Below are positions 1-64,000 of a stretch of 64,000 bases of DNA, one piece after another. This DNA is from Patiria pectinifera (taxonomy: Eukaryota; Echinodermata; Asteroidea; Valvatida; Asterinidae): assembly GCA_029964075.1 (NCBI GenBank), contig CM057136.1, forward strand, positions 7,068,001 through 7,132,000, read 5' to 3'. The position numbers and the translations under genes were made by a program. Positions within the stretch are counted from its first letter, which is position 1; every line of letters begins with the position of its first letter. The notes beneath the pieces are model-generated. The model ran no database searches, was not told the origin of the DNA, and saw only the letters and a list, made by a program, of their open reading frames with translations.

Positions 1-32
1 CTAAAGGAAATTTGCCTACTCGTCAAGGAACA

Positions 33-1019
33 ATGGAAACCACACCAAGTGCAGTAGAAACCAACACATCCTCCAACTCAACCACAGAGGAATCTGAGTT
101 TGTAACTGCATCAACACCATTTGAAATTTTTGTCAAGACTTTGATGGTCCTCGCCATCGTTCCCAACCTCCTACTGAATCCACTGATGCTTGTCACTTTG
201 CGTCGTGTCACCAGCATCCAGCCAACAACCAAACTATTCATGGCTTCTCTCACCCTGTCTGATCTGTGCAACAGCTTATGGTGGATCCTTTACTTAATAG
301 CATTGTTTGCTGGAACTTGGTTCATGGGTGAATTTCTTTGTGAAGCAAATCTGATGATGTCATCGCTCTTTAATGCACTTAGTATTTGTGCACTTCTTCT
401 TCTCACTGTGGACCGTTACATTGCTATTTCCCGTCCTTTGCGGTACCCCTCAATAATGACTGTGTTAAAATCAAAGATAATTGTATGTAGCACATGGGCT
501 ACAATCATCGTATCCTCCATTCTCATATATAGGAATAATTCTTTCACTATTTTGGTTATTGGTCATAACAAGGACATTTGTGCACCAAAGACATTTGATT
601 GGAGAGGATATGTAATGCTTGTAATAATAGCAGTTGCGCCACTCCCCATATTCATCCTGTATGCACACATCGCCCTGATAGCTCGCAAGCAAGCCCGACG
701 CATTGCTGCTGAAAACCAAGCAGGCAATGGTCAAGGTGGGCAGAGAATAAACACCAGATCAACCACCACCATCATCATCATAACAGGGACTTTAATCATC
801 ACCTGGATTCCTTTACTGATATCGTTCGCAATAGCTTCACAAAACCAATGGGAGCTTTACGACAGTTTCTTGGCCTTCATGTTCACACAAGCTCTGATGT
901 TATCCAATGGCTGGATGAATGTTGTTATTTACTACCTGAGGAACAGGGATCTTCGCCTGGCACTGTGTGGCATGCTTTCTGACTGGCGCAAAAGCCTGTC
1001 CCAAAGACTCTGGGGTTAG
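33..1019 (+). CDS. Class A (rhodopsin-like) G-protein coupled receptor, single exon
   Basis: Seven-transmembrane receptor of 328 residues counted from the ATG at 33; expected in the plasma membrane, signalling through G proteins, ligand unknown. The N-terminus is Ser/Thr-rich with glycosylation sequons NTS and NST. TM2 carries the usual aspartate (LTLSD, D77). C103 and C183 are placed for the TM3-ECL2 disulfide. TM3 ends in DRY (127-129), TM6 has TWIP (257-260) in place of CWxP, and TM7 has NVVIY (296-300) in place of NPxxY. The tail is short and basic. The frame is open to the window edge and the only earlier start is a TTG at 12; I chose ATG 33 for its good context (ACAATGG), but an upstream coding exon is not excluded. 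The family call is firm, the subfamily is not; it resembles the lineage-expanded orphan receptors of echinoderms. Confidence 0.85.
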   Translation: METTPSAVETNTSSNSTTEESEFVTASTPFEIFVKTLMVLAIVPNLLLNPLMLVTLRRVTSIQPTTKLFMASLTLSDLCNSLWWILYLIALFAGTWFMGEFLCEANLMMSSLFNALSICALLLLTVDRYIAISRPLRYPSIMTVLKSKIIVCSTWATIIVSSILIYRNNSFTILVIGHNKDICAPKTFDWRGYVMLVIIAVAPLPIFILYAHIALIARKQARRIAAENQAGNGQGGQRINTRSTTTIIIITGTLIITWIPLLISFAIASQNQWELYDSFLAFMFTQALMLSNGWMNVVIYYLRNRDLRLALCGMLSDWRKSLSQRLWG

Positions 1020-2068
1020 GTTTAAGCAACGCCTTTAAAACTTCAATGAGAAAGTAACAGGCTTTGGCAAGATTGTTCCCAGGTAAGTCATCTGTATCTT
1101 CAGAGACTGAGTGGGAGAATACACTGGCAGAATGTCTTATGTGACTAGATAAGCCACCAAGCAGTCTCACCAGAATTTTAATTCAGAATGAGGAAATTCA
1201 AATTTGAGAATTTGGACAACATTAAGGGTGGGTGTAATCAAATTAACAAAAGCAAAGGGATACTGAAGGGGACGAATAATTCATTTTTAAGGCAAACAAA
1301 GAAAAAAAAAGGAACATCATACCGAATTCAGGTTTGGCCAGTAGTTATTCTTTGCATGCAGACATAGAAATAATCACTGCTCAGTTGGAACCCTGTCATG
1401 GCATCTGGGATTAAAGGGAGAAAGAAACGAGCACATAAAGATAAAAAAAAACATTTATAGCTCACATCTCACAAGATAAATAAAAGAGGACTATGTGGTC
1501 ATAAAAGACAAGGGACAAGATTCATTTTGAAGTTCATTTTGCAAGTTGTTGCAATTAAGACATTCTAGCAAAGCTACTCTCTATATAGGCCCATCTTTAG
1601 CAGTACAACTGGTACCTTGATCACATCAAGTGGCCTAGTCCTACAGTTTAACATACATTATTAACCTAACATATATCATAAAATGTTCACCAACAAGGGC
1701 ATTTTGTTAATGTCTTTTGAAAGTATTTGTTGCATCACATACATGTTTGCCTTTTATTTCACCAGGATATCACTAAAAATGTCCAAGGTGTAACTTAGAA
1801 AAAGGGTTTTGTCTGTCACAGGCACTGGCATTTGTGCATACTCATCTATCTCACTGTGATATTTCAAACAATGTAGGAGTTGGTGGGGCTTTGCGGCAGT
1901 ACTTCAATGATATTACAAGTACTAGTAGATTATACCATGAAAATAATGATCACCCAATTAGTTAAATGAACAAAAACAATTAATTTACAAAATGTAAAAA
2001 TATACATGCAGCGCTAAGGATTTGTTACATTTGAAATAAATTCATTGACTGCTTAGCAGTGTCAAATA
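1020..2068 (+). other. 3' flank of the first GPCR, no gene
   Basis: AT-rich sequence without a supportable reading frame. An AATAAA at 1479-1484, 460 bases after the stop codon, is the likely polyadenylation signal of the receptor gene. Confidence 0.4.
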
Positions 2069-2748
2069 CAGGGTGAGTCGAAAAAAGCGGAACCCAAACC
2101 CCAAAAAATGTATTTCATATTTAAAAAATTATGTAGCACCAAAAATAATAATGACTGGAAAGCCAATTTCAAAAGCTACTTTTAGATGAAAAAAATACTG
2201 AAATTGCTCAATCAGTTTAAAGAATACCACCATTTAAACTCAATGACCCTAAAACCTGTTTCGTCCAGAAAATCAATTTATTGTGTGTTTTGACTGTTTG
2301 GAACAACAAAGAAAATGACACAGAATACTTGTTTCAACAACTGTCGCCAACTGTAGCACACAATATTTTGATTAACAACCCTGGGTAGGCAAACAGTATG
2401 ATTTATAAAATCTACTTCTTTAAAGACGGGCCTTCAAAAGGACTTTGTTGCATATTGTTAACGTTTAAACTAAGATTTCATCGCTGGCGATGTTTGAAGA
2501 GAATTGTGACGACGATTGCTGAAATCGCATTTTTTTGGACGAGACGGGTTTTAGGGTCATTGTGTTCAAATGGTGATCTTTTTGAACGGATTGACCAATT
2601 TCAGTAATTTTTTCAATCAAAAGAAGCTTATGAAATTGGCTTTCCAGTCATTATTATTTTGCTATATATTTTTATTGTGCTATATATTTTTTTAAATATA
2701 AAATATCATTTTGGGGGTTTGGGTTCCGCTTTTTTTTTACTCACCCTG
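2069..2748. mobile_element. Tc1/mariner-type fold-back MITE, TA target
   Basis: Starts CAGGGTGAGT and ends ACTCACCCTG, with TA directly outside both ends, the target of Tc1/mariner transposases. The two halves are inverted copies of each other over several hundred bases: for example the stretch ending CTGTTTCGTCCAG on the left matches the reverse complement of the stretch starting TGGACGAGACGGG on the right. No transposase remains. Shorter relatives lie at 33623, 41218 and 59466. Confidence 0.8.
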
Positions 2749-3011
2749 TACATGGTTTATCATTACGAATTATATGTAGATAAAAGCATGCTAGTTATAA
2801 ATGCACATGTACAGAACACAGTAGTTGCTTGTTAAAATCACAAATTTTGCATGGTACACTGTCAGTAAAGTGCATCTCTCATCAAAATGTTGAAATGTAG
2901 GTAATGTAATTATATTATCACACAAAATGGTGATATAATGGCCATCTTTTCCAAGCCACATTTATCATGTTTATGTATCTTGTATGGGAATTTCTCATTG
3001 TCCCTATTAAG

Positions 3012-3480
3012 TTAAAGGGAAAATACAACATTTGCAAACCTTAAAAAAACTAAATGATCAAATTATCACGAAATACCTTACTGAATTGTTAGGGACTGAC
3101 AGTCTAAAGCATCCTTTAAAATCATGGCTCCTGGTGGGCTGACATTTTCAAGAAAAACTGTATTTTTCCAACGCTGGTCGGCGGACTAGCGTTGGAGAAA
3201 ACTGGCTTTTTTCAAAAACTGTTCTTAATTTTTCATATTTAGTTATTCTGACTTTTCTTTGCAATTGATCACAAACCTGTGAAGGGGTACAAGCCTGCTA
3301 GATTAATTCTCTGACCTTACAATTCCCCAAAGTGTATCAATTGCTTCGTTTCATCTTAAGTGGGGTCAGGGAACCAGACTTCAAGAACATGATAGGTTTT
3401 CTTGGTTTTTTCAGCATCTACAAGCCCAAAACATGAAACAAGTCAGTTTAACCATATTTTATAACGTTCAGATATGTACC
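3012..3480 (-). mobile_element. TTAA-family MITE with palindromic core (copy A)
   Basis: Begins TTAAAGGGAAAATACAACA, the terminal repeat of a family found at least eight times here. The centre (3168-3195) is an imperfect 28-bp palindrome, two 14-base arms pairing at 12 of 14 positions. The far end is diverged, so the right border is approximate. Confidence 0.65.
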
Positions 3481-5863
3481 AGTAAAATGCACCTGAAATG
3501 CGAACTGCTCAATTATTAGAAATACAGGTAGCCCAACTGTAGAAAGTAAGGTACAACTGTAAGTTATTTTTAAACTTTAATGTCTACATGTATAATCATT
3601 TCTTTTTGCTTAAATGGTGTTGAAAGTGTGACAATTTATTCTAGTGTGTACTGGGTCTTTCTACAGTATTGGGTAATTTTGACGGACAAAGATTACACAA
3701 ATGTTTGATTAAGAACCATCCATTGCAGAGTTACAAGTTATGTGTGATATTGTTAAGTATGTATTAAAGATATATCAGAAATAAAACGAAAACCATTGGT
3801 TGTTGTGTTTGTTTATTATTCACTTAACTCTGAAGAATGTGTCCCTAAAATGGTGCTAAATATTGTGACATTTCCTGAAAGGCAGGAAACTATTGCTTTT
3901 TCTCCCTGTTTCAGTCTCAGTATTAAACTAAATTGACAGTGTACGAAGAGTTGGAGTTTCCCCCCACATAAATAATATAAGATGCAACCGCTGCGAGCTC
4001 ACTTGTTTATACACGCCGACTGTCAGGCATGTCAGGTGAGCCATTATCCACGTAACTGTGTCCGTCAAAATGTTACGTGGATAATCCCTTGCCAGATCGG
4101 AAAACCCAAGCCTTGTATCCCCACCTGGTTATGACTGTTTTATAGCTATGTTATCTTGTGTGAGGCACATATCATGACAGCGAATGTTTCCATGGAAAAG
4201 TTTCTCAAAACGGCCGACGAAATCTCAGTTCCAACTGTCCGTCAAATCGTTACGTGGATAATATCACGTTCGTGTGCCAACTCAGAATTAGATATCACCT
4301 TGATATTTACGGATTAGGCTACGCATCGGAATATGACCATCTCACTCAACAAAGGAAATAATTTTGTTTGGAAAAATATACATTACTTTGGAGTATATTC
4401 TGAGACGTATATGATTGGGTAAGTTTCATTTGATTTCGTGAGTTATTCGTCCATTCTATTTATGATTGTCATTTTGAGAATATATTTTTTGCACAGGCCA
4501 GTAATTCAATAACAGACGAAATAATGATTAAATTAAGATAAAGAGGAATATTTTATGCAGCACTTAGGGTAAAAATTTATAATCGCCACCGTATATTAAA
4601 TTTAAAATATCAGCACGGCAAATTAAAAATCAATCGAGAACATTTTGTGTAAAAATGAAAGAACTAAGATAGGGTATTTATTAAAATCAGGTACACGTCA
4701 AATTCTTTCGAAAAAAAACCCAACAAAACAATTCATACATTTTTGAGTACCATTAACAGTTCTTTTTCTTATCATTAAAATGGACTTAAACTTAAAACAA
4801 ATCTAGTAAGTGCCATGTGGAGTTGTTTGCAGTTGTTGTGACATATCAGACATGTCAGACATAAAACTGTTATTGGGTTTGAAAATTCCCACTTTCCTCC
4901 AAAAGTCTAAGGACACACACACCCATACTACATTTAGTTTTGGAGTAAGACTAGTCTTTTGCGATCTACAGTGTAAACCCTCTGGTTTTACTTATTGTTC
5001 TGCGGTCATGTATGTGAAATGTTGATGGGTCACGTGTGTGTGTGGCATTTTGTAATAAAATGTATGCTCTCATTTATGTACAGAAAGACCAACTTATGAA
5101 ACATCTTAAGAAATGTGCGTCTTTTCTTAATAGCAACACTTTAGTGAACAAAAATCATGTGTATTTACATCACATAAAAAAATCCCTCCCCCCCCCAAAT
5201 TAATTTAGTTTCAATTTCTGAAGAATTGCCCTACTGTTAGTCTTTTCAGTACAACTTAGCATTAACCCCCTCAGCATTTTCGCTAGGATGTAACCTCAAT
5301 TCTGCAAACTCCTGTGACTGCCTAGGTGTAAAAATAGCATACAGACTCCCAAATCATCCGTTATTTCATGAATGTGGTCGGGGGGGGGGGGTGACCACTG
5401 CCCCAATCCTGCGAAATCCTCCAGCAACCAGTCCCCAAAAAAAGGGGTCAATATGTTGAGGCAGAGCCAGTGACATCCTGTAGCAGTGTGGAGGATTTCA
5501 AGTAGGCCTATACACGAAGGCCTAAATGTATGCACGGCTGAGCATAAACAACACATGGTCTGGCCTACATGTATGTATGTAATTAAGACCTGGACACGTG
5601 TGCATCCTCCGAAATCAGCTACACACTTTTGCCATACATGTTTGTACATGTATAGCCTCAATCCTGCAAAATCCTCCAATTTGCAAAGAGAATTTTGGAG
5701 GATTTGGGAAGGCATAGGGTTAAAGTTGCGTTTTCATCCACGTTTCCTTCCCTATTTTGGACACAAAGTCTGCTTTGCGAGCAGACTGCCTCCTGGTCTG
5801 TACATTACTGGCCAAGTTCGCGCAAGGACGATAGTTGACCAATGGTTATACTAACGTTTGCCC
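3481..5863. other. Gene-free stretch with a small inverted repeat
   Basis: No supportable gene. At 4043-4085 a 14-base inverted repeat (ATTATCCACGTAAC and its complement) flanks 15 bases, and its right part recurs as a direct repeat at 4236-4262 (CCGTCAAA...TTACGTGGATAAT). A motif like AATCCTGCAAAATCCTCC recurs at about 5405 and 5660. Confidence 0.4.
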
Positions 5864-6378
5864 CAACCTCGTCCCCAGGGTGTCGAGCAGTACGCGCCCA
5901 CCACTACCTGCTCTCTCACCCTGGTATTGGATCATTTGCATGTGCAAGATTTTTGCAGACGTATGCAAATGAGGAACAGTCTGGTGCCTGGATATGCGTT
6001 ACACATTAGCGTTTGTTTTTGTATGCGGTGTCTGGGGTAAAAACAGAGTCAATTCGTAGCAGCGCGAGCACGGCGTGAGTTACGAAAACACGATTTTTGA
6101 AATCAAACTGTTACGATCTTATCAAGACAACATGCAGTATTATATTTCATATTAATATGAGCAAATTGGAAAGGAAATTAGTATTTTCGAGAAGGCGTGG
6201 ACGAATGATCGCGAACAACACGTACTGCACGTTGTGAATATATAGCACCAAGTACACGATAAAAATCCATTACCAGCCAATTGCGGTATCCAATCAGGAT
6301 ACAGGAAGAAAGTTTCCTATCCAGGGTTTACTATTGGAAACGCGGTTGGAAATAAAGTAAGCACTGGGGACGAGGTTG
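5864..6378. mobile_element. Non-autonomous DNA transposon with 9-bp target duplication
   Basis: Terminal inverted repeats CAACCTCGTCCCCAG / CTGGGGACGAGGTTG enclose 515 bases. The 9-mer CGTTTGCCC stands directly outside both ends (5855-5863 and 6379-6387) as a perfect target-site duplication. This length fits Mutator-like or Merlin elements. No transposase reading frame is present. Confidence 0.8.
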
Positions 6379-6387
6379 CGTTTGCCC

Positions 6388-7194
6388 GAACTCTGTCTAG
6401 TCGACGGTGGTTGACTACGCTAGTCGACTATTTGGAACCAGCCTACTGGGGTTGGTTGCTTCGCTGGTAACCAATAGCCGCGCGCATTCATAACGCTAGC
6501 AGAGAGCCAGGATCCAGAAGTTTTGCGATGAAATTTTGACCAGCGTTCGACTAGAGACGTTCGCACGTTGCTATCAGTGCGCAGGCATAAGGTACGTCAC
6601 AAATCAAGTACTAGTCGAATAATGGGCCTTGCCGGGGGGGGGGGGGGGCGGAAGGGGTAACGCCCTCTACGTTGAAATTGATCTCATTTCCCCCTCGCGA
6701 CGTTGGCAGTTCGAAGCTCCCTCGTTAACGCACGTAGCTCCGTGCACAAACCAACCAATACTTGTGTACGTACGTGTGCAGCGCAGACGATTCCGTGGGG
6801 CTCCACGTATTGTTACACGGAACCGAGTGCTCGCGAGGGGTCACGTACGTATACATCAACATCTTGTGCGCGTGCCGGTGCAGCGCTGAGTAAATGGCAG
6901 AAACCATTTTCTCAAACAAACCCTGGAAAAAAACTGTCAAATATCTAGAGGATGTACGGAGCGATTTTTGTGAAACTTCCAGGAACAAAAGATCGATCCT
7001 TAAAAATTACGATCAGAGAAAAAAATTAGAGGATGAACGATACAATTTTTCAAATTATGTCGATATTTGTACCCGTTTCAGGGGAGACATTTTGTAATGA
7101 ATTTCCCACCTAGACACATTCAAAGCAGTTAAGCACGTTGATCCTGGCATAAATCAATGACAAATGTTCACTAATGTTTTTACGCATTTTTATA
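6388..7194. other. Gene-free stretch
   Basis: Contains a pure G run at about 6634-6648 and GC-richer sequence up to 6890, then AT-rich DNA. Small reading frames on both strands show no recognisable domain. Confidence 0.35.
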
Positions 7195-7330
7195 AAATAC
7201 TAAACATGGGCTGATTTTTTTGGGGGGTGGATGTCTCCTTCCACAGTGAATAACATAATTGTATTGCTAGAAAAAAAAATAGCAATTTAGAAAAGAAATA
7301 TATTTTTTGAGATACTCGGGGAATGCAACT

Positions 7331-8078
7331 TTAAAGGATATTAAGATACAACATTTGCAAACATCAAAAAACGAAATGATCAAATTATAAGGAAATATCT
7401 TACTGACTGTTAGTGAATGACAGTCTAAAGCATCCTGCAAAATCTTGGCTCCTGGTGTGATGACATTTTCAAGAAAACTTATAGGCCTATATATTTCCAA
7501 TGGTGGTTATTATTATTATTATTATTAATCATTTCTGGTAATGAAACCAAGGATTCCTCAAAAGCGCCCTAGGCACTGTAGCTCGCAAGCCTGAAGAAAC
7601 CTGTGGAGAGAAGACAATGAGAAGAAATTACAGTTTTAGAGGTGGGAGGAAAAGCCCAGAAGAATATTCTGGGGAAAACCCACGGAATCAGGCAGGGGCT
7701 GAAAACCCAATCCACATATTGGCATGTTGGCAGACCATCGTTGGAGAAAACTGTTTCCCCCCCCCCCCCAAAGCCTGCTCCTAATTTTTTAGTTATTCTG
7801 CATTTTCTTTGCAATTGATTACACATCTGTGAAGGGGTACAAGCCTGATAGACTAATTATATGACCTTACAATCCCCCAAAGTCTATAAATTGCAACGTC
7901 TCATCTTAAGGGGGTCAGGGAACAAGACTACAAGAACATGGTTGGTTTCCTTAGATTTTCCAGCATCTCCGAACCCAAACCGTGAAACCGTGGTTATTTT
8001 CTTTAGCACACTAATCCTCCAAATCCATTTATTTCTGAAGATTGCAGCAAATGCAAATGTTGTTTAAATTCCCTTTAA
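7331..8078 (-). mobile_element. TTAA-family MITE with palindromic core (copy B), interrupted
   Basis: Ends TTAAAGGATAT... and ...CCCTTTAA. A second repeat (7503-7722) sits inside the palindromic core, between CCAATGGTGG (7497) and CCATCGTTGG. In duplication copy 2 the same place (about 38445-38455, ACTTTAAACG) is uninterrupted, showing an empty TTAA target. Confidence 0.75.
7503..7722 (+). repeat. Interspersed repeat R, nested in the TTAA MITE
   Basis: About 200 bases starting with a TTA microsatellite and then AAGGATTCCTCAAAAGCGC. The same sequence recurs at 48115-48400 (+) and, reversed, at 36490-36640. No terminal inverted repeats seen; possibly part of a SINE or LINE tail. Confidence 0.6.
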
Positions 8079-8604
8079 ACTTGTCCATTTGTTTTTATAA
8101 TGCCTTGTTGTTTCCTCTGAGTGAAGTAAACCATATGGGTGCATGCACTTTGGACTGACAAGTTATTCACTGAAATCATCTTTGTTTTCAAGGCCTGGCG
8201 CTTGTGGTTTTGGGAATTGACTATTGTTTACTTCCTGGTTATTCTCATGTAACTCGAGCTTTGTACCTACATGTATGTGTGTAGCACATGATGCAGTCAT
8301 TTGTCATGCAATCTTGTTTGTCGTGTTCACACAGCCCCAGTCACTACATGTACATGTACAAGTTTCCAACTGCCATTTTGTTAACATTTGTTGTATTATT
8401 CCCTTCTGAAGTGATTGTGTACATACGGGTACCTGCTCATTTTTGTCTAAAGTTCTTTTTTGGGGGTCATTTTGTCATGCTTGTATTTCTTATTGTGAAG
8501 AAGGATTAATACAGCACTTGCCAGATTTTCCTATGTTTGTCTCTAACTGTTGTTTAACTAGATAAATGCTTGTATCTTGCTTTGATTTTCCCAGAAAAAA
8601 TAGC

Positions 8605-9981
8605 CAGTCCTTCATTTTTAAGGAGCGCGATCGCGCAGGCGCTCCTACTGCGCTCCTCGACTGTCTCGAAGGAGCGCCAAAAATAGCGCTCCTCAGAAAT
8701 CCAAAAGAGGGCTCGTCAAACACGGGAAGTTTAAAAATAAGAAGTGATAAAAAGGCAAAAAAAAAGATTTCAAGTCTGAAGCTACACGTATTTTTCGTTG
8801 GTATAATGCCCAAACTCACGTTAATATGCCGCTGGACATCGCTAAAAAATGAACGAACATCGAGCTCGTACGTACTGTAAAGATCGTGTGTGTACGTACA
8901 GCGGTTGTATACTGTGCGTGCACAATCTGCATATCGCATAGAGCTGCATGAAAACACGTGGGCCCGTACGTGCGAGTGCAGCAATGACTGGTTCCCGCTG
9001 CGCCGCGTACTAAGTCCCAATGAAGGCATGATGAAAATGCGGTAACCAGTCAATGTCATAGTCGCGCGCGGTGCAATGCACTGCCGTACAGTGTTTTGCG
9101 TGCAGGCCGGACGGAATAGACATCGTAAAAATGCCAAGAAAACAACGATTGAGAAGGACGATCTTTGCAAGCTTATTCACAGAACGTGATCTCTCTTGTC
9201 TGTGTATGTATTTCCCGTGTTCATGAATTTATTTTGAGGAAGTTTTACTGGTATGTGAAGTGAAACGATGCAGCGTGTTTCACCGAAATCCTATACCGTA
9301 AAACGTGTCTCATTGCCGGCCCACCACACACAGTTCATCACAAACGCTCGTACTAGTGCGAAGTTCAGACGTTGTTAGCCAGTTTCTCGTCGTGACTAGC
9401 ATTGTGTATATGGCATACTTGACCTGCATTTTCCATTATTTTTAAGATTATCGACGGCAGATATTTTCGATAAAACTTAAGGCAAATTTGTGTCATTTTG
9501 AGGCCATTTTTGTATAGATTTCGTAGAGCAATTGAAATAGTTCAGGCTGAAACTTTCATATAATTTTAACGAATCTGAAAGCAAATATTCAGTTGCTTTA
9601 TGTGCCGTTTATTAACTCTCCATTTTCCAAGTATAATCAAGTGATGAACCAACTGACAACTGTATTAAAAAATGAAAGCCTAAGCAGTAGTCAAACCTTT
9701 TATTAATCTCCATTTAGTTAGTTTTTTAAAATAAATTTTACCTTGTCTTACAGTTACAAAAACAAAAAAAGTAATGCAACTTGAGCATATGTTATTATGC
9801 AAAAACTAATAATAACGCAGCCCCTTGAATAAATCCTTATGTCAAAATAAAACAAAAACAATGGTAACCTGTCGTTTTACCACTGTTTATCCGTAGATTT
9901 TAAGGAGAGCGATTTGCTCTCCTCAAATATTTGAGGAGAGCGATTTATAGCTCTCCTGGATTTTCTTTAAATGAAGGACTG
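8605..9981. mobile_element. 1.38 kb non-autonomous DNA transposon with 6-bp target duplication
   Basis: Terminal inverted repeats CAGTCCTTCATTT / AAATGAAGGACTG, flanked on both sides by AATAGC (8599-8604 and 9982-9987). Just inside the ends lie small hairpins built on GGAGCGC (8618-8700) and GGAGAGCGATTTGCTCTCC (about 9903-9958). Duplication copy 2 has an empty site at about 38908-38925. Reading frames inside (for example a 226-residue one on the minus strand) match no family I know. A 6-bp duplication is unusual among superfamilies, so the class is left open. Confidence 0.75.
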
Positions 9982-10371
9982 AATAGCTGTGAAAGTTTGA
10001 AAAAGTGAAAGTTTGCTGTCACATTATTGTTGGAGTTTTGAAAACTGGTTCTTTGACATTTGTTTGCGGAATTGCGAACTGCGAAGACTAAATGAATTTT
10101 CAGCCCCAATTTAAACATGATGGAGTGAATTTGTGAAACTAAGTTACATTTTGTTTTACCTCTGGTTCTTTTCAACCATCCTCTTTTTTGAGAAATTATT
10201 CGCACATGGTGTTTTCTCAAACCTTTCATTCATTTCATTGTTTGTTTATTCTATTTTACAGATTTGCCGTTAGGTTCTTCAAAGATGTCTTGAGTATTAG
10301 CTTACCCTGCACTGAATAAGATAACGCTGACTCGAAGTGTGTGCGTGTCAACGTCAGCCACATGCACCAAA

Positions 10372-13300
10372 ATGTCAAACGTTTATCAAGAAATTGACGA
10401 GAGTTTGAAAACTCCAATGAATAATGAGACGAGACCAGACGAGACGACATCAAGCGTGGAGATTGACTTCCCGGCCCCTGCTAAACAATTGTTTGGCATC
10501 CAGCGCGATCGTCTGGGTGTGGTTCTATGCATATTGGTCTTAGAGCTGTGCGAGCGGCTGACCTACTACAGCATTGCTGGCAACCTGGTGCTCTACTGCA
10601 CCAACGAGCTGAAATTCTCCAGTGCTGACGCGACCACCATTTCCTTCATTTTCACAGGGACGTCTTATTTTGTGCCGGTCATCGGTGGATGGATTGCTGA
10701 CTCCGTATCGGGAAAATACAATGCTATTCTTGGAGCAGGCCTCATTTATTGCATAGGTACCAAGTTAAACTTTGTCCCCCCCCCCCCCATAAACAACATT
10801 TGCAAACATAAAAAAAAAAAAAGTACCAAATTATTATGAAATACCTTACTGGAATGATAGTGAATGACAGTCTTAAGCATCCTGTAAAATCATGGCGCCT
10901 GGTGTGCTGACATTTTCAAGAAAAGTGGTATTTTTGTATCAATTTCCAACGCTGGTCGGCTGACCAGCGTTTGAAAAAAAATTGGCTTTTTTTGTTTAAA
11001 TACTGCCCCCAATTTATCATATTTACAACATGTAGTTACCGGTAGTCTGAATTTTGTTTGCAATCGATTACACACCTATGAGCGAGTACAGCCTGACCTT
11101 AAATTCCCCAATGAGAAATTGCTCCCTTTCAATTTAAGTGGGGTCAGGGAACCAGACTACAAGAACATGCCTTTTATCAATATCAATGAATCGTGATGAT
11201 CTAATTTTGATTCTGAGAAATGATTCAAAACTTCTTGTCAATCTCCTTGACCCATTACTAAATGATAGATGTATACGATTGAAAAAGAACATTGTCAGGT
11301 TTAAAAGGGTGTAAGCTCTTTAAACCTCTGTTTAAATTGCATGTTCTTTCGTGATGCTTTTATTGCCCAACTGCAATTATTCAAATTTTGTAGAGCAATT
11401 CCATAGCTAAACCATACGAAGACTTTCATTTGATGTCTGAATCAAAAGTGTACAATGTACACATAACTTTTGTATTGTTAGAAAAACAGCAATTTGAAAA
11501 ATGTCTTTTCTCTGTTTTTTAAATATTTTAATCAAGGTACAACCATGTTGCCCATCATCTCCATGGATTATACCCAGTATGGCCCCCATCTAGGGCTGAC
11601 TGAGGGCCAACAGCGAGGCTTCTTCCTCTTCAGTCTAGCCGTCATTGCCATCGGTACAGGCGGCATCAAATCCAACGTGGGCCCGTTCGGAGCTCAACAG
11701 TTGGATGATCTTGGAGAGGAACCAGTCAAATCTTTCTTTAATTGGTGAGATTGTGACGTGGAAATTTACCATTTTGATGGGTTCATTTAATGCCACTAAC
11801 TGCCGCTAACAAATGGGTGCATACCTATGTTCCCCCATACCGATGTTCCCCAATACCGATGTTCCCCGAAATCCTTACCATATAACCCTAACCCTAACCC
11901 TACCCCTAATCCTGAGGATTTTGGGGAACATCGGTATTGGGGAACATAGGTATTGGGGAACATTGGGTAGACCCCCTGACAAATACATGCACAGGATTCA
12001 TGATCGTGAGCTTGTGGGTTTGAGTCCCGCCGTGGCCATGTGTGTTGTGCCCTTGAGTAAGGTGCTTTACCTCAATTACTCCTCCCAACCTAAGCGTAAA
12101 ATTGGTACCGGCATTATTCAGTGCTGGGAAGGTAACAGACTCGCTGAGGAGGTTTGGTGATCCCCCTCAGCAACATTTCATGGACTCGAGTCAGCCTGTG
12201 TGAATGTGGCTTAACCTTTAACCTTGTAAACGGCTCTTTAGCTAAACTTTTGCAAAATCAAATTCGAAATCACATCATAGTGAACCATACATGTATGCAT
12301 TTACATGTATGTAAAACCAACTACCTTGCACAATTGCACATCGCGATTGAAATGGAATTCATGTCTTCCTAAAAAAATTGTTTGCGGAATCATCAATTTT
12401 GAAATGTACTGTACCCTATACAGATTTCTAATATTTATGAACACAACCATGTCATTTCCTGCTGAGGTTTCTGTGTTTGCAGCTTATTGACCCTAACTCC
12501 CTCGCCTGATTTACTAAAAACCACACCCATCCTGGCAAATTCCAACACCATATGGGAAACTGCACACACATATGACCTTGATTCTGGAGGTGTGCCATGG
12601 CCAACCCAATGTAAAAGACTGTCAGTTTAGGGGTACTGTACCCATCCTGACAGATTCCAACAAAACATGCCGTTTGGGGTTTGACGAGTTGAGTTCTAGT
12701 AGAGTTAAAGTTTGCAGTTTGGTTTTACATGTACCTTGCTTTGTAATTGTCAATTTTGGGATTTTTGATGTGAAGGTTCTACTGGTTCATCAACGTGGGT
12801 TCGGCCGTCTCCTTTTCTGTTGTGGTCTACGTACAGCAGCAAATCGGATTTGATGTTGGATTTGCTGTCCCGGCTGTGTCCATTGTCCTGGCAATCATCA
12901 TGCTTCTGATTGGCCGAAAGTGGTACCGCATGAGGCCACCTGAAGGTCAGCAAGCTTTGCTAATTGGCTGTTTTGGCATCCGGCAATTAGTCGGTATTTC
13001 ATAAAACCTAAATTCATGCTACACCGGCACTTTGGACACAAAAATCAATCTGATTGCCTTTTATACTTAGGCACACTTAGACTAGTACATGTATAATCCA
13101 AGACCTCTTTTTGGTCAGGTTACATGTTTAGCCAGCAATTCCAAATGCCTCGGATGTTTGCCAAGTATGAAAAGAAAATTTTGGGCTATTATATCTCTTT
13201 CGCTACGGCAAGCCACTGGCAGCGGCTCAGTGACGTCGCTGTGAATAAACAGGGTATCCCAAATCATGTACATAATTTATATCGTATAACCTCTGACCCT

Positions 13301-16300
13301 AGTTTGAGCCGCTGCCAGCGGCTCTCTGTCTCGCCGGGGTCTGCTGCAGGTTATTGTGAGCGGTTTGTTTACAGAGATACATTTAAAGATGGCGGCGTCC
13401 ACATCGACAAACGGCGGAATTTCCAGCGATTTAATACGTCCAAACAGGAAAAAAATCGGTAAATTAAATTCTGTAGTGAAAGAGATATATTGCCCTGTTT
13501 TCTTTTCTATTGCTCCCGGAGGAAGCAAGTTAAAAAAGGGGATGAAACAGAGTGTCATGGCCTAGCAGTTAAGAGCACCGGGCTCATGCTCAGGTGTTTC
13601 AAAGGCAACAGTGGCATTGGATTGAGCCTGGGTCTGAACACTTGTGCCCTTCAGCAAGGCACTTAACCATTATTGCTTTGTCCTTCGGATGGGCCGTTAA
13701 GCCGGAGGTCCCGTGTGTTATATAAGGCCTAACGCACGTAAAAGAACCCAGTAAAGAGAAGGGGTTTGCCCCGGTGTTTCTGGCCTCCTAATACTCCCTT
13801 GTGGAAGTCCTCAGGAGAAGAACCAACCAAGATGCAACCCTGACCCAAAAAGAGGTCTTGGGTTATACCAGCACCTGCTGCTGTTTCCCCAAACATTAAC
13901 GTCATCACAAGTCACGTATCATCAAAATATACGTGCATATTTTGAAGCCCGTCCTCTTCAGAACTATGGGCCCAATGGGGTTGAAACTTGGTATGTACAG
14001 GTACCTAGACTGGTAAGTTTATCAAGCCTATTACTATTGGAGCCTACAGGTCAAGGTCGAAGTCACTATTGCTAAATCAATAGAAATCCTCCATTTTGGT
14101 TTATAGGGACACTGACTTTATAAAAACTTCCAGCATGCCAGGGGGATTGTGCTAGTCTCACTTGCAGTATTTTATTTGCTTTCAAGGGAGCGTGTTCACA
14201 ACTGTCGCCAAAATCATCTGGGAGGCTCTATCAAGAATCAGGAAGCCTAACGCCAGGAAAGGTCAGATGACATCCTGGCTGGATCGTGCCAAGCACAGCT
14301 TCGGTGGTCACTTCCCAGACGTCAAAGTGGACGAAGTCAGGTCCTTGGGAAGAATTATACCAGTTTTTATCGTCATCATCTTTTATTGGACTGTGTACTA
14401 CCAGGTGAGTAGTCTTGCCTCAAGTCTAAATGTACTTTTTGTTCTCCTAGTGCGCCGTTTCTGATCCCTGACAGGTGCAGTGTAGCCTCTCGGGGTTAGA
14501 GGGCGCTTTTAATAAGATTCATGAAATCTAGTCTTGAAACTTTGGACCCGAGAAATTCTAAGCACGATATGTCCTTGAGTGCTGCCTTAATGCTAATTGA
14601 CCTATCACCGTTTGAGAGTTAGCCACGCCCCTTGGACAACCCTATGGAGTTTTTGTACAAATTTTGTGTTTGTCTCAGATTTTGCGCATTCCGCGTCCAT
14701 TTGTATATCATGTAATTGGACAATATTTCACAAGCTGCGTTGACGCGATTGTAACACGATTCTACCGCGATAGGTCCATTGAGCACATGTAAGATATGCA
14801 AAACACCTAAAATCACCCATATGACAAGTCTTTATCCCGAAAGGAAAATCATCAAATCTTAATGTGCACATACGCACTTGGCATACTGAACTGGCTTATT
14901 TTGAACTGTATTTCATGGTGTAATTGGGGCTGGCCCAGCCTGCGACTATAGTGTGTGTGCACTTTGTCATTGCTTCTTCCTACCCAGGTATAAATGGGTA
15001 CCTGTGAGGGCAGAGATGGTTATTGTGATTGATTTTAATTGCTTTACACCGAAACAGCAACTTTGAGCTGTATACCCCCAGGTTGCTGAGATTGTCTTTG
15101 GAATGTTTCATTGGCCCAATGAGGATGGTAATAATGATGTAGCGCCTTGAGTACCAATAATGGTGGATACGTGCGTTTATAAATACCCATTATAATACTA
15201 AATGTACCGTACCATTAGGGAGACACGTTATCGTTATTTTTTCAATAATAGGGAGACATCAGTCATTAGGTAGACATTTTCATGTCTCCCTAATGTCACA
15301 GCCCTCCTTTCGAGGCAAATTTTTACTGTCGCAATTAGATTATATTTGTTGCTCGTGGTCTAATTACCGGTAGTAAACATACCGAAATTCGTGGAAAAGG
15401 GACAAGGGAATATTGGGATAGGGCACATTGAAGTTTGAAAAATTTTGTGCACAAGTCTATGGGGATGTCTCCCAAATGTCCAATCCAGGGTAATTATTAT
15501 TATTATTAATATTATCATTGTGTTGAATTGTTTCCAGGAGTCAACGACCTATTTGCTGCAAGGGGAGCGTATGCGTCTGGTCTACAACGGTTTCACTATC
15601 CCAGTGGCTGCCATCAACCTCTTCAATATCGCAATCATTCTTGTCATGATTCCCTTCGTGGATCGTATCTTCTACCCGTTCATGGCAAGAATTGGATATC
15701 CTCTCACCAAACTGAAGCGAATAGGTAAGACCGTACATGTATCTCCTTATTTGGTTAAAAAAAACCCGGAGAGACTCAAATGTAACCTGCTCTCACAAAA
15801 CCCGGACAAAGTTGACAAATGTTGTTTTTATCTCCCTGGCTTTCAAGCCAGACAGGGGGATATTGCAATCGCATATTCTTTCTGTATGTCTGAGTTTGTT
15901 TATGGTGTAAATCGAGGACACACCTGTGCAACATCCTCGGTGAATCGAGGACAGGAACCAAATTGAGGAAGACCTCGATTAGAAACCGTGTACAAAACCA
16001 AAAGGAAGTACGAACCGTTAAAAGAGTTTTCTCAGTGTGAGTAAAGTGAGTTATTTCTTTTACGAATACAAATGAATGTCCACAGTAGGTATGTAAGGTA
16101 AGTCTGTGTGTGTGAATGTGGCCAAAGCCTGCCGCACGCAAGAGCTATCTGCGGAGCAAAAAGTCGTTTGTTGCCGTTTGCTCAGCACGTAGATCAGAAA
16201 ATATCAAGCTAAGCCAAACAAATAATTAGCCAGTGAAAGCACATACTTCCTTCACGTGATTTCAAGATATTGGTTTTCAATTTCTTCTAAAGCCTGTTTG

Positions 16301-19300
16301 CGGTTGTCCCCGCTTTTGAAATCATGCGACCGGCGAACGAGAATAATCTGGCCACAAATCAACCAGTTTGTCCCCTAAAATAATAGTGCCTGACAACGTC
16401 GCTGACACTTTCGTTGGGGACCGCCATATTGAAATCACGTGATCAGACTATGTGGTTTGATTGGCTAACTAAATTGTTTAGGCTCAGTACGTAGCTCGGG
16501 TTGCCCACTAGTGGTGAGTTGTTCACATCGTGAGGCGACTGGAAAAAAAATATCAAATTGGACAGATATTTGCCTCACGGCATCGCGAGGCATACAACGA
16601 AGAAAAAATTTAGCCGCACACGGTGACATTTCCTGAAGTACTTGCTGAGCAAACGACCTGGACTGTTTTTCCCTCTGCAATTAGTTCTCGTGTGCGGCAG
16701 ACTTCAGTCCACACCGTCTTCACTACCTGCACTGTATGGACATTTTTTGTTCACTTGTCAACATGTGCTGGTACATCTTGGCAAGCGTTAAGCACACACA
16801 ATATGTAATTGATCTAAAACCTAAAGTGTTAGCTTTATTGTCCACACCATTGCAATTTGTTTACTAATAGGATGTTGTGGTCACGTGATGTCAACTTTCA
16901 TCAAACTGTACCCTTCTGCACTGTTTGTGTTTCTCTTGAAGTGTGATTGGTGCCAAATTTGTAACAAACTACTTAATGTGGTATAAACATAACATGCAAA
17001 TCTTAAATGTTTGGTTTGTCTGTCTGTTGCCCGTTGGTGTGACGTCACTGGTAACATGGTCTATTAGATCTAAACCACTTTAAGACAAATACAGCCGTCC
17101 TATTGGGTTTTTTTTCTGTCACAGTTTACAAACACCTTGAAATACGTCTTGGATGCGGCGTCATGAAATCCCATTTGATTTCAGCGATGAAACATTCGCT
17201 TGAAATATGCTCGACTACCCAAGCATTATGTTATCTGCAGTCAATTTAAAACTCATCTCTGATCCATTTTACTAGATCCTTTAATTTCCTGAACGTCAGA
17301 AGTTTCAATTTGCTTACTCATTTCCCCAGGATATTCTTAAACATTTTTTGGTTTGATTGAGACAATAGTAGCGATACTAAAAGTTTATTATCGAAACACA
17401 ATTGGTTTTGCTCGTTCGTATATGCTAGTCACAGTCACATGTTGAATACATTTATTCTCAGTGAGGTACAAAGTCATCAAGTGAATTCATATTTTGGCCA
17501 TTGCCCTCCGGAACAAAACCTAGTCTGAACCATTTTATGTCTGGTAATGTCCTTAATAAAGTGTTCCTCTTCAATTAGCGACGGATAAATCTAACAAAAA
17601 TTGTCTCCAAGCCTGTTTTCTAGAAAGGAGGAAACCTAGGGTGGACTTGTGTATGTCCACAAGCGTTCACGCGTCCCGCATCCTGTGGACCTCTTTGTTC
17701 GCAGGTACACAAATAGTATATTAAACGTTAGAGTAGGGTTTACAAACACTGCTAAGCACAGGGTGGGATACGTTAAGCGTTTGGTGGCAGAAACCGCACC
17801 TAGTCCATTTCTCCTGTTTGCTTCATTTTAAAAATGCGCACATTAGCTTAACATGACGCGAACAATTCGAAATGACTGATGTGTTAGCTGCCACCGAATG
17901 GTTTCCGCCTACCCCACCCCTCCCTCAGATCTCAACCATCGAGTGACGAAAAGTAATGAAACTCAGTACATGCATAGAACAACTTAATATAAACATACCC
18001 AATAAATGTCATGACTATAGGTCAAAAGGTTTTGGAATTATGGCAAAATAATTATTCATATGCAAAAATCGAAATTTTGCTTTGTGTAAACTGCGTATAT
18101 TAATGCAAATTCAGTTTTCACGGCGCATAGCGCCGGAAAAAATTTTTTTTCGCTGGTATGTTTTTGGTATTAAAAGATGAGCAAGACTCGAGGCTAAAAA
18201 GTCAGGACAGCTCGGATCGCGATTTTTATTTTTTTTTTAAATGCAAAAGTATCGCAGAAAAAAAGTTGGGGGCGCCCCCTTCCCTTTTAGGGTTAAAAAC
18301 AAAGTTGACAGGTTTTAAACTAAAATGCTAGACAAAAATTAACAATACTGAAGCTTAAATGCAGATGGAATAGATTTTCCCGGTTGTTTTTAGTCAAGAT
18401 TCAAGATTCAACTTTCATGAATATTTATTGTCATACATGCTTAAAAATTACACGAACATTGATTTCCCAGTGGACATTAATTATTTTACAACACTGAATA
18501 AATCCCCGTCATCTGATTGCTGGATAGTTGATCACATGTCATTGAATGTTTCGTCACGGCGCGGCCGCACCACAAAGATTAAAGTTCTATTGCACAGTGA
18601 ATAGAACTTCCATTACATGGTTTTATTACTGCCGGTTGTTGTGTATTTATTATACTGCGGTCTTCAGTACAATAGATACACCAACGACCAACCGAGAGAT
18701 GGCCATTCCAGGCGCTTTATCTATGCATACGACCTGTGCATTACCACTCAAAGTAAAAACTTCAAAGAGGTGGAGAACGTGCTATCCAATGCCCTCTTTG
18801 CACTATATGGCTACTACGAAGAGAACATGCTTAGAGCAAATCTATCAAAAACACAAGTGTCTGCTTTCCATCTTAAGAACAAAAAAGCAAACAGACAACT
18901 CAAAGTCACATGGTCTGATACGCAGCTACAGCACACAACTAATCCAGTTTACCTCAGAGTTACATTAGACAGAAGCCTAAACTATAAGGCCCAGATTGAG
19001 AAAACCAAAGCGAAAATCAGCACCCGCAACAGCATTCTCAGCAAGCTCACCAGCTCCACATGGGGAGCATGCCCTACTACACTACGACCCACAGCACTTG
19101 CCCTCTGCTTTTCAACAGCAGAGTATGCTTGGCCAGTGTGGGAACGATCGACACATGCCAAGAAGCTAGATTCTGCGTTAAACGCAAGTTGTAGATGTAT
19201 AACCGGCTGCCTTAAGCCTACAAACTCTGACAGTCTGTACATACTCTCTGGCATCGCACCACCAGATGTCCGGAGGGACTTCTCCGAAGAAATATCGGAA

Positions 19301-22300
19301 CTTTATGATTAGACGAATTTGAATATGGTAGTTCTGAACTTGTCGAAAACAGTTTTTAAAATACATTAATTTGATATGACCTTTGTTGTTGAAAAGTTTT
19401 AGACCGAAATAAATTGAATGTGCTGGCTAGTTCTGAACTAGTCGAGCAGTTTGAAATAAATCAGATATATAGAAGGGACCACCAGTTTGTCTAAGAAATA
19501 GAACATTGATGTAAGTACCAGTTCACAAGTCAACCAATTAGATGACGAGGATTAATTCAGGTGCTATATAAAACAAATAATGAATGTTTCACATTCGTGC
19601 AATGAAAAGCATAATTTCATTCGGTGATGGACGAATGTTCCATTTCACTCGGCTTCGCATCGTGGAATGGAACATTCATCTGCACCTTATGACATTATTC
19701 TTACCATTGCATTCATAAGCATTCATTATTTATAGAAGTAGGTATAAAATACAATACACCGAAAACAAAAACTATGCTACAGTTAAAATGAAGTACAAAA
19801 TGTATCCATTATTATACACAAATTCTCACTTTATACAGATAAAGGACACATTGGAACAGGTCGGACAATGTATAGGGTAGGGTAGGATTGAGGGTAGTGG
19901 GGTGAGGGTGGGAAGAGAGGGTAGCATGACACATTGGAACAGGTCTGGCAAGGTATAGGGTAAGGTAGGATTGAGGGTAGTGGGGTGAGGTTGGAAAGAG
20001 AGGGTAGGATAAAGGACACATTGGAACAGGTCGGGCAAGGTATGGGGCAGGGTAGGATCGAGGGTAGTGGGTTGAGGGTAAAAAGTGAGGGTACGATAAA
20101 GGACACATTGGAACCGGTCAGGTAAGGTATAGGGTAGGGTGGGATTGAGGTAGTGGGGTGAGGGTGAAAAGTGAGGGTACGATAAAGGACACATTGGAAC
20201 CGGTCAGGTAAGGTATAGGGTAGGGTAGGATTGAGGTAGTGGGGTGAGGTGGAAAGAGAGGGTAGGATAAAGGACACATTGGACCAGGTCGGGTAAGGTA
20301 TAGGGTAGGGTAGGATCGAGGGTAGTGGGGTGAGGGTGAAAAACGAGGGTACGATAACACATTGGAACAGGTCGGGCAAAAGAATTGTTCATTGTAAAGA
20401 TTGATTTCAGAACAGTTTCCTCACTGGCTTACTACCATGTACTTACAAAGCAACGATTGATTTGTGTTGTAAAGGGACGATAAGAAAAGAAAATTTATGA
20501 CAAGAAGATATCCAAATTCTGACAAGTTTTGATGCTGAAATTAGTGTAATGTGGATGCTTCTGAGCTGCCTGCAATGACATCACACTTATTCTTATAAAT
20601 AGAGGGAAATTTGCATCAGAATAAAAACCAAAATACCCTTGAAAATGGTACATGTATTATGTTGAAGATTGAAATAACGTGGTTAAATTGGACGCAAACA
20701 TGCATTTTAGGGATTTAATTTAAAAACAAAAAACACAAAATGGACCCTTTAAGGAGAATTTTCAATCCAGTTACCGTCACAGGATATTTCATCAATATGT
20801 GCCTTTTAGTCAAGACCTCACAAAATCCTCACATTAGTCAGCCAAAATTAAATCCTTTGATAGAAATCACGAAATAAACTATTGCAATTTAACTTTAATT
20901 CGTGATTTTTATGAATATTTTCCCTGTACAGGACTTATAGCCGGGTTCAGGGCTACACGAGAAAAATAAAAAGAAGAGTAAATACTCAGGAAAACTGGTT
21001 AGGAATTCCAAAGAGATGCAGCACCGTGCACGTGGGAAAAAGCTATTGGAATATCATTTTGTTCTACATCTAGGTATTAGCAACAGTGAATGGATGAGAA
21101 CAGGCGGAAAGTCAGAGTTTTTCTCTCAAACACTCTGATTGGAGGAACCAGGTTGGATAGTCTCCATCCTTGATATTTGTGGTCTGACTTGTGTCTGACT
21201 TTGGACTTGACTTGTGATCGACTCGACTAAAAGTCTGGATTGTCGTCGATGTTCAGTGTGCTTGGGCCGGTGATTCTTGAGCGGCCTTCACTGGTGGAAT
21301 CGCTTGAAGTTCTATCTGCTCTGTCTGCTGCGGTCGGCGGCAGCGGCGGCACTGTTGAAGGAGCTTTGCCAGCGGGGGAAAGGCCTCCAGGAGAGCCGCT
21401 CGATACTGACTGTTCGTCACGCTGTACACCAGAGTATTGATGGAGCTGTTGATGAGGCGAAAAATTACTACGCATAAGGCTACGTCGACAAAGGTCCAGT
21501 ACATATCGGCAGCTTTTGCGGCTGAGAGCATGGAGAAATGGAGTTTGATGTCAATGACAGTAACGGCAATGTCCATTGAATTGAGAACGAAAAAAACAGC
21601 AGTGTTGATGACCAGCATGCGTACGACGGGGTAAACTCGACGTGTTTGGCCTGCTAGACGCTCTCGGTCACTTTGGCACAATTTGATAACGATGAAAATA
21701 TACGAGGAAATAGTAATAGTAAACATTGCCAGGTAAATCACTAAAAGGATGACAACACCTACTTGAGAGAAAACCACACTCCTGGCATAATTAGTATCAA
21801 ATGCAAGTCCGCCCAAAATGCCAGTGACAAGTGCCACAACCCAGATGCCTGCTGATACCTTGGCTGCGCGTGATTTGGTCGCTCGCGCTCTCTGGGTTAG
21901 CGGTTGACGTACGGCGAAGAATCTTTCGACCGCTATGACAGTCACGAAGCCATACGAAGCAATCTGCATCGTTGAAGAAGCTATGTTTACAACTAGAGAA
22001 GCACCTGAAGCTATGTGTGTGTATTCGGCAACCCATGTTGTTGACATGAATATGATCAGAAAGGCAGCGTCAGCCACTGCTAAATTCGACAGATAGACGT
22101 TAATGATCGTGCGCATGGACTTCACTCGAATTACTACGAAGAGAAAAATAGAGTTCAGTAGAATTCCGATGGGAGCGATGATTGTGGCAAACTGACGGAT
22201 TATGTCGTCGTAGGTTTGCCTATGAGTTTCGGCATCACGGAAAAGCTGCCTCTCATCGGGTGTCAGTCTGTCGCTATGTCTCATTGTCCCATTCATCTTT

Positions 22301-25300
22301 CTTTAAGGATGATGTCTTGACAGGCCGGTTCAGAAGTCTATATGTACATGTATCTACATTTACAGCCAGATTATAACTCATCTTGGGAAGAGCAATATGA
22401 AATAAGAAAAGAGAAAAGAAAGCGACAAACACTTGGCATGCATTATAACCAACTCACTCTTCGCGCCTTAAATGGAAATGTCAGAATACTTAGTTTCCAT
22501 TTCGATCAGCAGATCCAATAAAGTTAAAGGCACTATTGCGTGAATGGTATATTTCTAAACTCACTCCAAGGGTGAGCTGAACCCCTGGAGCATGGGTTTG
22601 TGCAGTTCAAATTGCCCCTATTGGATGTTTGATAGCATGAGAAACAATAACAATGTCTTGCAATCTTAATCTTGTTGTTGAACCTAATTACACCACACCC
22701 TGCATCCCCCACGCTGCCCCATCACACCCCACCCGATCCCACCCTACCCCAAAGTTTGACCAAAGTTATATGTACATATTTCTAAATAATCTAAACTCCC
22801 GTGTGTTAGCTTTATATACATGTACCATGCTTCATTTATTTACAGATTGTGGTCAAATAATGTTAACTTTTAGCTAACTATAGTCTGTTCCGCACTGCAT
22901 GTGTATCCCTTGAATGGGGTTTTTGTAAAAGTGGTGACGTAAACTGTTTTATGTGGGCAAAAATAACATGCAAAAGATGCTTTGTATGCATTAATAAAAA
23001 AATATTTGGGTCGCCTATCTGTTGTCCGTTGGTATATGACGAAAAAGGTAATATCATGGTCTATACAGAAATGAGCCATTAAAGAGAATTGTCTCCCATC
23101 CTAATTTTGTTCTGTCCCACTTTACAAACACCTTGATATAAGTTTGGGGTGCGACGTCATGATAACTTGCATTTTTTATAAAAATTGCTAGACTGCACAA
23201 ATGTATCCAACTTTTTTCGGAATCAATTTCATTTCCTGGACGTCAGAAGTTTCAATTTCCTTTCTCTTTTTTAACCCAGCATATTCTTATACAGTTTCTG
23301 GTTTGCTTGAGACAATAGTAGTGATACCAAAAATTCATTATCGAAACACGATTGGGTTTCCTCGTTTACACACTGGTCACAGCCACATGTTGAACGATAT
23401 ATTCTCAGAAAGTTTTTTATAGTTACAAAGTCATCACGTGAACTCATGACTATAATATTTTGGCCATGATTTGGGGGCTTATTTTTGACACTCCAGCACA
23501 AAACCAGCCGCTTGGACAAATTTTGAAAGCTGGGATTTGGGCTCATTGGAAAGGACATTTAATAAGCTTTCCAATGATGTAGGCCTACAGAATATGGTTG
23601 AAGGGATAGCCGCTTACTAAGCAAGTGTCTATGATAACGCTAGCAGATATTGGTGATTGCAAAACAAGACTGCGTTTTGACCTAAAGATTCCGACCATTT
23701 AGTGGCCGCCTTCTGTTGGATCTTTGGTAACCAAATGTTGTATTACAAAAACATAACAGCAAATTTACCAATCCACATTAGGCCGAATTTTCTGCTCGCA
23801 ATGGCGTTGCAATTTGTAAAGTGGACTCCGATTGGCTGGCGCGTGGGGTCTCTATGCTCACATAATTATATCGGACGTTGTTGCTGAGCTTGCGGGCTCC
23901 GTTGAACAACAGCTGATACTTAAACTATACAGAATGGGAGTCTGAAAAAATGTGAAGGAGTGACAGGTTTTTTCAGTTTCCAATTCGTCGGGCCTCGGAA
24001 AGTTTTTTTATTTTCTTAAATCGAGAAATTTGTCATTAAAGTTTCCCAACTTAACTCCTTAGAAAATTTACAAATTAACTTTGTTAAAGAAAAAGTGGTG
24101 GAAAGTCATGTCAGTCAGGCAAAATTAAATATATAAAAGTAAGTTGGCACTCTGAATGAAAAACTAGAGTGAAAGTGTGCATAAGCTTTCGAAGCTACAA
24201 CTACTTCATCAGGTGCATCTAGTGTGCGTTCTTTCAGCAAAACGAAAACAATTCGCACACATCCCTAGACGTGTTTTTTTTTTCCGTTTTCTGAAGAACG
24301 CTTACCTTTTTGTTGTCCTTGGACAGAACTTTAAAACATTGGTTGTGTTCAAAATTCCGTAACTTAAAAAGTACATGAGTGATTTGAATTATTCTAAAAC
24401 AACACTTTGCGTCAAAACGACAGAGTGTTTTTTAGTTGGGTTTCTCGTTGTTGACACTTGATGAATTGAATTTACTAAATTTGCTGTTTTTCGCCCGTTT
24501 GTGTATTGAATAAACAAGAAATAAGAGAAAAAGGATGAGTGTTAGTTCGTGACACCGATAAAGCTGCCAAACTGTAAATTTTTGTTTTCACGAAGTAAAG
24601 GCCCTGTCACACTGTTTGCGATCCTATATGCGCTCTCACTGCGGCCTTGAAAAATAGCTGAGGCGCAACAACAACTACTGCCGGTAGATCGCAGCGACAA
24701 CTACATAGGTCGCTTGATGGGCACCAGAGGGTCTAAATGGTCTCCGATGAGCGCAAAGGTCTTTGAACATGCTCAAAACAATCGCAACACCTCTGCGCTC
24801 TGGCCAGGGCGCCATAATGACGCAACTTGGGCGCTGTACATACAAACTAACAGGATGCCAGGGGATCATGCAAGTTTTACTTGTAGTATTTTTAGGTTTT
24901 GGCATTTTCAAATTTCTTAGGTTTTCAGCTTCAAAATTATATATGATTTCGTAGGCACTGAGAACCTTATCATGCCTAGGAGGCAGAGTTGTAACGAGTC
25001 ACTGATTTTTGTGACTCGAGTCGAGTCGAGTCATTTTAAAGAAGTGACTCGAGTCGAGTCAAGTCATTAGGTCAACAAGGTCGAGTCGAGTCGAGTCACA
25101 GAGTGTGGTCGAGTCACAGAGTGTGGTCGAGTCGAGTGGAGTTGAGTCAAGTATTTAGCTCGAGTCAATTTGAGTCACAAATATTTGAACACTATATAAT
25201 AAATTACAATAAAAAGCAACAAACACAAGAGAGAAAGGATACAAGGCACCAGTCTATTACGAAAATCCAAATACATAAAGTATGCTGTATGGTACCCAAC

Positions 25301-28300
25301 CAACAGTTTCCATTGCTAGCTCATGTCACAGATAAGAAGATGTGAAACTTCGGTCTTATAACTGGTTTGGCTTCGGGTCTAGATTTTGTTGTTCCCTGAT
25401 CGCTGACAACGTCAAAACCTAATTGCATTATACAAAACTGTTTCTGATTATTTAAAGGTGGGCCCGTCCGTATCCATTTGTTTCATGAAATCGGGACATA
25501 AATTTAGCCAGCGTTCCAACGAACTTCAAAATCGCCCGAAACCAATGATGAAACCACGGATTGAGAAATGCGTTTTAAGTCTGGTTCCGGGTTTAGCATT
25601 ACATGCTATAGAACCACAAGGTGGGAGTCCGCGACACGGTGTACCTGTATGTTTGTTGTTTCATTATGGAGGAAGGAAACAGACGGCCGCTGTATATAAA
25701 CGTACATTATTCGCGAACATTAACGTGACGTGAACAAAAAGTGGCAACGCGAACGGCGCGGCGTAAGTCATTGCAAATATTTTTCGCAAATAAGTTTTGC
25801 TTTTATTTTTGGGACTCGAGTCTTATTAGCCTTCCTCGAGTCGAGTCGAGTCATTCTGATGAGGGACTCGAGTCGAGTCGAGTCATTTGCTCGCAGTGAC
25901 TCGAGTCCAGTCGAGTCATTTACCCGTCGGGACTCGAGTCGAGTCGCCAAAAAATGTGACTCGAGTCAGACTCGAGTCGAGTCATTGACTCGAGCCATTA
26001 CAACTCTGCTAGGAGGAAGGATTAACTGCTAAAAACCCTGACAACCAAATTAGGAGATAAAAATACGTATTGAAATTTTGCTTTTTGACTGGTCCATTAC
26101 CATCATGTGCTAGATGCTATTTTTACTGTTTACCAAGCTTGCGCGAGTGGTCACGCACAGGATAAAATCTCACGGGTTACCTGTGCGACAGTCTAGTATG
26201 CATGCGCTTTACAAAGCAATTGTGGAACTGTCGCACGGGTGTAGTACGCACGCGGGAACATTGCCCTTGCTACACACGAAAAGATGGTTGCACGCGTAAA
26301 TGTTAATAAGGGTTTTCCGGAGTCCAATGATGCTGAACTGGAGAATATTGTGGACAATATAGATGCCTCCTGCACTAAAAAAAAGTTGTCCACAGTGTTT
26401 TAGTACTCGTACTCAGTACTCGTACTCGAGTACTACTCAAGTACTTTTTTTGGAGTACTCGTATTCGTACTCGAATGACGTTATACACCATGGCCTTATT
26501 TTATCGATACTTGCAGTTTGAAATGGTTGATTGGCTTGTGGAGAAATCGAAGTTTCCTGATTTTTCTCTGTGCACGTCCAGACAAACACATTTAACAGCC
26601 AGCCGTGATTGGGTCTGTACATCGGTCTTACTAGGCCTGGGCCAATTGCGCACAATGAACGTATGGCCGTATTCAGAATACAAGTACTTGTACTCGTACT
26701 CCGAAGTACATTACTCGTACTCGTACTCGTACGTAAAAGTACTTGTACTCAGAGACCTGTTCTTGTACTTGGAGGTACAAGTACTCGTACTCGTACTCGG
26801 CAACCTAAGTACTCGGCAGTACTCGGTACTCGGGAAAAAGTACTCGACTACAACACTGGTTGCATCAATGTGGTATAAACTCTTAGGAGTTATTACTGTA
26901 TTGCAAACAAAATGAAATTTTCCGGTCAAAGTTTTTCCAAATGTTTGCTAAAGTGCACAGGAGAGCCACTTTGCAAACAGGTAATTGAGGGCAAAGTAAT
27001 AGTTCCATACCCATCTTTCTGGTTTCCCCCCCCCCCCCTTTTTTTTGTAACCTTGCAGGTATCGGCATGGTACTCGTTATCCTTTCCATGATCATAGCAG
27101 CCGGAGTCGAGTTTGGCCGGAAAGCAAACGTCAACGAGTATGGCTACTTCCCGCAGGTAGTTGCTGGCAAGGTCTTCAATGCGTCGGACTTGTCCGTCTT
27201 TGCACAGGTTCCTCAGTACACGTTTATAGGAGTCAGTGAGGTTTTCACAATGATTACAGGTACATACTTTGCCAACCCACATTTTGAATAATTGCGCCCG
27301 AAATCAGCATCCAGAACACTTGAACTTAATTCCAACCAATCATTAGCCTTATGAATAACGTGGCGTCCTTTGCCGTTTCTCCCGATTTTGCTCATACCGG
27401 TAGAGTGTTGCCAAACTTCCTCGTTGATAAACTTCAAATTCATTCCGTTAAAAACTGGCACATTTACCTTAAAGCCCCCTAGTAGTTCCTGCTAAATCCA
27501 ATAGAGTTCAACTGCAGTTTCCTGCTCAATCCACTGTGCCTCATTTTCAGTTGTCTGCTGAATCCAACGGAGTCCAACATGGCGTTATAATGCAGTTCAG
27601 TTGCCTGCTGAATCCAACATTTTGCATCAGGAATGTACACAAGGGGTTTACTGCTCAATCCAACAGGCTCCATCGGGTATATGACATAGTTGGAGGGTTT
27701 GTTGGAATAAAACATGCAAGTTGAAATGTTACTCACAGGGAAAGAAAATTTGAATTTCTTGAATTTGTTGAATTTAATAACAATTTAAGCTCTATTAATT
27801 TTGCACATTTTCTCTTTGCAGGCCTGGAGTTCGCGTACTCTCAATCTCCCAAATCAATGCAAGGAGTGGTCATGGGGCTGTTCCTGTTAACAGCAGGCCT
27901 AGGTAGCTACATCGGTTCACTGCTGGTCACTGTCGTCAATGCGATTTCCAAAAGTAAGTTTAAGTTGGATAACATTGAGTCATTGATACTCAATTTATTT
28001 CCCTCGGTTTTGGTTGGATGAGAAAATCTGAAATGGGATTCGAACCTTGGACGTCCGAGAAGCGGTATTAGGTAATACTGAAGTCTTACTATATAGCGCA
28101 TGTATCTACATGTACCAACAATTAGGTACTCAAGGCGCTTGAAATTATGTCTATTACTAGAGACAGGCAAATGAAATACTTGAGAAATATGAGGCCCATT
28201 ATGAAGCACCTTTATAAGGGTTTTACAAGGTGCTGCTGGGCATTAAGCATGCAGCCACTACCAGAAACAGAAACACCGGGAAAAACCCCTTCTCTTAGCG

Positions 28301-30804
28301 ATAACACACGGTACCTACACACAGTACCTACGGCTTTAGATCCCATCCGAAGGATGAAGCAGTAATGGTAAAGTGCCTTGCTTAAGAGCACAAGCGCCAT
28401 GTTTTCACGGTCAGGATTCGAACCCATGTACCACGGCACACAAGTCGAACAGCGTAACCATTGGACCACAGCCCCCCATGTATATCTCTAGTTTATGGCT
28501 TTGAATCGTGCTTCTATCCATTTTCTTGGTTCAACCATTAAAGTGAGCCTTGATTGTGTGATGCTGCATTATAATTGGAAATCTGAAGCTGGCCCAAGCT
28601 CAGCCAGCGATTTGCTTGCGCCGCGTTGGAACCATCGGCATCGAGTACAAAAGTCATGCTCCAGTCACAAAACTGAGAAATCGCGTGATTAATCGTGGAA
28701 CAAGTGGCATCTCGACACAAAATATCCTAGCTATGCTCAAGTCACCCAAAATGCAATGACAATTCATCACAGTGCTCGGGTCGCAAAACTAAGAAATTGC
28801 GTGATTAATCGTGGAACAAGCGGCATCTTGACACAGAATAATCCTTGCCATGCTCACGTCACCCAAAATGCTATGACGATTTATCACAGTGCTCGGATCA
28901 CAAAACTGAGAAATTGCGTGATTAATCGTGGAACAAGTGGCATCTTGACACAGAATAATCTTTGCCATGCTCACGTCACCCAAAATACTATGACGATTCA
29001 TCACAGTGCTCGGATCACAAAACTGAGAAATTGCATGATTAATCTTGGAAAGAGTGGCATCTCGACACAGAATAATCTTTGCCATGCTCACGTCACCCAA
29101 AATGCAATGACGATTCATCACAGTGCTCGGATCACAAAACTGAGAAATTGCATGATTAATCTTGGAAAGAGTGGCATCTCGACACAGAATAATCCTTGCC
29201 ATATAATCCGAAACGCAATGACGATTCATCGCAATGACGATTCATCACAGTATCACTTATTCCGGTTGCGTGTACAACATCATAACTTCACATTGGTTGA
29301 CTGCAATTGATTCCCCTCTTTTCAGGCGTACCACGTTTCGTTGTGTCGCGAAAAATGAAATCTCTTGCGATCAATATCGATGTTTTTTTTTAGTGCCAAG
29401 TAATGCCGATTGCCTTAATATCATTGCAGTTACACTCGGGTCTCAAATAAATGTTTCCCGACGATCGTAGCTCAGGCGCAGCTTGATCCTGAAAACTCAG
29501 TCGCCGACTGTTCTGTGTCATCGCAAGGTAGACCTGCACCTGATTTCATGAAGCGCTGCGACGTGTCACAACTCGAGTTACGACGTGTAACACGTCGCAA
29601 CTCGCGAAGCGTCATATCATCCATTTCACAAAAGTTGCGATGTGTTGAACGCGCCGTAAGTTCCTTGACAACGGCTTATAACACGGCGCAAGTTACGACG
29701 TGTCTAGTGGTCGTCGCAAAATAAGAAGAGTCTCTTTCTTACCCCGTTTAATGCCATAAACATTACATAAACGAGATTATAATACCGAGGCAATGTGTAT
29801 ACAGTTGTAAATAAAAAATTCATTGAATAATTCTGAATTAGACTGGTATATTGCAGTTGAAATTTCAAAGTAGCTATACAGTCCACTGAGAGCTTGTTTT
29901 CCTTCAAAATTGTATCGCACGGCCGCCATTTTTGTTGTATGTTTTGACATATTTCGAGCTGTGATCTGACGACTCCTTGTTGAACATCAGACGACAATTT
30001 ACTGTACGCTGACTAAATATATAAAACAGTCACCGAGTTGTGCTATAAATACACCTACGACGAGTCGCACTTATGACGTGTTTTGTGAAATAGATCGCAG
30101 GACGCGTCACAGGAACAAAGGAAAACACAAAGCCGATCCTCGGAAGCATAGCAAAAAACGACTGGGTGTGTGTGTGTGTGTGTTCCAGTTCACTGTAACT
30201 TTAATTTAGTCATCAATCTCAACCAAACTTGAAAGGTGGTCTGTGGAGAGAAGGCCGATGTCAAAAAAAAATCCTTTCCAACATGGATATTTGCGAGGTC
30301 TCTGGAGTGCTCAGCTCAGTCAGTATTACTAATGTCTCTAACATATGTTAGTCCGGTGTCTCGACCAAACTCTCCATTCAACCCAAACTCCCCATTCAAC
30401 TGAGAACTGGAACCTCCCGGGTGGACAATCAAGGCCGTCACTGAAAATTGTCCTTACTAACAGCCTGTACATATATACAAACTGCCAGGATGCCAGGGGG
30501 ATCGCGCAAGTATTACTTGCAGTATTTTTCATTTTCTCTAGGTGCGGGCAGCGAGTGGATCCCAAATGAAATCAACAATGGTCACCTTGAGTACTTCTTC
30601 CTTCTACTAGCTCTGATCATGGCCATCGACTTCGGCTGTTTTCTGCTCGTCGCGAGGGGTTACATCTATGTCGAGGATGCCGAGCTACCGCATGACGACC
30701 AACTCCCCTACTCTGGGGATGAAGGAAAAAGATCTAGCAGGGGGAAAAAGAGGGGCAATCGGTCTGAAACCTCGCCCCTTTTAAGTGATACTGGATTGAT
30801 ATAG
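10372..30804 (+). CDS. Proton-coupled peptide/histidine transporter, SLC15A4 (PHT1)-like, copy 1
   Basis: Member of the POT/PTR family, which imports histidine and di/tripeptides with protons; SLC15A4 works in endolysosomes. Exons: 10372-10756, 11537-11744, 12776-12945, 14187-14404, 15538-15724, 27059-27259, 27822-27953, 30542-30804; all introns GT-AG, phases consistent, 587 aa. Exon 1 has the proton-coupling ExxER motif (ELCER, 58-62) and GGWIAD; exon 2 the GTGGIKSNVGPFGAQQ stretch; the exon 2/3 join the PTR2 signature FYWFINVGS (199-207); exon 7 GLEFAYSQSPKSMQG. The tail SETSPLL is an acidic dileucine signal. The start MSN is shared with copy 2; an earlier in-frame ATG (10339) is not. A conserved acceptor at 10261 shows that the first 110 bases of this exon are 5' UTR following an unseen leader exon. 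The 11.3 kb intron 5 contains an antisense GPCR gene. SLC15A3 is the alternative orthologue. Confidence 0.93.
10784..11170 (-). mobile_element. TTAA-family MITE with palindromic core (copy C), truncated, in intron 1
   Basis: Begins 28 bases after the exon 1 donor. It holds the family landmarks AACATTTGCAAAC, the palindrome at 10946-10973 (two mismatched pairs) and GGGTCAGGGAACCAGACTAC. The far terminal repeat is missing. Confidence 0.65.
11817..11975. repeat. Inverted repeat with telomere-like CCCTAA loop, intron 2
   Basis: The left arm is built of repeats of CCCAATACCGATGTTCC and the right arm of the complementary GGGGAACATCGGTATTGG. The loop holds CCCTAACCCTAACCCTA. A half copy (right arm plus GGATTAGGGTTAGGG) lies at 58910-58980. 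It is an interspersed element, not a chromosome end. Confidence 0.65.
11976..12190 (+). mobile_element. tRNA-derived SINE, degenerate, intron 2
   Basis: GGGTTTGAGTCCCGC near 12016 matches a pol III B box. It is followed by TGTGCCCTTGAGTAAGGTGC, the core shared with the SINEs at 13554 and 28484. The head is degraded. Confidence 0.55.
13190..13335. repeat. Inverted repeat of 14 bases, intron 3
   Basis: CTGGCAGCGGCTCA (about 13217) and its exact complement TGAGCCGCTGCCAG (about 13305) face each other over roughly 75 bases, just upstream of an ATGGCGGCGTCC segment that looks like a first coding exon (13389-13458). Confidence 0.45.
13554..13870 (+). mobile_element. tRNA-derived SINE, intron 3
   Basis: tRNA-like head (GGCCTAGCAGTTAAGAGC as A box region), then TTCAGCAAGGCACTTAACC, CCTTCGGATGGGCCGTTAAG and CACGTAAAAGAACCCAG. 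These landmarks recur in the minus-strand SINE at 28060-28484. Confidence 0.7.
14125..14186 (+). repeat. 60-bp repeat abutting the exon 4 acceptor
   Basis: CCAGCATGCCAGGGGGATTG ... ACTTGCAGTATTTT runs almost to the splice acceptor of exon 4. The same block precedes exon 8 of the same gene (30474-30541), and a third copy is in intron 5 (24838-24905). Copy 2 of the transporter has it at neither acceptor. Confidence 0.6.
14980..15205 (+). mobile_element. SINE 3' part, intron 4
   Basis: TTCCTACCCAGGTATAAATG ... GTAGCGCCTTGAGTACCAAT ... GTTTATAAATACC. The GCGCCTTGAG tail matches the tail of the SINE at 28060. No pol III promoter remains. Confidence 0.55.
16815..17545 (+). repeat. Direct repeat, left copy, flanking the nested GPCR interval
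   Basis: Diverged duplicate of 22790-23520 in the same orientation within intron 5. Shared landmarks: GTGTTAGCTTTAT, TTTACAAACACCTTGA, GGCGTCATGA against GACGTCATGA, ACGTCAGAAGTTTCAATTT and TTGAGACAATAGTAG. Confidence 0.75.
17546..18667. other. Intron 5 interior, no gene; dispersed repeat at 17890-18130
   Basis: The segment CAGATCTCAACCATCGAGTG ... TTTGGAATTATGGC recurs at 58318-58500, so it is a dispersed repeat. The rest shows no supportable gene. Confidence 0.4.
18668..19312 (+). pseudogene. 5'-truncated non-LTR retrotransposon (LINE) reverse transcriptase remnant
   Basis: The frame encodes the C-terminal half of a jockey/CR1-type reverse transcriptase: YTNDQP, then RRFIYAYDLCITT in place of the catalytic FIYADD motif, then the thumb-like part with LRVTLDRSLNYKAQIE and LDSALNASCRCITGCLKPT. 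The first aspartate of the YADD box is a tyrosine, and the fingers and endonuclease are absent, so it is dead. It lies in the same orientation as the host transporter, inside its intron 5. Confidence 0.85.
19838..20380 (+). repeat. 85-bp minisatellite, about 6.3 copies
   Basis: Units of 84-87 bases start at 19845, 19929, 20015, 20102, 20188 and 20273, with a partial unit at 20357. Each contains ACACATTGGAAC, a GGTATAGGGTAGGGTAGGAT block and GGTAGTGGGGTGAGG. G-rich on the + strand; it is open in several minus-strand frames only because of its composition. Confidence 0.95.
20400..20760 (-). repeat. Dispersed repeat with ATGACATCACA motif
   Basis: Shares CACTGGCTTACTACC, AATGACATCACACTT, CATCAGAATAAAAACC and the closing GGACCCTTTAA with 39845-40262. 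Related sequence lies at 37386-38000 (reverse) and 53400-53530. Confidence 0.55.
21253..22296 (-). CDS. Class A GPCR nested antisense in intron 5 of transporter copy 1
   Basis: Uninterrupted 347-residue rhodopsin-type receptor starting at the ATG complementary to 22294-22296. TM1 has N48 (position 1.50) and TM2 has LAVAD (72-76). TM3 ends in ERF (124-126) instead of DRY, and TM7 has NTLVY (287-291) instead of NPxxY. The extracellular loop 1/TM3 cysteine is missing, so the usual disulfide cannot form, and TM6 lacks CWxP. The C-tail holds a cysteine/arginine cluster (QQCRRCRR), a possible palmitoylation site, then a Pro/Gln-rich end. It is a real gene by length, by intact frame and by the seven hydrophobic segments. 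Its single exon and its nesting between direct repeats suggest arrival by retroposition or segmental transfer (inference). Ligand unknown. Confidence 0.85.
   Translation of the reverse strand: MNGTMRHSDRLTPDERQLFRDAETHRQTYDDIIRQFATIIAPIGILLNSIFLFVVIRVKSMRTIINVYLSNLAVADAAFLIIFMSTTWVAEYTHIASGASLVVNIASSTMQIASYGFVTVIAVERFFAVRQPLTQRARATKSRAAKVSAGIWVVALVTGILGGLAFDTNYARSVVFSQVGVVILLVIYLAMFTITISSYIFIVIKLCQSDRERLAGQTRRVYPVVRMLVINTAVFFVLNSMDIAVTVIDIKLHFSMLSAAKAADMYWTFVDVALCVVIFRLINSSINTLVYSVTNSQYRAALLEAFPPLAKLLQQCRRCRRPQQTEQIELQAIPPVKAAQESPAQAH
22790..23520 (+). repeat. Direct repeat, right copy, flanking the nested GPCR interval
   Basis: Pairs with 16815-17545 (landmarks given there). Together they bracket the LINE remnant, the minisatellite and the antisense GPCR. 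Confidence 0.75.
23521..24983. other. Intron 5, no gene; two repeat fragments
   Basis: Holds a fragment of the mariner-type fold-back MITE at about 24222-24400 (TGTGCGTTCTTTCAGC ... GACAGAACTTTAAAAC) and the 60-bp block CAGGATGCCAGGGGATCATG at 24838-24905. Nothing else recognised. Confidence 0.45.
24984..26008. mobile_element. hAT-type non-autonomous element rich in GAGTC repeats
   Basis: Ends CAGAGTTGTAA / TTACAACTCTG with a perfect 8-bp target duplication CTAGGAGG (24976-24983 and 26009-26016), the hallmark of hAT. Both subterminal regions are arrays of GACTCGAGTC, inverted relative to each other. The unique centre (about 25190-25790) has no transposase. A relative lies at 32381-33150. Confidence 0.9.
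26393..26858. mobile_element. hAT-like MITE rich in GTACTC repeats
   Basis: Ends CAGTGTTTTAG / CTACAACACTG, close to the ends of the neighbouring GAGTC element, with subterminal arrays of GTACTC in opposite orientation. The flanking octamers GTTGTCCA and GTTGCATC agree only in their first four bases, so the target duplication is decayed or uncertain. Confidence 0.7.
28060..28484 (-). mobile_element. tRNA-derived SINE with intact pol III boxes, intron 7
   Basis: Read on the minus strand: A box TGGTCCAATGG and B box GGTTCGAATCC, then GCAAGGCACTTTACC, CCTTCGGATGGG and a tail with GCGCCTTGAGTACC. The head is the best preserved in the window. A tRNA gene is excluded by the appended body and the poor clover-leaf. 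Confidence 0.8.
28665..29240 (+). repeat. 117-bp tandem repeat, about 4.9 copies, intron 7
   Basis: ATTAATC anchors lie at 28688, 28804, 28921, 29038 and 29155, a spacing of 116-117 bases. Each unit contains AAACTGAGAAATTGC, GGCATCTCGACACAGAATAA and a TCACCCAAAATG block. Because 117 is divisible by three, frames stay open on both strands. Confidence 0.95.
29540..30110. repeat. Repeat region with GACGTGT and TCGCAAC motifs at both ends
   Basis: The left part has CGACGTGTCACAACTCGAG, TACGACGTGTAACACG and TTACGACGTGTC; the right part has ACGAGTCGCACTTATGACG and GGACGCGTCAC. The motif clusters at both ends of an AT-rich centre suggest a MITE, but I could not fix terminal repeats or a target duplication. 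Confidence 0.4.
30474..30541 (+). repeat. 60-bp repeat abutting the exon 8 acceptor
   Basis: CCAGGATGCCAGGGGGATCG ... ACTTGCAGTATTTTT followed by the acceptor CTCTAG. Same block as before exon 4 (14125-14186). Confidence 0.6.
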
Positions 30805-31348
30805 AAAGGAGTCGCCTTTCTGTTTCTGCCATCACCTACTGCCTTTCCCGTGAGAGTTTCCTTTCATTCACATGTGTACGTTTTTGCTAGTGTGGGACCG
30901 AGCTTGCGTTATTGTGCCTGTAACACCCATTTCAGACTAATTACTCAGAGTTTGTCTAAACTAATTTGTTCTGGAGATTTTAATTAAAGGAGGGTCCCAG
31001 TGCTTTTTGGTTTTGGCATACTGAGTATTTTTTTAAAGAGCACTACGTCCTGGAATATGCCCAATTGGGCTTAAAAACGCGTTTTGAACGAAATGTTGTT
31101 ACTCGGAAAGAACATTTAAAAGTTGGATATAAACATCTACACAACACATCCTTGTGCATTCTTGTGCTATTCTTGTGCGAGAACAAATTTCGGGGTCCAC
31201 TTTTGCAACCCCCAAAAATGGGGCTGTTCGTGCTATAGTTTTGATTCCAGCTATAAAGTGTTTGCTTTCTGCGGACGTGTAAGAAACCACATTTGTGCAT
31301 TGGTGCTGTGTGTAATTTATGTGACACACACAATTGTATCATACATTG

Positions 31349-31354
31349 AATAAA
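31349..31354 (+). terminator. Candidate poly(A) signal of transporter copy 1
   Basis: AATAAA in TTGAATAAACACG, 545 bases after the stop codon and the first one downstream. Confidence 0.5.
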
Positions 31355-32380
31355 CACGGCAGGAAAACATATGCGTACTCTGTCGTGTCGATGTAAACAA
31401 TCGTTGTTTTTTTTTCTCGGGAAGAGTAAGACATTAGGTTAGTTTCCTTTCAACTAGATCTTTTAAATAGTGTATTGATCCAAAACATGAAATAACATGT
31501 AGAGTTACATGTAGAGTCCCATTAAATTGAATTGACCAATTGTTAGCATTACAAAAGTTATGAATTTCCCCAATGAGACATTGAACAAACAAAAAATCGG
31601 TCTTCACTAACTCGTCATTTCCTTTCAATTCAGCTTTTAGACTTGACTAAAGTCGGACTTAAGTCGATACCCATAAATACACTCTGCCATCACAACCCAG
31701 GCGTGAATTCCCTCAGCAGTGTCCTGCCCAAAGTGCAATATAAGTGCCATATTAACACGCGTACCACTTCAGTGTGTGTACTTGTACACACAGTCCTAAT
31801 TTAAGGAAATCATTGCCTCAAAATGCTTAAAACCAAACAAACTTTTTTTCAAGGACATCATATTGTTTTAAAATTCGTTTTGGAAAAAAAAAAGGCAAAA
31901 CTTGGAAAATCACTGTATTCTGACATTTGAATTAGAAGAGACTCTGTTGAAAGATTGACCACAAGCGTCTAGTCAGTGGAGGAGTGGAAAATAAATAAGG
32001 TTTGTCTGAAACAAAGACTTATTGGGACGACCTGATTCACTTCTAATACTATTTGGTTCAGCCCAACACCGGACGTAAGTCTAAAATGGCTGTTTTAGGT
32101 TCTGCTACTAAGGCAAATGTTCAGTCTTTCTGACTTTATGTTTGAGAAATAAATGTACATGTACTGACAAAATAAATATTTTCAAACATTTGAGCTATTC
32201 ATAAGTAGGAATGTGTTTGGTAGACAGTCCCACAACAACCTAAAAATTGTCTTGGCTTCGAAATAAAAATACAGAAATGTAAAACAGTAGTTTAACTGCC
32301 CTAGACTATAGCGTTACCAAAGTTAATATGGAGTATGTAACAATGCATTTAATTTAAAAGATTATGAATTTTGTATGTCA

Positions 32381-33150
32381 GAGTTGTAACAAGTCATTGA
32401 ATTTTGTGACTCGAGTCGAGTCGACTCAACTCGAGTTGAGTTGACTCATTAGGTCAAGAAGGTCGAGTCAAGTTGAGTCACAATTTGTGGTCAAGTCGAA
32501 GCAAAGTATGTTTGAGTCAGTGTATGTTCGGGTCAATTCGAGTCCCTGATAATTTGAACACAAATCAAAAACCATCTAATAAATTACAGAATGTAGGAAG
32601 GCACACAAGGCGCCAGTTTATTGTAAAGATCCAAAGACTTAAAATATGCTGCATGGTGCCCAATATTCTACAACTTCTGTTGGACGTTTCTACCAAAGAT
32701 CTACATAACAGTTGAAAAGAAGTGAAACTTCGGTTTTATCTCTGCATGGTATTTCTTCGGGTCTGGAATAATTTTTACGCTGACAACATCAAAACCAAAT
32801 TGCAACATACATAGTATTTCTGATTTAATAGATATTATTTTGTTTTGTTTCAAGCCGGAGTTCCTACAAGGGCTTAAGAAATCCCCTAAGGACTTAAGAA
32901 AGCTGATAATGAAAACAAGAATTGGGAAATGCGTTTAAAGTCTGGTTCCGGGATAGTAGTTTGTGCGCTACATTATAAAACCAAGAGGTGGGAGGCAGTG
33001 ATAATGTACGTATGGTCACGTGATAAGCAGCCACAACATGGCAGTAACACCATGTAACGCAAATAAGCGAAAATAAATAAATTTGTACTGTAAGTCACCG
33101 CAAATATATATTTGAACATTATTTTGACTTGGTGCTCAGTGGACCGTGAG
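32381..33150 (+). mobile_element. hAT GAGTC element, second copy, truncated
   Basis: Begins CAGAGTTGTAACAAGTCATTG and follows the 24984 element through the GAGTC array and the unique centre (CAAGGCGCCAGTTTATTG, GAAACTTCGGTTTTAT). The right array and the terminal repeat are lost. Confidence 0.7.
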
Positions 33151-33622
33151 CCCCCACTGGCACCATAGGAAAGTGCACATGTTAACAAAGTGTGACGTCA
33201 TTAGTACAGAGGCTTATTTTGTCTAGTTTTAAAAAAAATGTTTTAGCTAACCAAATGATATTTTTACTTTTGTTTTCAGAATTTGAAAGTAGTGCTTACA
33301 TGTATATAGTAATGTAGTCAAAAATATTATATTAGAGAGACAGTAAAATGAATTGCGCACAGGAGTGTTGTAAATATCCATTCCTCTGAAATACATACAA
33401 ACTTTGGAACATCCATTTAAAATGTTTCATGTTTTCCTGATAATGAGGGCGCTGTTGATGTGATCTTTCGAAATACACTTTTTGAATGTGGTTTTCTCTT
33501 CGAATTGTAAACTCAAAATTTCGCATCTGCTTAGTGATTTGTATTGTGTAATAATTGTTTTGGAAATTCTACCTCAAAAAAAAATGATCATAAAATGGAC
33601 TCTGTAGGAAATCACCTGTATA

Positions 33623-34094
33623 CAGGGTGAGTAAAAAAAAAACAATCCGAAACCCAAATGTTGGGACTATTGTTTTAGTGAAGTTCTGCACGTAGAAGCC
33701 CAATTCATAAGCTTTCTTTTTGTACAAGAATCATTCAAATCACTTGTGTACTTTTCAAGGTGCGGAATTTTAAACACAAACACCGTTTTAATAAAGTTCT
33801 GTCCACGGATCACAAAAAAGTGTGCGTTCTTTCAGCGAAATGAAAACAATTCACACATCCTTATGTGATTTGTTTTCGTTTTGCTGAAAGAACACTTACC
33901 TATTTGTGATCCGTGGACAGAACTTTAAAACTGTGGTTGCGTTTAAAATTCCGTCACTTGAAAATTACATGAATGATTTGAATGATTCTTGTACTATAAA
34001 AGAAAGCTTATGAATTGGGTGTTCATATCCTAGATTTTGAAAGTGCTCTTGCAGAACTTCACTACAACATTGGTTTTTTTTTTTACTCACCCTG
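33623..34094. mobile_element. Tc1/mariner-type fold-back MITE
   Basis: CAGGGTGAGTAAAAAAA ... TTTTACTCACCCTG with TA outside both ends. The arms are inverted copies over nearly the whole length, meeting around AAACAATTCACACATCC / GATTTGTTTTCGTTTTGC. Copy 2 of the duplication is empty here (TATGGGAGCAACAAACA at about 53975-53991). Confidence 0.85.
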
Positions 34095-36489
34095 TATGGG
34101 AGCAACAAACAATGCTTGAAAAGGACTTTGATTCTCCCGAATTGTACTATGCAATCTGAATTTATGAATGTTGTTAACTTTTTGAAATACAGCACAAACT
34201 ATAAAACTCATTGTTATATTTTACTTTTACATGAGCATGTATGATGAATTTTTCAAAGAAGTATAAAATACTAAAATATTAAAAATTTATTTTTAAACAA
34301 ATATTTATTTACTGATTCATTTCTAAACCAACTTTATGTAAATCTGTACTTTTTATTGTTTTTTTTTTTTTTTATATACTAAGAAAGTTACGGTCAGAAA
34401 AATGGTTGAAGACGTGAATATCTGTACATGTATATGCAACCAAGACACATTATGTAAAGTTAACCTTTTGGTCCAACTGAAGTAATTTTTCCATTAAATA
34501 ACAGTACTAATCAGTTGACACATTCGGTATCATGAGGCTGATATCATTTTCACTGGGAAATTTAGCAGAGATTTTTTTTTTTAATGGTACAATTTTATAT
34601 TAACTTTTGAATAAAATAATCGAGGTACAACTGACAATGTTTGCTGTGTATCTATAATGGTTCTGTTGTGGTGGTGGTGTGATTTATTGTAAATCTAACA
34701 TGATGACTTTATTTCTCTCTCAACAAATAACATGCAGTGTATTGCATGAAGCTTACTGAAAGAAAATCATAAAATTGATGGAAAAGTGGAAAAGGAAAGA
34801 CTGAAGAAGAATTTCTTTTACACCAAAAAGTTCATCCTGCCCATTTAAGTAACCATTGAGAAATTTTACCATAATAAAACACCAAATAAAGAAATCTGCA
34901 GCCGAAAATGGTATTTTTTACAAGTCATTATACCATAAACGATCATTGCCAAAAAAATAGCCCCCACCCCCGGTATAAAATTCTATACCCCTCGAAAAAA
35001 ACGACACATCCGCAAGGAAGAAAATAAGGACGATTTCCACGTGTAGTAGTAAGTTCTACTATCATGTCGAAAGTCAACATCCAACATGGATCTTTTTGGC
35101 ACAAAATGAATTTACCCTTTATATATAAAAGTTATTTTGTTCTAAGTAATGAGGGAAGGGGACAATTGACCTTGTGTTACCCCCCCCCCCCCGTCCAGCC
35201 GCTGACTAATTTATGATGCTAGTAAAATGGGACAAAAAGTAATAAACGGAGTGCTAATTTGTACTCAAATTGCCTTTTAATGCAGGAGAAAGCAAGGTCC
35301 AGCAGCAAGCCTTCATTTCAGCCCCCCTTTCATATCAAACCCCTCCCACCCCAGATACCTCTCCCCCTATTTCCTAAAAGCCAAGAATGCCTCCCCCTTG
35401 CAGGTGGGTATCTCAGAGCGTGTTCCTAATTATTTCATTTTAAATGCACAAAACATGCGCGGATCCAGGGGTGGGCCGCGGGGGCACGCCCCCCCCCCCC
35501 TCCCCGTCAAATTGAGTGGAAAAGGGGGGGGGGGGGAAGAAGGGGGAAAAAAGAGGGGGAGGAGAGCGGAAAGAAGGGAAGGGGAGGGCAACCCCCTTGG
35601 GGCTGGAATTAAATTACTCGATAGTGATTTTTACCGAGAGTCCCCAAAGATCCCTTGTCGTCCCGTCGGAGGTGCCCAAACCATGAAGCTATAATAGCTC
35701 CATGCCCAAACTAAGAATAGGGTCATGAGGGTGAGTATGCGTGAGTTCGACCACGGATCTTCTACATCCGTGGTTCGACCTCGGCCATTATTGGTCTAAA
35801 CTTTTGGTACTCGTCATCACATGATTCGTCACATGATGCAAATGTATTTTGGCGATGACATTAACACGTGTAGTCGTCCGCATTGAGTGGCCATGTGCCA
35901 CTGCCAGTCTATGCCAGCTGTATTTTCAGGTAAAGTCTGTTATACTTGACATAGACCTACATTGTTTTTCATACACAATTTAGGAGTATTTTACTGCATT
36001 CTTATTGCTCGTTCTGACGCTGCTGGCGCGCGATCTGAGCACAGTTTATAAATACGCGCGGCCAGATTGACTTCACTGCACTGCAATGCTATGACACCTG
36101 TCATAACTCCAGCTGACATCAGGGATTCGTTACGGTACATGTCGCGATGTCGAATTCCTGATGAGCATGTCAGCTGAAGTTACCTAACATTGGCCCGGGC
36201 CCCCAAAACTAACAGTGGCAAGTGCACATTGTCTCTGCCAGTGTCAGTAACATTTTGCGGAAGTTAACGGCACTCATTTTGGTGTTGGGCTCCTAGCTGA
36301 TGATCACGTTCACTCTATTTTGGAAAACCCCAAACCCCAATCCTCTACTGCTCATTTGGAAAATTCCAAAAGAATTTCTGGGACTTCCCAAGCTAGCCCG
36401 AATTTGTAAATTTTGCTCAATGGAAATACCAAGGATCCCGAGACTGGGATTTCCATATGACTCAAAAAATATATTGGGTCATATATTGG
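34095..36489. other. End of duplication copy 1 and spacer, no gene
   Basis: AT-rich 3' flank shared with 54160-56690 up to about 35330, then low-complexity C and G runs (35180, 35490-35540) around a GCGGATCCAGG fragment of the hAT MITE family at 53564. No gene supported from 35330 to 36489. Confidence 0.4.
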
Positions 36490-36640
36490 GCCTGGGCCTG
36501 GGTCAATATGTGGATTGGGTTTTCAGTCCCTACCTGATTCCATGAGTTTTCCTCAGAATACTCTTCTTGGCTTTTCCTCCCACCTCTGAAACTGTAATTT
36601 CTTCACATTGTCTTCTCTTTACTAGGACCCATGGGAGATC
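36490..36640 (-). repeat. Interspersed repeat R, reverse copy
   Basis: Reverse complement of the 7540-7720 sequence (CCAATCCACATATTG ... TTACAGTTTCAGAGGTGGG). Confidence 0.6.
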
Positions 36641-37385
36641 AGTGGATTCCACTGAACGGGCTACCCAGTTAAAATATGAAATAAATAAATATATTGAATT
36701 TAAGTGTCGACCGGTTTTTCATTTTCACCTTGAACATATATTATATATATGTTTGTCCATCGCAATTCGTGTGTGTTTTCTTCTGTACATTAGTCATCAG
36801 GAAATTTAAGAATGTTGCATCATGACACCACTTTTTTTCATCACCTCAATGAAGGTTAGTCATTGCAACTAAAATGTTGGAAGGACATGAATGAATTTGG
36901 GACTGAGAAACATTTCCAATTTTGTTAGAAAATAATTTGAAAATGCAATCGACTCTGCATAGACTTTTACACAGCAGAAGAAGTGGCGTGATAATATCAA
37001 TCAAATAAACAATTTTCTGTTTTAGGTTTTAGATCAGCAAATTATCAGTGGGGTTTCATCGCTTGTAGTTAGTGGGAGAACTGTAGTGGGCGTGTTGACA
37101 CCCCCAAAATTATAACAATTCCCCATTTTGACGCACTTCTTTTCATCAAAATAAAACTCCTGCATTCGGGCCCTAATTAGATTACTATTTGTTGCAATTT
37201 ATGTGCTGAAATAATGTGAGCACTGATTTTCATTTTTTATTTTGCAATATTTAAAGGTGGGAGTGTTGTGTAAATTGGATACGAATTTTGGAACTGTAGG
37301 CCTACCGGTAGTTTTGTATGTAAATTTTAAGTTTATTATCTTGGCTGCTGCAAATTCTTTACTAACTGGATGATATTGCGGTTAA
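36641..37385. other. Gene-free spacer
   Basis: AT-rich, no recognisable feature. Confidence 0.3.
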
Positions 37386-38000
37386 AGGGCCATGTAATGA
37401 ATTTTTTTAAAATGTAAATCCTTGTAAATGCAAATTGTTGTCCTATTTAACCTTATTTCGTGTTTTGCCATTTTTATGGGTATTTCTACTTGGTGCCTTT
37501 TCAGTTTTTATGCCAATGCCAAAATATGAGCAAAAGTGTGATGTCATTTCAGGCAGGCCGGAACCTCCGTATTACAGTTATTTCAGCACCAAAAGTTGCC
37601 AATAGTATGGATATTTTATTGTCGTAAATTCTCTTTTTTTGTGGTGATTCGTTGTTGTGTCAGTACGTGGCACTAAAGCCAACGAGCAAACTTTTCTCAC
37701 AGATGTTTCAGTGAGCAAATTTGGGTTTTTTTGCACAGGATACGCCTATAACTGAATGGCACATGTCTTCCTGAAATGACATCACAAATTTGGGGTTTTT
37801 TTGCACAGGAAACCCCTATAACTGAATGGCACATGTCTTCCTGAAATGACATCACAAATTTGGGGGTTTTTTGCACAGGAAACCCGTATAACTAAATGGC
37901 ACATGTCTTCCTGAAATGACATCACAAATTTGGGGGTTTTTTGCACAGGAAACCCCTGTCTTCCTGAAATGACATCACAGCAACAGTGCCATCAGATGCC
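37386..38000 (+). repeat. Dispersed repeat with internal 70-bp tandem array
   Basis: Starts AAAGGGCCATGTAATG, the reverse of the end of the 39845-40262 repeat. Units of 69-70 bases start at 37717, 37786, 37856 and 37926; each holds TTTTTTGCACAGGAAACCC and TCTTCCTGAAATGACATCAC. The last unit lacks about 20 bases. Confidence 0.75.
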
Positions 38001-39181
38001 CAGAAAAGCATGGACAATTTTTAAATGTTTAAAGAAGTGCATTTTTCAATAAAATCAACAAAAAAATTAAGAGATGTATCATAGTTTTCATACAATAGAG
38101 GAGAGGAAAGTGGAACAGTCGATCCCCATCCATTTTTTGTGTTTCTTTGCTACCAAAATAACCGGTTTTTTTTCCGTTTTAGAAGTCTGCGCAACCCTCT
38201 GAAAACAATGTGTTTTTTGGGGGGGGGGGGCAAAATTTTTAATTGCTTTGCAATTAGACTGGCCCCCGTACGTCCTGTATATTTCTGATACTGATTGTGG
38301 GGCGGGAACCAGCCTACTGTCTGGCAGCCAATAGTTCGAAAATTTGTCAAGTATTAATTCAATAACTAAACTTAAAAATTTGGGCTGATTCTTTGTTTAA
38401 GGGTCCAGGTCTCATTCCAAAGTGAATAACTTTTGTAGATTTAAACTTTAAACGTATCCGTTTGTGCACATTTAATGCCTTGTTTCCTCAGAGCAAAGTA
38501 AACTGTTTGGACTGAAATGGTAGCCTATTTGTTTTCAAGCCCTCATGCTTGTGGTTTTGGGAATTGATTACTCTGGTAATATTTCGTGGTCATCTCGTGA
38601 CTCCAGCTTATATCACATGATGCAGTCGATTGTCATGCAATCTTGTTTATCATGTTTACACTCAATCTCTACATCTTCCAACTGCTGTTTTGTTGACATT
38701 TGTTGTATTTTTCTCTCCTGAAGTGTTTGCGTACATACGGGTCACTGCTAATTTTTGTCTAAAGTTCATTTTATTTATGGTAGGGCGTATTTTGCTGGTT
38801 CCCTTTTTGATAGATTGATACACTATGTGAGTGCTGTTCAAAAGTTCCTCCGATTTCTTTGCCTTTGTTTTACTAGACAAAACCATGTATGTTGCTTTGA
38901 TTTTCCCAAAAAAATTCCTGTGAAAGTTTGAAAGAGTAAAAGTGTGCTGTCAGAGTGGAGTTTGGAAAACCGGGTCTTAGAAATTATTTGCAAGCTGCGA
39001 AGACCAAAGGATTTTTAAAGCCCAATTTAAACATGTTGGAGTGATTTTAAGCCCAATTTAAACATGTTGGAGTGACTTTGAAACTAATTTACACTTGGTT
39101 TGTTTCTTTCTTTTCGACAGATTTGCTGTTCAGTTCTTCACAGATGTTGTCCTGACTGAGTTTTTTTCTGGCTGCACCAAA

Positions 39182-42100
39182 ATGTCGAACGCTTACGATG
39201 AAATTGACGAGAGTTTGAAAACTCCAGTGAAGAATGGCAGCATACCGGACGAGACGACATCAAGGGCAGAGACAGATTCCCCAGCCCAAGGGAGAAAGTT
39301 GTTTGGCATCCAGCGCGATCGTCTTGGTGTGGTGCTGTGTATATTGGTCTGTGAGTTGTGCGAGCGGATGACCTACTACAGCATTGCTGGCAACCTGGTG
39401 CTCTACTGCACCAACGAGCTGAAATTCACGAGTGCCGACGCGACCACCGTCACCTTCATCTTCACAGGAACGTCTTATTTTGTGCCGGTCATCGGTGGGT
39501 GGATTGCTGACACCGTGTCGGGAAAATACAATGCTATCCTCGGAGCTGCCCTCATTTATTGCATAGGTATCAGTTTGAATTTATTTTCCCTCATGTGTAT
39601 TGTCATTACAAACGACCATGACAAGGTGACGTATTAGCGATTGGGCTGTGAATGTTCAAATTTCAGTTAGTATCTGATTTTTCCAACTAGGACTTGTTGA
39701 ATAATATTTGAATAATTGAATTGTAAATGACTGATTGAGTTAAGTTGTCCATGCGATGAATTTTTCTAAGGAACACATTTTGTGCAACTTTCTACTCAAA
39801 TTAAATGTATGGAAATTATTTGACATCCCTTTTTGGTTAATTTTATTCAGAGGCTTTTCCGGAAACTGGGATGTCATTTCAGAAAGACACTGTTCAGTTT
39901 AGGGGTTTTCTGTTCAAATGTGAACCAAAAAAATCTGCTCATAGAAATTATATTTGTGACAAAATTTGCTCATTGGCTTACTGCCGTGTGCTGACACAAC
40001 AGATCACCAAGGAAAAGAAAATTTACAACAGCAAAATATCCAAAATTCCGGTAACTTTTTGTGCTGAAATAGATGTGACATAAATGCTTGTGCCTGAAAT
40101 GACATCACACTTTTTCTCATGAATATGAAAATTGCATCAGCATAAAAACCAAAAAGGCACCAAAATACCCTGGAAAATGGCAAAACGAAAAGTGAAAATA
40201 AGGTTAAAAATGTGTATTTTCAAGAACTGCCTTAAAAAAAATTACATTGCATGGACCCTTTAAAGGGAATGTACATCATTGGGTTTTGCTATAATTTTCG
40301 GAAATGAACTATATGAGGGGTTAGTATAATGGATCAAATATTGTTACACTGACATATTTAAAGTTTTGTGTTCGAAAATGCTGAAAAAACCAAGAAAAAC
40401 AAAAATGTTCAAGTAGTCTGGTTTCCTGACTCCACTAAAGTTGAAATGGATCAATTTATAGATGCCGGAAAATTGTAAGGTGAGGGAACCAGTCTAGCTG
40501 GCCTGCACCCGTTCATGTACATGTAACCAATAGCAAACAAAATTTGGACTGAAAAAAATGGTAAATTTGGAGCAGTAGTTGAAAAATAGTTAGGTTTTTC
40601 CAACGGTGGTCGGCCGACCACCGTTGGAAATGTATACAAAAATACCACTTTTCTTGAAAATGACTTCACACCTGGTGCCGTTATTTTACAGGATGCTTTA
40701 CACTGTCATTTACCAACATCCTAGTAAGGTATTTCGTAAAAACTGGGTAGTTTTATTTTTCGATGTTTGCAAATGTTGTATATTCCCCTTAAACTTGCGA
40801 ATTAAGCCTAAACTGGCCACCGATCTGGATTCACACGCACATTAGCCTGTATATAGCCACACGGGCCTTGACTAAAGGCTATATGCCCATGAACATGCAC
40901 CTAAAAATAATGTAAAGAACAGGTAGCTGAATGACCAATTTTAAGAAGAAATTTGACCTAAAATATAGGTCTTGTCCTCATGGACGCTGTCAAGTCATGT
41001 GCGAAAGTGGCATTCAACAAAAGTTTGGCATTTCACAAACAGTATGAAACCACATCATCTCATCAAGACTGCTCATTTTTTTTTGAATACTTGAATTTAA
41101 AAAAGGAGCTTTTTTGGATATTTGGTTGATGATCAAATATTCCAATATTCTGTATATTCGACACAGCCTTAATTTTTTTTTGGGGGGGGAGGGAGTTGTG
41201 CTACAAGCACAACTCTACAGGGCGAGTCAAAAAATAAAGGAAACCAAAATGTCAGGACCATCTTTTTTTTTTATAAAGTTCTGCATGTAGCACTTCCAAA
41301 ATCTAGGATGTGAAAGCCCAATTCATAAGCCTTTAGTACATGTACAAGAATAATTCAAATCACTCATGTACTTTTTAAGTTACAGAATTTGAACAAAAAC
41401 ACTGGTTTAAAATTCAGTCCATGGATCAGAAACACCGTTAGTGTTCTTTCAGCAAAATGTGTAAATTGTTTTTTTGTTTTGCTGAAAGAACACTTGCTTT
41501 TTTGTGATCGGTGGACAGAAAGTTTAAAAGGTGTTTATATGTTTGAAATTCCGTAACTTGAAAAGTACATGAGTGATTTGAATGATTCTTGTACTAAAAG
41601 AAAGCTTATTAATTGGGCTTTTATATCCTAGATTTTTTTAAGTGCTGCATGCAGAACTTCATGTAAAAAATGGTCCTGGGTTTCCTTTTTTTTACTCACC
41701 CTGTAGAGAAGCCTTTAGTTGGACAAAGGAATTTGTTTGAAGTTTCTGTCCACATGCTCTTCAACAAATGACTTTTTTTCGCCACTAACAAATTTTCACA
41801 ATTCATGTTTTATTCAAAACACTTTCTATTACATGTATTATCAGCACCCGCCACCTGATAAAAAGGTTTTATTTTCGGTGTTTTTTTTAAAAATAAATCT
41901 CTTGAAGGTAATTTACAACATTTGCCAACATAAAAAACTGCCAAATTACCTTACTTGACTGTAAGTGCAGAATAGTAGGGCCAAAAATAGGTCTGCTTCC
42001 GAATGGCATTTGAAAATAGGGTACATGTAGGTAGGTAGGGACAAATTTTTGGGCACTTTTTTTTGTACGATCATTTGGAGGTGTCTGCGTGTAGTAAATG

Positions 42101-45100
42101 GTCAAAGGGAGTAATTGATGGTTTTTGAGTTTTTTTCCTCATTCCCCCTCCCCCCCCCAAAAAAAAATTAGAGTAGGCCTAGGGGCTGTAAAAAAAAATA
42201 GGGTAGGTAGGGTAACCGGAAGCAGAATTATTAGTTTTGTGGGCTTAGTCTTAAGCATCCTGTGAAACCACGGCACCTGGTTTCAATAATAGTGGATTTT
42301 TTGTATTCCAATGATGGTTGGTCGAACATCGTTGGAATTTTTTTTTTTTGGTGACATTTCGTTTACAAACGGTTACACATTCCTGAACGGGTGGAAGCCA
42401 GCTAAATTCTGGCTCCCTGAGCTGACAATTCCCCGACATCTGAAGTAGGGTCAGGGAACCAGACTACAAGAACAGCATTTTTGTTTTTGGCTTTTCAGCC
42501 TTTATGATCACAAAACATTAAATAGGTCAGTAAAACAATATTTTCCATAAAATACTTAACCCCAAATCCATGCAATGCATATCCATTACTTAAAGGGAAT
42601 ATACATCATTTACTTTTGCTGTAATTTTCAGAAATGGATGGAATTGGGGGTTGGAAATATATAGCAAATATAGTTACACTGACTTTTTTGAGGTTTTGGG
42701 TTCGAAAATGCTATAAAAATCAAGAAAAACAATCATTTTCCTGTAGTCTGGTTCCCTGACTCTATATAAGAAGAAACAGAGCAGTTTACATACATTGGGG
42801 AATTGTAAGGTCAGGGAACCAGTCTAGCTGGCTTGTACCCGTTCATAGGTGTGTAATCGATTGCAAACAAGTGCGATGGTCAATTGGGGACAGTATTTGA
42901 AAAAAAGCCAGTTTTCCAACGCTGGTCGGCCGACCAGCGTTGGAAATTGATACAAAAATACCACTTTTCTTGAAAATGAGTGCCATGATTTTACAGGATG
43001 CTTTACACTGTCATTCACTAACAGTCCAGCAAGGTATTTCAAAATGATTTGGTAGTTTTATTTTTTGATGTTTGCAAATGTTGTATTTTCCCTTTAAAAT
43101 TACAACACACATTACAGCACATTCAAAAGTGAATAACTTTTGTAGCCTATTGTTAGAAAAAAAAAGGAATTTCACAAAACAAAATTTACACTTTATAAAA
43201 ATCTATATTTCCAAAACTGTATGCAGACTTTTTCTTTCGATGTCTCATTCATAAGTGAATTTCTTTTCGTATTGTAAGAAATATAGCAATTTGAAAAAAT
43301 CATATAGTTGTGATTGAATTTTGGAAATACAGGGTGTCTAAAAAATATTGAACCCTTAAAGCGCTCTCTTTTACACAGCCTTTAAAAACATCGCAAATGT
43401 GGATACATATTTAGAGAGTAAAATTTATTAGCTTTCAACAATGAAAAACTCTTGCTAATCGGGTAAAATATTTATTTTATGACCAATTGAAAACAAGCGC
43501 CGCTTTTTCATTTTGTCCACAGCGACTGATATTTTGACTGCCGTGATCAGAACAGGGCCGAAACTTGCATCCCGTGCAAAAGGCTATCAAGTAGAGGGCA
43601 GAAACAGAGCAGCACAGTAAACATCTAAGAAGTTAACCAAACAGTCCTTTTCTGGACTACCATTACTACCAAAATCGGTGCTTATTTTTAACTGCCAATA
43701 AGTTAACTCAATAAATATTTGCCCAATTGGAAAGGTTTTTTTCATTGTTGAAATGCTAATGAACTAACTCCTCAGACTTTTTTATTTTTTTAAAGCTGTA
43801 AAAAAAAAGGAAGCTTTGAGTTTTGTTTGTTTTGTTAAAATTACACCCTGTGACATTGGGAGAGTAACTTTTACATTCTCAATGTTGTTGTTGTATCTTT
43901 CTATTTTTCTTTCATCAAGGCACAACCATGTTGCCCATCATCTCCATAGATTTTACCCATTATGGCCCCAACCTAGGGCTGACCGTGGGCCAACAGCGAG
44001 GCTTCTTCATGTTCAGTCTAGCCGTCATTGCCATCGGTACAGGTGGCATCAAATCCAACGTGGGCCCGTTCGGAGCTCAACAGTTGGATGATCTTGGAGA
44101 GGGTCCGGTCAAATCTTTCTTCAATTGGTAAGATCATGGTCAAACTTCTTTGTGTCAAATGTAATAAAATGGCCAGCAAAACTCAAAATCGAATTTTCGA
44201 TTCTCCAGGTTTTTGTAAAGTATAATTTTGGACTATTTCATGTGAAGGTTCTACTGGTTCATAAACGTGGGTTCTGCCATCGCCTTCTCTGCCGTGGTCT
44301 ACGTACAGCAGGAGATCGGATTCGATGTGGGATATGCCATCCCAGCAGTCTCCATCGTCGTGGCGATCTCCATGCTTCTGATTGGCAAAAGGTTTTATCG
44401 TATGAAACCGCCCCAAGGTGAGAAGACGTTTATTTTTTTTAATATCCGGTTTCCAAAATCAAAACCGCGAAAAGTGGAACTCAAACCGAATCCGTGTATC
44501 CAACCACGAGCATAGCCACAATGGAGTTTTAATAACAAGTGGTAACATTTCTTTCTTTTTTTATTTGCGAATGCGGCGTTAAATTTTTGAGTATTTTTTT
44601 TTATCGGCCATTAGGGAGCGTGTTCACAACTGTCGCTAAAATCATCTGGGAGGCTCTGTCACGAATCAGGCAGCCCAACGCCAGAAAATGTGAGATGACA
44701 ACCTGGCTGGATCGCGCCAAGCAGAGCTTCGGTGGTCACTTCCCAGACTTCAAAGTGGACGAAGTCAGGTCCTTGGGAAGAATTATACCAGTTTTTATTT
44801 GTATCATCTTCTACTGGACTGTCTACAACCAGGTGAGTGAGTCTTGCTTCAAGACTGATTTTTTGTTCCTTGATGCAGTCGCGGTCCTGCATGCCTGCCA
44901 AGTTTGGTTGAGCTGTTGCAGAGAGTGCTGTTAACAAGATGAATCAAATCCATTGTCTTGACTTGATTGAGAAATACTGAGTGTACCTTACTCGTTTGGT
45001 TAGCACTGCGCCTTGCAGTCTATGTAGCGCAATAGCAATCTGATTGTGGTCGTAGTTGATTGTAGTTGTGCAATAGTGTAACGTCTGTGCCGGGCTGCTG

Positions 45101-48100
45101 GCAGAGGGTACCAGCACGGACCCACGGTGCAGCCGTAGCGTTGGGACCCCTGCTGCATGGTCAGGGAGACCCATTGCAGACTGTGCTGACCCACTGTAGT
45201 GTGACATTTTGTATAACGCTTTTTGTTGTGAGTTGTTTCCTTCGTCGGGCGTGTGAAAACCCAGGATCCGGTCAAAAATACATTGGTGGCATCCATGTCT
45301 TCTACACCAATACAGGTGCCAGGGCCCACGATCGGCCCCATAACCCATAAGACGGACGCACGTTCCCTTCCGGAACAGCTCCGTTCCTCACAGATCCATA
45401 CACCGGCTGCATATTTCCTGCCGGATCAGCCCAATAACACAAACATTTATATGACGGACGCATGCTTCCTTCCGGAATAGCTCCGTTCCGCTCACATCCA
45501 TACACCGGATGCATGTTCCCCTGTGGATCGGCTCTCCACCACACGAGTCAATTGAGCAGAGCTTGTACAGTTGCTCAGCATGGGAGTCTATGGAGCTGAG
45601 CTGTTGGAGCCGATGGAGTTGCTCTGCACGGGAGACTTTTTTGGCGGGGCCAGCGCAGTTGCTCCGCATGGGAGTCTATGGAGCGGAGCCAATGGAGCCA
45701 ATGGATCGGAGTTGCTCCGCTCTGAGACTTTGGGCGGAGACAGCGCAGTTGCTCCACATGGGAGTCTATTGGAGCGGAGCCGGTGAAGCCGACCTAGTTG
45801 CTCCGCACCGGAGTCTGTGGAGCAGAGCTGATGGAGTTGCTCCGCATACGGGTCTATGGAGCGGAGCCGGAAAAGCCGACCTAGTTGCTCCGCACGGGAG
45901 TCTGTGGAGCAGAGCTGATGATGGAGTTGCTCCGCATACGAGTCAATGGAGTGGAGCCGGCGCAGCTGCTCTGCATGGGAGTCTATGGAGTGGAGCCAAC
46001 AGAGCTGGCAACCCAGCTACTAACTGAGTGTGACCCTGCTACTACATGAGTGTGACACTATGTGATCTTTTCCTACTGCAGTGCTGACTTTCCAGACCCA
46101 GATGAAGGCTGAATCAGTTGAGTTAATGAGCCTAGACTTGCAAATAACTCATTAGATAGTCGCGTTTTGTCTGACGAGGCCTCCAATATTTGCTAGCAAC
46201 GTACTAGCTGGCGTCCTATATCATGTTTACATCCGGCATCCGACAGGCCTAACTGTAATTGGAAGCAACGTACACGCATAGGGCCGAGGATGCAGGAATC
46301 GTTTCTGCGTGTTGTCATACCGTGTGCTTCACGTAACCCTGGGACGGCATGCGGTGGTCAACGCCGGTAATATGGTGCACGGCGGGGCAGGCGGACTAGT
46401 TTCCAAGACTGGATTTGTTGAATTAGTCTTTTGAGAAGAGTTAGCTGAAAATATACTAGTAACGCGGTAACCTTTGTTCATCAATTAATGTATACAACAC
46501 CCAAAATTGTTTTACTGGTAATAATGTCTGCCTTTGCACAAGATACGGACAGAGCCAGCTTGGTTAGGGGCTATATGTACACTATTCTGTGATATAGTGT
46601 TAATAATCGTCGGATTTGAACAGGGAATGGAACATGCCTCATGAAATTATTCCTACCTTTTGCACTCATACACATTCATTATTGTATTTCATCTAGTAAT
46701 AATTGTGTTGTATTGCTTCCAGATGTCAACCACCTATTTGCTGCAAGGGGAGCGTATGCGTCTGGTCTATGGCAGTTTCACCATACCCGTGGCTGCGCTA
46801 AGCCTCTTCAATGCCGCAATCATTCTTGTGATGATTCCGTTTGTTGACCGTCTGCTCTACCCATGCATGGAAAGAATTGGATATCCTCTCTCAAAACTTA
46901 AGCGAATAGGTGAGTTGTATCTCCTCATTCTGTTACAACGAGCCTATTTTTTTCCTCATGCATATTGCAACGGACAGTTTATGCAGCACTTTTGCTGTCG
47001 TTGCTTTCTTTTGCTAGGGCTCCAGCGAAGGGGCTCCGGCGGCGCGCACCCGACCTGTTTTTGGGTCTGGCTGGCTCGCACTCCGGAAATGGGCTCCATA
47101 CATAGTTGCTTAAGTGGGTTTCTTTTGTCTGCGGGAAAGGTTTGGCAAGATGCCGGGGTCATTACATGTTGTTACAATTGTATACATTTGTTCAGACTGT
47201 GTGTTTTCTATGCTGGGAATGATCAGGTGTGGTACTGGTAGCAGTGTGGCAGGTTGACCACAGAGTTCTTAAGCTGAATGAATAAGAGGTTGTCCCCTTT
47301 TCTTGCGTTTTGCCAGATGCGGAGGACAAGAGCCCAATAAGTTTGTGTTACAATATCGTTTTGTGCGTTTGTCTCCTCTTTGTCTTTGCTTCCGTTGTTT
47401 GTCTCTTGTTTTTGTGGTTTTTTGTTTTGTTTATTTATGTTTTGTCTGTATGCTTGTTTTTTGGGGTTTTTTCAAGCTGTTCCAAATATACTCAAACATT
47501 TGAGCATGAACTGAATATTCTAATAGCTTTTTGACAGGTGAAACAGTGTTCAGCCAGACATACAATAGGAAATCGGGCCAATACGCTTTGAAAAATTCAC
47601 GATAAAAATGTTATTGAAGTCTAATTTTGTTTGAAAGCAAGGATTCTGTTAGGACCAAAATGTTAGGCCGCGCCTCATCGTTTTGTTTGTTTTGTATATT
47701 TCAGGTTTATCCAGTCAGCAAACAGTTTGCCACAGGTTTATTCATTTTCAGGATAAAATTTGTCATAAAAATGTCTCGTATCAGTCAAAACTAAAACTGA
47801 AATGTGTAGCACATTCCAGTTTTAGCATATTTAAATCCTTTATCTTTATTGTCTGAGAAGTAACTAAGTACTGTATGTAATAGGCCTATGTAACGTTTGG
47901 TTACGGGTACCCGATCCCATAATCTAGAACCGCTTCTTGACGTCAGCGGTCTGTTTTTTTGGTCTGACTTTGATGCATAGGGAGCAAAAGTAACCCAAAG
48001 TAAAAGTCTCGCTGATGCTTTAAATAAAAAAAAGTAATGTAAATTGAATATTTGTAAACAAGAATCTAGCTATTTTAAAGGTAAAAATGTTATGTTTATT

Positions 48101-50660
48101 TTTTATTTATATCTTTGTAATAAAACTAAGGATTCCTCAGAAGCGCTCTTGGCATTGTAGCTGGCAAGCCTGAAGAAACCTGTAGAGAGAAGACAGTGAG
48201 AAGAAATTACAGTTTTAGAGGTGGAAGGAAAACCCTAGAAGACTATTGTTGGGAAAACCATGGAATCAGTTAGGGACTGAAAACCTAATCCACATGTGGA
48301 CCAGGGCAGGAATCAAACCCAGGCCACGGCGGTGGAAGGCGAGGAAACTCCACTGAACGCCAACCTAACTCCAAAGTAGGGCAAAAGGATTGTAGAATGC
48401 TGAATTTCACCTTCTTTTGTCTCCATTTTTATCAGGTATGGGCATGGTACTAGCTGTCTTTTCCATGATCTTGGCAGCTGGAGTTGAATTTGGCCGGAAA
48501 GCAAACATCAACGAGTATGGCTACTTCCCGCAGGTAGTTGCTGGCCAGGTCTTCAACGCCTCGGACTTGTCCGTCTTTGCACAGGTTCCTCAATACGCTT
48601 TTATTGGAGCCAGTGAGATTTTCACAAGTATTACAGGTAGCTATTTTTTTTATACCTTTAACAATTTTGAAAGATGCTGCCTCATTCTTAAGAAAGTTGG
48701 ACACGCCTCTCCCCCCCCCATATTTAAGGTGCCGGGATATCGTAACGTTTGTTCCACCCCCACGTTTTTCGTCTCGAAATAGAAATTGTGGCCTATATTT
48801 GATGCTGTAGCTCAGAATAGTTGTTTCAATGACTCCAAACTCAAAATGATAATCAAATATGATGTGTAAAAAAAAAAAAAAATTGGTTAAAGTGGTCAGA
48901 AGTTGCCTCAGATCGCATCACAGAGCGTCTAGAATCCAAAATTGTTCAAACCCCATGCCAACAAGGTTTCTCACATTCTTCTGACCAAGTTTCACATTGC
49001 TGCTGTACGTGCTCACCTGACAAAAAAACACGCAAACTGATTGGTCAATTTACACTTTCCGATTGACAGTCAGGCCGGGTCTGTTATGGACAATATCCAA
49101 GAAGGTATTTTTTTCCCAATATTTTTTTTTTATTTGTGAAGTTCTGTTTTTCTCTTTGCAGGCCTAGAGTTTGCGTACTCTCAGTCTCCCAAATCAATGC
49201 AAGGAGTGGTCATGGGGCTATTCCTGGTAACTACAGGTCTAGGTAGCTACATTGGTTCTCTGCTGGTCACTGTCGTCAATGCAATTACCTCCAGTAAGTT
49301 GGGTAATTCTTGATAACAATGTAGTTGCATACATCTAGTCCTACTAACCACACTAAGTAGTATCATGCAATGATTAGGTATGAATTCAGCTAGGGACAGC
49401 ATCAGGAATAGATTTCCGGTCTCTCCTAAGTGAATAAATGTGTGCTTGGGAGGTGTTATAAACACTTTGTTTAAGACTATTTTGAGTCTGGAATGCTGAT
49501 ATAATTACTCGAGGCGAAGCCAAGGGTAATAAGGTGTTTCATGGTTATATGCGCCATCTTGTTCGTCCACGGGCAAGATTGGGCATATTTCCGTGAAACA
49601 CCTTATTATTAGCATTTATAAAAACCTTTTCGGTCAAAAAATCAAAACTTTTCGGTCCAAAAGTCACAACAAGTCAAGAATAAAAAATTTCCAACCAATT
49701 TTATCAACAATTAACTTTACTTTATTTTTTGTGATAAATGGAGGTTGGCGCATGCGCCATGTGTACTGCGTCGTCGTTGGCACGCAACTTACAGCTACGC
49801 GATGTCGCGCTGATCCGATGATTTATAGCAACTGCGGGCCCATGTGCATCATGTCAACACTTGCGCGCACTTCGCCGAATAGAAAAACGAACTACTAATG
49901 GCAATTTCCAAAGATGCGTCTTTAGAAAGGCCTTCTTTTGTTGATTTCTTCAAAACAGCTTGCCAGAGAGAATAATTTCACAGGGAGTTTAGTCCCCTTA
50001 CTATCTTTCAACCATTAAAGTATGTTTTTCAACAATAATTATGCCAGTAACTTTTTGGATAGCTGCAAATGATGGACTGTGGCTTTAACCAATACAACGG
50101 TAAAAAGCACTGGATTTCATGGTAGCTGCAATCGGTTTAGTCAGAACGTATGTGTCTTGGGAGCTGAATTCAGGCCCAATTCAAAACATGACTCGGCAAC
50201 TTTTGATTAAATCCCGATACTAGAATATTGTTTTTTTTTTTTTTGGAATATACAGCATTCACTGAGCTTAAACTTCATCGGTTTATTTGTTCAGCATATG
50301 GCCCGTAACCTTCTTTATAGATTTGAGCACTTTATTGTTGCTTCAAACGAACATAATTATGCACAAATTGCAAATGATGGACGCTACTTTTATTTGGATG
50401 CAGGTGGTGGGGAGTGGATTCCGGATGAAGTCAACTACGGTCACCTTGAGTACTTCTTCCTCGTCTTGGCTGTGATCATGGCCATCGACTTCGGCTGTTT
50501 CTTGTTCATCGCGAGGGGCTACATCTATGTCAAGGATGCCGAGATACAGCATGACGACCAGTGCAGCGACCAACCTCCGGACCCTGGGGATAATGGAGAA
50601 CCAATGTCCCGCAGGGGAAAAAAGCCGGGCATTCAGGATGAAAACACGCCCCTTTTTTAG
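39182..50660 (+). CDS. Proton-coupled peptide/histidine transporter, SLC15A4 (PHT1)-like, copy 2
   Basis: Paralogue of the gene at 10372. Exons: 39182-39566, 43920-44127, 44248-44417, 44615-44832, 46723-46909, 48436-48636, 49162-49293, 50404-50660; 585 aa. Exons 1-7 match copy 1 in length and phase; exon 8 is two codons shorter, one codon (SGGEW for SAGSEW) lost at the join. ExxER (ELCER, 58-62), FYWFINVGS, GLEFAYSQSPKSMQG and twelve hydrophobic segments are intact. The C-terminus DENTPLF is a weaker version of the acidic dileucine in copy 1. An acceptor at 39120 followed by the same ATTTGC start of UTR shows that a 5' leader exon exists. No frameshift or stop is seen, so both copies look functional. 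Substrates (histidine, small peptides) are inferred from the family. Confidence 0.93.
39845..40258 (-). repeat. Dispersed repeat with ATGACATCACA motif, intron 1
   Basis: Same family as 20400-20760 and, reversed, 37386-38000; ends at GCATGGACCCTTTAA against the next element. Confidence 0.55.
40259..40792 (+). mobile_element. TTAA-family MITE with palindromic core (copy D), intron 1
   Basis: TTTAAAGGGAATGTACATC ... GCAAATGTTGTATATTCCC with TTAA ends. The palindrome at 40600-40627 is perfect: arm CCAACGGTGGTCGG and its exact complement. Its seventh base differs from other copies in both arms. Confidence 0.8.
41218..41703. mobile_element. Tc1/mariner-type fold-back MITE, intron 1
   Basis: CAGGGCGAGTC ... 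TTTACTCACCCTG with TA outside both ends; inverted arms as in the 33623 copy. Confidence 0.8.
41905..42560 (-). mobile_element. TTAA-family MITE with palindromic core (copy E), interrupted
   Basis: Family landmarks ACAACATTTGCCAAC, AAGCATCCTGTGAAA and GGGTCAGGGAACCAGACTAC. The palindrome at 42308-42335 is imperfect. A GGCC-type MITE (41979-42244) is inserted in its left third. Confidence 0.65.
41979..42244. mobile_element. GGCC-end MITE (TCTGCTTCC family), nested
   Basis: GGCCAAAAATAGGTCTGC ... GCAGAATTATTAGTTTTG and a closing GGGC. The same family is at 63179-63434, where a clean 3-bp target duplication is seen. Confidence 0.7.
42590..43097 (+). mobile_element. TTAA-family MITE with palindromic core (copy F), full length
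   Basis: TTAAAGGGAATATACATC ... GTTGTATTTTCCCTTTAA. The perfect 28-bp palindrome at 42916-42943 has arm CCAACGCTGGTCGG. About 90 percent like copy G by eye. Confidence 0.85.
43330..43850. mobile_element. Second mariner-type fold-back MITE family (CAGGGTGTC)
   Basis: Starts CAGGGTGTC preceded by TA and ends ACACCCTG followed by TG, a decayed TA. The inner arms are inverted copies (TTTCAACAATGAAAAAC on the left, its reverse on the right). Ends 69 bases before exon 2 of transporter copy 2. Confidence 0.7.
45340..46020 (+). repeat. GC-rich degenerate minisatellites, intron 4
   Basis: 45345-45530 holds two roughly 105-base units (GACGGACGCACGTTCCC / GACGGACGCATGCTTCC with CATACACCGG). From 45560 to 46010 follow imperfect 60-70-base units built on GTTGCTCCGCATGGGAG and TCTATGGAGCGGAGCC. 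The composition contrasts sharply with the AT-rich intron around it. Confidence 0.8.
46910..48435 (+). other. Intron 5 of transporter copy 2
   Basis: 1.5 kb, against 11.3 kb in copy 1. Contains only repeat R (48115-48400) and AT-rich sequence; no GPCR, LINE or minisatellite. Confidence 0.7.
48115..48400 (+). repeat. Interspersed repeat R, longest copy
   Basis: AAGGATTCCTCAGAAGCGC ... GGAATCAAACCCAGGCC, about 285 bases, ending 35 bases before the exon 6 acceptor. It reaches further right than the copies at 7503 and 36490. Confidence 0.6.
48868..48965 (-). mobile_element. Fragment of the GGATCC hAT MITE family, intron 6
   Basis: AAAGTGGTCAGAAGTTGCC ... CAGAGCGTCTAGAATCC matches the interior of 53564-53875 and 59954-60269. 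Confidence 0.6.
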
Positions 50661-51510
50661 TGATTCTCGGATGATGTAGACACTTTGTCTTCCTGTTTCT
50701 ATCATCTCCTTCTTTCTGGGTGAGTGAAAAAAAAAGTGACCCGGATGAAAGGTTTTTGTTTCTTAAAATCCAATGACATTTGATACACCAATTAAGTATA
50801 TCTTAATGGAGCATGTTCTTTCACTCATCTGAAAAAAAAGAATGACTGAAATTGATCCATGCTGTCGGACGTTATGCGGTTTTACTAAATAACCCATTTT
50901 TACAGCTGTCCATGGAATGCCATTATAGCTATTGAGCTGAGTGAGAATTACAGATTCACACACGCGTTCAAATGAAATGAGAGTTTAATAATTGAAATCA
51001 AGAATGCAACATTATTGTTACCATCAGATTTTGTGATTTGAATGTGAGGAACAAAGTCGACTCTTTCTTTCTGAAATATCGAAGACGATTTTTGTATGTT
51101 TTCCTTTGCAAGTTCTCGTTCATTCATCGCGGTGGGAAAACATTCATGTTTCATTGTACTCTATGGGTATTCATCAGTTCGTAGAACGGTAAATGATCAG
51201 TGGTGGACAGCCGAGTTTTGTGATCTTTTTATTGAAATAGACATAACTGTAGAATAGAGTATGCAAATTACGTTAAAATTTCCATAGCTAAAAGTCAATA
51301 AGATATACGTCATCCCTTTTTTTCTTTTTATGAAATGGAGCAAGCCAAATATTTTAAAACTATTTTTCAAATTTGGTCACTTTCTTTTTGACTCACCCCA
51401 TATGTGTTTGCTTGTATGTGAATGCGCTTTGTCATTGTGCCTGTAACACCCATTTCATACTAATGCTCAGAGCCACTTTTTTTGGAAGATTTTAATTAAA
51501 GGAAAGGTCC

Positions 51511-51658
51511 GAGAGCAACACCTTGAGCTCCATTTGGTTTTCCTAGACCTTGTCAAAGCCTTTGACTCAGTAAACCGAGACTTGGTATGGGCCATCCTCC
51601 TGAAGATTGGTATCCCAACCAAAGTAGTGAACATCATCAAAAGCTGCCACTCTGGTCC
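51511..51658 (+). pseudogene. 148-bp fragment of a LINE reverse transcriptase inserted in duplicated DNA
   Basis: Encodes the reverse transcriptase stretch LDLVKAFDSVNRDLVWAIL followed by KIGIPTKVVNIIKSCHSG, typical of non-LTR elements (the first catalytic aspartate region). GGTCC stands at 51506-51510 and again at 51654-51658. Two paralogous sites (30990 and 52200) lack it, so it is an insertion without poly(A) or LINE ends. Confidence 0.8.
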
Positions 51659-52119
51659 CAATGCTTTTTGGGTGTGGCACCCCGAAAGAGTAATTTTAAA
51701 ATTGAAATAATGAACATCAGGTGGCATAACAGAAGTTACAAACTTCCCAGTGAGACATTAAACAAAGAACAAAATCAGTCTACCCTAAATTATCAGGGTT
51801 TTTTTTCAATTCAGCTTTTAGACTTGACTAAAGTCGGACTTAAGTCGATACCCATAAATACACTCTGCCATCACAACCCAGGCCTGACTTCCATCAGCAC
51901 TGTACTGCCTTAAAGTGCAACAAATGCCACATTAACATGCGTTCCACTTCAGTGTGTGTACGTGTCTGCATACTGCACAGACCAAGCGCAGTGCCCGACT
52001 CGGACCAAGTCTAAAGCTCGATTGTTAAACAAGCGCAACAAAGCTTTTTTTTAAGAGATCTTGCCCACAAATCCTTCAAAAAATTGTTAATTCAAGGACA
52101 TCATATTGTTTGAAATGTG

Positions 52120-52430
52120 TTCAGAAAAAAACACCCATTTCATACTAATGTTCAGAGTCACGCTAAACCAGTTTTTTTTGGAGATTTTAATCAAAGGGAG
52201 GGTCCCCATGCTTTTTGGGTGTGGCACCCTAAAAAAGTAATTTTAAACTTCATATGATGAACATTAGGTAGCATAGCAGAAGTAATGAACTTTCCAATGA
52301 TATTATAAACAAAGAACAAAATCGATCTACGCTAAATTATCAAAAAAAAAATTATTCTGCTTTTAGACTTGACTAAAGTCGGACTTAAAGAGATCTTGCC
52401 TACAAATCCTTAAAAAAAACCTGTTCATTC
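52120..52430 (+). repeat. Local duplicate of 51440-51850
   Basis: ACACCCATTTCATACTAATG, GGGTGTGGCACCC and TTTTAGACTTGACTAAAGTC occur in the same order in both, and also once in copy 1 (30920-31670). Confidence 0.7.
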
Positions 52431-53563
52431 AAGGACATCATATATTGTTTGGAAATTTGTTCAGGAAAAAAAAACAAATTCAAAAAAATAATAATTCCTG
52501 TCTGAAACCAAGACTTATTTGGGTCGATCTTAGTCACTTTTAATACTATTTAGTTCAGCCGAACTCTTGACGCCAGTTTAAAATGGCTGCAAAATTTCAG
52601 TCTTTCCGCATTTATGTTTGAGAAACACTGACAAAATGACGGTTTTCAAACAGTTGAGCTATTCATTAGTAAGAAATGTGATTGGCAGACAGTCCCTCAA
52701 CAACCAAGAAATTGTACTTTTCGAAATAATATACAGAAATGTTACAGTGCTATAGTGTTAAAAAAATAATAATATGGAGTATTAATGTATAAGTTTACAG
52801 CTTATAGAGGATTACAGGTTGCTTTTTTTTTTGCTGGCAAAGTTGTTAAGCCAAAGCTTGATATAAATATTGGACCAAAGATGACTTTTTAAAGAAGAAT
52901 ATGTTAAGTGCTACACGCACATGCTCGAATAAATGTAAATCAAGTGCTAAACATTTTGTGAAATTAGAGTTATATATTGACCATACTGTTACTTTTGTGG
53001 AAGCTGTACCGGTCCAGTTTGTCTGTAATCTGTAATTCTACTTGTGTATTCAAAACTTGAAAGTAGTGCTTATATTATTTAGTCAAAAATATTATTATTA
53101 TTATAGGGACCAGTGAAATGAATTTTACACTGGAACATACATGTGTTGCAAATATGCATTCCTCTGAAAATGTATACAAACTATGAAACCTCCCTTTTTG
53201 GCTAAAATTGTAAACTTTTTTTCAAATGTTTAAAATGTTTCATGCTTTTACTGGCAACTGAGGGCGCTGTTGCTGTGATGTCACTTTAGGAACAGACTCT
53301 TAGAATTGAGGTGTTTCTCTTCAAATGGTAAACTCAAAATGTTGCTCATTGAAAATATTTTTTTTTTTTTTGCACATAAAGGTTTGTCGTTGTCGTACTG
53401 TCATGTGCTGAAACAACAATGAATCATCGAAAAATAGAAAAGCAACAGCAAAAAACACAAATTCATGTGATTTGTTATGCTCAGTGAAGCTGATGTTCCG
53501 GGAAGTCTGCCTTGAATGACATCACAGCTTAATTACACACTTTAGCGCATTTCGTGTCTGCAT

Positions 53564-53875
53564 CAAGGGCGGATCCAGAACACAATTTTGGAGGGGGCCA
53601 AAAAAATTTGTGGTCCCCCCAAAAAGTGGGTCCAAAAAATTACGGCATGGAGTTCGGGGCCCGCGTAAGGGCCCCGACAATTTTTTGGATTCTAGATGCT
53701 CTGTGGTGCGATCTGAGGCAATTTCTGACCACTTTAACCAATGTTTTTTTGAGGAAAAGATGGTGGTGTACTCATTGCCTGCCTTTATTGCGATGTCACA
53801 TAAAAAAAAAAAAATTGGTTTCGTTTGGGGGGGGGCATGGCCCCCTTTGGCCCCCCCCCCCTGGATCCGCCCTTG
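53564..53875. mobile_element. hAT MITE (CAAGGGCGGATCC family) with 8-bp target duplication
   Basis: CAAGGGCGGATCCAG / CTGGATCCGCCCTTG ends, flanked by perfect GTCTGCAT duplications (53556-53563 and 53876-53883). Subterminal G and C runs. Interior reading frames recur in the other copies and are not genes. Confidence 0.9.
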
Positions 53876-53991
53876 GTCTGCATAGTGATTCATAATAATT
53901 CTGTTACTGTTTTAAGGAAATTATCAACAGCGATCATAAGATGGACAAACTTTTTTTGTGGAAATTTGTTTGTATATGGGAGCAACAAACA

Positions 53992-54160
53992 GCGGCATAG
54001 GTGTGAACGTCGTTGGGGGCACAGCCCCCCCCCCCCCTAAAAAAATTGTCACCCCCACTGGAAATTTGTTAGACCTATAAGTGACCAGGGTGAATGGGTT
54101 TAATAGAAATTGGGCAGCTGCCCCCCCCCCCCTCGCCCCCATGGTGAGAACCTACGCCGC
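53992..54160. mobile_element. Short hAT-like MITE, copy-2 specific
   Basis: GCGGCATAGG / CCTACGCCGC ends, AACAAACA on both sides (one extra A on the right). Copy 1 shows the empty site GAGCAACAAACAATGC at about 34102. Confidence 0.75.
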
Positions 54161-55071
54161 AAACAAACAATCATTGAAAAGGACTTTGATTTTCCCAGGG
54201 AAAATACTATGCAATATGAATTTTGTCACATTTTTGAATTTCAAAGCAAACTAGACAGTTTTTGTGCTTGAAATGTACTCGTCTTTTTCATGAGCCTACT
54301 TTAGATTTTTCAAAAAGAAGTACAAAAAAAATTCTATAACAAACGTTAACAAAAACTATTTATTAATTCACTAATTCCTTTCTAACCGATACTGATTTGT
54401 ACATATCGGTATTGTATTTTAATGTACTGAGCAAGTTAATAATTATGTAGAAAATAATTATGATAGAAAAAGTTTGATATTCATGAATATGTAACCAGGA
54501 CGCAGTATTATCTGAAATTAGCCTTTTGTCTATTAGACTCAGGAAATTTACACTTTTTTAATTCGTTTTTTTTAGTAATTTTTTATTGAATTTGGGATGA
54601 AAACGCTTCAGATGTCTGCCGTAATAACAGTATTAATAATGTGACACATTTCATATGTGAGGCTGATATACTTTTTTCACATAAATTTTGCAGAGATCTA
54701 TTTTTTAATGGTAACATTTATATTAACTTTTGAAAAAAATATGATCCAGAAACAACTGACAGTATTTACCTTGTATACTAGTTCGATTTTGTTGATGTTT
54801 TGATTCATTGTAAATCAAAGTGGTTACAATTGTTTTAGTTTTCTTAATAAATAACATGAAATATATTGAATAAAGCTTACAAAAATTGAGGGAAAAAAGT
54901 GGAAAAGACTAATGAATTTTATTGTCAAAAGGTTCATCCTGTCCAGTGAGAGTAACCATTGAGACATCAGTTCACCTTAGGCTACCAAATAAAGAAATCT
55001 GCAGCCGAACTTTTTTTGTCATTAAAGGCAAACTGCTTACCGGTACCACATCTGTTTAAAAAAAACTAACC

Positions 55072-55594
55072 TTAAAGGGAATATACATCATTTGTTTTTG
55101 CTGTAATTTTCAGAAATGGATGGAATTTGGGGGCTGGACATATATAGCAAATATAGTTACACTGACTTTTTTAGGTTTTGGGTTCGAAAATGCTATAAAA
55201 ACCAAGAACAACAATCATTTTCCTGTTGTCTGGTTCCCTGACTCCATATAAGAAGAAACAGAGCAGTTTACATACAATGGGGAATTGTAAGGTCAGGGAA
55301 CTAGTCTAGCTGGCTTGTACCCGTTCATAAGTGTGCAATCGATTGCAAACAAGTGCAATGGTCCATTGGGGCCAGTATTGGAAAAAAAAAGCCAGTGTTT
55401 TCCAACGCTGGTCGGCCGACCAGCGTTGGAAATTGATACAAAAATACCACTTTTCTTGAAAATGACAGTATACCAGGTGCCATGATTAAACAGGATGCTT
55501 TACACTGTCATTCACTAACAGTCCAGCAGGGTATTTCAAAATGATTTGGTAGTTTTATTTTTAGATGTTTGCAAATGTTGTATTTTCCCTTTAA
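55072..55594 (+). mobile_element. TTAA-family MITE with palindromic core (copy G), full length
   Basis: TTAAAGGGAATATACATC ... TGTTGTATTTTCCCTTTAA, with a perfect palindrome at 55402-55429 (arm CCAACGCTGGTCGG). Directly joined to the next element. Confidence 0.85.
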
Positions 55595-55980
55595 GGCCAA
55601 AAAAAAAAGTCTCCGGTTTCTGGTATGCGCGCGCGTCGCTGTCAGTAGCCATGCGCGTCGGCAAAATGAAAAAGTTTTTTTTCAATGAAAGATGATGTCT
55701 CAAAACCGCCAAACTCACTGGTTTGACTGGAATCCTGCTGCTGCACAATTTTAACATGTTTTTAGATGGAGTTATGGTCGAGAATAAGCTTTATGTGGCC
55801 TCTCTGGACTCCCAATCCCATATAGGCCTATTTGTACTAAGTTTAGTCGGGCACCATTTGCAGTCATCACACGCCGGGCATTTGAAGCAAAAAAGTCAGG
55901 TAAAAAAAAAAAAAGCCGCGTCGCCGCACCACTTTTTGGGCAAGCTCCATACCAGAAACCGGAGACTTTTTTTTTTGGCC
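55595..55980. mobile_element. GGCC-end (PIF/Harbinger-like) MITE with perfect terminal repeats
   Basis: Terminal inverted repeats of at least 33 bases without mismatch: GGCC, ten A, then GTCTCCGGTTTCTGGTATG, mirrored at the right end. TAA lies outside both ends (55592-55594 and 55981-55983), the TWA target of Harbinger elements. Looks recent. Confidence 0.9.
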
Positions 55981-56285
55981 TAAACGATCATTATAACAAC
56001 AAAATGAGCCCCCCATAAAATTCTATATACCCCAACTAAACAAAAACATGGCAGTTCCACAAAGAACAAGATAAACACTACTGCCATGTGCAGTATCATG
56101 TCATTTAGTCAACATCTTTGATCTTTGGCACAAATATACCCATAGATAATACAAAGTCATTTTGTAAGTGACCAGGAAGGGGACATTATTGACCTTTATG
56201 TGTTGCAGGTGTGTAACCCCCCCCCACCCCCACCCCCAAAAGTCTTTAACTAAAATGGGACAAAAACTAATAAAGGGCATGCTAA

Positions 56286-56567
56286 GGCCAAATAAACCAC
56301 CAAAAACGATGTTAAGCGTCCCCGCCGCCTGCCTATTTGGAGGCTGCCTCTTTTTTTTTAAACCGATTTTAAACAGTGACATCATTTTGGCCTCTTTTGG
56401 CAAGTATGTCATTTCCTGAGTCCAATGGGGGCAATTACAAAAAAACCTGGCGGCCACCTTGAAAAATAGCTCGGTTGGGCGGCCATTTTGGAGGGGACTA
56501 AAAGGGCCTCCGTTTCCTTATTTTTCAAAAAGGCAGGACGCTAAACATGTTTTTTTTTTATTTGGCC
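56286..56567. mobile_element. GGCC-end MITE, second element, copy-2 specific
   Basis: GGCCAAATAAA at the left, TTTATTTGGCC at the right, TAA on both sides (56283-56285, 56568-56570). Copy 1 reads GTGCTAATTTGTAC at about 35251, an empty site with a single TAA. Confidence 0.9.
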
Positions 56568-56918
56568 TAATGTTCTTGAATTTATTCTCAACTTGTTATT
56601 GCCTTCGAATGCAGGAGAAAGTGTTATATATTTCAAAACTTTCTGGGAGGGGTCTGTGAGCAAGCCTTCACTCACTGCCCCCCCCCCCAGCTGGTTGTAT
56701 GCCCATGAAGCATGAATTGAAAGACGATGAATATTATACGCAACATCACATAAAACTGTTGGAGTTAACGCCACCTCAGGTTTACAAAATTTTCTTTTTA
56801 ATAACACTTAAACCGTGCATCATCACACTCACATTGTAAAGTTGCAGACATTTTGAAAGTTAATATTTTCTTCGATGAAAAATGTTTTCCAAGCATATCT
56901 CATTTCGGCAGAACATAA

Positions 56919-57282
56919 GGCCAAATAAAAAAAATACTTGGTCTCTGGTCAGGCCAAAGTTCCGGAATTGATGTGGCGACGCGGCTTTTTTTTTTTTTTT
57001 TAAAGCTTGGATTGTACAGACAAGGTGGGGTACTATTTTGCTTTTTTTGTGTCCTCATGTACATTGGTGTCCTCCATAATTTGCCTTGGTGCCTTTTATC
57101 ATTTGTCTTGGTGCAATTTCCCATTCCTTGGTGCTCTTTGGTAAAAAAAATTGAGGAGGTGCGGCAATAGAGGGCGCTGTTGGAGCTACCGCGGATCATT
57201 TTGAAAAAAAAAAAAGGTTGACGCGCATGATTAAAATCGACGCGCGTGCTGACCAGAGACCGCCTTATTATTTTTTTCGGCC
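56919..57282. mobile_element. GGCC-end MITE, third element
   Basis: GGCCAAATAAAAAAAATAC then GGTCTCTGGTCAG at the left; CTGACCAGAGACCGCC and a closing GGCC at the right; TAA on both sides (56916-56918, 57283-57285). Confidence 0.85.
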
Positions 57283-57285
57283 TAA

Positions 57286-58909
57286 TACATAGAACTAGAC
57301 ATGGCATGTTGTAGGTTGCAAGAAAATAACTGGCTAAACAAAGGATGTGGACAACTCTGATGGTTTTACAAAATAAAAATGACATTTGTTCAATAAAAAA
57401 TGTTGAAATGTTACTATTTAGTAGTTTAAAGTTCATTGTAAAACAAAATGCATATATATTCAGGTAAGCTCGGTGTGATTTCAAAAATTACAACAAAAAA
57501 ATAATATAAGGAAAGCACAGTTGTGAATAAAACAAAAAGGCACTCGGCAGGATGCACTTGAACCCAAAGCCTTGATAACACTGACCTAAATATTTGTGCT
57601 TCATGTTAATTTCGAAAACATGATCAATGCCGATGACTCTAATTTAGAAAAACAAATTAAAACAGTTTGCATAAATAGAATTCAGTAGTTCAGCACACCC
57701 AAAATACAAGGCTTTGTTAACTGTTATATCATTGTACAAACTTGAATAAAAAATAATAATTTTGCAAAGCTGCAACAAAATAACACACTTATTACAAAAA
57801 AATAACACTGTTTGTGAAAAAGGATATGCAAACAAAAATATACCAAGCTATCACTTTGTTCTAAATGTTTGTACAAAACATTAAAAAAGCTAGCATGCAG
57901 GTTGTTTTTTGGGTGGGTTTTATCAGGCATGACAACTTTAGCATGCCAGTATCTTATTAACTTTCAACATTTTTTCTTTGTTTTTCGGTGAGTTTCGTTA
58001 TTATTTTGTTTTATTTTGATTTGTTTTGTGCGGTTTTGTTGTGTTGTGATTTGTTTTGTTCAAAAAAAAGTAAGACAAAGGAAAGTGCACCAAAATTAAT
58101 ATCTCATTTTCCAAATTATTGTTTCAATTTTATTTACAGTTTCAAGACTAGGACCCTGTGTGTTTCTATGTTGGGAACCAATTAGGCTGCCAAAAAAAAA
58201 CCCTGGTGTGATGTGATTGCATACCATGGTTCTTATGACAAATTTGTGTCTTAACCCTAAAAGGGCCAGGTTATTTTGACCATCTCACAGCCGGGGTGGG
58301 GGGGGGGGGATTCTGCCCCACACACTCAGATCTCGGCCATCGAGTGACGAAAAATTATGAAACTTAGTGCATGCATAGAGCAACTCATCATGAACATACC
58401 TAAGAACTTTCATGACTATAGGTTGAAGGGTTTTGGAATTATCGGCTAATTAATTATTCTTATGCACCAATGGTAATTTGCTTTGTGTACAATACATATG
58501 GGGAAAAAATTTCGCTGCGCAGTAACCCATGGTCGGATTTTTTTGTTTTTGGTTAAACAAGGCTAACAAGTCAGGAAAGCTTGGGTCGGGATAAATAAAT
58601 AAATTCCCATCGACACCAGAGATAAATCCCCATACTTCAAAATTCTTCTAAAAATACTCAAAACTCTCACAGGAGTTCAGGCTGCACATAAAAATGATGG
58701 TCAACATGTCGTCTTAATTTTTTTTCTTCAATTTTTGGTGCGTTGAACTATGACTTTTTGAGAAATTCATTCTCAGCCAGGGACCACCCCTAAAATGAAT
58801 ATTTCCCAAACTGGAAAAGTGGCCATTTTGGAAAAGGACCCCTCGACAACACGGCTAAATAGCGCCACTTTGCTCAGAATTGGAAGCCCCAAATCCAGGC
58901 CAGAGGTAT
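57286..58909. other. Gene-free stretch; dispersed repeat at 58318-58500
   Basis: 58318-58500 (CAGATCTCGGCCATCGAGTG ...) matches 17890-18130. Otherwise AT-rich, with a T/G-rich run near 58000; no gene supported. Confidence 0.4.
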
Positions 58910-58980
58910 GTACCCCAAAATCCTTAGGATTAGGGTTAGGGTTGGGGAACATCAGTATTGGGGAACATAGGTATGCACCT
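58910..58980 (+). repeat. Half copy of the telomere-like inverted repeat
   Basis: GGATTAGGGTTAGGGTTGG then GGGGAACATCAGTATTGG and a closing ATAGGTATGCACC, the right arm of the 11817-11975 element. Confidence 0.6.
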
Positions 58981-59019
58981 GTCTTCCATCATAAGGTCTG
59001 CGGATGGATTTTTGGCATA

Positions 59020-59025
59020 TTTATT
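59020..59025 (-). terminator. Poly(A) signal for the minus-strand exon at 59132
   Basis: AATAAA on the minus strand (TTTATT on +), about 107 bases after the stop codon. Confidence 0.45.
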
Positions 59026-59131
59026 GGGTTGCGCCCTTAATAAGTTTGAGAAATGAAACGGGGGGTATACCCAGTGGAACGAAATAGCGCCCTCTATGTA
59101 CATGTACTTGAAAAAAAAGTCCTAGTGATTC

Positions 59132-59318
59132 TCAAGAGTATTCGGGATCTAGGAAGAACGATGGGTCACCGCGGTACAATCCATGGTCCCGCAAGACTTT
59201 TGACTTGCTCTGGTGGTCTCGCAGGGCGTCGCTGTGCAGTTGGGTTCTTTCGCCGTCCTCCATTCGCTTGATCATGTCGTTGTGCCAGCGTCGCTCCTGC
59301 AGTAAACGCTGTAGTTGC
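59132..59318 (-). CDS. 3'-terminal exon of an unrecognised protein with a helical, charged C-terminus
   Basis: Acceptor TTTTTCCTCCAG at 59319-59330 (read on minus), then one base completing a codon and 61 codons to a stop. The product begins QLQRLLQERRWHNDMIKRM and ends GDPSFFLDPEYS; it is rich in R, E, Q and H, as in a coiled coil, and GC-richer than its surroundings. A possible upstream exon with donor at about 60658 (ACTG/GTGAGT) would join in phase, but its own acceptor is weak. I do not recognise the family. The gene runs leftward, opposite to the transporters. Confidence 0.55.
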
Positions 59319-59465
59319 CTGGAGGAAAAACAAGATGAACAAAATGTAGCAGAGAGTCGGGTTACTTTAAAAAGAATTGAGATGACTTCCTCATGGGAGA
59401 CAATGTGTACATATTTTCTTAAGGTCAGTTTTATCCCATCCTTTTCAATTTCCTTTCTTGTAATA

Positions 59466-59758
59466 CAGGGCGAGTATAAAAAAACAGGAAACCCAAAGGT
59501 TAGGACCATTAATTTTGCTTGAAGTTCTGCACGCAGCACTTTCAAAATCTAGGATATAAAATCCAATTAATAAGCTTTCTTTTAGTACAAAAATTATTCA
59601 AATCACTCGTGTACTTTTCAAAGTACGGAAGTTTAAAAACAAACACCGTTTCTGTCCACAGATCACCAAAAAAGGTAAGGGTTCTTTCAGCAAAACGAAA
59701 ACAATTCACACACATCCCTATGTGATTTGTTTTCGTTTTGCTGAAAGAACACTTACAC
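59466..59758. mobile_element. Tc1/mariner-type fold-back MITE, right part missing
   Basis: CAGGGCGAGT preceded by TA, then the left arm and the hairpin centre (AAACAATTCACACACATCC ... TTCGTTTTGCTGAAAG); it breaks off before the right arm is complete. Confidence 0.7.
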
Positions 59759-59862
59759 TTAAAGGGAAAGGGTGTTGACTTGGCAACACTGGCGTTTGGG
59801 CTATTAAGTTGGTTTTTATATATCTCACATGCATCATTGATTGAGCGTCCATGTTTAAAAAA

Positions 59863-60453
59863 CACTCAACCAAAAAAGAAAGTCCCCCCTTAATACTTTT
59901 TAGTCTAACTCAAAAACTACTGGGCACATCTTGCTCAAATTACAACTGATCAGCCATGGGCGGATCCAGGGGGGGGGGGCCAAAGGGGGCCATGCCCCCC
60001 CCCCCCCCAAAAAACGAAACCAATTTTTTTTTATGTGACGTCGCAATAAAGGCAGGCAATGAGTACACCACCATCTTTTCCTCAAAAAAACATTGGTAAA
60101 AGTGGTCAAAAATAGCCTCAGATCACACCACAGAGCATCTAGAATCCAAAAAAATTGTGGGGCCCTTAAGCGGGCCCCGAACCCCACGCTGTAATTTTTT
60201 GACCCACTTTTTGGGGGGACCAAATTTTTTTTTGGCCCCCAAAAAAATTGTCTTCTGGATCCGCCCTTGCTGATCAGTACAGAAAGTCCTTAGCAATCCA
60301 GCCATACTCACTGTTTTGGGCCAATAAAGATTATGGCTGCACTGCTAAGGAATTTCTGTACTGATTAGTCGGTATTTGAGCAAGAGGTGCTCAGTAGTTT
60401 TTGAGTTAGACAAAAAGGTATTGGAAGGGGGGACTTTCTTTTTGGTTGAGTGT
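59863..60453. mobile_element. Fold-back element interrupted by a hAT MITE
   Basis: The left arm starts CACTCAACCAAAAAAGAAAG and the right arm ends CTTTCTTTTTGGTTGAGTG. The arms remain complementary past AACTCAAAAACTACTGGGC to ACTGATCAG, where the next element is inserted. The right half contains its own inner inverted pair (AGTCCTTAGCAATCCAGCC). Confidence 0.8.
59954..60269. mobile_element. hAT MITE (GGGCGGATCC family), nested
   Basis: Same family as 53564-53875. Perfect 8-bp target duplication CTGATCAG (59946-59953 and 60270-60277), itself a palindrome inside the fold-back arms. Confidence 0.9.
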
Positions 60454-62037
60454 ATTATCAAGGGGCAACATCTCATTAAAACTTGCTAAGAACATAATTG
60501 TGATTAAGGCATGTGCCCAGATGATGAGTTAGTATTACCATTTGAAGCCCACAAGAAAGATGATTGGTGTGGAAGCGAGATGACAGAAATAACCGAGTCA
60601 ACAAAAAATAATAGCAATAATATCAAAGTAGAAATAAGATTATGAAATGAGCACTCACCAGTGGCTGTGATGCAAAAAGCAGAAGTTGTGAAATGATAGT
60701 GCAGACTTGTGGAGTGTTTTGCGAAAAATGTGACCCTACAAACCACCGTCGTGGCATGGTTTATTAAACCATTGATTTGTTTTATTTTAGGTTTGATGTG
60801 GGGAAAATATTAAGCACAGATCTGACACAAGTGGAGTGTACTGCAATGAGTAGAATCTCTCAGGCCAGAAACTACAGAAGAATGAATGCATAGTTTATTG
60901 CTCTTCAATTATAAAAACAGCCTTCACCGCTTTTTTATAAAGTTATGAAAATTTTTAATGTTTGTCAAACATCAGCATTTAACGACTTGCATGATTTGTG
61001 TACTACCTCTAACCACCAAATTAAACAGAAATTAAAAAATACGTTAGCATTCTCTTTTAGTGTAATATTTCAAATATTACACAATATTTAAAATCTCCCT
61101 TATGAACAAGTGGAGACTGGCGAACTGGAGTTTATAAAAAAATGAGAGATGGAAACCACACATAGAGTATAAAATATATTTCATGAACAATAATCTGTAC
61201 AATATATATCACTGAAAAACTAAATGCAACTTAAAATGTATAAAAACAAAGGACAGCCTATATTATTTCTTGCATTGATTATATTTTAGTTAGATTCGTG
61301 GTCTTCTTGAAAATACCTATCATAACTTCAAGCTTGCGTTCAGAATGTTTTTACTGAATAGCAAGTTTTTATGTTAAAAGGCAGGGAAAAACTACTGAAC
61401 TTGTACTTCAGTTTTCCAGTCATCTGATGGCTTCAAAACAAGCTGATTGATTTCTGTAGATACACCAGTTTCATTTGCTGCTCATGAATTTTAACCGCAA
61501 ATTTGAAATCGACAATTGAAATTGACAATCAACATTTTATAAAATCAAGCGTGCAGCCAAGTTTCCATACCTGCTAAAAAAAAGCCACCCAAAATCAATT
61601 AGATTTAAAATGGCATTGTGACATAATTGAATAATTATATGCAATTTTTATCTCATAAAACAAATATGGGTCATTCTATAAATTTGGGTCCCCTTTTTCC
61701 TGTCTCTGTTACATCTGGGCATGGTTTTATAAGTCTGATGCACTCCTTAACCCTAATGCGCCTATCAAATACCCCCAGGTCTGATGTCCGACGTTTTTCA
61801 TGCCCCAGGGTGGGGATTTTGGTCACTCAAATTACATTGTTAACATTGGTGTACTACATGGAAAGGCAATTGAGTGCGAACCACATATGTATGTTGGGGC
61901 ATGGTCAGGGATTGTCACTTAAATTTTGCCCGAGGGTGGGGATTTTGTCGCTTCAAACGTGACAATCAACACGTCTTGGGTGGGGCAGCCCTGGGGTGGT
62001 GGGGAAACAATTGATAGGAACATAACTTAACCTTACC
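60454..62037. other. Gene-free stretch, presumably an intron or spacer of the minus-strand gene(s)
   Basis: AT-rich. The only weak gene-like signal is GTGAGT on the minus strand at about 60657, preceded by a short open stretch. A motif CCCCAGGGTGGGGATTTTGG recurs at 61803 and 61929 in slightly changed form. Confidence 0.35.
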
Positions 62038-62300
62038 CATGGGCGTCGCCAGGATTTTTTCTAGAGGGGGGCAAAAAAAATTTTTGCCCAAAAATGCTTG
62101 TATTTCTCAACACATTCTCGATTTATCAGTTTTAGAGGGGGGCAGGGACATTTTGCCCCCCCTCCCACCTCATTAAATTTACACCACTTTGTCTTCGCGC
62201 TTCTTTTTCTTTCCTTTTTTTCTTTTTTTTGTTTCGTCTTTTTTTGTTTTTTTTTGCTTTTCCAGGGGCAAGTGCCCCCTGCCCCCTCGCGACGCCCATG
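62038..62300. mobile_element. hAT MITE (CATGGGCGTCG family)
   Basis: CATGGGCGTCGC / GCGACGCCCATG ends with perfect 8-bp duplication ACCTTACC (62030-62037 and 62301-62308). Interior is T-rich. Confidence 0.9.
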
Positions 62301-62609
62301 ACCTTACCTAAAACTACAAAATACTGCTTAAGTTAAGTAAACTGTAGTATGCACTACTTCAGGGTATAAGTGGTACTTCACCCAAATGAACTCTTTGGGT
62401 TATAGTCCCTAGGAGTGGCAATGAATAGGAAAGTATCTACCAAACCAATAAAAAAATGTATGAAATCATTCTTACTAAAGCAGGAACAGGAAAATGCCAC
62501 ACCTTGGACCCTATTAAATGTATAACAGAGGACTATTGAGGTCAATGTATCTGATTGGGCCCTACTTTTTGATATCATTGCTTTCTGAAGAGGCATGAGT
62601 TTAAAGCTC

Positions 62610-62615
62610 TTTATT
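62610..62615 (-). terminator. Poly(A) signal for the minus-strand exon at 62677
   Basis: AATAAA on the minus strand, about 62 bases after the stop codon. Confidence 0.45.
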
Positions 62616-62676
62616 CCACATGTGATTTTAATTTTAGGGTTTGTGAAAGTTTTTTGTAGATGATCTCACAACAGTG

Positions 62677-62743
62677 TTACATCTCCACCGTTAGTGTTTT
62701 GTTCCCTTGCTGGTAATGGTACGTCTTTTTACTTGACTTGGAC
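62677..62743 (-). CDS. Candidate 3'-terminal exon, unknown protein
   Basis: On the minus strand a pyrimidine tract of about 40 bases ending CTGCTGTAG (62744 upward) precedes 67 bases that encode SKSSKKTYHYQQGNKTLTVEM and a stop, with AATAAA soon after. The exon starts with one base completing a codon, the same phase as the exon at 59132, so the two could be alternative last exons of one gene. No family recognised. The evidence is the splice and poly(A) context only. Confidence 0.4.
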
Positions 62744-63178
62744 CTACAGCAGAGGAAAGAAATAGAAGAGGAAAAGAAAGAAGGAAATGTGGGTGTGTCA
62801 CTGTGTGCATCCGGGATGCAGTGAGGGAGGGGGGGGGACTTAAAGTATGAAAGCATGTGGGCGGCCATGATGGGGGTGCACAACAGTTGGAGTGATTTAC
62901 AATGCCAAAAAGCTGCCATTAAACGGTGCAACTTGGGTGAACTATGCACAAGCGAGAGGTATACATGGAACAACCAATTTTAACTTTGAAAATCCTGTTT
63001 TTATTTGTCTGTTATTTTTGGACATTTTGTCCTCGCATCCCCTTTCCCCATTGTAGTACCCACCTCCAATAAAGTAAACAGACACCATTTTCAAAAAAAA
63101 AAATCTTTGCCGATTCAAGGAACAACGATACAATAAATGTGAAGCAGGTTGTTAAAAAACTAAAAAGCCAACAGTTCA

Positions 63179-63434
63179 GGCCAAAAAGAAAAAATAGTTC
63201 TGCTTCCATTACATGGCATTTGAAAATAGTGTAGGTATATATAGGTAGGAATTTTTTTGTTTTTGCCAATTTTTTTTGTGTACGATCATATGGAGGCGTC
63301 TGCGTGAAGTCAAGAGTCAAAGGTAGAAATTGATGGTTTTGGGCGGTTTTTTGTGTCATTGTTCCCATAAGGGTAGGGGCTGTCAGAATAGGGTAGGTAG
63401 GGAAACCGGAAGCAGAATTGTTTTTCTTTTGGCC
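63179..63434. mobile_element. GGCC-end MITE (TCTGCTTCC family)
   Basis: GGCCAAAAAGAAAAAATAG then TTCTGCTTCC at the left; GGAAGCAGAATTGTTTTTC and a closing GGCC at the right; TCA on both sides. Partner of 41979-42244. Confidence 0.85.
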
Positions 63435-63584
63435 TCAGCTCAGTAAATGAGAAAGTGTGGAAATGCAGCTTTATTTTTCTTGACGCAAAGTTGAAAGCCC
63501 CCCCCCCCCCTCCAAAATGTTAATTAATACCGGTACGTTTTGACTTGCACCCTCTTGTTAATTGCTCCCAAGTTTGTCACATGG

Positions 63585-63864
63585 GAAAAATAATACACAT
63601 TCACAGATAGTATGCAATCGATCGCAAACTAAATTAAATTCATTCATTTGGGAGAGTATTGGGGAAAAAAACCTTTTTTTCCGCCGCGATGGGCCTATTC
63701 ATCGCGAGGAATCGATGGTAATTTTTTTCTTGGAAATGACAGCACACTATGCGCATTGATTTCACAGGATGCTTGATCCTATTACTTATTTACAATCGGG
63801 AAGGATAAATTATGGCAGTTTAGCTTTGGAATGTTTGAAAATGGGGTCCATAATTTGCCTTTAA
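63585..63864 (+). mobile_element. Diverged TTAA-family MITE (copy H)
   Basis: Keeps the order CAATCGATCGCAAAC, A-rich, palindrome, TTCTTGGAAATGACAGC, ACAGGATGCTT and a closing CCTTTAA. The core at 63681-63710 has entirely different arms (CGCGATG / CATCGCG) yet still pairs. Confidence 0.6.
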
Positions 63865-64000
63865 AATAGGATTTACATCTTTTTTCTTTATGAGGAACCT
63901 ATGTTTCTAGGCTAGGTATTCACATTTGGGTGGACAGACAAAAATGATTAAGTGTGATTTGCAAATGATGATTAAAATAAAAAAAAAAACAATGATGATG

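Follow-up and report, generated by a model that had tools for sequence, protein, structure and literature searches.

Paired changes between lineages in the central palindrome of a TTAA-flanked MITE

The central palindrome of a short, TTAA-flanked element has changed in both arms together between lineages of the element, whereas individual copies lose pairing at a rate near that of their flanks. The compensatory change and maintained hairpin proposed in an earlier note on this DNA are thus borne out at the level of lineages and fail at the level of copies. The best explanation, to which we assign a probability of roughly 0.55, is that the internal dyad or hairpin of this MITE is kept in the lineages that spread, by selection during mobilisation.

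Results

Copies of the element in the window

The window, that is, the whole 64-kb stretch of DNA analysed, contains eight copies of the element (A–H); in two of them, B and E, a repeat insertion interrupts the sequence. The eight TTAA-flanked copies described earlier, with their coordinates and arm letters, were confirmed when the window sequence was re-checked. The features are as follows.

3012–3463, minus strand: MITE copy A, subfamily A, pair 7 C-G; core 3168–3195, 2 of 14 pairs broken (BLAST)
7343–8078, minus strand: MITE copy B, palindrome split centrally by a repeat at about 7507–7730; 4 of 14 pairs broken (profile search)
10793–11176, minus strand: MITE copy C; core 10946–10973, 2 of 14 pairs broken (profile search)
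40260–40792, plus strand: MITE copy D, subfamily D, pair 7 G-C (BLAST/nhmmer)
40600–40627, no strand: central palindrome of copy D, perfect, CCAACGGTGGTCGG/CCGACCACCGTTGG; identical to the majority core of 30 D loci
41902–42590, minus strand: MITE copy E, subfamily E, pair 7 A-T; core 42308–42335, insert 41976–42245, 4 of 14 pairs broken (profile search)
42590–43097, plus strand: MITE copy F, subfamily F, pair 7 C-G (BLAST/nhmmer)
42590–42611, plus strand: left terminal inverted repeat of copy F with TTAA, TTAAAGGGAATATACATCATTT; 91% complementary to 43076–43097
42744–42826, plus strand: second hairpin, the internal control; arms 42744–42760 and 42810–42826 (in copy F)
42916–42943, no strand: central palindrome of copy F, perfect; pairing reaches 42913–42946 (17-bp arms)
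43076–43097, minus strand: right terminal inverted repeat of copy F with TTAA
55072–55594, plus strand: MITE copy G, F-like; perfect core 55402–55429 (BLAST/nhmmer)
63553–63868, plus strand: MITE copy H, old subfamily H; core from 63681, subfamily arms CTCGCGATGGTT/AACCATCGCGAG

The cores of F (42916–42943) and G (55402–55429) are the perfect palindromes that the earlier note took them to be, with arms CCAACGCTGGTCGG/CCGACCAGCGTTGG, and the core of D is likewise perfect, its G7 being matched by C8. In E, A7 and T8 still pair in a core that has otherwise decayed. The arms CGCGATG/CATCGCG of H are present at their reported place; they are the regular arms of an older subfamily and not new ones. 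The palindrome is found in all eight copies, with 2, 4 and 2 of 14 pairs broken in A, B and C, respectively. The symmetry had been thought to be confined to the centre; this proved incorrect, as the element also has 22-nt inverted ends and the second hairpin.

Several further features of the window were observed. A weak profile match to the element at 49946–50088 (E 0.0016) is perhaps a ninth, very old fragment. The repeat that interrupts the palindrome centre of copy B (7507–7730) has a TAA-rich tail and relatives at 48090–48295 and 36504–36618, and the insert of copy E (41976–42245) has a 71% relative at 63190–63435, just ahead of copy H. For each of copies A, E, F and H, a partner of 95–100% identity lies about 97–103 kb further along the same contig, reflecting either tandem segmental duplication or haplotypes that are unresolved; for copy D, the best 40 genome matches listed include no partner of this kind. 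The window also holds a POT-family transporter exon (46645–47241, Pfam PTR2) and a minus-strand ORF that runs without interruption and encodes a rhodopsin-family receptor (21253–22302, Pfam 7tm_1, E 4e-17), both in keeping with animal DNA. The ORFs at 10294–10839 and 39062–39637 look alike by eye and matched no Pfam family; our guess is that they are two neighbouring gene copies.

Ends, class and genomic abundance of the element

By its short length, inverted ends, fixed target duplication and high copy number, the element is a nonautonomous DNA transposon (MITE). Copies F, G and D measure about 508–533 bp including the TTAA ends, or about 500–525 bp without them. The terminal inverted repeats, 22 nt including TTAA, read TTAAAGGGAATATACATCATTT in copy F, and in the eight window copies the element ends are AGGGAAT flanked by TTAA. 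TTAA lies on both sides in 67 of 70 F- and D-type genome loci, a sample that takes in the F and D copies of the window and a few segmental duplicates. The Kolobok superfamily, as characterised in the consulted part of PMC9587614, is defined by a TTAA target and RR...YY termini, and the T2-MITE group, in that of PMC6004289, by a terminal AGGRR motif adjoining TTAA. The present element has the TTAA target duplication and RR...YY termini, and the F and D consensuses have AGGGA next to TTAA at either end; by its termini alone, it is a putative Kolobok/T2-type MITE. A piggyBac MITE was ruled out, the termini AGGG...CCCT being of the RR...YY type (contrast as drawn in the consulted part of PMC9587614). 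Identity with a KolobokP terminal repeat (LTDR) was also rejected: when 4 of 23 nuclease loci were compared with the MITE consensuses, the best BLAST match (E 0.024) was at chance level.

In the host genome (613.5 Mb, 1,020 contigs), the palindrome pattern with pair 7 left free occurs at 2,603 sites and its backwards-read control at none, and the palindrome itself is therefore not a product of chance. Neither the palindrome nor the terminal patterns matched anything in collections of viral contigs and genome contigs. Among 50 listed of the 2,603 sites, tallied by eye with the element strand not assigned, pair 7 is C-G in 31, G-C in 9, A-T in 1 and mismatched in 9, and T-A is absent. Each arm in 42916–42943 opens with the near-palindromic 10-mer CCAACGNTGG, which only a T at position 7 would make perfect.

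Queries with copies F and D found at least 39 further genome places each, at 94–99% and 93–95% identity, respectively. First-look candidates numbered 417 to 3,973 per query, and the loci read are the best matches only: from the best 40 per query, 40 for F, 30 for D, 20 for A and 20 for E, and for H 35 of 40 from one query plus 20 of 40 from a second. The F and D samples contain the window's own copy. Ungapped cores were obtained from 39/40 F, 30/30 D, 20/20 A, 11/20 E and 16/55 H loci, the H alignment being guided by a typed template, and this requirement biases the sample toward better preserved copies. Copies of F, D and A were selected through matches spanning the core, while most E matches end short of it. 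The lineages sampled are E, A, F, D and H, with subfamilies B and C left out.

Paired changes between lineages

The majority core is a perfect palindrome in E, A, F and D, and in H (16 copies) a perfect 12-bp hairpin with a 7-nt loop, in consensuses whose flanks share identities of 0.59–0.86. E and H have A-T at pair 7, A and F have C-G, and D has G-C. Relative to E, H is changed at pairs 2, 3, 4 and 12, each on both sides. Twelve pairs in five lineages give 60 cells (pairs 13 and 14 were excluded because H lacks them), which hold 14 substitutions against E and not one broken pair. Seven of the 60 cells are both-sided Watson-Crick changes, at pairs 2, 3, 4, 7 and 12, corresponding to about six events since the pair-7 state is common to A and F. 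By comparison, neutral simulation on the flank tree at the flank rate predicts 17.7 broken and 1.2 both-sided cells; at a third of that rate, 7.7 broken cells are still expected and the probability of none is 0.00055. From E to H alone, the arrangement of eight substitutions as four Watson-Crick pairs has P = 8e-6. One cell depends on the reading of H: at pair 3, the majority of 19 copies gives T.G and that of 16 copies gives C-G, left position 3 being occupied in these 16 by C in 8 copies, by T in 5, by G in 2 and by A in 1. This position was read as C because the site is a CpG; taken as T.G, the lineage counts become one broken and six both-sided.

The lineage cells bear on the simplest alternative, namely that founder effects in the subfamilies and chance produced the pattern with no constraint at all. 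Their 0/60 broken pairs against 17.7 expected contradict it unless the lineage consensuses are wrong, and we regard it as barely credible. It draws what strength it has from the window alone, in which the covariation noted earlier is marginal: with substitutions per copy held fixed, two or more compensated pairs arise in A–E with P = 0.040–0.078 (F and G carry no changes, and H was omitted for its indels). A tree simulation of the window (A/B-node root, F as reference, H again omitted for its indels) gave 17 substitutions against a neutral expectation of 35–39 and 12 broken pairs against 30–33, with compensated pairs no higher than expected (P for two or more, 0.37–0.50).

Both-sided change of this kind would also be produced, with no base pairing, if the arms were half-sites of a homodimeric transposase or host factor and followed its changing specificity. 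The near-palindromic 10-mer with which the arms of the E, A, F and D types each begin fits such a two-fold binding site. The spacer between the 12-bp arms, by comparison, passes from 4 bp (GGCC) in the E/F type to 7 nt (TGGTCCT) in H, a shift that a hairpin loop would accommodate more readily than a rigid dimer and that speaks mildly against a dimer site, which we consider unlikely.

The second hairpin served as a control. Three of its 44 lineage-by-pair cells are non-Watson-Crick (one of them G.T) and none is compensated; the centre in the same four lineages has 0/48 non-Watson-Crick cells, a small difference from 3/44.

Decay of copies within lineages

Within lineages, changes in the arms are mostly one-sided. 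D copies carry 25 one-sided and no both-sided changes in 420 pairs, A copies 14 and none in 280, and E copies 30 and 2 (1 Watson-Crick) in 154. F copies carry 28 and 11 (10 Watson-Crick) in 546; of these 10, nine are the shared A-T state at pair 10 and one is at pair 5 at CpG sites. These counts for D, A, E and F include segmental duplicates, and the nine pair-10 copies of F cannot be split into events. H copies carry 51 one-sided and 10 both-sided changes in 192 pairs, with 6 of the latter Watson-Crick against 4.6 expected if the sides are independent. In the D, A, E and H copies, compensated changes do not clearly outnumber the double changes that chance would give. Quasi-palindrome correction of resident copies would be recognised by such an excess, and these lineages give no clear sign of it.

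Private changes were compared with base-matched flank in 97 copies of F, D, A and E, three segmental duplicates having been dropped. The core has 47 private changes against 59 expected, close to the flank rate, divided into 28 against 31.7 at CpG (P = 0.29) and 19 against 27.4 off CpG (P = 0.06; pairs 7 and 10 excluded). When the comparison is made on all changes and without base matching, off-CpG core divergence in F, D and A is about half that of the flanks, and CpG divergence is equal. The slightly lower off-CpG divergence of the core (P = 0.06) leaves room for weak correction. Taken together with the lineage data, this suggests that the symmetry is important during the spread of the element and no longer once a copy is resident.

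Two outcomes had been named in advance as refuting the idea, and both were seen: copies carry unpaired arm changes at a rate near that of the flank, and the variant arms seen in D, E and H are the consensus of their subfamilies. They do not sink it, because the subfamily consensuses themselves covary.

Mismatched variants as founders of sublineages

Some D copies are mismatched at pair 7. The three copies with C7.C8 have five flank variants in common that occur in none of the 27 others, and three of the four copies with G7.T8 share four flank variants of that kind. For the pair-7 states on the flank tree, the Fitch count is 3 against 6.7 shuffled (0 of 1,000 shuffles as low). In the C.C group, 7 of 12 distinguishing flank sites have a state unseen in the other consensuses; its C.C pair could be either a step towards G-C or a later break. 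In F, pair 10 in 36 copies is G-C in 19, A-T in 8, G.T in 7, A.C in 1 and A.G in 1, G.T being as frequent as A-T. The clustering of these states by flank is modest, with a Fitch count of 12 where shuffles average 15.4 and 14 of 1,000 fall as low. When the three mismatched sublineages are counted as lineages, four central cells are non-Watson-Crick (one C.C and three G.T). Variants in which one or two pairs were mismatched (C.C) or wobble (G.T) gave rise to sublineages, indicating that perfect pairing is not strictly required.

The G.T cells bear on whether an RNA hairpin transcribed from the element, as a small-RNA precursor or structural RNA, is the object of selection. Three of the four mismatched sublineage cells are G.T on the plus strand, which would be G.U in a plus-strand transcript; three such cells are too few to carry the argument. 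An Rfam search of 40200–43200 gave no match on the central core and only two matches at E ≤1, both outside the element, and selection on an RNA hairpin appears highly unlikely. These two sub-threshold microRNA matches (E 0.26 and 0.35) lie in an inverted-repeat stretch at 41417–41516 and are probably due to chance.

Discussion

The earlier note offered two explanations, that the hairpin is needed or that its arms are homogenised. Selection, or template switching in the source lineages, remains of these; ongoing homogenisation of resident copies was not seen. Compensation tracks the rise of lineages and is undetectable in individual copies, so ongoing correction of chromosomal copies explains the data poorly.

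The main rival is template switching in source copies (quasi-palindrome correction), in which a polymerase uses one arm as the template for the other, so that a single event re-establishes pairing and no selection is involved, the lineages then inheriting the corrected arms. This is a known mechanism that creates and maintains hairpin stems, according to the consulted part of PMC8794818; the adjacent compensated pairs 2–4 of H resemble a template-switch block, and the C-G/G-C transversion pair at pair 7 is reached more easily in this way than by two separate mutations. Against this stand the near-flank decay of the core with no clear compensated excess in D, A, E and H copies, the persistence of mismatched variants for long enough to found sublineages, and the second hairpin, which has a longer loop and 0/44 compensated cells. 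We consider template switching in source copies doubtful, and prefer selection while the element spreads.

Under selection during spread, copies with a weakened hairpin would propagate less well, most lineages founded by them would die out and compensated ones would take over. The hairpin or cruciform would be read during mobilisation, be it in excision, replication or assembly of the transposition complex, and not in the resting chromosomal copy. We propose, tentatively, that efficient propagation of a TTAA-type MITE depends on an internal DNA hairpin or cruciform, which is selected for its pairing and not for its sequence and is re-paired as the lineages drift. The usual known cis-requirements of such elements are their terminal repeats; on this tentative proposal, the central dyad would be a structural cis-element distinct from them. 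A central hairpin that covaries between lineages and not among copies points to a step of the life cycle that reads structure. Because a single genome offers thousands of copies, selection acting at the time of spreading can be separated from mutation in resident DNA, a distinction that is difficult to draw for single RNA genes.

In the titles and abstract openings of the open-licence literature, no MITE with a compensated or cruciform palindrome was found. The template-switch hairpins of PMC8794818 are alike, in the part consulted, in their both-sided stem changes and in the joint alteration of adjacent pairs; those cases are RNA genes on species trees, whereas the present copies individually show no clear excess. 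The T2-MITE of Xenopus and Kolobok elements (consulted parts of PMC6004289 and PMC9587614) share with the present element the TTAA target, the AGGRR start, RR...YY termini, a nonautonomous nature and division into several subfamilies. By comparison, the word palindrome is absent from PMC6004289, and the present element is tied to Kolobok by its ends only.

The solo terminal repeats of KolobokP, as described in the consulted part of PMC9587614, also have TTAA, RR...YY and short inverted ends, the solo units being seemingly self-mobile, and I-PpoI-type nuclease loci occur in the present genome too (23 matches). Unlike KolobokP, the MITE has no match beyond chance at 4 of the 23 nuclease loci, and its length is about 500–525 bp, not about 450 or 660. 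At one locus (L166, 2263–3225), two neighbouring direct repeats of about 450 bp lie upstream of a His-Me nuclease match in a KolobokP-like arrangement. DINE-1 of Drosophila, in the consulted part of PMC2374699, is likewise abundant and nonautonomous, with a short hairpin whose stem differs among species in a way taken as compensatory. Its hairpin lies near the 3' end and was compared between species, whereas the present hairpin is central, belongs to a TTAA element and covaries among lineages of one genome.
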